This document shows positions 1-44,169 of a stretch of 44,169 nt of DNA, piece after piece (position 1 is the stretch's first letter; each line of letters begins with the position of its first letter). Below the pieces are notes generated by a model. That model made no database searches. It was not told the origin of the DNA and saw only the letters and a list, made by a program, of their open reading frames with translations. The stretch covers positions 1 to 44,169 of the forward strand of contig PBPM01000049.1 of NCBI GenBank assembly GCA_002724635.1. The letters run 5' to 3'. The position numbers were made by a program, and so were the translations under genes. Source of the DNA: Rhodospirillaceae bacterium. Lineage in GTDB: Bacteria; Pseudomonadota; Alphaproteobacteria; UBA6615.

Positions 1-60
1 CCGTTCGGAACGCCGGCGCCGGCCGCGACGATGAAGCGAGCACTTTTAACTGACCTGTGA
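1..60 (+). other. possible 3' tail of an upstream gene
   Basis: The first 60 bases are open in frame 1 and end with TGA at 58-60, coding a short tail ending ALLTDL. A second forward frame is open to TGA at 51-53, so I cannot tell which, if either, is real. The next gene ends at 62 on the opposite strand, so a convergent gene end here is plausible. No function can be assigned. Confidence 0.25.
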
Positions 61-61
61 C

Positions 62-1123
62 TCAGAGCCGCTCGGCGAGCCAGTCGACCATCCCGGTCCT
101 TACCTCGAAGGCACGGTTGTGGCAGCAATGGACCCCGTCCTCGACCATCCACAGCGTTGCGTTGTTCGGTAGCGCCGCGGCGATACGTTCAGCCTGCGCT
201 GCCTTGAAAATGGCATCATGGCGGCCATGCACCACGAGGACGGGCGACGCTACGTCGGCAATGCAGTCGTCGAGCGTCGCATCCGCGACCTGAGCCAGCG
301 CATCGTCCTCCCCTTCCGCACCCGTCGCCCAGACGAAGCCAGCGCGGATCAGCGGCGGCATGGTCGGCCAGTCGCCCAGGTCCCACGCGCCGCCAAACAC
401 AACGGTCGCCCTTATGCGCCGGTCGGCGGCGGCCTTGACCACATAGATGCCGCCGAGGCTTCGGCCGATGGTGCCGATCCGGTTAGCATCGACCTCGGGC
501 CGGGCGGCGAAAGCGTCTACTGCGGCGGAGATACAAGCCTCGTAGTTCTGACCGAGCAGAAGATCTGGGTGGGCCTCCCCCTGCCCCGGCCCGTCGAAGG
601 CCAGCACCGCTAGCCCGCGCGCGACGATCATTTCCATCAAGGTTGCGAAGTCCTCCTTGGTGGAATCGAGGCCCGGTACAAGCACGACCCCGGCGACGGG
701 TCCTTCTCTACCCGCGGGAATACGGATGTAGGCCGGCAGCGTGGTATCGCCGAACGGAATCGATGTTCGTTCCGCCGGCGGTGACATTAGCGGCGCAGCC
801 CTAACGAAGGCCGCCGTCTTGCTAGCCTGCAGATCAATCTTCAGATCGGGCAGATGAAACGCCACAACTTGGGCGAAGTGGAAGCATATGGCCGCGCGCA
901 CATAAGCCGCGGAGGCACTCGGCGCATGGCCGCGGCCCTCACGATCGGACCCAATTGCCAGATAGCTCTCCGCGATCTCGGCCCAAGCGACGGGCCATTC
1001 GTCCCAGGTCGCGGCGCGGTTGCGCACCGCGAGCGCGTCATTCGGATCGCCGCCGTCGGCGACCAAGCGCGGAATCCAGTAGCGCAGCAACTCGTCATCA
1101 TCGATCGGTCGATTGGTGTTCAT
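62..1123 (-). CDS. alpha/beta hydrolase, 2,6-dihydropseudooxynicotine hydrolase-like (copy 1)
   Basis: This is a 353-residue alpha/beta hydrolase with an N-terminal helical cap region (about 1-120) and a C-terminal catalytic domain. It shows the signatures of the FrsA / 2,6-dihydropseudooxynicotine (DHPON) hydrolase group: GLDSTKE near 151, DGPGQGE near 177, nucleophile Ser222 in GRSLGG, acid Asp303 in HGRHD, and base His332 in DGVHCCHN. The known family enzyme cleaves a C-C bond in bacterial nicotine breakdown; here the substrate is unknown. I chose ATG at 1123, preceded by AAGGGGA, because the longer frame adds an Arg/Ala-rich stretch with no ribosome site. It diverges from the aminotransferase at 1270 across about 146 bases. 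Two further paralogues lie at 20501 and 31425, and this one is the closest to DHPON hydrolase. Confidence 0.85.
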   Translation of the reverse strand: MNTNRPIDDDELLRYWIPRLVADGGDPNDALAVRNRAATWDEWPVAWAEIAESYLAIGSDREGRGHAPSASAAYVRAAICFHFAQVVAFHLPDLKIDLQASKTAAFVRAAPLMSPPAERTSIPFGDTTLPAYIRIPAGREGPVAGVVLVPGLDSTKEDFATLMEMIVARGLAVLAFDGPGQGEAHPDLLLGQNYEACISAAVDAFAARPEVDANRIGTIGRSLGGIYVVKAAADRRIRATVVFGGAWDLGDWPTMPPLIRAGFVWATGAEGEDDALAQVADATLDDCIADVASPVLVVHGRHDAIFKAAQAERIAAALPNNATLWMVEDGVHCCHNRAFEVRTGMVDWLAERL

Positions 1124-1269
1124 GGCGCTGTCCCCTTTTCCAATACGCGGATCCACATGGTCACTTTGCGTGCGCCGAGCCGCAAGTGTAGCCAAAGCTT
1201 TTGCCCTGCAATAACCCAAACGCCTATAGTGCACTTAGGTTTTGGATGGAGCTTCGAAGAGCGAATTTC

Positions 1270-2448
1270 ATGACAAGCGCACAGTTGCAGACGGCGGAGA
1301 ACCTCACCCGGCTGGGGACCGAATCCGCCTTCGAGGTGCTTGCCCGGGCCGAGGCGCTCAAAGCGGAAGGCCATGAAGTTATCAACTTGGGAATCGGCCA
1401 ACCCGACTTCTCGACACCCGAGCACATTGTCGAGGCGGCGGTTAAGGCCTTGCGCGACGGGCACCACGGCTACACCCCGGCGCCAGGCATCGCGCCGCTG
1501 CGCGAGGCGGTCGCGGCCGACATTGCACGGCTGCGCGGCGTAGAGGTGGACCCCGGTAATATTGTCTGCGTGCCCGGCGGCAAGGTGACAATGTTCTTCG
1601 CCATCATGATATTCGGTGAGGCCGGCGCCGAGATCATGTATCCGAATCCGGGGTTCCCGATCTACGAATCCGCGATCAACTATTCCGGCGCAAAGGCCGT
1701 CCCCATCCCGCTTCTGGAGGAGAAGGACTTCTCGTTTGATGCCGAGGAGGTGTTGTCGCTGATCACCCCGGCGACACGGCTGATGATCATCAACACCCCG
1801 GCGAACCCGACCGGCGGCGCGGTGCCGCGGGCAGAGATGGACAAGCTCGCGGAGGGTCTAGCTGGGCACCCGCATGTGGCGATCCTGTCAGACGAGATCT
1901 ACGGCCAGATGACCTATGACGGACACGAGCATGTGAGCCTCTTGTCCTATGAAAATCTGCGCGACCGGCTGATCCTACTAGACGGCTGGTCCAAGACCTA
2001 CGCTATGACGGGCTGGCGGCTAGGCTACGCGCTATGGCCCGAAAGTCTGGTGGATGCCGCTACGCGGCTGGCCATAAACTGTCACTCCTGCGTCAACGCT
2101 TGCACCCAGTTCGCCGGCATCGCCGCGCTGGAAGGCCCGCAGGATTCGGTACACGCGATGGTGTGCGCCTTCAACAAACGACGGCACGTGATCGTTGAGC
2201 GGCTGAACGCGATCAACGGCTTCAGCTGCCGCACACCCATGGGAGCGTTTTACGCCTTCCCCAACATCTCGGGCACTGGCCAGTCGGCCCGGGAGGTCCA
2301 AGACCGGCTCCTGACCGAGGCTCATGTGGCGACGGTGGCGGGCACCAGCTTCGGGCATCTAGGCGAGGACTATGTGCGGTTTTCTTATGCAAACTCGGTG
2401 GAGAACATCGAGGCCGCGCTGGACCGGGTGTCCAAAATATACGACTAG
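1270..2448 (+). CDS. class I PLP-dependent aminotransferase
   Basis: A 392-residue fold-type I aminotransferase of the aspartate/aromatic subgroup. It has the N-terminal substrate motif LGIGQPDF, the NTPANPTGG motif with the PLP-contacting Asn, SDEIYG with the Asp that pairs to the pyridine nitrogen, the Schiff-base Lys242 in WSKTYAMTGWR, and the carboxylate-binding Arg in YVRFSYA. It transfers an amino group between an amino acid and a 2-oxo acid in the cytoplasm; the exact donor cannot be read from sequence. ATG at 1270 follows GAAGAG with good spacing; an in-frame ATG at 1246 is a weaker alternative. It is divergent from the DHPON-hydrolase-like gene. The body contains several CTA and CTAG-containing codons unusual for a GC-rich gene. 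Confidence 0.88.
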   Translation: MTSAQLQTAENLTRLGTESAFEVLARAEALKAEGHEVINLGIGQPDFSTPEHIVEAAVKALRDGHHGYTPAPGIAPLREAVAADIARLRGVEVDPGNIVCVPGGKVTMFFAIMIFGEAGAEIMYPNPGFPIYESAINYSGAKAVPIPLLEEKDFSFDAEEVLSLITPATRLMIINTPANPTGGAVPRAEMDKLAEGLAGHPHVAILSDEIYGQMTYDGHEHVSLLSYENLRDRLILLDGWSKTYAMTGWRLGYALWPESLVDAATRLAINCHSCVNACTQFAGIAALEGPQDSVHAMVCAFNKRRHVIVERLNAINGFSCRTPMGAFYAFPNISGTGQSAREVQDRLLTEAHVATVAGTSFGHLGEDYVRFSYANSVENIEAALDRVSKIYD

Positions 2449-2559
2449 GTGATTATTATTTGTGCATATTGCCTATTTTTTGTTCTCTTTTTCCGAACAG
2501 AATGATGGCGGTGAGATAATTATCGCTTTAGTTTCAGGATTTTGCAGGGAACTTCGAAC

Positions 2560-2575
2560 TGGCATGAACCCTGCT
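2560..2575 (+). promoter_or_regulatory. sigma54-type promoter of glnB
   Basis: TGGCATG, four bases, then CTGCT. The GG at 2561-2562 and the GC at 2573-2574 have exactly the -24/-12 spacing of sigma54 promoters; the only departure from TTGC is the first T. It lies about 65 bases before glnB. sigma54/NtrC control of glnB-glnA is well known in alphaproteobacteria, which supports the call. I did not find a clear NtrC site upstream. Confidence 0.65.
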
Positions 2576-2636
2576 GAATGCAATCCGTCGGTGTCAGGTG
2601 CGCCGATTGAGCAAAGCGGTGGAGGCACATAGGTAA

Positions 2637-2978
<342 letters not shown>

Positions 2979-3048
2979 GGGTTTTAAATACGAAACCGCA
3001 ATATATCACCCAGCAGAGATTTTTCCGAAATATTAGGAGAGCCTAGGT

Positions 3049-4458
3049 ATGTCTGACACCAAAACCGTACTGGACATAATGAAAGAGAATAACGTTGAGT
3101 TCGTGGATTTCCGGTTTACCGATCCGCGGGGCAAGTGGCAGCATACAGCGCAGCACGTCTCGACGGTGGATGAGGACCTGCTGACCAACGGGGTAATGTT
3201 CGACGGGTCGTCGATCGCCGGCTGGAAAGCCATCAACGAGTCCGACATGATCCTGATGCCGGACCTCGCGTCCGCGGTCATGGATCCCTTCACCGCTCAG
3301 CCGCAGCTTATCCTGTTCTGCGACGTCCTAGAGCCGGCGACCGGAGAGCCCTACACGCGCGACCCGCGCGGTACGGCGAAACTGGCGCTCTCCTACCTTG
3401 AGGCCAGCGGTGCGGGCGACGCGGCCTATTTCGGCCCGGAGGCCGAGTTCTTCGTTTTCGACGACGTCCGCTACGAAGCGTCGATGAACCGAAGCTTCTA
3501 CGAGGTCGACAGCGACGAGGGCCCGTACAACAGCGGCCGCGACTTCCCCGAAGGTAACCTTGGCCACCGCCCGGGCATCAAAGGCGGCTACTTCCCCGTC
3601 GCGCCGGTCGATTCCATGACTGATATCCGCGCCGAGATGGTGACCACCGCGCTCGAGATGGGCATAGCCATGGAGAAGCATCACCATGAGGTGGCGCCGA
3701 GCCAGCACGAGCTGGGGCAAAAGTTTGAAACGCTGCTGCGTTCCGCCGACCAGATGCAAATCTACAAGTATGTAGTCCACAACGTGGCCGCCCAGTATGG
3801 AAAGTCGGCAACCTTCATGCCGAAGCCGATCGCGGGCGACAACGGCTCAGGCATGCATGTGCATCAGTCTATCTGGAAGGACGGCAAGTCGGCCTTCGCC
3901 GGATCGGGCTATGCCGACCTTTCGGACACCTGCCTTTACTATATCGGCGGCATCATCAAGCATGCCCGCGCGCTGAACGCTTTCACCAACGCCAGCACTA
4001 ACAGTTACAAGCGCTTAGTGCCCGGTTTCGAGGCGCCGGTTCTACTCGCCTATTCGGCGCGCAACCGCTCGGCATCGTGCCGCATACCCTATGCGACGAG
4101 CCCGAATGCCAAGCGCGTCGAGGTGCGCTTCCCCGACCCGACGGCCAACCCATACTTGGCCTTCTCGGCCATGCTGATGGCCGGCCTGGACGGCATTGAA
4201 AACAAAATCCATCCGGGCGACCCGATGGACAAAGATCTCTACGACCTGCCAGCCGAGGAACTTGAGGGTGTACCGACGGTTTGTAGTTCGCTGGGACAGG
4301 CGCTAGAGGCGCTCGACGCCGACCGCGACTTCCTGAAAAAAGGCGACGTGTTCACAGACGACCAGATCGACGGCTACATCGAGCTCAAGCAGGAAGAACT
4401 CACCGCCTTCCTCCAAGCACCGCACCCGATCGAGTTCGAGATGTACTACTCGGTATAG
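3049..4458 (+). CDS. glnA: type I glutamine synthetase
   Basis: A complete 469-residue GSI-beta enzyme that makes glutamine from glutamate, ammonia and ATP. Visible marks are the N-terminal beta-grasp with [12 protein letters not shown], metal-binding PEAEFFVFD, the ATP site around [16 protein letters not shown], the glutamate-site region NRSASCRIP, and the adenylylation loop KDLYDLP with Tyr398, the residue modified by GlnE in E. coli-type enzymes. The C-terminus ends EMYYSV, the natural family end, followed by TAG. The start is ATG at 3049 after AGGAGAG. It is probably transcribed with glnB and ends at the strong hairpin at 4483. The intact Tyr site implies post-translational control by adenylylation. 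Confidence 0.97.
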
Positions 4459-4482
4459 GCCCGGCAGACAGGTGAAACGACA

Positions 4483-4510
4483 AAAGGCCCCGCCATCCGG
4501 CGGGGCCTTT
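4483..4510 (+). terminator. intrinsic terminator after glnA
   Basis: A perfect 12-bp stem, AAAGGCCCCGCC / GGCGGGGCCTTT, with an ATCC loop followed by CCCTTTT. It starts 24 bases after the glnA stop and is a textbook rho-independent terminator for the glnBA transcript. Confidence 0.9.
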
Positions 4511-4538
4511 CCCTTTTACGGCGCACAGCGCGGGCCTG

Positions 4539-4810
4539 TTAGGACCGCTTGGTCGTGAGCTTCTCCTCGGCATCGCCATCGATAAACACCGCATCCAACT
4601 TCTCGCTGAAAAGCAGAGATAGCTCCTGATTTGGGCGCGTTAGTGTACCGCGCCGGGGTAATACCAGACGATATCCACCTAGGCGAGCAACCAGCCAGCG
4701 AAGATGTCTCCGCTGGGATTGGTGTCGGCGGGCATCGCGACGGTCTGGATACAGAGCTCGCCCTCGAGTTCTTCTAGCGGCTCTTCTGCGTCGTCGTCTG
4801 CGTTCTTCAT
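4539..4810 (-). pseudogene. decayed YciA-type acyl-CoA thioesterase
   Basis: An ATG at 4810 with a good ribosome site (AGGTGA) opens an acidic N-terminus leading into LCIQTVAMPADTNPSGDIFAGW. That is the hallmark start of YciA-type hotdog acyl-CoA thioesterases, including the Asp of GDIF. The frame stops at TAG 4679-4681, where the family normally has Gln in WLLxQMD. A few more residues (VDIVWYYPGAVH) follow before a TAA. An open tail ending EEKLTTKRS reaches TAA at 4539-4541 in another frame. The normal protein is about 130-150 residues, so at least half is missing. I infer a dead gene: point stop plus internal deletion. The first 43 codons are unambiguous; the tail assignment is weak. Confidence 0.75.
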
Positions 4811-4914
4811 TGTCACCTCACCTGCGAATCATCACATATTGCCCCTGATCATCGCCATCTTGGAATACTCCTGAATCTCTCGAATCCAGTTTACGACGCA
4901 ATCTAGAATTACTT

Positions 4915-5775
4915 TTGACTGAGGCCAACGTGGCACGCGCGAAACGCAAGACCGAAGATCCCGACCTGTTTGCCAATGACTCCAGAGGCGGCAGCAACTA
5001 TACCGCTCAGGATATCGAGGTTCTGGAGGGGCTGGAGCCGGTGCGCCGGCGCCCAGGCATGTATATCGGCGGCACCGACGACGGCGCACTGCATCATCTG
5101 GCGGCCGAGATCCTTGACAACGCCATGGACGAGGCTGTCGCCGGTCATGCGGACCGGATCGCGATGCATCTGGGCGTGGACGGCGCTCTGGCTATAACTG
5201 ATAATGGCCGCGGCATCCCTATAGATCCGCATCCGAAATTCAAGAGTAAGTCGGCGCTCGAAGTGATCCTCACGACGCTGCATTCGGGCGGCAAGTTCGA
5301 CGGAAAGGTCTACCAAACGTCGGGCGGCCTGCACGGCGTCGGCCTGAGCGTGGTGAATGCGCTGGCTGCGACCCTCAAGGTCGAGGTCGCGCGCGATAAG
5401 CAGCTTTGGGCTCAAGAATATGCACAGGGCAAACCGAAGGGGAAGCTCAAGAAGATCAAGGCGGTTAACAACCGCCGCGGCACCACCGTGACCTTCCTGC
5501 CCGACCCCGAAATCTTCGGCAAGAACGCGGCCTTCGCCGGCGCGCGGCTCTTCGAGATGGCCAAGTCCAAGGCCTATCTGTTCCGCGGCGTCGAGATTCG
5601 CTGGTCCTGCGACCCGAAGATCGCGGCGGCGGAGGACATTCCCGAGGCTGAGACGTTACAATTCCCGGACGGAATCTTGGACTATCTGCGAACGACGTTG
5701 GGTGTGCGTCCGCTAGTCGGCGCCGACATCTTCGCCGGGCGGGCCGACCTGAATGAGTCGAACGGCCGGATCTAG
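4915..5775 (+). CDS. parE: DNA topoisomerase IV subunit B, 5' part before an in-frame TAG
   Basis: The first 286 codons of ParE, the ATPase subunit of topoisomerase IV, which decatenates chromosomes. The GHKL ATPase motifs are intact: EILDNAMDEA (N box), ITDNGRGIP (G1) and GGLHGVGLSVVNAL (G2). The VRRRPGMYIGGTDD start region is typical of ParE/GyrB. The frame ends at TAG 5773-5775, within the transducer domain, and continues in the same frame at once with WAVCWPADAQGF, so nothing but the stop separates the two parts. Relatives have Glu at this place (V-E-W-A-V), so GAG to TAG is the likely change. The start is TTG at 4915 or GTG at 4930. ParE is normally essential, which makes the break notable. 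Confidence 0.88.
   Translation: MTEANVARAKRKTEDPDLFANDSRGGSNYTAQDIEVLEGLEPVRRRPGMYIGGTDDGALHHLAAEILDNAMDEAVAGHADRIAMHLGVDGALAITDNGRGIPIDPHPKFKSKSALEVILTTLHSGGKFDGKVYQTSGGLHGVGLSVVNALAATLKVEVARDKQLWAQEYAQGKPKGKLKKIKAVNNRRGTTVTFLPDPEIFGKNAAFAGARLFEMAKSKAYLFRGVEIRWSCDPKIAAAEDIPEAETLQFPDGILDYLRTTLGVRPLVGADIFAGRADLNESNGRI
5773..5775 (+). other. parE: in-frame TAG inside parE
   Basis: This TAG interrupts an otherwise continuous parE frame (4915 to 6948, both parts in the same frame, no frameshift) at codon 287. The conserved residue here is Glu (GAG). It may be a nonsense mutation, a read-through site, or a sequencing/assembly error. No ribosome binding site is visible for re-initiation at GTG 5782. 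Confidence 0.8.
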
Positions 5776-5781
5776 TGGGCC

Positions 5782-6948
5782 GTGTGCTGGCCCGCCGACG
5801 CACAGGGCTTCGTCAGTTCCTACTGCAACACGGTCCCCACGCCCAACGGCGGCAGCCATGTGGCCGGGGTCCGCGGCGCGCTGACCCGCGGCCTCAAGGG
5901 TTATGGCGAGCTGACCAATAACCGCAAGGCGGGCCAGCTGACCGCCGACGACATCGCGGAAGGCGCAGTGATCGTCCTGTCGCTGTTCATCGTCGAGCCA
6001 CAGTTCCAAGGCCAGACCAAGGAAAAGCTCTCGATGCCGGACGCGGCGCGGATCGTCGAGGCGCAGATCAAGGACCATTTCGACCATTACCTGTCGAACG
6101 ACCGACAGAACGCCGATGCGCTGCTCGAATGGGCGATCGAGCGGGCCGAGGAGCGTAAACGCAGGCGCGAGGACCGAGCCCTAAAGCGGAAGACGGCGGG
6201 CCGCAAGTCCAGGCTGCCTGGCAAGCTCTCCGACTGCAGCCGTAACAGCGCCGAGGGGACCGAGATCTTCTTAGTAGAGGGCGACAGCGCCGGGGGCTCG
6301 GCCAAGCAGGCCCGCAACCGAGAGACTCAGGCGATCCTGCCCCTGCGCGGTAAAATCCTGAACGTCGCCAGCGCATCTGCCGACAAGCTGCGTAGCAACC
6401 AGGAGCTGAGCGACCTGATTCAGGCGCTGGGCTGCGGTTCGGGCAAAACCTTCGATCTGTCGACGCTGCGCTACGAACGGGTCGTGATCATGACCGACGC
6501 CGACGTGGACGGCGCGCATATCGCGTCGCTGCTGATGACCTTCTTCTACCGGGAGATGCCGGAGCTGGTGACCCAAGGTCACCTGTTTCTCGCGGTGCCT
6601 CCGCTCTACCGCCTCGCACGCGGCGGGGACGTGGTCTACGCGCGGGATGATGCCGACCGCGAACGGCTGATGGCCAAGCATTTCACCGGATCGGGCAAGG
6701 TCGAGATCAGCCGCTTCAAGGGGCTGGGAGAGATGCCGCCCGGGCAGCTGCGCGAGACGACCATGGAACCGAAGAAACGCCAGCTGATCAAGGTTGCGCT
6801 ACCAAGCGCCACGGACGCCGATAAAGTGCGCGCCCGCGAGGCTAAGGCCACGGCACAGCTGGTCGAGCAGCTGATGGGCCGCAAGGCCGATCTGCGCTTC
6901 CGCTTCATTCAGGATAACGCAAAGTTCGTCGCCGAGCTGGACATATAG
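5782..6948 (+). CDS. parE: DNA topoisomerase IV subunit B, 3' part after an in-frame TAG
   Basis: This carries the rest of ParE in the same frame as the 5' part: the end of the transducer domain (SSYCNTVPTPNGG, QTKEKL), then the Toprim domain with EIFLVEGDSAGGSA (catalytic Glu), TDADVDGAHI (metal-binding Asp residues) and RFKGLGEM. It ends RFRFIQDNAKFVAELDI, the natural family end, followed by TAG. Together the two parts make 677 codons, the usual length for alphaproteobacterial ParE. The catalytic residues are kept and no second disruption is seen, so decay, if real, is very recent. The formal start would be GTG at 5782, but translation more likely depends on read-through of the TAG at 5773. 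Confidence 0.85.
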   Translation: MCWPADAQGFVSSYCNTVPTPNGGSHVAGVRGALTRGLKGYGELTNNRKAGQLTADDIAEGAVIVLSLFIVEPQFQGQTKEKLSMPDAARIVEAQIKDHFDHYLSNDRQNADALLEWAIERAEERKRRREDRALKRKTAGRKSRLPGKLSDCSRNSAEGTEIFLVEGDSAGGSAKQARNRETQAILPLRGKILNVASASADKLRSNQELSDLIQALGCGSGKTFDLSTLRYERVVIMTDADVDGAHIASLLMTFFYREMPELVTQGHLFLAVPPLYRLARGGDVVYARDDADRERLMAKHFTGSGKVEISRFKGLGEMPPGQLRETTMEPKKRQLIKVALPSATDADKVRAREAKATAQLVEQLMGRKADLRFRFIQDNAKFVAELDI

Positions 6949-7034
6949 CTGCACGCAGCCACAGATAACCATGGGCGGAACGCGATAGTCTATCATGAAC
7001 GGACGCCTACCTAGCGCTACATAATCGCATTACT

Positions 7035-7508
7035 TTAAAAAAATAAAATATAAACAGCATCTTCTGTAAATTTTTTTGTGTAGCCTATTAGCTTTATATC
7101 CGATAAGCGACCATCGCGCATTAGGATCGACAGCAGGTAGTCAGTGACACTGCAGAACTTGACCTATTTCGTCATGCCGATGAGCAACCTGTGGCGCATA
7201 AGTTGCTCTTCCATATCGGCCCGCGCCGAGATATCGATCAGGGCCATCCAGGTTACCCGGCCGGGCACGCGGTGCATGATCACACGGGCCACATAGCCAC
7301 CTATGGACAGGCCCGCCAGGGCAAAGGTCTAGGGCGCGGCGGGGAGCACATGATCCGCCAGCTTGTCGATGCTCACCGCACCCGTGATATCGGCCACCAT
7401 TTGGTCAGCGGCGTCTGTCGGGTGGGCGCTCTGATGGGCCCACAGACATTATTCACAAAGGAGCTAGGAGTTCATCATTAGGTTCCGAGGATCGAATGCC
7501 GTCGTCAT
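7035..7508 (-). pseudogene. decayed alpha/beta hydrolase with four in-frame stops
   Basis: From ATG 7508, which overlaps the TGA of the upstream TPR gene as ATGA, a single unshifted frame of 158 codons shows alpha/beta-hydrolase homology throughout: LWAHQ, VADITGAVSIDKLADHVL, the nucleophile elbow AGLSIGGYVA, VTWMALIDISARAD and FCSVTDYLLS. It is broken by TAG at codon 15 (7464-7466), TAA at codon 20 (7449-7451), TAG at codon 60 (7329-7331) and TAG at codon 115 (7164-7166). It ends in AT-rich sequence at TAA 7035-7037, short of the usual 230-odd residues. The frame and nucleophile Ser are preserved while stops accumulate, and the 3' end is lost. I infer a pseudogene once translationally coupled to the TPR/GT41 gene. 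Confidence 0.8.
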
Positions 7509-9508
7509 GCGTTGTCCCCCAGCGGAGCCAAGGTTCCTGGGACCAAGGTTCCCGCAGAATGCGCCCGCCAGAGGCCGCGATATGCGACCTCGAGCTTGCG
7601 CGCGAACCCATCGCCTGCATCCGCCCGTCCGAGCGCACCTGACAGGCGCGCACGCATTTCGTGTAGCCACTCTGTGTCCGTACCCATACGGATGGCGGCC
7701 TCGATGTACTCCGATGCGGTCTCCGTCACCAGCTCGCTCAGGTCGTGGGCATGGCACAGGCTCGCCCCCACCCTCGCCGGCATGGCGCCGCCGACCCGGG
7801 TCAGTAAGGGCAAACCCAGGGCGATCGCGTCGGCCGCCGTGGAATGCGCGCCGTAGACGAAGGTGTCGAGGAACAGGTCTGCGTGCCAGTGACGAGCCAG
7901 ATGATTGGCTATGGCGGGTGCGGTGGGCGCGAAGACAAGCCTTTGCGGATCGATCCCTGCAGTGCGGGCAGCGGCGCGCAAGTTCTCGGTGGTGGTTGGC
8001 GCATGCTCTCGCAACCAAAGAACCGCCCCTTCTACGCCCGCGAGAATGTCCATCCACGCAGCAAAGGTCTCAGGATCGATCTTGGTCGGCGCGTTGAAGG
8101 CGCAGTAGACGAAACCATCATCCGGCAGGCCTTGGTCCGCGCGCGCGCCAGCGCCGTCGCCCGGGGCATCGAAGCAGTTCAGAGGCATGAAACTGCCGGG
8201 TAAATAGGCCACCGCCTCGGCAAAGCAAGGCACGACAACCGGCGGCACCGCCACATCGTCGGCCAGCAGCACATCGTTAAGCCCGCCCATAGAACCGCAA
8301 TAACCGAGCCAACCAACTTGGAGGGGTGCCGCCCGCGCGGCCAAGATTTCTGGGCGAGCGCCGAGAGTGAACCCGCCGAGATCGACGAGTATGTCGGTTC
8401 CGCAACCCCGAATTCGTTCCGCCGCCTTCGCGGGCGACATGCGGGAGAGATTCTCCACCGAGGGTACTCCGGCATGAATCGCCTGCTGGGCGTCGCTGCC
8501 ATCCGGATCCGCGAGAATGAACGCCGTGACGTCCACCGTATCGCCGTCGTGGCGCGGCAACACGTCCGCTAACAATCGTCCGACCGGGTGTGCGCCAAGA
8601 TCGGCTGACAGGTAGCCGACCCGCAGGCGATCGGACGACGCCGTGGTGATATGCTCAGCCGGCGCCGGCGCCGCGAGGTTGACCGCGCGGGCCGCGCCGA
8701 TCCTGTTCAGCTCGCCCTGCGAGAAGGGCAGGTACAATGCGACTAGCGGCGACAGTTCTCCCAGCAGCGCCGGCTCTGCGCCGAGCATTCGGCGGAAATT
8801 CTCGACGAGCTTAGCGTAATCGGCCCAGTCGCAGGCGTGCAGCGCCGTGTAGAAGAGCTGAGTGGCAGCACGCACGAAACCCGGATCAAGACGCAGAGCT
8901 TCACGAAACTGCAACGCTGCCCTCGTATAGTCGCGCAGCGCTGCCAGAGTCGCGCCCAGGCTGTGATGGGTCTCAGGGTTGTCGGGCGCCGCCGCAACCG
9001 CCCCCTCGAGCGCATCGCGCGAAAGGTCCATTCGGCCCGTAAAGCGGTAGAGGTTTCCGAGATTGGCCAGTACTTCGGGATTGTTCGGAGCTCTTTCACG
9101 CGCGGTTTCTAGACGGCCGATCGCCTCGTCGTACTGGCCTGCGCGCGCCAGTGCGCCCGCGAAATTGAAGGCGAGTGAGGGATTGCCCGGATCGTATTTG
9201 TCCGCCGCCGCGTAGTCGGCGACGGCACCGTCAATATCGCCGAGATCGAGGCGTAGCTTGGCGAGGTTCGCGCGGATGCGAGCGTCGGCTGGCGCCAGCG
9301 CCACCGCGCGCTTCAGAAGCGCCAGTCCGTCTGCCGGCGCCCCGGACTGGGCATGCAGGATTCCCTTGAGTTGCAGGACTTCGGCGTGATTTGGCGCGCG
9401 TGCAAGAACGGAATCATATAGGCTTTTTGCGGCGGCGAGATCACCGTCCCGATGCCGTAGGCGGGCATCGGCGACAATTTCGTCTAGATCGGGCGGGGAA
9501 TCGTCCAT
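7505..9508 (-). CDS. TPR protein with GT41 (O-GlcNAc transferase / SPINDLY-like) domain
   Basis: This 667-residue protein has about five or six tetratricopeptide repeats in the first 230 residues (Asp/Pro-rich turns such as APNHAEVL, DPGNPSLAF, APNNPEVLANLG, APDNPETHHSLG). They are followed by a C-terminal GT41-type glycosyltransferase domain. The latter shows LRVGYLSADLGAHPVG (the His equivalent to the base region of OGT), LVDLGGFT, APLQVGWLGYCGS, FNAPTKIDPETF (the donor-binding Lys) and FLDTFVYGAHSTAADA. Bacterial members are soluble sugar transferases acting on proteins; the acceptor here is unknown. I start at ATG 9508 after GAAGAAGAG; the longer frame is Cys/Trp-rich and unlikely. Its stop overlaps the start of the decayed hydrolase. 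The DEAD-box helicase diverges from it. Confidence 0.87.
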   Translation of the reverse strand: MDDSPPDLDEIVADARLRHRDGDLAAAKSLYDSVLARAPNHAEVLQLKGILHAQSGAPADGLALLKRAVALAPADARIRANLAKLRLDLGDIDGAVADYAAADKYDPGNPSLAFNFAGALARAGQYDEAIGRLETARERAPNNPEVLANLGNLYRFTGRMDLSRDALEGAVAAAPDNPETHHSLGATLAALRDYTRAALQFREALRLDPGFVRAATQLFYTALHACDWADYAKLVENFRRMLGAEPALLGELSPLVALYLPFSQGELNRIGAARAVNLAAPAPAEHITTASSDRLRVGYLSADLGAHPVGRLLADVLPRHDGDTVDVTAFILADPDGSDAQQAIHAGVPSVENLSRMSPAKAAERIRGCGTDILVDLGGFTLGARPEILAARAAPLQVGWLGYCGSMGGLNDVLLADDVAVPPVVVPCFAEAVAYLPGSFMPLNCFDAPGDGAGARADQGLPDDGFVYCAFNAPTKIDPETFAAWMDILAGVEGAVLWLREHAPTTTENLRAAARTAGIDPQRLVFAPTAPAIANHLARHWHADLFLDTFVYGAHSTAADAIALGLPLLTRVGGAMPARVGASLCHAHDLSELVTETASEYIEAAIRMGTDTEWLHEMRARLSGALGRADAGDGFARKLEVAYRGLWRAHSAGTLVPGTLAPLGDNA

Positions 9509-9635
9509 CGTGCTCTTCTTCCAGAATCCAGCCATCCATGCAATACCCCACGGAAATACTGGACTTTCCGAAGCGTCACGCTCATTTTCCGCACAACACG
9601 TGCCCAAGAGCGCGACTTCAACGCAGACGAGCGAT

Positions 9636-11078
9636 ATGCAATTTAAGGAAATGGGTCTTAGTGACCCACTTTTGGACGCAATTGGATCGGCGGGGTACGA
9701 AAACCCGACGCCGATTCAGGCGGAGGCGATTCCCCATCTCCTTATGGGCCGCGACATCATCGGTATTGCCCAGACGGGCACCGGCAAGACGGCCAGCTTC
9801 ACGCTGCCTATGATCGAAATTCTCTCCACCGGACGAGCGCGCGCGCGAATGCCGCGCAGCCTGATCTTGGAACCGACCCGCGAACTCGCGGCACAGGTGG
9901 CCGAGAATTTTGAGGTCTATGGCAAGAACCACAAGCTCAGCATGGCGCTGCTAATCGGCGGCGTGTCCTTCTCGGAGCAGGAAGACAAGCTCGACCGCGG
10001 CGTTGATGTACTGATCGCGACCCCAGGCCGGCTACTCGATCATTTCGAGCGCGGCAAGGTCCTGCTTGCGGACATCAAGGTGCTGGTGGTCGACGAGGCC
10101 GACCGGATGCTCGACATGGGCTTTATTCCGGATGTCGAGCGGATCATCAAGCTTTTGCCACAGATCCGACAGACGGCGATGTTTTCGGCGACTATGCCGT
10201 CGGAGATCAAGCGGTTGACGGACGCCTACATGATGAGCCCGCGCACGGTAGAGGTCGCGCCCCCGGCGTCGGCCGCCGAGACCGTGACACAAGGCCTGCT
10301 GCGCGTGAGCGGCGGCTTCAAGGAGAAGCGCGCGGCGCTACGCAGCCTTATCCGCGAAAGCGACGTCAATAACGCGATCGTGTTCTGCAACCGAAAGCGC
10401 GACGTCTCGGCCCTGGAGAAATCTCTGCGCTCCCACGGCTTCAACGCCGCCGGCCTGCATGGCGACATGCATCAAAGCGCGCGAATGGAGACGCTGGCAA
10501 AGTTCCGCGACGGCGAGATCAAACTTCTTGTAGCGAGCGACGTTGCCGCGCGCGGCCTCGACATTCCCAACATGAGCCATGTGTTCAATTTCGACGTGCC
10601 GATGCACGCCGAGGACTACATCCACCGCATAGGCCGCACCGGCCGGGCCGGCAACGAGGGGCATGCCTACACGCTGGTGACTCGGGACGATGCGAAGTTC
10701 CTAGGCGGCGTCGAGCGTTTGCTAGGCAAGCCCATCCCGCCGATCGGCGGCGCCTCGGCAGCGTCGGGCGATACGACGGATGCCGACAAGTCAGACTCAA
10801 GGTCCGAGGGCGAGGTAGGCGCGGCACCGAGGCGACGGCGGCGCAGCCGGCGGAAGCCCGGTGCGGAATCGAAAACCACCGAAAACACGCCCGAGATGGG
10901 TGCCGAGGCGGCGTCCGATTCGAATGGTAACGGCGACGCGGAACCGCGCGAACCCGTCCGCGGCGGCACATCGCGCGACGCTCCTACCAAGAAAACGCGC
11001 CAGCGAAAGGAAGACCGTGACGACGATGGCGGCGACGCTTTCGGAAAAGATGAAACACCCGCGTTTCTATTACGCTAG
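9636..11078 (+). CDS. DEAD-box ATP-dependent RNA helicase (RhlE-like)
   Basis: A 480-residue helicase that remodels RNA duplexes in ribosome assembly or mRNA turnover. Visible motifs are the Q motif (GYENPTPIQ), motif I AQTGTGKT, Ia PTRELA, Ib TPGR, II VDEADRMLD, III SAT, IV/V (VFCNRKRD, ASDVAARGLD) and VI HRIGRTGR. The last 110 residues are a low-complexity basic/acidic tail (RRRRRSRRK, then many E/D/S/T/K), as in RhlE/CsdA-type proteins, probably for RNA binding. I start at ATG 9636 (MQFKEMGLSD) because family homology begins there. The 42 extra codons upstream overlap the divergent gene's promoter. It stops with TAG. Confidence 0.92.
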   Translation: MQFKEMGLSDPLLDAIGSAGYENPTPIQAEAIPHLLMGRDIIGIAQTGTGKTASFTLPMIEILSTGRARARMPRSLILEPTRELAAQVAENFEVYGKNHKLSMALLIGGVSFSEQEDKLDRGVDVLIATPGRLLDHFERGKVLLADIKVLVVDEADRMLDMGFIPDVERIIKLLPQIRQTAMFSATMPSEIKRLTDAYMMSPRTVEVAPPASAAETVTQGLLRVSGGFKEKRAALRSLIRESDVNNAIVFCNRKRDVSALEKSLRSHGFNAAGLHGDMHQSARMETLAKFRDGEIKLLVASDVAARGLDIPNMSHVFNFDVPMHAEDYIHRIGRTGRAGNEGHAYTLVTRDDAKFLGGVERLLGKPIPPIGGASAASGDTTDADKSDSRSEGEVGAAPRRRRRSRRKPGAESKTTENTPEMGAEAASDSNGNGDAEPREPVRGGTSRDAPTKKTRQRKEDRDDDGGDAFGKDETPAFLLR

Positions 11079-11126
11079 CGACTTAGGCTAGAGTCCAACA
11101 ACGCTTTCGCAACAAACGGCAATGCC

Positions 11127-11369
11127 ATGCAGACGATCTTTGTTCAGGTGAAATGCGAACTCGGCCGCGCCTATGACGTTGCTGACGAGGCCGCGCTTAA
11201 CGTCGACGAGGTCTCCGAGGTCTATTCCACATCAGGCCAGTTTGATCTGCTCATGAAGTGCTACTTGGCCGACGAAATGGATATCGGCCATTTCGTCACC
11301 AGCAATATCCAGACCCTGTCCGGCGTGGCGGACACGTTCACGACCATCACATTCAAGGCATTCACCTGA
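11127..11369 (+). CDS. stand-alone Lrp/AsnC effector-binding (RAM) domain protein
   Basis: An 80-residue protein consisting only of the alpha-beta RAM domain found at the C-terminus of Lrp/AsnC regulators (IFVQVKCELGRAYDVAD, VYSTSGQFDLLMKCY, IQTLSGVADTFTTITFKAF). There is no helix-turn-helix. Such small Lrp-like proteins form oligomers that bind amino acids and may modulate other regulators. It starts with ATG 11127, 48 bases after the helicase stop, and lies just before the DUF3237 gene, so it may share the helicase transcript. Its partner is unknown. Confidence 0.85.
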   Translation: MQTIFVQVKCELGRAYDVADEAALNVDEVSEVYSTSGQFDLLMKCYLADEMDIGHFVTSNIQTLSGVADTFTTITFKAFT

Positions 11370-11385
11370 TCCACAGGCCGGTTCC

Positions 11386-11862
11386 ATGACTGACATCAAA
11401 CTTCCCGATCTCCGCGGCGAGCACCTCTTCACCGCAAAATTCGACGTTGCGACCCCGACTGTCCTCGAGAACACGCCGTATGGCACAAGGATCATCGCCG
11501 GCATCAGCGGCGGCACATTTGCCGGACCAAAACTCAATGGCGTCGTCGCGCCGATCCCGGCCGGCGACTGGATCCTGGTTCGCCTTGACGGGACTTGGCA
11601 GATGGATGTTCGGCTTACGCTTGTCACCGACGACGATCACCATATCTTCATGACCTATCGCGGCGTGCGCCACGGGCCCAAGGATGTGCTAGACCGGCTG
11701 GCGAAGGGTGAACCCGTGGACCCATCGGAGTATTATTTCCGCAATACGCCTTGGTTTGAGACCGGCTCGGACAAGTATGACTGGCTGAACCGCATTGTTG
11801 CGGTGGCAACCGGGCACCGATTCCCCGAGGGACCGACGTACAAGGTCTACGAGATTCTCTAG
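11386..11862 (+). CDS. DUF3237 family protein
   Basis: A 158-residue protein matching the DUF3237 pattern: an N-terminal LFTAKFDVATP strand, GTRIIAGISGGTFAGPKLNGVVAPIPAGDW, then LDGTWQMDVRLTLVTDDDHHIFMTYRGVRHGP, and a C-terminal FRNTPWFETGSDKYDWLNRIVAVATG. The family forms a beta-barrel and has no firmly known reaction; members are common in aromatic-degrading alphaproteobacteria. It starts with ATG 11386, 16 bases after the Lrp-like gene, suggesting co-transcription. Its TAG stop overlaps, on the other strand, the stop of the small ORF at 11859. Confidence 0.85.
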   Translation: MTDIKLPDLRGEHLFTAKFDVATPTVLENTPYGTRIIAGISGGTFAGPKLNGVVAPIPAGDWILVRLDGTWQMDVRLTLVTDDDHHIFMTYRGVRHGPKDVLDRLAKGEPVDPSEYYFRNTPWFETGSDKYDWLNRIVAVATGHRFPEGPTYKVYEIL

Positions 11863-12101
11863 AGCGCCCGCCGGCATTCTGGTTCGGGCACCGACCGCAA
11901 CGTCGAGTTCAGCGTCTGATCGTTGTCTTCCGGCTCGTCTTTGCTGATCGTGCCGGCCGGCTGCGCCTTATCTAAGTTATCCCGGTCGAGCTTGTAATCG
12001 CCCAGATCGCGGTGCGACAGATCCGCCGGCTGACAGTCCTTCAGACCCTTGATCCAATGGATATGCAGCTAGATTATCTTAGGAATTTCCAGCTTCCGCA
12101 T
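11859..12101 (-). pseudogene. small ORF (80 codons), intact except one in-frame TAG; weakly DUF1127-like
   Basis: ATG at 12101 has a good ribosome site (AAGGTG, 7-8 bases away) and opens MRKLEIPKII, then TAG at 12069-12071 (codon 11). The frame then stays open for 69 more codons: LHIHWIKGLKDCQPADL, SHRDLGDYKLDRDNLDKA, and an acidic tail ending PEPECRRAL. It stops with TAG overlapping the convergent DUF3237 stop. The part L-S-x-R-D-L-x-D-x-x-L-x-R-x-x-L-x-x-A resembles the short DUF1127 motif of alphaproteobacterial RNA-binding small proteins, but this match is by eye and weak. Reading frame and composition look protein-like. It is too short for standard calling because of the stop. Confidence 0.5.
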
Positions 12102-12302
12102 AGAGCAACACCTTAGACAAGTTTTTCTGTCCCAGCGAGCGTAGCGGGAAATGGTTACGAGATAGGTCAATTCCGCCGCCACCGGCGCACAATCAGAGGA
12201 AATGACGCGTCACGTATAAGTTTCGGGATTCGCCCGCGCAGAGAAAAGTCTCACGGAAATCCGCTTCAAAGGCGGCTGCGCCGTCACAGCCCTGCTTAGC
12301 GG

Positions 12303-12698
12303 CTAGTCCGCCTTTGCGTCTTCCTCGTCGAGCACCTTGCGCGCGACGCGGAAGGCCTCCATGCCGCAAGGCGCGCCGCAATACATAGTGATCTGCAGGA
12401 GCGCCTCGCGCAGTTCCTCGCGGGTCAGCCCGTTGTTGATGGCGCCTCGGAAATGCCCCTCAAACTCGTTCATCCGCCCGAGCGCCGCAAGCATGCCGAG
12501 ATTGAGCAGGCTCCGCTGCTGACGGGTGAGCCCGTCGCGGCCCCACACCGCGCCCCAGCCCATCTCGGTGATGAACTGTTCCATGAAGTCGCGGTTGAAG
12601 TCGTCGAGATCCGTCATAGAGGCGTCGACGCGTTCGTCGCCCATCACCTCGCGGCGAATCCGCTCGCCCCTCGCATACAGATCCTTGTCGATCATCAA
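12303..12698 (-). CDS. carboxymuconolactone decarboxylase family protein (PcaC-like)
   Basis: A 131-residue member of the CMD family, close to 4-carboxymuconolactone decarboxylase in layout: RIRREVMGDERVDAS, DFNRDFMEQFITEMGWGAVWGRDGL, RQQRSLLNLGMLAALGR, and the active-site helix HFRGAINNGLTREELREALLQITMYCGAPCG. Classical PcaC removes CO2 from 4-carboxymuconolactone in the protocatechuate branch of the beta-ketoadipate pathway. No other pca gene is in the window, so a relative acting on another ring-fission product is equally possible. The start ATG at 12698 overlaps the stop of the upstream glutathionyl-hydroquinone reductase (ATGA), showing translational coupling in one operon. Confidence 0.88.
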   Translation of the reverse strand: MMIDKDLYARGERIRREVMGDERVDASMTDLDDFNRDFMEQFITEMGWGAVWGRDGLTRQQRSLLNLGMLAALGRMNEFEGHFRGAINNGLTREELREALLQITMYCGAPCGMEAFRVARKVLDEEDAKAD

Positions 12699-13717
12699 TC
12701 GTCTCCCTCGCCGGCCGCCGGGAACCGGTCCCGGTCGTGCGGCGCTGCGTAGAAGCCTTCTTGGCCCTCGGGGCCGATCGGGACTATCCCGTTCGGGTTC
12801 ACCCGCTCAATGCCGTAATAGTTCATCTTCGCGTAGTCGAACGAGAAGGTCTCGGCGATACCCGGGATCTGGTAAAGCTCACGAGTATAGTTGGTCAGGT
12901 TCGGATAGTCGGCAATCCGCCGGATATTGCACTTGAAGGCACCGACATAGCAGGCGTCGAACCGGATCAGGGTGACCCACAGCCGCCAGTCCGCCTCGGT
13001 CAGCAGGTCGCCGACCAGGTAGCGCTGGGTCGAGAGCCGATCCTCGAGATCGTCGAGGGTCTCGAAAAGCGCGACCACCGCCTCCTCATAGGCCTGCTGG
13101 GAGGAGGCGAAGCCGGCGCGGTACACGCCGTTGTTCACCCTGTGGTAGACGCGCTCGTTGATCGCGTCGATGTCGGCACGCAGGTCAGCAGGATAGTAAT
13201 CCTGGGTCACGTTGGTGAAGGCGTCAAACGCGCCATTGAACATGCGGATGATCTCGGAGGATTCGTTGTTCACCACCTGGCCCGTCTGCTTGTCCCAAAG
13301 AGTAGGCACCGTGACCTTGCCGGTATAGTCGGCGTTAGAGGCGGTGTAGGCCTCGTGCAGATGCGCGAAACCGTTCACTTGGTCGGGCCCGCAGTTGGGG
13401 AAATCCGGATTGTCGGCATAGGTCCAGCCCTGCTGATGACGGCCCGGCTGGGCCATGGACACGGTGATGGCGCTGTCGAGCCCCTTGATCGCGCGAAAGA
13501 TCAGCGTGCGGTGGGCCCAGGGACAGGTGTGCGACAGATAGAGGTGATATCGTCCGGGCTCAGCGGCGAACCCACCCTCGCCCGTCGGTCCCGGGCTACC
13601 ATCCGCCGTGATCCAGCTGCGGAACTGGCTTTCCGAACGCCGGAATTTTCCATCCTCCGCGACTTCCCGCGCCGTGGCGTCATTGTCGAGCCAGGCGCCG
13701 TCGAGCAGCATTCCCAT
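12695..13717 (-). CDS. glutathionyl-hydroquinone reductase (omega/xi-class GST)
   Basis: This 340-residue GST-fold enzyme reduces glutathionyl-hydroquinones, releasing the hydroquinone and GSSG. The catalytic Cys65 sits in LSHTCPWAHRTL, followed by the family features ADNPDFPNCGPDQVNGF, VTVPTLWDKQTGQVVNNESSEIIRMFN, the C-terminal helical domain with LTEADWRLWVTLIRFDACYVGAFKCN, and PNGIVPIGP. Relatives (PcpF, YqjG/EcmB type) rescue dead-end glutathione adducts formed during aromatic or chloroaromatic breakdown. It starts with ATG 13717 after TAGGAGAG. It lies between the VOC protein (upstream) and the PcaC-like gene (downstream, overlapping by 4 bases), consistent with a quinone/aromatic-handling operon. 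Confidence 0.93.
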   Translation of the reverse strand: MGMLLDGAWLDNDATAREVAEDGKFRRSESQFRSWITADGSPGPTGEGGFAAEPGRYHLYLSHTCPWAHRTLIFRAIKGLDSAITVSMAQPGRHQQGWTYADNPDFPNCGPDQVNGFAHLHEAYTASNADYTGKVTVPTLWDKQTGQVVNNESSEIIRMFNGAFDAFTNVTQDYYPADLRADIDAINERVYHRVNNGVYRAGFASSQQAYEEAVVALFETLDDLEDRLSTQRYLVGDLLTEADWRLWVTLIRFDACYVGAFKCNIRRIADYPNLTNYTRELYQIPGIAETFSFDYAKMNYYGIERVNPNGIVPIGPEGQEGFYAAPHDRDRFPAAGEGDD

Positions 13718-13747
13718 TTATCTCTCCTAGTGCGGCGTCGCACCGCG

Positions 13748-14308
13748 CTACTCCTGCAGAGGCTTCTTGAGTTCGGATTCCGGCTCGCCCGCATGGAACC
13801 GCGCGGCCAGTTCGTCCATGTCGATGGTTACGCCGATCGGCTCGCGATCGAAAGCGCCGGTTGCAAACCATTCGTTGAGGGCTGCGACAGTCTCGAAATT
13901 ATCGGTCTGGAGTTCGACCGCGTTGCCGTCGGGATCGTGATAGTAGAGCGATGTCGTCGGGCCATGATTGATCTGCCGATAGGGCTTGATCCCGAATTCC
14001 TTGAGCCGTTCATAAATCGCGATTAGGTCGGCGAGCGAATGATAGGTATAGGCGAAATGGGCCATCCCCAGCGTGTTCGGCACATGGTCATCTAAGTCGT
14101 CACGCTGGATGACCGCGACACGATGATGCTCGTCATCATAGGTAAGGAACGACAACCCCTTGGAATCCGCGGTGATCCGTGCACCCAGAACCCTGCAGTA
14201 CCAGTCCACCATCTCGGGTCGGTTCTTCGTGTAGAGAACGATATGGGCAAAATAGGCCGGGCTCGGGGTCTCATCCGGCTCGGGCACCTGCGCGTAGGCC
14301 TCTGACAT
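13748..14308 (-). CDS. VOC-family (extradiol dioxygenase-like / glyoxalase-fold) protein
   Basis: A 186-residue single vicinal-oxygen-chelate protein. Candidate metal ligands are His22 (FAHIVLYT), His84 (GMAHFAYTY) and Glu132 (GNAVELQTD); YYHDPDGNAVEL is typical of type I extradiol dioxygenase relatives. The known roles of such proteins range from ring cleavage of catechols to isomerase or glyoxalase chemistry, and the exact reaction cannot be assigned. Length is shorter than classical two-domain catechol 2,3-dioxygenases (about 290-300). It is the first gene of the minus-strand set VOC - hydroquinone reductase - PcaC-like, 31 bases upstream of the reductase. It diverges from the acyl-CoA dehydrogenase across about 150 bases that should hold both promoters. 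Confidence 0.85.
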   Translation of the reverse strand: MSEAYAQVPEPDETPSPAYFAHIVLYTKNRPEMVDWYCRVLGARITADSKGLSFLTYDDEHHRVAVIQRDDLDDHVPNTLGMAHFAYTYHSLADLIAIYERLKEFGIKPYRQINHGPTTSLYYHDPDGNAVELQTDNFETVAALNEWFATGAFDREPIGVTIDMDELAARFHAGEPESELKKPLQE

Positions 14309-14459
14309 CGGGCAGTCCTCTTTGATCGATCAAGTCGGCGAATACTAGCAGAGGGTGCGGCGATACACAGCCTCGCCTTACAACCCGGTCATTCACACAT
14401 AGCCTCGGCAGGCTCAGCCGGATATAACCGGGGCTTCCGAACCCGCAGGACATGGCACG

Positions 14460-15617
14460 ATGGCCCTCGACCCCGAAACACTCGACCAGCTGCTCGACAC
14501 GGTGCGCCGCTTCGTGCGCGAGCGGCTCGTACCGCACGAGGCCGAGGTTGCGGAAAATGACGCAGTGCCGCCCGAGATCATCGCGGAGATGCGCGATCTC
14601 GGCCTGTTCGGTCTCTCGATCCCCAACGCCCATGGCGGGCTCGGCCTCTCAGTCTCCGACGAGGTCCGCATAGTCCACGAGCTCGGCTGGACCTCGCCCG
14701 CCTTCCGGTCGGTGTTCGGCACTAATGTTGGCATCGGCTCTCAGGGCATCGTTATCGACGGGACCGACGAGCAGAAGACTCAGTGGCTGCCGCGCCTAGC
14801 GAGCGGCGAGATTATCGCGTCGTTCGCCCTGACCGAGCCCGAGGCGGGATCCGATGCGGGCTCGCTGCGCACGTCGGCGCGACGCGACGGCGACGAATAT
14901 GTGCTGAACGGCACCAAGCGCTACATCACGAACGCACCCCATGCGGGCATCTTCACCGTAATGGCCCGAACCGACCCCAACACGCCCGGCGCGCACGGCG
15001 TCTCTGCCTTCATCGTCGAGCGGAACAGCCCGGGCCTGTCGGTCGGGCCGCACCACAGAAAGATGGGCCAGCAGGGCGCCCACACTGCAGACGTGGTGTT
15101 CGAGGACTGCCGGGTGCCCGCCGCCAACCTCATCGGCGGTGTTGCGGGCAAAGGTTTCAAGACCGCCATGAAGGTCCTCGACCGAGGCCGACTGCACATG
15201 GGTGCGATCGCGACAGGCATCGCCGAACGGTTGATCGACGAAAGCGTGGGTTACGCGAGCGAACGCCAGCAGTTCGGCAAGCCGATCGGCGAGTTCCAGC
15301 TTGTTCAGGCGATGCTCGCCGATAGCCGCACTGAGGCCTATGCCGGCCGGACCATGGTTGCGGACGCGGCTCGGCGCTTCGATGCGGGCGAGGACATTGT
15401 CACCGAGGCAGCCTGCTGCAAGCTCTTCTGCACCGAGATGGCCGGCCGGGTCGCCGACCGGGCGGTACAGATCTTCGGAGGCGCTGGTTACATGGCCGAG
15501 TACCCGATAGAACGCTTCTACCGAGACGTTCGCCTACTGCGCATCTACGAGGGCACGTCGCAAATCCAACAAATCGTGATTGCACGCAAGATGTTGCGCG
15601 CGGCCGCAAACCGCTAA
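14460..15617 (+). CDS. acyl-CoA dehydrogenase
   Basis: A 385-residue flavoprotein that introduces a 2,3-double bond into an acyl-CoA. Visible are the FAD/substrate region IIASFALTEPEAGSDAGSLRTSA, YVLNGTKRYITNAPHAG, the C-terminal RQQFGKPIGEFQLVQAMLAD, QIFGGAGYMAEYPIERFYRDVRLLRIYEGT, and the catalytic Glu of IYEGT. It starts with ATG 14460 after AGGA; an ATG at 14452 is in another frame. It is followed 34 bases later by an FAH-family hydrolase, probably as an operon, and diverges from the VOC gene. The pairing suggests beta-oxidation-like processing of an acid from ring cleavage. Substrate chain and specificity are unknown. Confidence 0.93.
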   Translation: MALDPETLDQLLDTVRRFVRERLVPHEAEVAENDAVPPEIIAEMRDLGLFGLSIPNAHGGLGLSVSDEVRIVHELGWTSPAFRSVFGTNVGIGSQGIVIDGTDEQKTQWLPRLASGEIIASFALTEPEAGSDAGSLRTSARRDGDEYVLNGTKRYITNAPHAGIFTVMARTDPNTPGAHGVSAFIVERNSPGLSVGPHHRKMGQQGAHTADVVFEDCRVPAANLIGGVAGKGFKTAMKVLDRGRLHMGAIATGIAERLIDESVGYASERQQFGKPIGEFQLVQAMLADSRTEAYAGRTMVADAARRFDAGEDIVTEAACCKLFCTEMAGRVADRAVQIFGGAGYMAEYPIERFYRDVRLLRIYEGTSQIQQIVIARKMLRAAANR

Positions 15618-15651
15618 ACAACAGCAATCAAACCATCAAACGGGGGACACC

Positions 15652-16530
15652 GTGAAGTTCATCAGCTATCGAGTGGTTAATCGGGAATCCTGGGGAACCT
15701 ACGCGGCGGACGGCGGCGTGATTGACCTGGGCGCGGAATTCGGGACCACGATCCCAACACTGCGTGACTATCTGGCGGCCAACGAAGCAGCCAAGGCAAA
15801 GGTGGCTGAATATGTGAACACCGGCTTCGGCAGTACATCCGGCAAGGCCTCGGACTTCTCCGCCTCCGACATCACGCTGCTGGAGCCGATCCGCAACCCC
15901 GAAAAGATCATCTGCGTCGGCTGGAACTATCGCGAGCACGCTAAGGAGGCGGGTATCGAGCTGCCCGATCACCCCACCCTGTTCGCGCGCTGGTCCAACA
16001 GCCATGTACCCCACGAGCATCCGATCCTCCTGCCGAGGGAATCCGAGAAGTTTGACTATGAGGGCGAGTTGGCGGCGATCATCGGCAGGCCTGCGCGCCG
16101 GGTGTCGGGGGCCGACGCGCTCAGCTATGTGGGCGGCTATTCAATATACAACGACGCCACTGTGCGCGACTATCAGCGCCACTCCTCCCAGTATATGCCG
16201 GGCAAGAACTTCTTCCAAGCGGGCGCTTTCGGGCCGTGCATGGTGTCGGCGGAAGAGGTCCCCGAGCCTGCCGAGCTCACGCTGGAAACGCGGCTAAACG
16301 GCGAGGTGGTGCAGCACACCGGGATCGACGACCTGATCTTCTCGATCCCGAAACTGATCGCGTACATCTCGAGCTTCACAGAACTGGTGCCCGGCGACGT
16401 GATCGCCACCGGTACCCCGAGCGGCGCGGGCCTCGGACGCACACCGCCCCTGTGGATGAAGGACGGGGACACGATCGAGGTCGAAGTCTCGAAGGTGGGA
16501 ATCCTGACCAACCCGGTCAAAGCTGACTGA
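15652..16530 (+). CDS. fumarylacetoacetate hydrolase (FAH) family protein
   Basis: A 292-residue FAH-fold protein with a short N-terminal domain and a C-terminal catalytic domain. The core shows KIICVGWNYREHAKE, YEGELAAIIG (two metal-binding Glu), GYSIYNDATVRDYQ (metal-binding Asp) and DVIATGTPSGAG. Family members hydrolyse C-C bonds of acylpyruvates or decarboxylate or hydrate 2-oxo acids from aromatic meta-cleavage. The start is GTG 15652 after CGGGGGA; upstream in-frame codons overlap the acyl-CoA dehydrogenase. It shares a transcript with that gene. The convergent alcohol dehydrogenase ends 31 bases away. Confidence 0.92.
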   Translation: MKFISYRVVNRESWGTYAADGGVIDLGAEFGTTIPTLRDYLAANEAAKAKVAEYVNTGFGSTSGKASDFSASDITLLEPIRNPEKIICVGWNYREHAKEAGIELPDHPTLFARWSNSHVPHEHPILLPRESEKFDYEGELAAIIGRPARRVSGADALSYVGGYSIYNDATVRDYQRHSSQYMPGKNFFQAGAFGPCMVSAEEVPEPAELTLETRLNGEVVQHTGIDDLIFSIPKLIAYISSFTELVPGDVIATGTPSGAGLGRTPPLWMKDGDTIEVEVSKVGILTNPVKAD

Positions 16531-16560
16531 TCAGGGCGCGACTGACCGTACGCCGGTCGG

Positions 16561-17598
16561 CTACTCCATGACGAGCGCAGCGCGCCCCGTGACCAACCCC
16601 TGGTCCAGACGCGCATGCACCGTCTCGGCCTCGGCCAGCGGATAGGTCTCGGTGACCATCGGCCAGACATCGCCGCGGGCACACAGTTGGAGAGACTCGA
16701 CCACCTGCTGTCGGGTGCAGTAGCGACTGCCCATCAGCTCGAGTTCCTTCGCCAGCATCGCCGGTGCGGGCGCCGTGAATGGCTGGCCCGCACCGCCGAG
16801 AGTGACGAAACGCCCGCGAATGCCAAGGCTCCCGACGGCCTGCTCCGCCGTGGACTGGGTCGAGACATAGTCGATGGCAACATCGACGCCCGCCCCGTCG
16901 GTGAGATCGAGAATTTCCTCGACCACCCGATCGTTGGATGCATCGACCACCATGTCGGCACCGAGCTCCTTACAGACCTCGAGCTTGTCGGCCATGACGT
17001 CGACCGCGATGACCCGTGCATGGGCCCATTTCGCCATCATGATCTGGTGCACGCCGAGCCCGCCACCGGCGCCGAATACCGCGACCGTGTCGGTCGGCGC
17101 GACGCGCGCTCGCGACAGAACCTTGTAGGGAGTGGCGATCGCGTCGGTGATCACGCCTACATCCGCCGGCTTGCCCTTCCAGTCGAGCCCATCGGGCAGC
17201 TTGATGAAGTTGCGCACCGGCAGCTTGATGAACTCGGCATAGCCGCCGTCGATCTGGCGGCCAATATAACCAGCGTTGGCGTTCGAGATCGGGTCATGTC
17301 CGAGGCGTGTCCACTTATCCTCGCCATCGGTCAGATAGAAGTAGGAGGTCACGGGGTCGCCGACCTGCAGGCCGCCCGGGTCGGCGCCCTTGCCAACCTC
17401 GACGATCTCGCCGGTGATCTCGTGCCCGATGATAATCGGGAACTCGGCGGCCGCGCGCCCAGCGCGCACATGGTGAATGGTCAGACCGGCCCCACAGGCC
17501 AGAACTCGGGCAACAGCCTCACCGGGCCCGGGCTCGGGATCGGGCACGTCCTCCAAGCTGAACGGCAGGCCCGCTTTGTGAAGAATTTGGGCTTTCAT
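16561..17598 (-). CDS. zinc-type alcohol dehydrogenase (MDR), structural-zinc Cys cluster missing
   Basis: A 345-residue medium-chain dehydrogenase/reductase using NAD(P). Catalytic zinc ligands are Cys35 (ACGAG), His59-Glu60 (GHE) and probably Asp152 (VITDAIATPY). The Rossmann nucleotide site is VAVFGAGGGLGVHQ. The lobe that normally carries four Cys for a structural zinc reads SYFYLTDGEDKWTRLGHDP, with no Cys, so only the catalytic zinc is expected. Resemblance to 6-hydroxycyclohex-1-ene-1-carbonyl-CoA-dehydrogenase-like MDR members is possible but not proved. It starts with ATG 17598, is convergent with the FAH gene, and diverges from the acidic hypothetical gene at 17697. Confidence 0.9.
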   Translation of the reverse strand: MKAQILHKAGLPFSLEDVPDPEPGPGEAVARVLACGAGLTIHHVRAGRAAAEFPIIIGHEITGEIVEVGKGADPGGLQVGDPVTSYFYLTDGEDKWTRLGHDPISNANAGYIGRQIDGGYAEFIKLPVRNFIKLPDGLDWKGKPADVGVITDAIATPYKVLSRARVAPTDTVAVFGAGGGLGVHQIMMAKWAHARVIAVDVMADKLEVCKELGADMVVDASNDRVVEEILDLTDGAGVDVAIDYVSTQSTAEQAVGSLGIRGRFVTLGGAGQPFTAPAPAMLAKELELMGSRYCTRQQVVESLQLCARGDVWPMVTETYPLAEAETVHARLDQGLVTGRAALVME

Positions 17599-17696
17599 CG
17601 GTTTTACTCCCGTTTTCCTATCTTTCTAGGATTGTGTGCGCGTCGGCAACCCTTGTTTCGCTTGCGTGACGCGAAGGCATCTGGCACCCAGATGCC

Positions 17697-18353
17697 ATGG
17701 CGCATTTCATAGTTGGACGTTTGTTCGGATGGCCCGAATTCGCCGAGGACGGCGATGATATCTGGCTCATCCATATTGAGGAGCCGACCTTCTTCCTGCG
17801 GATAATACACCGGCCCGAGGACCTGATGCCATCAGGCGATCTGAACGATCTCTATTTCCCGCTTGAACACGATACTCGCTATGCCGTCGGCAACCTGATC
17901 TTCGTGGAGCCACGCCCCGCAGACCCGCGCGAGGTAGCGCAACTAGTCGCGATGAGTATCGAAGCGATCCAGCAAGAGGTTGTGACCCGGTTGCTGGCGC
18001 TGCCCACACGCCCCTTCAACCCGTCATCAGCGGAGCTTCAACCCGAAGATGTGCCAGTCGGCTTCGTCACAGGTGTCTTCTATGACAGCGATAGCGGAGA
18101 CACGGACCCGATGCCGTGGATCGCGCATCTCGGGCCACCGCCGTTTGCAATGCGGGTGTGCGACCTGAATGACGAGGATCTCGAACCGGACGATATCTGG
18201 GCCAATGCCGGAGATGGCTATGCACTGGCGCATCTGCACTGGCTGTCGAACTTAGCAAGCGATCGCGATGATATTCGGTTTCTGGCAGAGACCGCCGCCG
18301 GTATCGTAGCCGACGCAGTCGAGGATGTGATGCCCGATCTGGTGCCGTCCTAG
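17697..18353 (+). CDS. hypothetical acidic protein, 218 residues
   Basis: I do not recognise this protein. It is a soluble, strongly acidic 218-residue sequence with no signal peptide or membrane segment. It begins with VGRLFGWPEFAEDGDDIWLIHI, has PRPADPREVAQLVAMSIEAIQ in the middle, and is rich in Asp/Glu near the end (DLNDEDLEPDDIW). Codon use and GC match neighbouring genes, and no frame defect is seen. It starts with ATG 17697, 98 bases from the divergent alcohol dehydrogenase, and ends 55 bases from a convergent hydrolase, so it stands alone. A monocistronic accessory gene is the most that can be said. Confidence 0.7.
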   Translation: MAHFIVGRLFGWPEFAEDGDDIWLIHIEEPTFFLRIIHRPEDLMPSGDLNDLYFPLEHDTRYAVGNLIFVEPRPADPREVAQLVAMSIEAIQQEVVTRLLALPTRPFNPSSAELQPEDVPVGFVTGVFYDSDSGDTDPMPWIAHLGPPPFAMRVCDLNDEDLEPDDIWANAGDGYALAHLHWLSNLASDRDDIRFLAETAAGIVADAVEDVMPDLVPS

Positions 18354-18408
18354 GCAAGCGCACGAGCGACCGGAACGCACAAGCACTCTGATTTGTTCAG
18401 AAAGCCGG

Positions 18409-19245
18409 TTAGTCTCGGATCTTCTCGACCCACTCCTTTACGTTGGACAACCACGGGGCCGCTACATCTCCGCAAGCATAAGAAGCGCCGAGATGATCAC
18501 AGTTATACAAGCAGCAGGTCTCGACGGCGGCGCCTGCGGCGCGCAATGCGTCTGCCATTGCCCCCGCCTGTGTGATCAAATGGGGGAAATCTGCATCGCC
18601 CCAAGTCATCAGGAACGGCGGCGTGTTAGCGATGTTGTGAATGGGGCTAGCATCCCGGTCATTAGCCACCTTATCACCAAGAAACCGGGGCCGGGCTGGC
18701 ATGCCGCCGGCCTCGGTAAAATCATATACGCCTGACACCGGCAGCACCCCGCGGATAACATCTTCAGGAACGCCCGCCGCCTGTTGCCAGTCGTCACGTA
18801 CCGCCAGCCAAGTCGCTTGGTGCCCGCCCGCCGAGTGGCCGCCAACGAAGATGCGTTCGCGATCACCCCCATGCGCCGCGATGTTCGCATGCACCCACTT
18901 GATGCCTGCAGCCGCATCCTCGACACCGGCGGGCCAAATCACAGCCGGCGCAAGACGATAGCCCATGCTGACGAAGGTAATACCGGCGGCTGTCAGCGGT
19001 GGCGCCATGAAGGCCAGCCATTCCTTGTAACCGTTAGTCCAGCCGCCGCCATGCATGAAAGCGATCACGTCCCCGGTGGGCTTCGGCGCCGAAAATACCG
19101 CGACCTCCTGATAGGGATCGTCGCCATAAGCGAAGGATTCACCACAAACGCCGGCGCCCAGTTCTAGGGTCCGGATATGATACCTGACGCCAATCTCTGA
19201 GAACGGTTCCTGCGGCGGATAGTTATCGATGTCGCGAAGGCCCAT
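18409..19245 (-). CDS. alpha/beta hydrolase, kynurenine formamidase/HSL-like
   Basis: A 278-residue alpha/beta hydrolase. It has the oxyanion motif HGGGW at 65-69, the nucleophile Ser138 in GGHSAGG, the acid Asp in TWGDADFP and the base His in YNCDHLGAS. The HGGGW...GHSAGG layout is that of arylformamidases (KynB type) and related esterases. Its ATG at 19245 overlaps the stop of the NicX-like dioxygenase (TGATG), so the two are translationally coupled. In nicotinate breakdown the product of NicX, N-formylmaleamate, is deformylated by an alpha/beta hydrolase (NicD). I therefore infer a deformylase role here, though this protein is not obviously a NicD orthologue. Confidence 0.83.
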   Translation of the reverse strand: MGLRDIDNYPPQEPFSEIGVRYHIRTLELGAGVCGESFAYGDDPYQEVAVFSAPKPTGDVIAFMHGGGWTNGYKEWLAFMAPPLTAAGITFVSMGYRLAPAVIWPAGVEDAAAGIKWVHANIAAHGGDRERIFVGGHSAGGHQATWLAVRDDWQQAAGVPEDVIRGVLPVSGVYDFTEAGGMPARPRFLGDKVANDRDASPIHNIANTPPFLMTWGDADFPHLITQAGAMADALRAAGAAVETCCLYNCDHLGASYACGDVAAPWLSNVKEWVEKIRD

Positions 19246-20327
19246 CAGCGTTCCTCGCGTTCGACAATCATCTTCTCGTCGACGATCCCTCCGCGGTCGA
19301 TCACGACCTTATTGTCGAGGATAACGGTGCAGTCGCGCATCGGCACATCATAATGGCCATTCGTGCTTCGCGAACCGCCGCCCTGAGTATTGGGACCGGT
19401 GGAGAACAGGAAGTTGCCCGGGAATGTGCGGGCCGAGGCGTGCGAGCGCTCCGGGCTGTCGCCATGGAGCGCGATATTGTACCAGCGCGACTGCGGGTTC
19501 ATTCCCCATCCCAGATGGGAGACAGCATAGGGGTCGAGATCGTCTTCCGAGACCTTGTTGTCGTCGAGCCAATCGGTCATCAGCTTAGCGTCCAGTCCAC
19601 CCTCGATTTTGCGGATGAAGCCGTCACGAATCTCGAGGCGCACCTCGTCATGGACGTAGCGACAATAGGGCAGGATCACGATATCGCCGGGAGACATCAC
19701 GACGGTACCGTTGGCCGAACCTTCGTCGGGGAATGTATGAATGTGACCCACGCCCCACTGGTCAAAATGCCCGGGCTCGTCGGAATATCCCCACTGGCTC
19801 ATCACAGGAAAATCGCCACGGGCATAGGTGAGGTCGGTGCCTGCATCACTCAGGACCCGCACCTCCTTCGTCTTCGTGTAAAGCGCGTCAGCGTATTTCA
19901 CCGCCTCCTTAAGTCCCTTGGGCGCCAAAAGCAGCTCGAGATCGTCGGGCGCATCGATGATCATAAGAAAGCGGGTTCCCGTCCCCATCACCTCGCGCAG
20001 CCAGCTGGTGAATAGAGGAATATGCAACGCGACCACGATGTCGGCTGCCTTGAGCGCTTCAAGCATGCCGCTGATCCGGCCAATTGTGTCGACCCCCACC
20101 TTGGTCCATGACGGGATCATGTTCACGCGCATCTCGTAACAATCCGCGCCCAGCTCGTCCGCTGCGGCGAACGCGGCCTCTACATATTCCGTGCGGGTGG
20201 TGACATCTGAGAGCAGCGCCACCGTCTCGCCCTTCTTGACGTTGGACATTCGAAACTGCTTTAGGAACAAACTCGGAATCTTCCCGGAGTTGATCTCCTG
20301 ATGGCGCACGGCGGCGGGCGTTCTCAT
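19245..20327 (-). CDS. 2,5-dihydroxypyridine 5,6-dioxygenase-like protein (NicX family)
   Basis: This 360-residue protein matches the NicX family, Fe(II) dioxygenases related to M29 aminopeptidases that open 2,5-dihydroxypyridine to N-formylmaleamate. Matching blocks are GDFPVMSQWGYSDEPGHFDQW, FPDEGSANGTVV, GDIVILPY, IRDGFIRKIEGG, SHLGWGMNPQSRW and GNFLFSTGPNT. The iron ligands His271, His325 and Asp327 align with the reported His265/His318/Asp320 of Pseudomonas putida NicX in order and spacing. It starts with ATG 20327 after GAGAGAT. It is the first gene of a two-gene operon with the formamidase-like hydrolase and diverges from the DHPON-hydrolase-like gene at 20501. Family is firm; the native substrate might be another N-heterocycle. 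Confidence 0.88.
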   Translation of the reverse strand: MRTPAAVRHQEINSGKIPSLFLKQFRMSNVKKGETVALLSDVTTRTEYVEAAFAAADELGADCYEMRVNMIPSWTKVGVDTIGRISGMLEALKAADIVVALHIPLFTSWLREVMGTGTRFLMIIDAPDDLELLLAPKGLKEAVKYADALYTKTKEVRVLSDAGTDLTYARGDFPVMSQWGYSDEPGHFDQWGVGHIHTFPDEGSANGTVVMSPGDIVILPYCRYVHDEVRLEIRDGFIRKIEGGLDAKLMTDWLDDNKVSEDDLDPYAVSHLGWGMNPQSRWYNIALHGDSPERSHASARTFPGNFLFSTGPNTQGGGSRSTNGHYDVPMRDCTVILDNKVVIDRGGIVDEKMIVEREER

Positions 20328-20500
20328 GATCTAATCTCTCTTGTTGGAAGGGCACTAATGGAATTCATCATGCTAGCCGATCTTCCCGGATCGCGCGAGA
20401 CACCCGCATTCACAAGCCGCATGGATTTTCGCGGAGACATGCGCCTGTTCGTGTGGTGAGATATTTTACGCAAAATCAGAATTTTTTAGGGAGAGAGATA

Positions 20501-21739
20501 ATGATGCAGGCATTCACCGAGCAGAAAATGAGACGTTTCGCCGAACAGCGCTGGATTCTGGACGCAATCATTTCGACAGTCGGGATGGAGTGGGACCAGC
20601 CCCGCCTCGGCTACACAATGTATCCCTGCGGCCCGGACGCCATCGGGGATTTCCGCACCGTCGGAATGCGCACTAAGAAGTTCGCAGACATGCACCGGGA
20701 GTTCGCAGGCGCCGCCAAGCGGCGGGAGATCAAGGCCAAGGCGTTCGAGGCCGAGGAACGTCTCGTCTCGGCGCGCGAGAGCTACTTCATCGCCTCACTT
20801 CTATACTCTGCCGCGCGCTGGCCGATCTTCGAAGCGAATGCTTTGCACAAGGACTACAACCAGCGCATGGTGGACTGCTACGATAAGTACATCGAGTATG
20901 CCCCCCGGCCGATCGAACGTGTTGAGATTCCTTTTGGCGACGGCGTCCTTCCCGGATACCTAGCACTGCCCCATAAACCCGCCCCGGACGAAAAATTCGC
21001 CTGCGCTATAGGTATCGACGGCATGGACGGCTCTAAGGAGATCATGTGTTCGATGTATGGCGATAAGATGCTAGAGCGCGGCCTCGCGAGCTTCGTCTAT
21101 GACGGGCCGGGACAGGGCGAGTGTCCGGTCAACGGCGTATACGTCACCAAGGACAATCACATGGAGGCAGCACAGGCAGTCTACGACTGGCTGATCCAGC
21201 ACCCGCATATCGACAAGGACCGGCTGGTCATCTTTGGCATCAGCTTTGGATCCTTCTTCGGCGCACAGGCCGCCGCACAGCTCGGCGACAAGATCAAGGG
21301 TGCGGCGCTCTCCTTCGTGTGCCACGAGCCGGGCTGTTACACGATCTTCAACATGGCCGCGCCGACCTACAAGCTCCGCTTCATGTTTATGGCTAATTAT
21401 GATGACGAGGCCGAATTCGACGAGTTCATCAGCGGGTTCTCACTCGACCCGATCACCAACCACATCAAGTGCCCGATTCTGATTCAAGCCGGACAGGATG
21501 AGGAACTTAGCCCCATCGAATGCTCGGAGGAGTTCGCCCGGAAGCTGAACGTGCCGCGCAAGCTGGTCGCATATGAGGGCGAGCGCCACGCAATCGGTGG
21601 CGGTTCGGCTGCCTATCTGGGTGAGAACTGGTATACGATGCTAGCTGATTGGTGTGTAGACCGGATCAATGACAAGCCCGCGCCGAACGAGTCCGTTCTT
21701 ATAAACGCGCTCGGCCAAGCTGAGGCGACGTCCTTCTAG
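20501..21739 (+). CDS. alpha/beta hydrolase, 2,6-dihydropseudooxynicotine hydrolase-like (copy 2)
   Basis: A 412-residue hydrolase with a long N-terminal helical cap (about 1-140) and a catalytic domain carrying GIDGMDGSKE, YDGPGQGECP, nucleophile Ser248 in GISFGS, acid Asp333 in AGQDEE and base His363 in GERHAIG. It belongs to the FrsA/DHPON-hydrolase group, some members of which cleave C-C bonds of diketones, but it differs from copy 1 in the elbow and active-site His region. It starts with ATG 20501 after AGGGAGAGAG; an upstream GTG in frame (20453) lacks a ribosome site. It shares a 173-base divergent promoter region with the nicX-like operon, suggesting joint control. Substrate unknown. 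Confidence 0.88.
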   Translation: MMQAFTEQKMRRFAEQRWILDAIISTVGMEWDQPRLGYTMYPCGPDAIGDFRTVGMRTKKFADMHREFAGAAKRREIKAKAFEAEERLVSARESYFIASLLYSAARWPIFEANALHKDYNQRMVDCYDKYIEYAPRPIERVEIPFGDGVLPGYLALPHKPAPDEKFACAIGIDGMDGSKEIMCSMYGDKMLERGLASFVYDGPGQGECPVNGVYVTKDNHMEAAQAVYDWLIQHPHIDKDRLVIFGISFGSFFGAQAAAQLGDKIKGAALSFVCHEPGCYTIFNMAAPTYKLRFMFMANYDDEAEFDEFISGFSLDPITNHIKCPILIQAGQDEELSPIECSEEFARKLNVPRKLVAYEGERHAIGGGSAAYLGENWYTMLADWCVDRINDKPAPNESVLINALGQAEATSF

Positions 21740-21742
21740 CGA

Positions 21743-22330
21743 TTACTGCGCAGCGGTGGCAACCCGGAATTTCGAGTAGAAATCCGGCGCCACCGTCCCC
21801 GCAAAACGCTTGAGTCTGTTGCGCCGCAACTCGCGGGGAATGCCTAAGGTCGCCGTTTACACGGTTATCTGGTTCAAGCCGATGTCGCGCAGCCGCTTGG
21901 GCCGTTCCGCCACGGTCTGGGTGCTACCGATAAAATTGTGGGCGGAGAAATCATCAGTATACACCGGCTTCGACAACGCAAACAGATTGCCAAAATTCTT
22001 TTGAACCGCTCCCAACCCATGATACCGGTCCACGGCGTCGAATCCGCCTCACAGTGACCGCTATGCTGCCGGAAGAACTTCAACAGATGGATGCGCATCA
22101 ACGCGAACGCCTCGTAATCGGTCTCAGACCCGATACAGCGGGTGACGCTCTACCGGCGTCCCGCGCGTCCCAAGAGCCCGCCTGAGCTGCGCTCTCGTCC
22201 GAGCTCGCTATGCTTTTCTTTAGGATATGGACCGGAAACTTGTAGACGTTGAGGGGCGCGATCGCCATCTCGCTAGTGAGATATGCGCTCGCCAGGCTGC
22301 CGGTAGCACCAAAAGGTCTTGTGCTCCATC
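21743..22330 (-). pseudogene. decayed LLM-class flavin-dependent oxidoreductase
   Basis: No intact ORF exists here, but minus-strand pieces match the luciferase-like monooxygenase family. Near the 5' end LASAYLTSEMAIAPLNVYKFPVH is recognisable (about 22300-22220). After disrupted sequence, FDAVDRYHGLGAVQKNFGNLF, PVYTDDFSAHNFIGSTQTVAER and LRDIGLNQITV continue in one frame. A TAA at 21857-21859 follows, then GIPRELRRNRLKRFAG to the end at 21743-21745. A TGA lies upstream of the FDAV block. The family is usually 340-380 residues, so much of the middle is gone. Such enzymes use FMNH2/F420 to oxidise small organics, in keeping with the catabolic neighbours. Exact ends are approximate. Confidence 0.65.
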
Positions 22331-22392
22331 ATCGTCGTTGACGCGGACGGCTCCCGGCGCGTTGAATTGAAGCGAAGAGGGGGAGAACCACC

Positions 22393-23322
22393 ATGTATAT
22401 CGATCCGCAGATAAAGAGCTTCATCGACGATCTCGTCGCTACAGACATGCCTCATCCGGTCGAACTCGGCCTCGAGGCGACCCGTGACGGGTTTAGCCAA
22501 CTCTGGCAACAGGTGAACCCGCCGATCCGCGCCGGCGTGTCCATTGCGGAAATCAGTATCCCCGGCCCCACCGGCGATATCCGCACCAAAACCTACACAC
22601 CCCGGGGCGACAAACCGTTTCCCGTGCTGGCCTATTTTCATGGCGGCGGCTGCTGCATGATGGCGCCCGAGGATTATGAAGGTACCAATACGGCGCTTGC
22701 CGAAGATGCGGGCTGCATCGTCGTAGTCCCTGCCTATCGCCGAGCGCCGGAAAACCCGTTTCCCGCGCCCCTCGAGGACTGCTTCGCGGTTTTTACCTGG
22801 CTGCAGGCAAATGCAGGGGAGATCGGCGGCGACCCGGCTCGTATCGCGATCGCCGGCGATAGTGGCGGCGGCTACCTCGCGGCCGCGGTCGCCCAACAGG
22901 CGAAACGCGAAAGCACCCCCCAGCCCCTCACCCAAGTCCTGATCTACCCAATGACCGACATGGGTGGCCTGCCCCCAAGCCGGGTCGAGGAGACGATGTT
23001 CCTCGATGACCGCACCCTACAATGGGTAATCGGCATGCATGTGGGCGACAACCGCCTAGACCCGCGGGCCTCACCCATTCTGGAACCGGACGTATCCGAG
23101 CTGGCGCCGGCGCTGGTGATTGCCGCGCAAATCGATCCGCTGCGCGATGAAGGAAAGGCCTATGCCTCAAAGCTGCGCAACGCTGGCGTACCGGTGCACT
23201 ACCAAATCTATGACGGGGTGGTGCACGGCTTCTTCAACATGGGTGGGTTTTGCGACCAAGGGAATGTGGCCGTGGCTCAGGTGGCTGATGCGCTCAGAAA
23301 GGCTTTCGCCATGAGGTCATGA
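22393..23322 (+). CDS. hormone-sensitive-lipase-family esterase/hydrolase
   Basis: A 309-residue alpha/beta hydrolase of the HSL (family IV) group. It has the oxyanion motif HGGG at 83-86, nucleophile Ser157 in GDSGGG, acid Asp in AQIDPLRDEG and base His in DGVVHGFF. These enzymes hydrolyse short-chain esters or similar bonds in the cytoplasm. It starts with ATG 22393 after AGAGGGGGAGAA. It lies downstream of the decayed LLM gene, which is on the other strand, and has no close same-strand partner. It is likely part of the catabolic region, with unknown substrate. Confidence 0.92.
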   Translation: MYIDPQIKSFIDDLVATDMPHPVELGLEATRDGFSQLWQQVNPPIRAGVSIAEISIPGPTGDIRTKTYTPRGDKPFPVLAYFHGGGCCMMAPEDYEGTNTALAEDAGCIVVVPAYRRAPENPFPAPLEDCFAVFTWLQANAGEIGGDPARIAIAGDSGGGYLAAAVAQQAKRESTPQPLTQVLIYPMTDMGGLPPSRVEETMFLDDRTLQWVIGMHVGDNRLDPRASPILEPDVSELAPALVIAAQIDPLRDEGKAYASKLRNAGVPVHYQIYDGVVHGFFNMGGFCDQGNVAVAQVADALRKAFAMRS

Positions 23323-23368
23323 GAGCCTCGGCTATCTGTCAAGCTGTATCGGAACGCTCGGCGGCCTC

Positions 23369-23494
23369 TTAGACTTGGCTCATCATGTCGATCGCCGCCT
23401 TGGACATCTTATGGTCGAGATGCGCCCCTAGGCCGCAGGCATTCATGCCAATACTCCCATGGTGGGTGAGGTCCGTGGACCCGATAGTCCAGCG
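23369..23494 (-). pseudogene. unidentified gene remnant (41 residues)
   Basis: Between the HSL esterase and the CmcJ-like gene the minus strand has an open 41-codon tail containing WTIGSTDLTHHGSIGMNA and HLDHKMSKAAIDMM, ending TAA 23369-23371 and immediately preceded by an in-frame TAG (23495-23497). The sequence looks protein-like rather than random. I cannot assign a family, and there is no start. It may be the 3' end of a lost gene. The rest of the roughly 220-base gap shows nothing else. Confidence 0.3.
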
Positions 23495-23546
23495 CTAGGC
23501 GTAAGGTAAAGAAGTTTGGCACTAATGGATCCCGTCTCCCATTCGC

Positions 23547-24365
23547 TTAGTCTTTGTCGAAGAAGGCAAAGACCCGGGTCTCGAGGCTCTCGCGCGGCAC
23601 GGCGTCGGCGGGCGCGGTGGGATCATCGAAGGAGGTGTGCAGCGCGTAGCGTGCACGCCCATCCTTCGCGGTGTCGTAGTTCTTGATCAGTATCGCCTCG
23701 CCCGGTGTCATACACGGGAAGTAATACCATTTGTTTTGTGCGTCATAGGAAGCGTGTCGGGTCTGGCCGACCCGGTTGTAAGCGCGCCTTTCCACCGTGT
23801 GCAGATGAACATCGTCCACGCTGTCCCAGCTGCACAGGGCCAGCGGCCATTCTTCAATCGCGCCTGCGCGTGAGCGCCAGACATTGACGATTGCGAAACG
23901 TTTCGACAGTAGCGTCTCCGCCTCGTCACCCATCACATCCTCGACCCGCTTGCGGGCCGACCAGTCGGTGTAGTCGGTGTGTGCCGCATTGGCCGGGTCG
24001 CGGGCATTGTGTGCCTCGCGCAGAGCCTGAGACGAGGACCGGCGGGTATGATCGAAGACGAGAGCACGGCTGGCGCCCGTGTGGGCACAAACCAGCGCTT
24101 CGGCCTCGGCGTTGTAGATCGACACCAGCTGATCATCGTCCTGAAAATCGGTGACCGCGGTCTCGTGTGCGACGAACGCAAAGCCTTCGTGATCCAGCGT
24201 GAAATCGTGGGACAAGAGGCGCGCATTGCGCACAGTCATTGAGTGAAACTCACGCTCACCCTCGAAGTTAGTCCGCTCGCCGGCTACATTCGACTGATAG
24301 AAGACCGGCAGCTTACCGGTGTTCACCAAATAGCCAATGGGCGCTTTGATACTTTCCGTTGCCAT
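23547..24365 (-). CDS. CmcJ/NvfI-family oxidoreductase
   Basis: A 272-residue protein of the CmcJ/NvfI (AsaB/GA4-desaturase-like) family. Indicators are the N-terminal GKLPVFYQSNVAGERTNFEG, VRNARLLSHDFTLDHEGFAFVAHETAVTDF, RFAIVNVWRS, and the C-terminal YFPCMTPGEAILIKNYD with LHTSFDDPTAP and ESLETRVFAFFD. Members are thought to be non-haem iron, 2-oxoglutarate-type enzymes, though few have known reactions. Family recognition is by pattern; His residues likely to bind metal occur in HASYDAQ and LHTSFDDP. It starts with ATG 24365 and is monocistronic. Its place at the edge of the catabolic region suggests a hydroxylation or desaturation step. Confidence 0.82.
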   Translation of the reverse strand: MATESIKAPIGYLVNTGKLPVFYQSNVAGERTNFEGEREFHSMTVRNARLLSHDFTLDHEGFAFVAHETAVTDFQDDDQLVSIYNAEAEALVCAHTGASRALVFDHTRRSSSQALREAHNARDPANAAHTDYTDWSARKRVEDVMGDEAETLLSKRFAIVNVWRSRAGAIEEWPLALCSWDSVDDVHLHTVERRAYNRVGQTRHASYDAQNKWYYFPCMTPGEAILIKNYDTAKDGRARYALHTSFDDPTAPADAVPRESLETRVFAFFDKD

Positions 24366-24530
24366 AAGACTGCTCCGTCCCGGACCAACAGACTAGGCAA
24401 GGATCCGAGCGATGGGCAAGCCCTCCGACGGCCCAGATATATCTGGTCAGACGAAAACAAATCACGCACGTTCAATGTTGCCCTCATCCTGCGATGACGG
24501 CAACACCGACGGGCATGTTGCACTTGCGGA

Positions 24531-24815
24531 TCAAAGCACGGGACCCCGATCCGGCGAATGGCCCAGAGAACGGACCGGGCCGAGACCCGGTCCCTCCGGA
24601 ACATCAGATACTCGGGCGGCGGACAAGTCGACGGCCTTGGGGCCGCGCTGATCGTCCTGAACCTGGAAGTTGACCTTCTGGCCCTCAGTCAGGGTCCCCA
24701 TGCCGGCCTGTTCGACAGCGGTCACGTGCACGAACACGTCCTTGCCGCCGTCATCCGGAGCAATGAAACCAAAACCACGAGTTGTATTAAAGAACTTTAC
24801 GGTACCTGTAGGCAT
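24531..24815 (-). CDS. cold-shock protein (CspA family) with C-terminal extension
   Basis: A 94-residue protein whose first 68 residues form a complete cold-shock domain: GTVKFFNTTRGFGFIAPDDGGKDVFVHVTAVE (RNP1 RGFGFIAP, RNP2 VFVHVT) and VNFQVQDDQRGPKAVDLSA. It binds single-stranded RNA/DNA as an RNA chaperone. The domain is followed by an extra, roughly 25-residue Pro/Gly-rich tail, where most CspA proteins stop at 67-70. The start is ATG 24815 preceded by an A/T-rich leader. The 284-base gap up to typA's end may include its promoter and a structured 5' leader, but I see no defined element there apart from the typA hairpin. Confidence 0.93.
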   Translation of the reverse strand: MPTGTVKFFNTTRGFGFIAPDDGGKDVFVHVTAVEQAGMGTLTEGQKVNFQVQDDQRGPKAVDLSAARVSDVPEGPGLGPVRSLGHSPDRGPVL

Positions 24816-25030
24816 TTAAACTTTTCCAATCGTCGTAAGACACGCGGACACCATGTCTGCGTGGTGAGACCAGCTTCGCCTGCTTATCCGGAGGTCCTAT
24901 CGCCGCAAGAAGATTGCGGAATTCGGCTCAATCGAAGTCAGAGAGCAGATTTCATTGACGCGAACATGGCCCCAGCGACCGGCGATAGCAAGTAATCTCT
25001 TGTTTCTCTTAATGGAGTTATTGACTAAAT

Positions 25031-25044
25031 GCCCGATTTCGGGC
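25031..25044 (-). terminator. probable terminator after typA
   Basis: A short perfect inverted repeat, GCCCGA-AA-TCGGGC as read on the minus strand, 56 bases after the typA stop and followed by ATTTAG. It could also act for forward transcripts, since GCTTTT follows on the plus strand. The stem is only 6 bp with a minimal loop, so confidence is moderate. Confidence 0.45.
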
Positions 25045-25099
25045 GCTTTTGCTGCTATTGTACGGACGGACGCCGAGAAACGCCCGCGCCGCAAACAAC

Positions 25100-26929
25100 T
25101 CAGGCAGCGCGGCTGGCCTTCTTGCGCTCGTGTTCCTTGAGGAACTTTTTGCGGATCCGAATCGCGTTCGGCGTTACCTCGACTAGCTCATCGTCGTCGA
25201 TGAACTCGAGCGCATATTCCAGTGTAACGCGTACGGGGGGGACTAGAATCAGGTTCTCGTCGGTGCCGGCCGCACGGATATTGGTCAGCTGCTTGGCCTT
25301 GAGCGGGTTAACCATGAGATCGTTGGCGCGCGTGTGGATGCCGATCACCATGCCCTCGTAGACGTCGGCGCCATGGCCGATCATCAACTGGCCACGCTCC
25401 TGCAGGTTGAACAGCGCGTAGGCGCGCGCCATGCCCGTGTCCGTGGAGACTAGCACGCCGCGCTGTCGCTGGGCGAGCTCGCCCGCGACCCGGGGGCCGT
25501 AATGATCGAAGGCGTGATACATCAAGCCGCTCCCCGACGTCTGGGTCAGGAATGTCGAGCGTATACCGATTAGCCCGCGGGTCGGAACCATATAGTTAAG
25601 TCGTACCCGGCCGGTGCCGTCGGGCGCCATGTCGCGCAGCTCGGCCTTGCGGGTGCCGAGCAGTTCCATCACCGCGCCCTGGTGTTTCTCCTCGACATCG
25701 ACGGTCAGGGATTCCCAAGGCTCACAAATCGTACCGTCTACCTCCTGAAGAATCACCTCCGGCCGCGAGATCGCCAGCTCGAAGCCCTCGCGGCGCATGT
25801 TCTCGATCAGAATCGAGAGGTGCAGCTCGCCACGACCGGAAACCTTGAACCGGTCCGGGCTGTCGGTATCCTCGACGCGCAAGGCGACGTTGTGCAGCAG
25901 CTCCTCCTGCAGCCGGTCGCGCAGGTTGCGGCTGGTCACATACTTGCCGTGTTTACCGGCAAAGGGTGAGTCATTGACTTGGAAGGCCATCGAGATGGTC
26001 GGCTGGTCAACGCTGAGTGCTGGCAGCGCCTCGATCGCCTCGGGGTCACACAGCGTGTCGGAAATGTGCAGCTCCTCTATGCCTGAGAAGGCGATGATAT
26101 CGCCCGCCACAGCTTCCTCGCGCTCGACACGGCCGAGGCCTTGGAAGCCGAGCACCTGAAGCAGGCGGCCCTGGCGTTTCGCACCGTCGACGCCGATCAC
26201 GGTCACGGGGGCGTTGCGCCGTGCCCGGCCACGAGCGATACGACCGATGCCAATCACACCCACATAAGACGAATAGTCCAGCGCCGAGACTTGCAGCTGA
26301 AAGGGGGCCTCCCGGTTAACGTCAGGAGGATCGACCCGGTCGACAATTGTCTGGAAGAGGATGTCCATATTGTCGGTGACGCTGTCGGAAGAGCCCGACG
26401 CCCAGCCCTCCATGGCGGAGGCGAAGACCGTGGTGAAGTCGAGCTGCTCGTCGCTGGCGCCGAGCCGGTCAAACAGGTCGAATGTCTGGTCCACCACCCA
26501 GTCGGGGCGCGCGCCGTCGCGGTCGACCTTGTTAATGACGACCACCGGCTGTAGCCCGGCCTCCAGCGCCTTACGGGTGACGAAAACGGTCTGGGGCATG
26601 GGACCCTCGACCGCGTCGACCAGCAGGAGCACCGAATCCACCATCGAGAGCACGCGCTCGACCTCGCCGCCGAAGTCCGCATGCCCCGGCGTGTCGACGA
26701 TGTTGATGTTCCAGCCCTGCCATTCGATGGCCGTATTCTTGGACAGGATCGTGATACCACGCTCGCGCTCGAGATCGTTGAAATCCATAACCCTCTCGCG
26801 CGCGGCGACCTCACCATAGGTCGCGAGCGTGCCCGACTGGCGAAGCAGCTGATCGACCAAGGTGGTCTTGCCGTGATCTACATGGGCAACGATCGCGATA
26901 TTACGGATTTTCTTGGCGGAATCGGGCAT
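25100..26929 (-). CDS. typA: ribosome-associated GTPase TypA/BipA
   Basis: A full-length 609-residue translational GTPase. G1 [10 protein letters not shown], switch-I RGITI, G3 [13 protein letters not shown] and G4 [10 protein letters not shown] are present. These are followed by domain II ([12 protein letters not shown]), the EF-G-like domains ([21 protein letters not shown]) and the BipA-specific C-terminal domain with [20 protein letters not shown] and [16 protein letters not shown]. It assists 50S assembly and translation under stress. It starts with ATG 26929 and ends in a basic tail ([10 protein letters not shown]). It is separated from xdhB by 83 bases on the same strand, but a functional operon is not implied. 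Confidence 0.97.
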
Positions 26930-27012
26930 GCAGACGGAACCAGGGACGCGTGAAGAGCTGGGAAACGCGCGTTCCCTATCACACTTGGTCGCGTCTTTCC
27001 GGAAAATCGGCG

Positions 27013-29331
27013 CTAAGCCGTGTCACGGCTTCGGATGTCGTCGACCGCCACCAGGATTGCCTCCGGCGTCGCCGGCGCATCGAGCCTCGGCAAGTGGCGG
27101 TTATCCGAGATACGCGAGACCGCGTCGCGGATCGCCAGCCAGACCGAGATCGCCAGCATCAGCGGCGGCTCGCCCACAGCCTTGGATCGGAACACGGTCG
27201 GTACACGGTTGGGCGCGTCTTCGAGAATGTGCACGTTGAACACCGGCGGCACGTCGCGGCTGCCTGGGATTTTGTAGGTGGAGGGACCGTGGGTGAGGAG
27301 CTGACCCTTATCGTTCCAGACCAGCTCCTCCGATGTGAGCCAGCCCTGACCTTGGACGAAGGCCCCCTCTATCTGCCCGAGGTCGACCGCCGGGTTGAGG
27401 GAGTTGCCGCAGTCCTGAAGTATGTCGGCCCGCAGGACACGGCTCTCGCCGGTCAGGGTGTCGATCACCACCTCCGCGATCGCCGCACCGTAGGTGAAAT
27501 AATAGAAGGGGTTGCCGACCAAGGCCTTAGCGTCCCAGTGCAGCCCCGGCGTCGAATAGAAGCCCGCGGCCGAGAGTTGGACGCGGCGGTTGTAGGTCTC
27601 CGCGGCCAGCTCGGCAAAGGACATACTTTCATTGTTGGCATAGACCCGGTTCTGGCGAAACTCGATTTGCTCGGGCGCGGTGTCAAAGATCTTGGCTGCT
27701 ACCCCGGTCATGCGTTCCTTTATGGTGGTGGCGGCGTTAAAGGCCGCCATGCCGTTCAGGTCCGATCCCGCAGAGGCCGCCGTCGCCGAGGTATTAGGTA
27801 CCTTGTCCGTCCGGGTCGCGGATATCTTCACATTGTCCATATCGATCTGGAACACCGAGGCCACGATCTGGGCGACCTTGGTGAACAGGCCCTGCCCCAT
27901 CTCGGTACCACCATGGTTCAGGTGTACACTGCCGTCGGCATAGACATGCACCAGCGCGCCGGCCTGATTGAGCTTGGGCGTATTAAACGAGATACCGAAC
28001 TTCACCGGCATCAGCGCGAGCCCCTTTTTGAGTATCTCGTGGGAGGCGTTGAAGTCATCGACCGCCTCGGTCATAGCCTCGAAGTCGACCTCCCTGCGTA
28101 GCCGGTCGGTCAGCTCAACGATAATATTATCCTGCACCGTCTGCTGATAGGGCGTCACGTTGCGGTCGTCGATGCCGTAATAGTTCACCGCGCGAACCGC
28201 ATCGAGGGTTATATCGAGCTCGCGGGCGATATGCTCGAGTATCGCCTCGATGACGATCATGCCCTGCGGACCGCCGAAGCCGCGGAACGCGGTGTTCGAG
28301 ACCGTGTTGGTCTTGCAGGGGTAGCCCCGAAGCTTCGCGTTCGGCAGGTAGTAGCAATTATCCACATGGCACATTGCGCGAGCCAGCACGCCGGGGCTCA
28401 GGTCGGCGACATTGCCAGAGCGCATGCCCATTAGAATGTCGACGCCGGCGATCCGTCCAGTCGCGTCAAAGCCCACCTCGTAGCGGAACAGGAAGTCGTG
28501 CCGCTTGCCTGTCACGATCATATCGTCGTCGCGGCGCAGGCGCAGTTTGGCTGGGCGGCCAGTCATGTCGGCCATCAGAGCGGCTATCGCGGCGATGATG
28601 GTCGGTTGGCTCTCCTTGCCGCCGAAGCCGCCGCCCATGCGCCGTACCTCGACGGTCACGGCGTTGGACGGGATGCCGAGCGTATGGGCGACCCCGTGCT
28701 GCACTTCGCTGGGATGCTGGGTCGAGCTGAAGATGTCGAGGTCACCGTCGTCGCGCGGCACCGCCAGCGCAACGTTGCTCTCGAGGTAGAAGTGATCCTG
28801 CCCGCCACAGCGCAACTCGCCCTCGATACGGTGCGGCGCGCCAGCGATCGCTGTCTCGGGATCGCCGAAGGTCATAATCTGCGGCGGATAGGTATATTGC
28901 CCGCTTTCGAGTGCATCCTCGATCTCAAGGACCGGCGTCAGTTCCTCATAGGTGACCACGACCGCCGCGGCCGCGGCGCGGGCCTGGTCGTATGAGTCGG
29001 CGGCAACCGCCGCCACAGGCGCGCCGGCATATTCCACAACCGCATCCGCGAGGACCGGTTCGTCGTCGAATATCGGGCCGATATCGTTATGCCCCGGGAT
29101 GTCGGCCGCAGTCACGATCCCGCGCACGCCGTCCATCGCAAGTGCCACCGACGTGTCAACCGAGACGATCCGCGCATGGGCGTGCGGGCTGGTCACCAGG
29201 ACAATCTCCTGAGTACCGGGTAGGAGCGGCATGTCGTCTATATAGCGTGCCGATCCTGTCACATGGCCGCGCGCACTATCGTGGCGGACGCTCGATTGGA
29301 CTGCACCACGGATGCCGTCGTCGGCATTCAT
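27013..29331 (-). CDS. xdhB: xanthine dehydrogenase molybdopterin-binding subunit
   Basis: A 772-residue molybdenum subunit that oxidises hypoxanthine/xanthine to urate. Key features are the N-terminal HDSARGHVTGSARYIDDMP, GGQDHFYLE (substrate-contact Glu), RRMGGGFGGKE, the substrate Arg region TAFRGFGGPQGM, NHGGTEMGQG, and the C-terminal base Glu in SKAVGEPPLML. The protein is complete, starting with ATG 29331 and overlapping xdhA's stop by four bases (ATGA), so the two subunits are translationally coupled. Comparison with the Rhodobacter-type XdhA/XdhB split supports the naming. No xdhC insertion chaperone follows. The paired guanine deaminase on the other side of xdhA fits purine catabolism. 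Confidence 0.95.
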   Translation of the reverse strand: MNADDGIRGAVQSSVRHDSARGHVTGSARYIDDMPLLPGTQEIVLVTSPHAHARIVSVDTSVALAMDGVRGIVTAADIPGHNDIGPIFDDEPVLADAVVEYAGAPVAAVAADSYDQARAAAAAVVVTYEELTPVLEIEDALESGQYTYPPQIMTFGDPETAIAGAPHRIEGELRCGGQDHFYLESNVALAVPRDDGDLDIFSSTQHPSEVQHGVAHTLGIPSNAVTVEVRRMGGGFGGKESQPTIIAAIAALMADMTGRPAKLRLRRDDDMIVTGKRHDFLFRYEVGFDATGRIAGVDILMGMRSGNVADLSPGVLARAMCHVDNCYYLPNAKLRGYPCKTNTVSNTAFRGFGGPQGMIVIEAILEHIARELDITLDAVRAVNYYGIDDRNVTPYQQTVQDNIIVELTDRLRREVDFEAMTEAVDDFNASHEILKKGLALMPVKFGISFNTPKLNQAGALVHVYADGSVHLNHGGTEMGQGLFTKVAQIVASVFQIDMDNVKISATRTDKVPNTSATAASAGSDLNGMAAFNAATTIKERMTGVAAKIFDTAPEQIEFRQNRVYANNESMSFAELAAETYNRRVQLSAAGFYSTPGLHWDAKALVGNPFYYFTYGAAIAEVVIDTLTGESRVLRADILQDCGNSLNPAVDLGQIEGAFVQGQGWLTSEELVWNDKGQLLTHGPSTYKIPGSRDVPPVFNVHILEDAPNRVPTVFRSKAVGEPPLMLAISVWLAIRDAVSRISDNRHLPRLDAPATPEAILVAVDDIRSRDTA

Positions 29332-30749
29332 AGTGTGGTCACCTCGATCTTGTCGGCGCCCTCAAGATCGCGATGAAGGCGTACGAATAGGTTACCGGCG
29401 ACCCGCAGGCGGTAGTTTGCCGTCGCCCGGTGGTCGTCGATGGGCCGGAAGTCTTGCCGTGCCGCCTCGCCCGCACGCCGCGCCGCATCCTCGTTCCAGA
29501 TTTGCCCGACCAGCGCCGCCTCGCAGGCCGGGGCCCGCTTGGGCGTGGCGGCCATGCCGCCGAACGCGATCCGCGCCTCGGTGACGGTGCCGTTGTCGAT
29601 GGTCAGGCGGAACGCCCCAACCACGGCCGAGATGTCCTGATCGTAGCGCTTGGAGACCTTGTACGTACGAAAGACCTCATTGTCCGCGAGCTTCGGGATG
29701 GTCAGAGACGCGATCACCTCGTCCGCTGCAAGCTCGGTCTTGCGGTAGTCTATAAAGAAGTCCTCAAGCGCGATGTCGCGCGGACCGGTCGGGCCGTGCA
29801 GGGTCAGGGTAGTGTCGAGCGCGATGAGGCAGGGCGGTGTATCGCCGATGGGCGAGGCGTTGCCGATGTTGCCGCCGAAGGTGCCAACATTGCGGATCTG
29901 GCGCGAGCCGATCCGACGGATCAGCGCCGCGAAGGACGGGTAGAGTTCTTCAATCCGGGGAAGCGCTTCGGAATAGGTGACCGCGGCACCGATGCGGATA
30001 CCGGCGTCGCCCTCCTCGATTCGTTTCAGCTGGGCGACGTTCTGGGTGAAGATCGTCACTGGGAACGCCCTGCGGTCCTTACTGAAGCTCAGCCCCAGGT
30101 CCGTGCCGCCAGACAGGAGCGGCGCGTCTGGATGTGCAACGCGCGCGGCGACGAGAGCGTCGAGGCTCGTGGGCGCGAGGAATGCCTGTCCCTGCGCCTC
30201 GTAGGTCTCACCCGCCGCCGGCGCCGGGGTTGCCATGACCGGCGAGGCGTCGCCCGGCGCGGCGATCGCTGCATGGGCCGCCGCGACGATGGAACGATAG
30301 CCGGTGCAGCGGCACAAGTTGCCTGCCAACGCATCGTGGATGACCGCGTCGCTCACCAGCTCGTCGCCGTGGCGCAGCGCATGCAGTGCGATCACGAAGC
30401 CAGGCGTACAGAAGCCGCACTGGGTGCCGTCCTCGTCGACAATCGCGGCCTGAACCGCTTCGAGTTCGCCGGCTTTCTCCGACAACCCCTCGACCGTAGT
30501 CAGCCGCGCGCCGTCGAGCTGGCCTATGGTCAGCAGGCAGGAGTTCACGGCTTCGACCCGGTCAGAGCCGTTGCGCACAAGTACGACAGAACAGGCCCCG
30601 CAGTCGCCCTCGGCGCAGCCCTCCTTGGTCCCCGTGAGGCCGGCATCCTCCCGCAGATATTCGAGCACCGTGCGCGTCGGCGACACCAACGCCTCGCTGC
30701 GCGCCTCGCCATTCAGTACAAAATTGATTGCCAAGATCCGATCCGTCAC
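29328..30749 (-). CDS. xdhA: xanthine dehydrogenase small subunit (2Fe-2S and FAD)
   Basis: A 473-residue electron-transfer subunit. The N-terminal plant-type 2Fe-2S domain has GCAEGDCGACSVVL with a further Cys; the second 2Fe-2S site has CGFCTPGFV and GNLCRCTGYRSI. The FAD-binding domain shows LLSGGTDLGL, IGSRQIRNVGTFGGNIGNASPIGDTPP, and a CO-dehydrogenase-flavoprotein C-terminal domain. Electrons from the Mo centre in XdhB pass through these to NAD+. It starts with ATG 30749 and is the first gene of the xdhAB operon. It faces guaD (30863) across 113 bases, a likely shared regulatory region. All cofactor Cys are present. Confidence 0.95.
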   Translation of the reverse strand: MTDRILAINFVLNGEARSEALVSPTRTVLEYLREDAGLTGTKEGCAEGDCGACSVVLVRNGSDRVEAVNSCLLTIGQLDGARLTTVEGLSEKAGELEAVQAAIVDEDGTQCGFCTPGFVIALHALRHGDELVSDAVIHDALAGNLCRCTGYRSIVAAAHAAIAAPGDASPVMATPAPAAGETYEAQGQAFLAPTSLDALVAARVAHPDAPLLSGGTDLGLSFSKDRRAFPVTIFTQNVAQLKRIEEGDAGIRIGAAVTYSEALPRIEELYPSFAALIRRIGSRQIRNVGTFGGNIGNASPIGDTPPCLIALDTTLTLHGPTGPRDIALEDFFIDYRKTELAADEVIASLTIPKLADNEVFRTYKVSKRYDQDISAVVGAFRLTIDNGTVTEARIAFGGMAATPKRAPACEAALVGQIWNEDAARRAGEAARQDFRPIDDHRATANYRLRVAGNLFVRLHRDLEGADKIEVTTL

Positions 30750-30862
30750 GTTTTGCGCAAGCTACTTAGCCTATAACGGCGCGGGACCGTCTGGCGAGAC
30801 CCTTGCGGTGTTTTCCGCCCGAACGTGCGTGCTACGATCCAGCGCAGCAAAAGGGGCAGGTC

Positions 30863-31333
30863 ATGGACAAGAACAACTTCATGCGCGCGGCTGCCGCGCT
30901 CGCCGAAAAGAACGTTGCCGACGGCACCGGCGGCCCATTTGGCGCGGTCATCGTTCGCGACGGCGAGATCATCGGCGAAGGCACGAACCAAGTCACGAGA
31001 AGCAACGATCCGACGGCCCACGCCGAGGTGGTCGCAATCCGCCAAGCCTGCGAGAAGCTGGGCACCTTCAACCTCGCGGGCTGCGAGATTTACACCAGCT
31101 GCGAGCCGTGCCCCATGTGCCTGTCCGCCATCTACTGGGCCCGCCTCGACCGCATCTACTTCGGCAATACCAAGGCTGACGCGGCGGCGATCGATTTCGA
31201 CGATAACTTCCTCTACACCGAGATCCCAAAACCCATCGAAGGCCGTGCGATCCCCACCGAGCAGATGCTCCGCGAGGAGACCATCAAATCGTTCGATGCC
31301 TGGGCAGTCTCAGAGACGAAGATCCCATACTAG
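30863..31333 (+). CDS. guaD: guanine deaminase (cytidine-deaminase fold)
   Basis: A 156-residue zinc deaminase converting guanine to xanthine. Zinc ligand His53 and catalytic Glu55 lie in TAHAEV; zinc ligands Cys83 and Cys86 lie in CEPCPMC. These are the same residue numbers as in the Bacillus subtilis GuaD. GGPFGAVIVRDGEIIGEG, SNDPTAHAE and the C-terminal swapped segment (AWAVSETKIPY) are also GuaD-like, which separates it from the tRNA deaminase TadA. It starts with ATG 30863 after AAGGGGCAGG. It is divergent from xdhA, so guanine to xanthine to urate can be done by this locus. Confidence 0.93.
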   Translation: MDKNNFMRAAAALAEKNVADGTGGPFGAVIVRDGEIIGEGTNQVTRSNDPTAHAEVVAIRQACEKLGTFNLAGCEIYTSCEPCPMCLSAIYWARLDRIYFGNTKADAAAIDFDDNFLYTEIPKPIEGRAIPTEQMLREETIKSFDAWAVSETKIPY

Positions 31334-31424
31334 CGGAACCTAAATGTCGAGGTTGACCGGCGGGTACGCGGTCCGGCGTCCGGACTCGCTGCCGACATCT
31401 ACCGGAAAAGACGCGGGCGGCCCG

Positions 31425-32633
31425 CTACTCCCACCAATGCAGCGCATCCTGGCCCTCGCCTTGAGTACCGTTGGGCCCGCTTCCGCCCGTTCGTAGGTAC
31501 ATCTTGCGGTCGTGACCGGCACCATATTTCCCAGCTAGCGCATCGACCAACCAATCGTGGCACATCATGTGATGGTCGTGGCGTGTCTGCTCCTCGCCGA
31601 ACATCCGTGCCTGATGGTAGGTGTCCTCGTAGACCCAGAGTTCCTTAGGCGCCTGAATTTTATCATAGAATTCGTATACCAGCTCGACGGGGCTTCGGGA
31701 ATCATACTCGCCCACGGTCATCAACACCGGGCACTTGATGTCGCGCTCGCGGCCCTCGACAGTCATCTGAGAGACCCAGCCGTCAAGTTCCTCTTCGCTG
31801 GACGCCCCCATAAGATAGCCAAAAAGCTGTTTATAGCGAGGCGAGAAGGTGTCAAGGATGAAATACTTGTCGAGCGCCGACGTCCATGGCGCGGCCACCG
31901 CCTTGATCAGCGGATGGCCCGAGGCCGCCACCTCGAGGCCCCAGTGAGCACCCATCGATAGCGCATAGACTACTATCTTCTCGGCATCGACCTCGTCGCG
32001 CTCAGCCATATGCTCCGCTATAGCGAGCACCGCGCGCTCGTAGTTTGTCGGCGTAAGCTTGAGCCCGCGCAGGTTCGACATCCCCTGCCCCGGCCCGTCG
32101 ATGACCAGCATGTGCATGCCGCGCAGATGCGCCTGCATGATGCGCGGATCGGGATAGTTTTCCTTGGTCATGTCGCAGCCGGGAATGAAAATCACCAGCG
32201 GCGCGCTTGGTTTGCCCGGCAGCATATGGAAGTTGCACTGCAGATCGCCACCCTCGAACGGCACCTCGAGCCGCTCGATCGGATAGGGCGCGTGCTCGAT
32301 CACCTTTTCATAGTTGGCGATGCAGCGGCCGTGCAGGTAGCGTTTCTCGTCATTAGTCTCGAGCACTGGATGCTGGGCCAGCGCGAAAGTGGACGACGCT
32401 CGGTAGTAAAGCTCAAACGCGGTCGCCGAATGTCCGGCCGCCTCCTCCTCCGCAGCTACGCGCTCGAGCCGCTGGCCGATGCGGCCTAGATGCTTGGAGA
32501 TCTGGGCGTGGCTCTTAACCGATTTGGGCAGCGGCCGGCCCTCCTCGTCCCAGTGGAAAACCTTACCGGTCTCCTGTACGAGATAGTCAAAAATCCACTG
32601 CTGGCGATCGCGATCGAGGCGTGGCGTGCGCAT
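31425..32633 (-). CDS. alpha/beta hydrolase, 2,6-dihydropseudooxynicotine hydrolase-like (copy 3)
   Basis: A 402-residue hydrolase with a helical cap (about 1-120) and a catalytic domain showing FIPGCDMTKENYP, IDGPGQGMSNL, nucleophile Ser226 in ALSMGA, acid Asp311 in VGEYDSRSP and candidate base His340 in EDTYHQARM. It belongs to the same FrsA/DHPON-hydrolase group as the genes at 62 and 20501 but is clearly divergent from both. A 30-residue Gly-rich tail follows the last conserved helix. It starts with ATG 32633. It is convergent with guaD and is the last GC-rich gene before the AT-richer accessory stretch. Substrate unknown. Confidence 0.87.
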   Translation of the reverse strand: MRTPRLDRDRQQWIFDYLVQETGKVFHWDEEGRPLPKSVKSHAQISKHLGRIGQRLERVAAEEEAAGHSATAFELYYRASSTFALAQHPVLETNDEKRYLHGRCIANYEKVIEHAPYPIERLEVPFEGGDLQCNFHMLPGKPSAPLVIFIPGCDMTKENYPDPRIMQAHLRGMHMLVIDGPGQGMSNLRGLKLTPTNYERAVLAIAEHMAERDEVDAEKIVVYALSMGAHWGLEVAASGHPLIKAVAAPWTSALDKYFILDTFSPRYKQLFGYLMGASSEEELDGWVSQMTVEGRERDIKCPVLMTVGEYDSRSPVELVYEFYDKIQAPKELWVYEDTYHQARMFGEEQTRHDHHMMCHDWLVDALAGKYGAGHDRKMYLRTGGSGPNGTQGEGQDALHWWE

Positions 32634-32847
32634 GGTAGGTATCCCCCAAGTGATTTCCGTATTGTAGTTCGCGAAAATATTTCGGGGAGCGGCAAGAGTC
32701 GACCCCCGAGCGTTAGCCCATGACCCTTAATAAACAATCGTCCTTATGGACCGCAGCCTGCGGGCGCGCAGCACATGCAGCTGAAGCGCATGGGAACCGA
32801 CCAGCGTCGCAGCTACTCCAGTTTTTCGTTTAGGAACGGAGCAAACT

Positions 32848-32973
32848 ATGACGAAAAACGAAATAGTCAAACTTGGCCCCGATGACCCGATTGTTCAGTG
32901 TGGTTTCGTGATTTCATCACGCCCTGTTCGGCCCAAACAATTGAGGTGCCGGCAGAAATGCAAGACGATGTAA
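32848..32973 (+). CDS. possible tiny peptide gene (41 residues), maybe frameshifted
   Basis: ATG at 32848 after GGAACGGAG opens MTKNEIVKLGPDDP and a Cys/Arg-rich end, stopping at 32971-32973. In the next frame the same stretch is open from just after the DDP codons to TGA 33000-33002 and reads more like protein: VWFRDFITPCSAQ, IEVPAEMQDDV, then a Lys/Glu/Asp-rich end. A one-base shift near 32885 would join the good start to that frame as a 51-residue product. It lies about 95 bases before the MFS gene. I recognise no family. It could be a broken small gene, a small-peptide precursor, or chance. Confidence 0.3.
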   Translation: MTKNEIVKLGPDDPIVQCGFVISSRPVRPKQLRCRQKCKTM

Positions 32974-33096
32974 ATACCGAAAAACCCAAAAAGCAGGACT
33001 GATCCACAAATATTATCAAATTTATGGCTATCGCTATCAGAATAAATAGTCGGTATTGATACTTATTCGGAATTAAATTTTTTGCTGACAAAGAAA

Positions 33097-34323
33097 ATGA
33101 ATAAATACACTTTGAAATGGCCTGGGACCGGTTTTCTTGTCGTAGGAGGTGTGGCCGTCGCAGGTACTATGGTCGGCCAGCTTGGTGCAACTTCGGCAGT
33201 AACATACGCCTCAAGCGGAAGTGGCGGCATTGAGACCGGCATCTTCCTGGGCTTGATGTTTTTATTTGCAGGAATTGCTTCGGCTAACGTTCATCGAATT
33301 GCTGCTCGTTGGGGACGAATGAGAGTCTTTACGATCGCGCAATTTGGCGTTGTTGCCTCATGGGCATCCGTTGGTGTCGTGGAGACCCTCACGGACGCAA
33401 GCATCGTCGTCTTATGGCTGGCCGCACCTGTTTTTGGTCTCTTCTCCGGCCTCACAGCAGTTCTGACGCCTTTCATAGCTCGCTCATATCTTTACCAGTC
33501 CAATATCACGGATTCCGTATCTCGACGTGGAGCCGTGGCCGGTGTGGCAGCTATGATCGGTGCATCATTTGGTGGCTTCCTCATCCACGAAACCGATCCA
33601 GGTGTTGGCATCTTTGCCAACGCCCTGCTGACTGTACCGTTGGCGATCTTTTTAATCCTAAGCCAGCCTCGCGCCGCTGATGAGGTCACAAAATCCCCGG
33701 CTCGCTCTGCCCGGGCTCTCTTGGGCGCACTCTGGTCCAACCCTCGATTACGTCAACTTGCTTTGTTAACCGCATCGGTGAATATCTTTATTGTTCCTTT
33801 CTTTAACATGGTCGTACCAATACTTAATGATCTCAAGCACTCACCTCTTCCTTCAGGCGCTGGTCTGATGATTGCCGGCATCGCGGGGGGCAGAATTCTC
33901 GTTCCCGTTTTCATAAGAAGGCTTCTTCGCTCGAACTCAGAGTTTGGAGGGGCGATATCGGCAACCATCCTAGGATCTGGGCTCATGCTTACTTTTGCAA
34001 TTAGTACAGTGCTTCCGGTGTCGGATTTTGATCTTGTGATCTGGACAATCATCGGCTTTGCCCTCGGCGCAAGTCGCTTCACTGCAAGGTCTTTATTAAC
34101 CGGTGCAGGAGCAAAATCCGATCCACAAGGTGACGAAATCTCCGGCGTCGCTGCGCTAGCCCTTGTTATTACTTTAACATTACCGATCGGGATGATGATT
34201 TGGGGCACCGCGATGGAATTCCTGTCGGCGCCAGTTACTGTGGCCACCGCCGCACTCGTAATGGCGATGGTATCGGTCGGGCTTGCCGGGCACTCAAGCA
34301 CGAATGTGGACGAGAATCAGTAG
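33097..34323 (+). CDS. MFS-type membrane transporter
   Basis: A 408-residue polytopic inner-membrane protein with about 10-12 hydrophobic helices. They include VVGGVAVAGTMVGQLGA, IFLGLMFLFAGIA, VLWLAAPVFGLFSGL, VAGVAAMIGASFGGFLI, the short loop motif RRGAVAG, a cytoplasmic middle loop near 205-225, and a second half including ALALVITLTLPIGMMIWG. Architecture fits the major facilitator superfamily; export of a small molecule is likely but the cargo is unknown. I prefer ATG 33097 to the TTG at 33082. Base composition is visibly more AT-rich and less codon-biased than the catabolic genes, suggesting acquisition. It is followed 90 bases later by the 61-residue ORF. Confidence 0.8.
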   Translation: MNKYTLKWPGTGFLVVGGVAVAGTMVGQLGATSAVTYASSGSGGIETGIFLGLMFLFAGIASANVHRIAARWGRMRVFTIAQFGVVASWASVGVVETLTDASIVVLWLAAPVFGLFSGLTAVLTPFIARSYLYQSNITDSVSRRGAVAGVAAMIGASFGGFLIHETDPGVGIFANALLTVPLAIFLILSQPRAADEVTKSPARSARALLGALWSNPRLRQLALLTASVNIFIVPFFNMVVPILNDLKHSPLPSGAGLMIAGIAGGRILVPVFIRRLLRSNSEFGGAISATILGSGLMLTFAISTVLPVSDFDLVIWTIIGFALGASRFTARSLLTGAGAKSDPQGDEISGVAALALVITLTLPIGMMIWGTAMEFLSAPVTVATAALVMAMVSVGLAGHSSTNVDENQ

Positions 34324-34413
34324 AAACTCGCAATAACAGAATTAAATAGTAGCCTCGAGCCACATATTAAAATACAGGCAAGCAAGCTCAGAAGACATTA
34401 GAGGAGAGAGAAT

Positions 34414-34599
34414 TTGAAGCGGGATGAACTAAAAAATCACTTCATGTTACAGGTGCAGCTTCGCGAACTTTGTGATGCAGCCGGAATTGAAAGACCGCTA
34501 TCGAAACGCGAAGTACAAATCGGCCTGCTCGCGCTTCAAGCAGACGCTATTATTAAGGACGATGAAGCCAGCGACGTGGACTTAGGCCTTTCTATATAA
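34414..34599 (+). CDS. small hypothetical protein, 61 residues
   Basis: TTG at 34414 is preceded at ideal spacing by GAGGAGAGAG, one of the best ribosome sites in the window, which decides for a real gene despite the rare start. The product is a soluble, probably helical 61-mer: MKRDELKNHFMLQVQLRELC, then AGIERPLSKREVQIGLLALQAD and an acidic end DDEASDVDLGLSI, with one Cys. No family is recognised. Same-strand position behind the MFS gene suggests a joint unit. It could be a small regulator, an adaptor, or a peptide precursor; the sequence does not decide. The 148 bases after it contain only a 16-codon ORF. Confidence 0.6.
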   Translation: MKRDELKNHFMLQVQLRELCDAAGIERPLSKREVQIGLLALQADAIIKDDEASDVDLGLSI

Positions 34600-34747
34600 A
34601 TGTATTCTGACTTTCTTGAGAGTGCTGGTGAGGAATCAGCCCTTGCATGAAGCCATTAGGGTGTTTGTACAAAGACATTGGAACATCTTGCGGCACTTCT
34701 AGACCACGGTGCCATTACTCTTAGCGTTATTCAGCATCCCCCGCCTC

Positions 34748-35488
34748 TCAGCCCGACTTGGTATCTGGCTGACTTGCGGCTTCATTGAACTCTTCAACGA
34801 ACTCAGCGGCCGGGTTGTAGCCAGCCTCATAGGCCTCGTTGATCCAGTAGATGCCGAGGGCTTCGTCTTCCTCTGTGGTGATCCCAAAGTAGTAAATCAG
34901 CCCAAGGGCAAACTGAGATGGCTCATGGCCTTGCGTCGCTGCGCGCTTGAATAGCGAGATCGCTTGCGTGTTCTCAGAGGAGGTAAAGGGGTTGTTGCCA
35001 CTCTCTTCGTTGAACAAAAGCCTAGCCAGTCGATAGAGAGCCTTGGGGTCATCGGCTTGAGCTGCCTTAAGCAACCATGAGAGTCCGCCGATGGCGTCTG
35101 CTTCGCCCAACTCTCCAGAAAGCAAAAGCTCGCCCAAGTTCACCTGCGCCTGAGTGACCCCTCTGTCTGCTGCGAAGAGGTATTCGGCCTTTGCACGTTC
35201 CATATCAACCTCGTAGCCGTATTTACCAAAGTGATAGTCGGTGGCGATGAAGAAGCTGGCCTTGGGGTGTCCGAGCCCTGCGGCTCCCTTGCAGACGTAT
35301 GTTCGCGATGCGTTGTAGTTGTCCTTTCGACAGGATGACTCGCCCATCAAATAGGTCAGGGCAAAGACCCCTGCGACCATCAATCCAAAGAGAACGGCTG
35401 CGGTTGCGAAAGAGAGGTAGGACAGCTTCAAAAGGGACTTGACGAAAGCTCTCACAGGAAACCTCCACAGTGACTCAAGAAGGCCCAT
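34748..35488 (-). CDS. membrane-anchored Sel1-repeat protein
   Basis: A 246-residue protein. One N-terminal membrane segment (about 22-46, LSYLSFATAAVLFGLMVAGVF) leads to a periplasmic or extracytoplasmic part with a Cys pair and four to five Sel1-like repeats (AGLGHPKASFFIATDYHFG, RGVTQAQVNLGELLLSGE, AQADDPKALYRLARLLFNEE, ATQGHEPSQFALGLIYYFG). Sel1 repeats mediate protein-protein contacts; no partner is evident. I start at ATG 35488 (MGLLESLW), with AAGG upstream, rather than the TTG at 35518. Base composition is intermediate, unlike the GC-rich core. It lies between the small-protein cassette and tRNA-Glu. Confidence 0.8.
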   Translation of the reverse strand: MGLLESLWRFPVRAFVKSLLKLSYLSFATAAVLFGLMVAGVFALTYLMGESSCRKDNYNASRTYVCKGAAGLGHPKASFFIATDYHFGKYGYEVDMERAKAEYLFAADRGVTQAQVNLGELLLSGELGEADAIGGLSWLLKAAQADDPKALYRLARLLFNEESGNNPFTSSENTQAISLFKRAATQGHEPSQFALGLIYYFGITTEEDEALGIYWINEAYEAGYNPAAEFVEEFNEAASQPDTKSG

Positions 35489-35757
35489 AGACACGCCTTG
35501 GGGCCATGTGGGCACCAAGGAGAGGTCCGGAGAACTACTGGGGGTCTTCGATGACGCTCCTGAGGCCTTGCAGGCACATGCGGCTCAGCGGGTCAGGGAT
35601 GGGGGATAATGTCCCGCTTCGACCCTGAAAATTTGGAGGGTTAAAGGGGCTTTGGAATGCTCAAAACTTGGCATTTTTTGGGCTAGGAGAATTCGACTAC
35701 TGCGGCACCGGTGTTGGCCCTCGATCACCAGACCGCTAAACCCAGTCGGCCAGAGCA

Positions 35758-35789
35758 AAAATTTATCGGGGATCCCGTTTATAAATTTT
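35758..35789 (-). terminator. hairpin downstream of tRNA-Glu, possible terminator
   Basis: An inverted repeat with 9-bp AT-rich arms (AAAATTTAT / ATAAATTTT) surrounding an inner CGGG/CCCG stem. On the minus strand it follows the tRNA-Glu 3' end by about 65 bases and runs into a T stretch. That suits a terminator of the tRNA transcript; a mobile-element end is an alternative. The rest of the 35519-35854 gap holds no gene I can support. Confidence 0.4.
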
Positions 35790-35854
35790 GGGACGTACAG
35801 GAGTTTTGCCCCCCCTATCCCGCATCCCGGGGCTTGAGGGGTGTTTACTAAAAT

Positions 35855-35930
35855 TGGCGTCCCCAACGGGGTTCGAACCCGTGTCTCCACCTTGAAAGGG
35901 TGGTGTCCTAGGCCTCTAGACGATGGGGAC
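35855..35930 (-). tRNA. tRNA-Glu (anticodon TTC)
   Basis: The minus strand gives a full cloverleaf: acceptor stem GTCCCCA / TGGGGAC, D-arm region TCGTCTAGAGGCCTAGGACA, anticodon stem CCACC / GGTGG with loop CTTTCAA (anticodon TTC), T-arm with GGTTCGAACCC, discriminator G and an encoded CCA (35857-35855). Without CCA the gene spans 35858-35930 (73 bases). It borders the AT-richer accessory stretch at 32.6-35.8 kb, and tRNA 3' ends are common integration sites, but I found no repeat of its 3' end within the window. Confidence 0.96.
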
Positions 35931-36068
35931 GCAGCAGCCGATATCCGACGCTGACGGATTACCCACTGGACACGGTTAAATCAAGCCCGCGCGTGGCGAT
36001 TTAGCGGATGCCCCCTTCACTGCGGGGGTGGCATCCAAACCCATTCTGCGTTTAGCCCGGCAACGACC

Positions 36069-36736
36069 ATGTCTACACCGTCCTTCAGCGAAGAAACCCG
36101 TCGCGCACATAGCAAACTCTGGCAGCCGGTGGTCGAACACCGTTTTGTCCAGGAGCTTGTAAACGACACTATCGACGATGCGGTCAATGCCCGCTACCTC
36201 ACCCTCGACTGCGACTTCATCAACAACCTGACCGGCGCGGTCGGCCATGCGGTCGCGATGGTGCCGGGGATGCCGGAGAAGACCTGGTTCGCCCAGTTCC
36301 CAAGCGTGCTTACCGACAAGGAGAACGACTATTTCCTGCGGAGCTTCTAGCGCCGTTTGGGCTCGACGCCTCCGACGTTCGACAACCCCTTGCAGCACCC
36401 GGTGCTAGACGGCTTCGCCGCGCTAATAGACCAACAGCGGTCTACGGTTACTCAGCTAGATATCTTCGCCGTGCTAGTGCCGGTTGAGTGGTTTACTTCA
36501 CTTGGGCGTCTGAGGCCGCTGCCAACGACACGCCGAAGCCTAAGCGGTTCTATCTTATGAAATGGATCGAGCTGCACACGCTGCCCGCATTCCGCGACTT
36601 CGTGGAATGGATGCGCGCGGAATTCGACCGCGAGGCGGCAGCAGTAGACGGGCCGGTGTGCGAACGCGCCGCCAAAGCCTTCGGCAACGCATTTAAACTC
36701 GAGGCGCGGTTTTTCGACGTGGCGTTCGAGGCCTAG
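36069..36736 (+). pseudogene. tenA: broken TenA-family (thiaminase II) gene
   Basis: From ATG 36069 the frame gives a TenA-like start (HSKLWQPVVEHRFVQELVNDT, DFINNLTGAVGHAVAMVP, ENDYFLRSF). It stops at TAG 36348-36350, where relatives have Glu. The same frame goes on (TFDNPLQHPVLDGF, IFAVLVPVEW). Near 36488 a single missing base shifts it into the frame of YFTWASEAAAND, KRFYLMKWIELH and FRDFVEWM, ending at TAG 36734-36736. TenA enzymes salvage thiamin pyrimidine (aminopyrimidine hydrolase). Total length (about 222 codons) is normal, so one nonsense change and one deletion are the only defects. It lies just upstream, convergent, of recJ. Confidence 0.8.
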
Positions 36737-36742
36737 CTGCCG

Positions 36743-38545
36743 TCAGGCAGCCGCCGCGTCATCGATAATCAGTTGCACGTCCTCGCGGCCCTGCCAGTTG
36801 TCCGGCCGGAGTTTGCCTGCAAGCCGGAGCGCGAGGCCGTCTGTCTGCAAAAGCGAATCGCCGATCGGCTCGCCCGTCGCGCGGAATGCGATCGCCTTGA
36901 GTCGGCCGCCATCGGCCCCCGACAAGAAGCACCGCACATGGCCTGCACCGACCACGTCGGCTTTGGCTACACGCACCGAGGGTAGCATGAAGCGCGGTTC
37001 GGCATTGCCCGCGCCGAAGGGTGCGAGGCGCTGCAGGGATTCGACGAAGTCTGGCTGTACCCCCTTCACCGCCACCGAACCGTCGATGCGCAGGGTCGGC
37101 ACCACGGCGTTCCGGGCCACGTCGTCGGCGACGCGCTCATCGAGGAAGCGCTTTATCTCGGCGAGTTTCGACCGTTCGACGGTCAGGCCCGCCGCCATCT
37201 TGTGGCCACCACCATTGACTAGCAGCCCCGCCTGACGCGCCGCGATGACAGCGCTACCGAGATCCACACCCTCGACCGAGCGGCCCGAGCCCTTGCCCAT
37301 GTCGCCTTCGAAGCCGATAACGAAGGCTGGGCGGTTGAAGCGTTCCTTGAGCCGTCCCGCGACGATGCCGATGACCCCCGCGTGCCAACCCTCGCCCGCG
37401 ACGACGATCAGAGCAGCGTCACCGGCGTCCGCCTCGGCCTGGGCCATGGCCTGTTCCAGGACCATGGCCTCAATCTCACGCCGCTCGTTGTTCCATTCAT
37501 CCAGCCGTCGGGCAAGCTCGGCGGCTTGGCTCGGGTCCTGCGTCATCAGGAGCCGGGCGCCAATGGGCGCCTCGCCTACGCGCCCACCCGCGTTGACCCG
37601 GGGGCCGAGCAGGAAGCCGGCATGATACTCGGTCAGGCGGGAATCCACCCGGGCCACATCGGCGAGCGCGACCAACCCGGGGTTACGGCGCTTCGCCATG
37701 ACCTTGAGTCCTTGGGCAACGAAGGCACGGTTGAGCCCAACCAGCGGGACCACGTCACACACGGTGCCAAGCGCTACGAGGTCAAGCAACCCGAGCAGAT
37801 CAGGCTCCTTGCGTCCAGATTTTTCATACCAGCCCTGGATGCGAAGCATCCGGTTAGTGGCGATGGCGAACAGGAAGGAAACGCCAACCGCGGCGAGCGT
37901 GCCGAGACCGCTCGTGTCGTCCAGCCGGTTCGGGTTGATCACCGAGACCGCGCGCGGCAGGGCGGGTTCAGCGACGTGGTGATCGACGACGATGACATCG
38001 AGCCCGGCTTCGCCTGCCGTCTCCAACGAATCGAAGGCCGTGGTGCCACAATCAACAGTGATCACTAGGCCGATACCCTCGGCGCGCAGCCGCAGCATGG
38101 CGGGGCTGGTCGGCCCGTAGCCCTCCTTCATGCGGTCGGGGATATAGACGCGGGCCGGTACTCCAATGGCAGAGAGGAACCGCGCGAGCAGCGCCGAAGA
38201 TGTCGCGCCATCCACATCGTAGTCGCCGAAGATGCCGATCACCTCGCCATCAACGACCGCGCGCACGAGGCGAGCCGCGGCCTCGTCCATACCGGCGAGG
38301 ACCGACGGGTCGGGCAGCGCATCACGGAGCGTGGGATCGAGGAAAGCCTCGGCCGCGTCGAGGCCGATCCCGCGGGCGGCCATGACCCTGCCCACCACCT
38401 CCGGCAGGCCGAGGCGCTGGGCGAGCGCGAGGCCAGCCCGGTCGTCTGCGCCGCGCATGACCCAGCAGCGGCCGGTGACCGATCTCGGGACGAGGACGTT
38501 CCCCTCAGACGTCGCGCTCCAAACCGGATCTACGGCCGCGTTCAT
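36743..38545 (-). CDS. recJ: single-stranded-DNA-specific exonuclease RecJ
   Basis: A complete 600-residue 5'-3' ssDNA exonuclease used in recombination and mismatch repair. The DHH phosphoesterase motifs are IFGDYDVDGATSSALL, TVDCGTT, VVDHHVAEP and TVCDVVPL, followed by the DHHA1 domain with EGWHAGVIGIVAGRLKERFNRP, GSGRSVEGVDL and NGGGHKMAAG, and the C-terminal OB fold (FGAGNAEPRFMLP). It starts with ATG 38545, 18 bases after glpX's stop, as the last gene of the aminotransferase-hom-glpX-recJ operon. The stop lies 6 bases from the convergent broken tenA. Confidence 0.96.
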   Translation of the reverse strand: MNAAVDPVWSATSEGNVLVPRSVTGRCWVMRGADDRAGLALAQRLGLPEVVGRVMAARGIGLDAAEAFLDPTLRDALPDPSVLAGMDEAAARLVRAVVDGEVIGIFGDYDVDGATSSALLARFLSAIGVPARVYIPDRMKEGYGPTSPAMLRLRAEGIGLVITVDCGTTAFDSLETAGEAGLDVIVVDHHVAEPALPRAVSVINPNRLDDTSGLGTLAAVGVSFLFAIATNRMLRIQGWYEKSGRKEPDLLGLLDLVALGTVCDVVPLVGLNRAFVAQGLKVMAKRRNPGLVALADVARVDSRLTEYHAGFLLGPRVNAGGRVGEAPIGARLLMTQDPSQAAELARRLDEWNNERREIEAMVLEQAMAQAEADAGDAALIVVAGEGWHAGVIGIVAGRLKERFNRPAFVIGFEGDMGKGSGRSVEGVDLGSAVIAARQAGLLVNGGGHKMAAGLTVERSKLAEIKRFLDERVADDVARNAVVPTLRIDGSVAVKGVQPDFVESLQRLAPFGAGNAEPRFMLPSVRVAKADVVGAGHVRCFLSGADGGRLKAIAFRATGEPIGDSLLQTDGLALRLAGKLRPDNWQGREDVQLIIDDAAAA

Positions 38546-38563
38546 GCCTCACTCATCTGCGGG

Positions 38564-39547
38564 TCAGTCGTTCCAGCCGGGCTTGCGGTCGAAATTGTGC
38601 CGTGTGATGACCTCACGCACGGTCCCGGTGACAGAGCGCATGACGATAGAGTGGGTCTCCGCCCCGCCACGGAACTTGCGCACGCCCTTGAGCATAGACC
38701 CGTCGGTTACCCCAGTAGCGCAGAAGATCACGTCACCGGAGGCCAGATCGTCGCGGCTGTAGACTCGGTCAAGGTCCTCGATGCCGAGCTTGCGCGCGCG
38801 GCCGATTTCGTCGTCGTTGCGAAACAAGAGCTTGCCCTGAATCTGGCCGCCGATGCTCTGGAGCGCCGCCGCTGCCAGCACGCCCTCCGGAGCGCCGCCA
38901 CTGCCCAAATACATATCGATCCCGCTGTCGGAATCGGAGGTGGACATGACGCCGAAGATATCGCCGTCGGAGATCAGGAAGATGCGGGCACCCGCAGCCC
39001 GCACACACGCGATAAGTTCTTCATGGCGCGGCCGGTCGAGTATGCAGACCGTAAGGTCGCCGATGTCGCGCCCGGTCTCCCTAGCTAGCTTCGCTAGATT
39101 ATCGGCTGGCGCGGCATCGATGTCGATAATCCCGTCCGGGTAGCCGCCGCCGATAGCTATCTTCTCCATGTAGACGTCGGGTGCATTCAGGAAGTCTCCG
39201 TCAGGCGCGAGCGCCAGCACCGCCATTGCGTTCTCGTTGGCCTTGGCGGTGATCGTAGTACCCTCGAGCGGATCAAGCGCGATATCGATCTTCGGCCCGC
39301 CGGCCCCCACTTTCTCGCCGATATAGAGCATCGGCGCCTCGTCGCGCTCGCCCTCGCCTATCACCACGGTGCCGTTGATTTTAAGCCTATTGAGTGCCGT
39401 GCGCATGGCGTCGACCGCAGCGGCGTCCGCCTCGCGCTCGTCGCCGCGTCCTACCCATCGCTCGGCGGCGATCGCCGCCGCCTCCGTGACACGTACGGCC
39501 TCGATCGCCATATTGCGGTCCATCACCGCCTCTAGTTGGCTGGCCAT
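38564..39547 (-). CDS. glpX: class II fructose-1,6-bisphosphatase (GlpX)
   Basis: A 327-residue GlpX-type phosphatase that makes fructose-6-phosphate in gluconeogenesis. Characteristic segments are AAERWVGRGDEREADAAAVDAMR, VVIGEGERDEAPMLYIGEKVG, the metal-binding DPLEGTT, AIGGGYPDGIIDIDA, GDIFGVMSTSDSDSGIDMYLGSGGAPEGVLAAAAL and FCATGVTDGSMLKGV. Some alphaproteobacterial members also act on sedoheptulose-1,7-bisphosphate. It starts with ATG 39547, 49 bases after hom, in the hom-glpX-recJ order typical of Rhodospirillales-like genomes. Confidence 0.96.
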   Translation of the reverse strand: MASQLEAVMDRNMAIEAVRVTEAAAIAAERWVGRGDEREADAAAVDAMRTALNRLKINGTVVIGEGERDEAPMLYIGEKVGAGGPKIDIALDPLEGTTITAKANENAMAVLALAPDGDFLNAPDVYMEKIAIGGGYPDGIIDIDAAPADNLAKLARETGRDIGDLTVCILDRPRHEELIACVRAAGARIFLISDGDIFGVMSTSDSDSGIDMYLGSGGAPEGVLAAAALQSIGGQIQGKLLFRNDDEIGRARKLGIEDLDRVYSRDDLASGDVIFCATGVTDGSMLKGVRKFRGGAETHSIVMRSVTGTVREVITRHNFDRKPGWND

Positions 39548-39596
39548 GAAACTCCCCTTTAAATTCTAAGCTTTAACGACGGTCATCCAATGTTAT

Positions 39597-40892
39597 TTAG
39601 TTCAATGGTTCGATTCTGATCATTGTCGGCTGTTGGACTACAGAATCCAATGCCTCGATTCGCTCAAGCGTGCGGCGCATCGCAGCCTCCTCACACACAT
39701 GGGTGTTGAGCACGACCGGCACCGCTTCAGTCTCGGATCGTGCGCGCTGCAGCATAGATCCAATCGAGATCGCCTCGTCGCGGAAGACCGCCGTGATGTT
39801 GGCGATCACGCCCGGCTCGTCGCGAACCATCAGACGGATGTAATAGGCGCCGCGATGCCGCTCTATCGGCACGGCCGCTGTATCGGCAAGTGCCCCGACC
39901 GGCACACCGAAGGTCGCGACCGCAAAGCCGCGCGCCACGTCGACGATGTCGGCGACTACCGCCGACGCGGTTGGACCGGCACCAGCCCCCCGCCCCTCAT
40001 ACATGGTGTCGTCGACGAAATCGCCATGGGCGACGACCGCGTTATAAGCATCCTCGACATGGGCGATGGGCTTGTCCTTGCTAACCATGCAGGGAAACAC
40101 CCTCTGCTCGAGGCCATGCTCGGTCATCCGGGCACTGCCAAGGAGCTTGATGCGAAAGCCGAACTCCTCGGCATAGTCTATGTCCTCGAGTGCGATCCGG
40201 CGGATACCCTCGGTGTAGACGCCTGCGAAGTCGACCCGGGTACCGAAGGCCAAGCTTGCGAGTAGTGCCAGCTTGTGGGCCGCGTCGATACCATCTACGT
40301 CGACGCCCGGCTCCGCCTCCGCATAGCCGAGATTCTGCGCCTCGGCCAGTACCGTCTCGAAGGACAGCCGGTTCTCGCGCATCTCGGTCAGGATGTAGTT
40401 ACAGGTTCCGTTGAGGATTCCGTAAACCCGGGTCACACGGTTACCAGTAAGCCCCTCGCGCAGCGCCTTGACGATGGGAATGCCGCCGGCGATGGCGGCC
40501 TCGTAGTTGAGCGACACCCCGGCCGTCTCCGCCGCCGACGCCAGTGCATCGCCATGTATGGCCAGCAGCGCCTTGTTCGCGGTCACCACATGCCGCCCCG
40601 CGGAAATGGCCGCGTCGCACACGGCCTTGGCGGGCCCGGCCTCGCCGCCGATCAGCTCCAATACTAGATCGACATCGGCCTCGCGCGCCATGGCGACCGG
40701 GTCGTCATACCAATCATAGGCATCGAGGCTGACGCCCCTCTCCTTAGCACGGTTTTTCGCCGATACTGCCACGATATCGACGGGCCGGCCGCCACGCCGG
40801 GCGATCAGCTCGCGATGCTCGGTCAGGACCGACACCGTGCCGGCGCCGACCGTGCCCAGCCCCGCAATCGCAACACGTAATGCAGTAGACAT
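39597..40892 (-). CDS. hom: homoserine dehydrogenase
   Basis: A 431-residue NAD(P)-dependent enzyme reducing aspartate semialdehyde to homoserine, the branch to threonine and methionine. It has the Rossmann site IAGLGTVGAGTVSVL, VVTANKALLAIHG, the catalytic-domain segments YEAAIAGGIPIVKALREGL, GILNGTCNYILTEM and GIDAAHKLALLASLAFGT (active-site Lys/Asp region), and a C-terminal ACT domain (MVRDEPGVIANITAVFRDE), which points to feedback control by threonine. It starts with ATG 40892, 12 bases after the aminotransferase, so the two are co-transcribed. Confidence 0.97.
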   Translation of the reverse strand: MSTALRVAIAGLGTVGAGTVSVLTEHRELIARRGGRPVDIVAVSAKNRAKERGVSLDAYDWYDDPVAMAREADVDLVLELIGGEAGPAKAVCDAAISAGRHVVTANKALLAIHGDALASAAETAGVSLNYEAAIAGGIPIVKALREGLTGNRVTRVYGILNGTCNYILTEMRENRLSFETVLAEAQNLGYAEAEPGVDVDGIDAAHKLALLASLAFGTRVDFAGVYTEGIRRIALEDIDYAEEFGFRIKLLGSARMTEHGLEQRVFPCMVSKDKPIAHVEDAYNAVVAHGDFVDDTMYEGRGAGAGPTASAVVADIVDVARGFAVATFGVPVGALADTAAVPIERHRGAYYIRLMVRDEPGVIANITAVFRDEAISIGSMLQRARSETEAVPVVLNTHVCEEAAMRRTLERIEALDSVVQQPTMIRIEPLN

Positions 40893-40904
40893 ATCGGGCC
40901 TCGG

Positions 40905-42137
40905 TTACTTGACCGCGATGGACATCTGCGCGGCATCGCCCGCATCGGCGAGCGCCTTACCGGGATCGGCGAAGAGCTGACGGACCGAACGAGTAGCTTG
41001 GCGGATGCGCTGAGTGTTCTCAACTAGTGCGATGCGAACATGGCCGTCGCCGTATTCGCCGAAGCCAAGACCCGGCGAGACCGCGACATTGGCGTGCTTC
41101 AAGAGCAACTTCGAGAAGGCGATGCTGCCCAGCGACTTGAACGGCTCGGGGATCGGCGCCCAGATATACATACTGGCGCTCGGCGTCGGTACGTCCCAGC
41201 CCGCGCGGGTCAGCCCCTCGACCAGCACATCCCGACGCTCGCGATAGATCGCGCGGGTCTCTACGACACAGTCCTGCGGCCCGTTGAGTGCCGCGGTCGC
41301 GGCCACCTGGATCGGCGTGAAGGCGCCATAGTCGAGGTAACTCTTCACCCGCGCCAGCGCGGCAATCAGGTCAGGATTGCCCGCCGCGAAACCGATGCGC
41401 CAGCCGGGCATCGAGTAGGTCTTGCTGAGCGAGGTGAACTCGACTGCCACATCCTTCGCGCCCGTCACCTGCAGGATCGAGGGCGGCGGATTATCATCGA
41501 AATAGATTTCAGCATAAGCGAGGTCCGACAGGACGATGATCTCGTGGGTTCGGCAGAAGTCGACGATCCGGGCGTAGAAATCGAGATCCGCCGCCACGGA
41601 TGTCGGGTTCGCCGGATAGCAAAGGACCAGCGCCACGGGCTTCGGCTGGGAATGTAGCACCGCGCGCTCGAGCGCAACCAGAAACTCGTCGTTAGGCGTG
41701 ACGGGCAGATATCGCACCGTGCCGTCGGCGATGATGAAGCCGAACTGATGGATCGGGTAGGACGGGTTCGGCACCAGCATCACATCGCCGGGGCCAGTGA
41801 TGGCCTGGGCCAGATTGGCGAGCCCCTCTTTCGAGCCGATCGTGACGATCGCCTCGCACTCGGGATCGATATCGACGCCAAAGCGGCGCTGATAGTAGCC
41901 GGACAGCGCCTTGCGCAGCCCCGGGATGCCGCGCGAGTTCGAATAGCGGTGGGTGCGCGGATCTTGGACCGCCTCGGCTAGCTTCTCGACGATATGCGGC
42001 GGGGTCGGCAGATCCGGGTTGCCCATGCCAAAATCGATGATATCCGCACCCGCCGCGCGCGCAGCCGCCTTCATCGCATTCACTTCAGCAAATACGTAGG
42101 GTGGCAACCGCTTGATGCGGTGGAATTGCGTCTGCAT
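40905..42137 (-). CDS. alaC: aminotransferase, AlaC-like (alanine transaminase)
   Basis: A 410-residue fold-type I aminotransferase. It has IDFGMGNPDLPTPPHIVEKL, IGSKEGLANLAQAI, CYPANPTSVAADLDFY, SDLAYAEIYFDD, the PLP Lys in SLSKTYSMPGWRIGFAAGN, and VRIALVENTQRIRQA with the substrate Arg. In alphaproteobacteria this gene, directly before hom, is usually annotated as alanine transaminase or LL-diaminopimelate-type aminotransferase; the former is my preference, with specificity unproved. I start at ATG 42137 (MQTQFHRIKRLPPYVF), where family homology begins, instead of the upstream start at 42164. First gene of the alaC-hom-glpX-recJ operon. Confidence 0.88.
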   Translation of the reverse strand: MQTQFHRIKRLPPYVFAEVNAMKAAARAAGADIIDFGMGNPDLPTPPHIVEKLAEAVQDPRTHRYSNSRGIPGLRKALSGYYQRRFGVDIDPECEAIVTIGSKEGLANLAQAITGPGDVMLVPNPSYPIHQFGFIIADGTVRYLPVTPNDEFLVALERAVLHSQPKPVALVLCYPANPTSVAADLDFYARIVDFCRTHEIIVLSDLAYAEIYFDDNPPPSILQVTGAKDVAVEFTSLSKTYSMPGWRIGFAAGNPDLIAALARVKSYLDYGAFTPIQVAATAALNGPQDCVVETRAIYRERRDVLVEGLTRAGWDVPTPSASMYIWAPIPEPFKSLGSIAFSKLLLKHANVAVSPGLGFGEYGDGHVRIALVENTQRIRQATRSVRQLFADPGKALADAGDAAQMSIAVK

Positions 42138-42245
42138 GGGTCCCAACCGGGTTCTGTTTAACAAATATCAGGTGCCGGCGTCGCCATGGGCAACGCCGCG
42201 CGCTCTTTTACAGTCCTCGGGGCGGGCTTGCGAGGCCCTTTTAAT

Positions 42246-43253
42246 CTAGCGGAGGAAGAAGATCTCGGTGCGGCGGTTGCCCGCTTCACCGTTGGGCATC
42301 GATTCCGCATAGATCGGCTGATCATCCGACACCGCCTCGACCGTCACCAGGTTCGAGGGCACGCCCGACTGGATCAACGCCTGGGCCACTGCGTTGGCGC
42401 GCTTGAACGAGACCTGGAAGTTCGCGACCTCTTGGCGTGCCCTCGACAGCTGCCGGGTCCGGCTGCTGGCATGACCGACCACCAGGACGCTTGCGCCCAT
42501 CTCACGCTGGTCCGATGCGACCGTCAAAATTATCGCGCGGTCCTTCGCGCTGAGCCGCGCGGAACTGTGGTTGAACTGGATCGTCGCGACTTGGGTATGC
42601 GGCGCCACGCGCGCGGATGTCGGAACATAGCCGCCGCCACCGAGGGCGCTCATGTCGACGATGACGGAGCCCGAACCCTGGGTGATCGGACCGGGCGGCG
42701 GTGCCGGGCGCGCGGGCGAGGTGGCCGGACGCGCCGCAATCGTGGGTGGCGGCGGGGTCACAGACGGCGTTGGATCGGCGCTGGCCGGCCGCGGAACGGG
42801 AACGACCCGGTCCCGCTCGGGGGCGTTGACGCGCGCGGCGGGCGCGGGCGCCGCAGGCGCCGGTGTTGTCACGGTTGCCGGTGCGGCCGGACGAGCTGCG
42901 CTCTGGGAGGCCGCGGGCGCGCGGGTCGAGCCCTGCAGCCGGATGGCCTCGTCGGTGTATCGCGCATTCTCGCGATCCGAGATCAGGCCTTCCACGACAC
43001 GTTTGCGGTTCGTGGAGGTCGGCGCTTCCGGCCGGCTCGGCACGGTCGTGAGCGAAGGCGTGTCAGCGTCGTCGGACGCCGCGCGTTGCGCGTCACTCCG
43101 GTCGCGCACGCCCTGATCGGCCGAGGTCTGAACCGCCGGCTCATCATCATCGAACACGCTCAAGACATAGTCGAAAACCGAACAGCCCGACAATGCAAAC
43201 ACGAAAACGATCGGCAACGCCTGGCGCGTGATCTTGTAAGGCCCCGACTTCAT
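42246..43253 (-). CDS. OmpA-like outer-membrane lipoprotein
   Basis: A 335-residue envelope protein. The signal peptide MKSGPYKITRQALPIVFVFA ends in lipobox LSGC, so the mature protein should be lipidated. A long Ala/Pro/Thr-rich linker (about 100-205) follows, then a C-terminal OmpA-like domain with VATIQFNHSSARLSAKDRAIIL, VVGHASSRTRQLSRARQEVANF, KRANAVAQALIQSGVP and NRRTEIFFLR. The usual GHTD reads GHAS, so a peptidoglycan-contact Asp is missing, although the later Arg residues are kept. I choose ATG 43253 (GGAAG upstream), which gives a clean signal peptide. It diverges from phaC. Confidence 0.88.
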   Translation of the reverse strand: MKSGPYKITRQALPIVFVFALSGCSVFDYVLSVFDDDEPAVQTSADQGVRDRSDAQRAASDDADTPSLTTVPSRPEAPTSTNRKRVVEGLISDRENARYTDEAIRLQGSTRAPAASQSAARPAAPATVTTPAPAAPAPAARVNAPERDRVVPVPRPASADPTPSVTPPPPTIAARPATSPARPAPPPGPITQGSGSVIVDMSALGGGGYVPTSARVAPHTQVATIQFNHSSARLSAKDRAIILTVASDQREMGASVLVVGHASSRTRQLSRARQEVANFQVSFKRANAVAQALIQSGVPSNLVTVEAVSDDQPIYAESMPNGEAGNRRTEIFFLR

Positions 43254-43457
43254 CTGCTTCCACCCCTTCATGGTGTTGCGCGAATCAACTGTCCCACGTT
43301 TACTCGCTTGATTTTTTGTGCGGTGCAACATAACTTGACCCATCACGCACAAAATCAGCGCGTACTCACATCATGTACCCCGACCTTCCACGTTCGATCA
43401 AGCGTTTCGCGAGACCCGTGAATCGTAAAAAGCGTAGAAGTTATAGAGGATTGGCGG

Positions 43458-44169
43458 ATGGCTGATCAACAAAATGCAAAGAATGCCGGCGATGATGGCG
43501 CCGACGCAGAGGCCCTCGCCGAATCGATGGCGAAGATCGCGGAGCGCAGCCAGACTCTCGTAAACGGCTTTCTTTCGAACCAGTCCGCTAACATGGGCAT
43601 GGCCGATCCGCTGAACGTCGGCAGCGCCTTCATCGAGCTGACCCAGCGCATGATGGCCAACCCGGCGCAGCTGATTCAGGCCCAGTTCCAACTCTGGCAG
43701 GATTATATGGATCTCTGGCAGACCACGACCCAGAAGATGATGGGAGCCGAGGTCGACGCCATACACGAACCCGACGGCGAGGACCGACGATTCCGGGATT
43801 CCGAGTGGGACGAGAGCATCCTGTTCGACTACATCAAGCAGTCCTACCTGCTGTCGTCGCGCTGGCTGATCAACACGGTCCGCGAGGTCGAGGGCCTGGA
43901 CGACAAGACCGCAAAGAAGGTTGATTTCTACACCCGCCAGTTCGTGGACGCGCTGGCCCCGACCAATTTCCTGATGACCAACCCCGAGGTCATCCGCGCC
44001 ACGGTCGAGTCCGGCGGCGAGAACCTGGTGAAGGGGCTCGAGAACCTCCTGGACGACATGGAACGCGGCGACGGCCAGCTGCGCATCCGCCAGACCGACG
44101 AGACCGCCTTCACCCTTGGCGAAAACGTCGCCGTGACCCCCGGCAAGGTCGTCTACCAGAACGACCTGA
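43458..44169 (+). CDS. phaC: class I poly(3-hydroxyalkanoate) synthase, 5' part
   Basis: The first 237 codons of PhaC, cut by the window end. The N-terminal domain is recognisable: MADQQNAKNAG, IELTQRMMANPAQLIQAQF, LWQDYMDLWQTTTQKMMG, DRRFRDSEWDESILFDYIKQSYLLSSRW, the Class-I stretch KKVDFYTRQFVDALAPTNFLMTNPEV and NLVKGLENLLDDMERGDGQL. The lipase-box Cys lies beyond the window. The enzyme polymerises 3-hydroxyacyl-CoA into storage granules. It starts with ATG 43458 after AGAGGATTGGCGG. About 200 bases separate it from the divergent lipoprotein gene. Confidence 0.93.
   Translation, partial: MADQQNAKNAGDDGADAEALAESMAKIAERSQTLVNGFLSNQSANMGMADPLNVGSAFIELTQRMMANPAQLIQAQFQLWQDYMDLWQTTTQKMMGAEVDAIHEPDGEDRRFRDSEWDESILFDYIKQSYLLSSRWLINTVREVEGLDDKTAKKVDFYTRQFVDALAPTNFLMTNPEVIRATVESGGENLVKGLENLLDDMERGDGQLRIRQTDETAFTLGENVAVTPGKVVYQNDL

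Follow-up and report, generated by a model that had tools for sequence, protein, structure and literature searches.

The classical point of reference for NicX-family genes is NicX of Pseudomonas putida KT2440 (PDB 7cn3 and 7cup), a 2,5-dihydroxypyridine 5,6-dioxygenase in which His105, Glu177, and His189 are described as substrate contacts linked to specificity (PMC7910607). A second is the nicotine pathway of pAO1, where the gene for DHPON hydrolase (PDB 2jbw) adjoins the molybdenum-hydroxylase gene kdhL; the molybdenum enzyme 6-hydroxypseudooxynicotine dehydrogenase and DHPON hydrolase reportedly act there on a pyridine compound with 2,6-dihydroxypyridine as the product and no NicX step (PMC6122326). 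A third is the 3-hydroxypyridine pathway of Agrobacterium sp. DW-1, for which alpha-hydroxylation of 3-hydroxypyridine to 2,5-dihydroxypyridine has been proposed (PMC6525221).

The window analyzed here (the whole stretch of DNA, 44,169 nucleotides) holds three genes that invite comparison with all of these, and their reading frames and strands are as the first-pass annotation gave them (Table 1). The TGATG in which the start of the hydrolase overlaps the stop of the NicX-like gene, also claimed there, can be read directly in the sequence. For the divergent gene, the ATG at 20501, behind GGAGAGAG, is preferable to the GTG at 20453. A conserved operator in the divergent gap was considered and set aside, since ten aligned gaps have a short stretch in common in some cases only. 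With a confidence somewhat short of even, we read the trio as a catabolic module that opens an N-heteroaromatic ring, probably one other than 2,5-dihydroxypyridine, with acyl trimming first and N-acyl splitting after.

Table 1. Genes of the trio and the divergent gap between them
Feature	Coordinates	Strand	Product or remark
Alpha/beta hydrolase, Abhydrolase_3/BD-FAE type	18409-19245	minus	278 aa; predicted hydrolysis of ring-opened product
NicX-family protein, predicted Fe(II) ring-cleaving dioxygenase	19245-20327	minus	360 aa
Intergenic stretch between NicX-like and DHPON-like genes	20328-20500		presumed site of both promoters
DHPON-hydrolase-like alpha/beta hydrolase, predicted C-C hydrolase	20501-21739	plus	412 aa; divergent

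A NicX fold and iron site with altered substrate contacts

In a PDB sequence search (E<=1), the NicX-like protein matched NicX (7cn3) at E 6.7e-64 and nothing else below E 0.02. It shares 122 of 332 aligned residues with NicX, and its model superposes on 7cn3 and 7cup with TM 0.88-0.89/0.91. The NicX iron ligands His265, Ser302, His318, and Asp320 correspond to His271, Ser309, His325, and Asp327, so that family membership with three iron ligands (His265, His318, and Asp320), as first proposed, holds and extends to Ser302; Arg293 and Leu104 of NicX are likewise retained. Some relatives are annotated as leucyl aminopeptidases, several of them on plasmids, and M29 aminopeptidases (4icq, 1zjc, 2ayi, and others) are indeed the next fold matches after NicX. 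An M29-type peptidase is nevertheless a very improbable identity for this protein, as these matches reach only TM 0.55-0.59, the sequence search singles out NicX, and all four iron ligands are in place. Other relatives carry the name 2,5-dihydroxypyridine 5,6-dioxygenase.

The substrate pocket differs from that of NicX. His105, Glu177, and His189 are replaced by Phe106, Gln178, and Gln190, and Glu308 by Gln; the replacement of the three specificity-linked residues had been overlooked in the earlier reading. Since Glu177 and His189 are both replaced, 2,5-dihydroxypyridine becomes a less likely substrate. The change of His105 to Phe says little, because Phe105 also occurs in the NicX-type proteins of classical clusters (Azospirillum and Salipiger, with Leu-Phe-Glu-His) and the H105F mutant of NicX remains active (PMC7910607). 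The distinguishing change is Gln177, found in all of the 120 nearest homologues listed (the best 120 of 1833) and in 42/42 loci at >=62% identity, a set that counts some genomes twice. His189 is retained in the branch next to that of the window. Judged by its sequence, the protein is a member of a distinct subfamily, and the substrate of this subfamily is probably other than 2,5-dihydroxypyridine.

An ordinary 2,5-dihydroxypyridine route must be weighed against this, in which a substitution-tolerant NicX would act with the hydrolase in place of NicD, and 2,5-dihydroxypyridine would be made elsewhere, for example by alpha-hydroxylation of 3-hydroxypyridine. We regard it as credible, if on the whole unlikely. 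The conserved fold, iron ligands, and Arg293 speak for it, as do the active H105F mutant and the usual presence of Phe105 in relatives from classical clusters. One such relative, L082 (47% identical to Salipiger NicX), has Phe, Gln, and Asn at the places of residues 105, 177, and 189, with Leu replacing Arg293, in a cluster containing a monooxygenase and NicD- and NicF-like genes; Gln177 alone therefore does not exclude a classical route, and pairing between Gln and a 2-pyridone is still feasible. Against it stand the E177A and H189A mutants of NicX, which retain 2.7% and 6.9% of activity (PMC7910607), these being Ala mutants whereas the change here is to Gln, and the fixation of Gln177 in the subfamily.

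The search for classical genes bears on the same question. Using Azospirillum and Salipiger queries (tblastn, E<=1e-3), we found no homologue of nicC-, nicD-, nicE-, or nicF-type genes in the window, which agrees with the first-pass annotation and sets the locus apart from that of NicX. The best NicC, NicE, and NicF matches in the window's own genome have 35%, 27%, and 44% identity. Across the 17 genomes covered by the NicE and NicC searches, those of the window's family give NicE matches of 27-30% at best, which argues against the ordinary route only weakly, given that the positive-control genomes with a classical-type NicX (G083, G129, and G362) score little or no better. The NicF-like gene in the window's own genome, which also counts against that route, lies far from the trio among genes that resemble hydantoinase genes by eye, and was for this reason left unattributed. 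A literature search on a homarine link, judged by titles and abstract openings, turned up none on such genes.

The two hydrolases

The overlapping hydrolase had been called KynB-like, a label that our searches do not specifically support. Its product is of the Pfam Abhydrolase_3/BD-FAE type, with Ser138, Asp219, and His251 invariant in 19 aligned relatives; its closest solved relatives in a PDB profile search are esterases, and kynurenine formamidase 4e11 ranks 42nd (E 7e-16, among the best 60 of 89 matches). It resembles NicD, the deformylase acting on the NicX product N-formylmaleamate, in being an alpha/beta hydrolase adjoining a NicX-family gene, but NicD of Azospirillum belongs to a different subfamily (Abhydrolase_1/6), and the two give no BLAST match at E<=10. 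A formamidase function is predicted from gene context rather than sequence.

The placement of the divergent gene in the C-C hydrolase group of DHPON hydrolase, an enzyme that cleaves 2,6-dihydroxypseudooxynicotine, fares better. Four chains of 2jbw top the Foldseek results, with the helical N-terminal part of the fold included, and 2jbw comes first in the profile search (E 4.4e-44). Identity to DHPON hydrolase is about 21%. Of the triad Ser217, Asp300, and His329, the Ser and His align with Ser248 and His363, invariant in the relatives aligned, while the acid position is occupied by Glu334 beside Asp333. The alignment gave no clear position for the proton carrier of DHPON hydrolase, Glu248.

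Gene context inside and outside the family

More than chance couples the hydrolase to the NicX-like gene: the two are linked in all 28 genomes examined that carry the subfamily gene, directly adjoining in 18/18 from the window's family and linked in 10/10 from outside it. In the 11 outside loci at >=62% identity (10 genomes and one contig, with two operon-less loci set apart), all from other Alphaproteobacteria, a molybdenum hydroxylase operon of the CoxG-CoxM-CoxS-CoxL type separates the two genes in every case. A CoxL-type gene occupies this position in 10/10 genomes outside the family and 0/18 inside, and no orthologue of the operon's molybdenum hydroxylase was found in the window's family. 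Its CoxL carries AFRGFG (AYRGFG in one case) with GAKG-GE, and its nearest solved chain is the alpha subunit of 4-hydroxybenzoyl-CoA reductase, followed by aldehyde oxidoreductase, nicotinate dehydrogenase, and 6-hydroxypseudooxynicotine dehydrogenase. CO dehydrogenase carries a different motif, and that identity was ruled out on the motif and on the nearest solved chains. The nearby xdhAB genes (27013-30749) were likewise set aside as the pathway's hydroxylase, because both subunits score above the curated NCBIfam thresholds that mark an ordinary xanthine dehydrogenase.

The DHPON-like gene shows the reverse distribution, adjoining the NicX-like gene in 15/18 family genomes and 0/10 outside, so that the expected co-occurrence of the trio is borne out within the family and fails beyond it. 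It may be that the NicX-hydrolase pair forms one pathway and the DHPON-like gene is a mere neighbor with an unrelated job. The pair occurs without it in G006 as well as in the outside genomes, DHPON-like genes (38-55% identity) are found in 7 genomes of the class outside the family that have no subfamily NicX gene, and a broad block around the trio is syntenic within the family, which makes adjacency there weaker evidence. We nonetheless think this fairly improbable, since 13 of the 15 genomes keep a distance of 163-194 bp between the two genes, measured between matches, and the remaining two have 756 and 768 bp, while insertions separate other neighbors in several relatives. In pAO1 the DHPON hydrolase gene sits beside a molybdenum hydroxylase, whereas here it diverges from the NicX-like gene; among DHPON-like paralogues of the family, 12/69 have a listed molybdenum subunit within 6 kb, against 1.5 expected, though by eye these amount to about three distinct loci.

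A possible pathway and its significance

Returning to the module that we favor, the DHPON-hydrolase-like enzyme would trim an acyl side chain from the ring, the NicX-family protein would open the hydroxylated N-heteroaromatic ring as an Fe(II) dioxygenase, and the overlapping hydrolase would split the N-acyl (formyl) product. We infer these reactions and the substrate; gene order, the iron ligands, the replaced contacts, and the kept NicX-hydrolase pair are observed. A differently built N-heterocycle pathway, as originally suggested, gains from the constant linkage of the pair and from the operon outside the family, but the 2,5-dihydroxypyridine that the suggestion implied is made less likely by the loss of Glu177 and His189.

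In other Alphaproteobacteria, the molybdenum hydroxylase likely readies the ring by hydroxylation. This version recalls the Agrobacterium sp. DW-1 pathway, which likewise has one ring hydroxylation followed by ring opening by an Fe(II) dioxygenase, but that route passes through 2,5-dihydroxypyridine (PMC6525221). That a single hydroxylation before ring opening is known there, and fits an operon with one molybdenum hydroxylase, is a further point for the ordinary route. In our tree, the window's family is nested within the operon-bearing clade, and therefore the front-end enzyme was probably swapped, the ring-opening core being kept while a DHPON-like gene came to adjoin it in place of the operon. 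More broadly, and only tentatively, a widespread alphaproteobacterial NicX clade, having Gln in place of Glu177, may have been retuned to open a ring that is not 2,5-dihydroxypyridine, within an undescribed pathway made up of molybdenum hydroxylase, NicX-like dioxygenase, and BD-FAE-type amide hydrolase, whose molybdenum front end the window's family exchanged for a DHPON-type C-C hydrolase.

The names now carried by relatives, whether 2,5-dihydroxypyridine 5,6-dioxygenase or leucyl aminopeptidase, may mislead pathway prediction. In keeping the iron site while its substrate contacts differ, this natural subfamily allows a test of a second substrate for the family and of the residues that select it. 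If the broader, tentative reading is true, a new feed compound would enter the same ring-opening core in the window's family.

The NicX-like protein and its pocket

The first-pass annotation had proposed a NicX-like gene coupled to an alpha/beta hydrolase gene and facing a DHPON-hydrolase-like gene. All three open reading frames are present at the coordinates tabulated below, and the TGATG in which the stop codon of the NicX-like gene overlaps the start codon of the hydrolase gene can be read in the sequence. The own genome (a 137-contig assembly of 2.95 Mb, with listed completeness of 100% and contamination of 6.15%) holds one NicX-family match. In a PDB sequence search (E<=1), NicX (7cn3) was matched at E 6.7e-64 and everything else at 0.02 or above, with identity at 122 of 332 aligned residues. 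The AlphaFold2 model (mean pLDDT 87.2) has 7cn3 and 7cup as its top fold matches (TM 0.88-0.89 by query, 0.91 by target), followed by M29 aminopeptidases (0.55-0.59 by query).

Aligned to NicX, the protein retains all three iron ligands, as had been claimed (His265, His318, Asp320), along with Ser302, Arg293 and Leu104, and carries the substitutions His105 to Phe106, Glu177 to Gln178, His189 to Gln190 and Glu308 to Gln315. Excerpts of the NicX study (PMC7910607) report that Glu177 and His189 bind the substrate, that E177A and H189A leave 2.7% and 6.9% of activity, that the double variant and H105A have none, that H105F and H105M retain activity, and that all three positions strongly affect specificity.

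In NicX numbering, the NicX-type proteins encoded in the Azospirillum and Salipiger classical clusters carry Leu-Phe-Glu-His at 104, 105, 177 and 189; because they too have Phe105, this residue is no marker of another substrate. These clusters lie on plasmids, in Azospirillum ramasamyi and in Salipiger abyssi, the latter including LLM and flavin reductase genes. A relative at locus L082 has Phe-Gln-Asn at 105, 177 and 189, lacks Arg293, and neighbours a monooxygenase gene and NicD-like and NicF-like genes, so that Gln177 is a marker of the subfamily and does not prove another substrate.

Among 64 aligned NicX-family loci, some being one genome fetched twice, Phe105 and Gln177 occur in 42/42 loci at least 62% identical to the window's protein (His189 in 22, Gln189 in 20), and Gln177 in four below that identity (L037, L042, L053, L054). 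Both residues also occur in all of the best 120 of 1833 homologues (His189 115, Gln189 5). Three homologues at 45-49% identity (L017, L018, L019) have Asn-Leu-Tyr-Gln at 104, 105, 177 and 189, another pocket type; in L017 and L018, ORFs resembling Rieske oxygenases by eye lie within a few kb.

Coordinates of features in the window and at loci fetched from relatives
Locus	Feature	Coordinates	Strand	Remarks
Window	DHPON/FrsA-like hydrolase paralogue	62-1234	-
Window	CMD-family, GST, glyoxalase-fold, acyl-CoA dehydrogenase and FAA-hydrolase gene block	12303-16530		synteny kept in many family genomes
Window	alpha/beta hydrolase	18409-19245	-
Window	NicX-like gene	19245-20327	-
Window	DHPON-like gene	20501-21739	+	divergent; three family members in 33 kb
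Window	CmcJ/NvfI-family oxidoreductase	23547-24365	-	NCBIfam, above cut-off; syntenic in many family genomes
Window	DHPON/FrsA-like hydrolase paralogue	31425-32633	-	adjoins deaminase gene and xdhAB
L002	LLM-type oxidoreductase or flavin reductase	1618-2742		inserted beside DHPON-like gene
L087	as L002	12320-13486		as L002
L079	as L002	5105-5728		as L002
L015	Rieske oxygenase alpha-type gene	1459-2778		benzoate 1,2-dioxygenase-like, below cut-off; upstream of pair, in Mo operon's place
L135 (G009:C23)	distant NicX homologue (52%) and neighbouring genes	10171-14201		with same hydrolase type and TetR gene

Gene context inside and outside the family

The family search covered 24 genomes, the own one included. 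The subfamily gene occurs in 18 (in G023 merely as a partial copy at the end of a contig). Of the remaining six, two (G009 and G016) carry more distant NicX homologues and four carry none. The hydrolase match starts 2-8 bases past the NicX match, stop codon counted, in 18/18. The proposed co-occurrence of the trio holds inside the family, where 15 of the 18 have the divergent gene at 82% identity or more, and fails outside it, where 10 genomes bearing the subfamily gene gave no DHPON-like match at E<=1e-30. Of the other three, G006 has no such gene, and in G022 and G023 a contig end is close by. L135 also holds a RutC-family gene (above the NCBIfam cut-off) and a RutD-like gene (below it), an arrangement resembling pyrimidine utilisation; no RutA was seen among the ORFs listed.

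A NicX-family match occurs in 56 of the 385 genomes sampled across the class, at 62% identity or more in 15 (5 in the family, 10 outside). DHPON-like matches at E<=1e-60 occur in 11 (4 family; 7 outside, at 38-55% identity); the subfamily gene is absent from all 7, among which G150 alone has any NicX-family match.

In all 10 outside genomes the hydrolase lies 3.7-4.2 kb from the NicX-like gene, with a CoxL-type subunit in between. When L013 is counted as well, CoxM, CoxS and CoxL precede the hydrolase in 11/11 loci (among them L068, the source of the queries), with CoxG in 10/11 and a LivK-type binding protein (at least 56% identity) and a TetR gene nearby in 8/11 each. L014 and L015 have the pair and no operon. 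The best CoxL match per family genome is 32-38% identical (24 genomes), against at least 54% for the operon genes outside.

A tree of 45 rows, drawn from the 64 loci plus 7cn3 with duplicates and some distant rows omitted, drew a tool warning of long branches among distant rows. The 17 family rows form one clade (support 100/100) nested in a 26-row clade (98/96) whose other 9 rows all have the operon; the two remaining operon rows cluster with L014 and L015. Given this nesting among operon-bearing rows, the operon looks older than the family clade, and was probably lost within the family. The change of His189 to Gln fits a single event inside it.

The companion hydrolases

The overlapping hydrolase matches Abhydrolase_3 and BD-FAE in Pfam. 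Ser138, Asp219 and His251 are constant across 19 aligned relatives, and HGGGW is retained except for one His. It had been labelled KynB-like, a label to which the profile matches listed lend no specific support: its closest solved relatives are esterases, and kynurenine formamidase 4e11 comes 42nd. BLAST against NicD-type proteins gave no match at E<=10, and its role is inferred from gene position.

Assignment of the divergent gene to the DHPON-hydrolase group was borne out by a profile search of 27 rows, two of them window paralogues, with 2jbw on top (E 4.4e-44) above AntI, Yg1-type proteins and FrsA; in a single-sequence search Yg1 stands narrowly above 2jbw (4e-11 vs 1e-10). Four 2jbw chains are the top fold matches of its model (pLDDT 86.7). 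Ser248 and His363 are constant in the alignment, and the acid position is Glu334, next to Asp333, with Asp334 in many relatives. Its start is most likely the ATG at 20501, preceded by GGAGAGAG. A GATCGGCTAGCAT-like stretch in the 20328-20500 gap, present in 5 of 10 aligned gaps and in altered form in some more, is a possible promoter element or operator.

On pAO1, according to part of one report (PMC6122326), the DHPON hydrolase gene adjoins the Mo-hydroxylase gene kdhL. Of the 69 paralogues matched in the family at E<=1e-30, 12 have a listed Mo subunit no more than 6 kb away, where uniform placement would give 1.5. One of these cases depends on XdhB of the window, which was entered by hand, and inspection by eye reduces the 12 to roughly three separate loci from related genomes.

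A candidate ring-degradation pathway

Among the matches listed from open-licence PMC literature, no description of the subfamily or operon was found by title or abstract start. In the 3-hydroxypyridine-type route, as excerpted from PMC6525221, a single hydroxylation precedes ring opening, a good fit to the Mo operon, but the route passes via 2,5-dihydroxypyridine. In the likeliest scheme, some candidate ring substrate would be prepared by the DHPON-like enzyme in the window's family, the least secure link, and by the molybdenum hydroxylase outside it; the NicX-like enzyme would then open the ring, and the alpha/beta hydrolase would split the ring-opened product.
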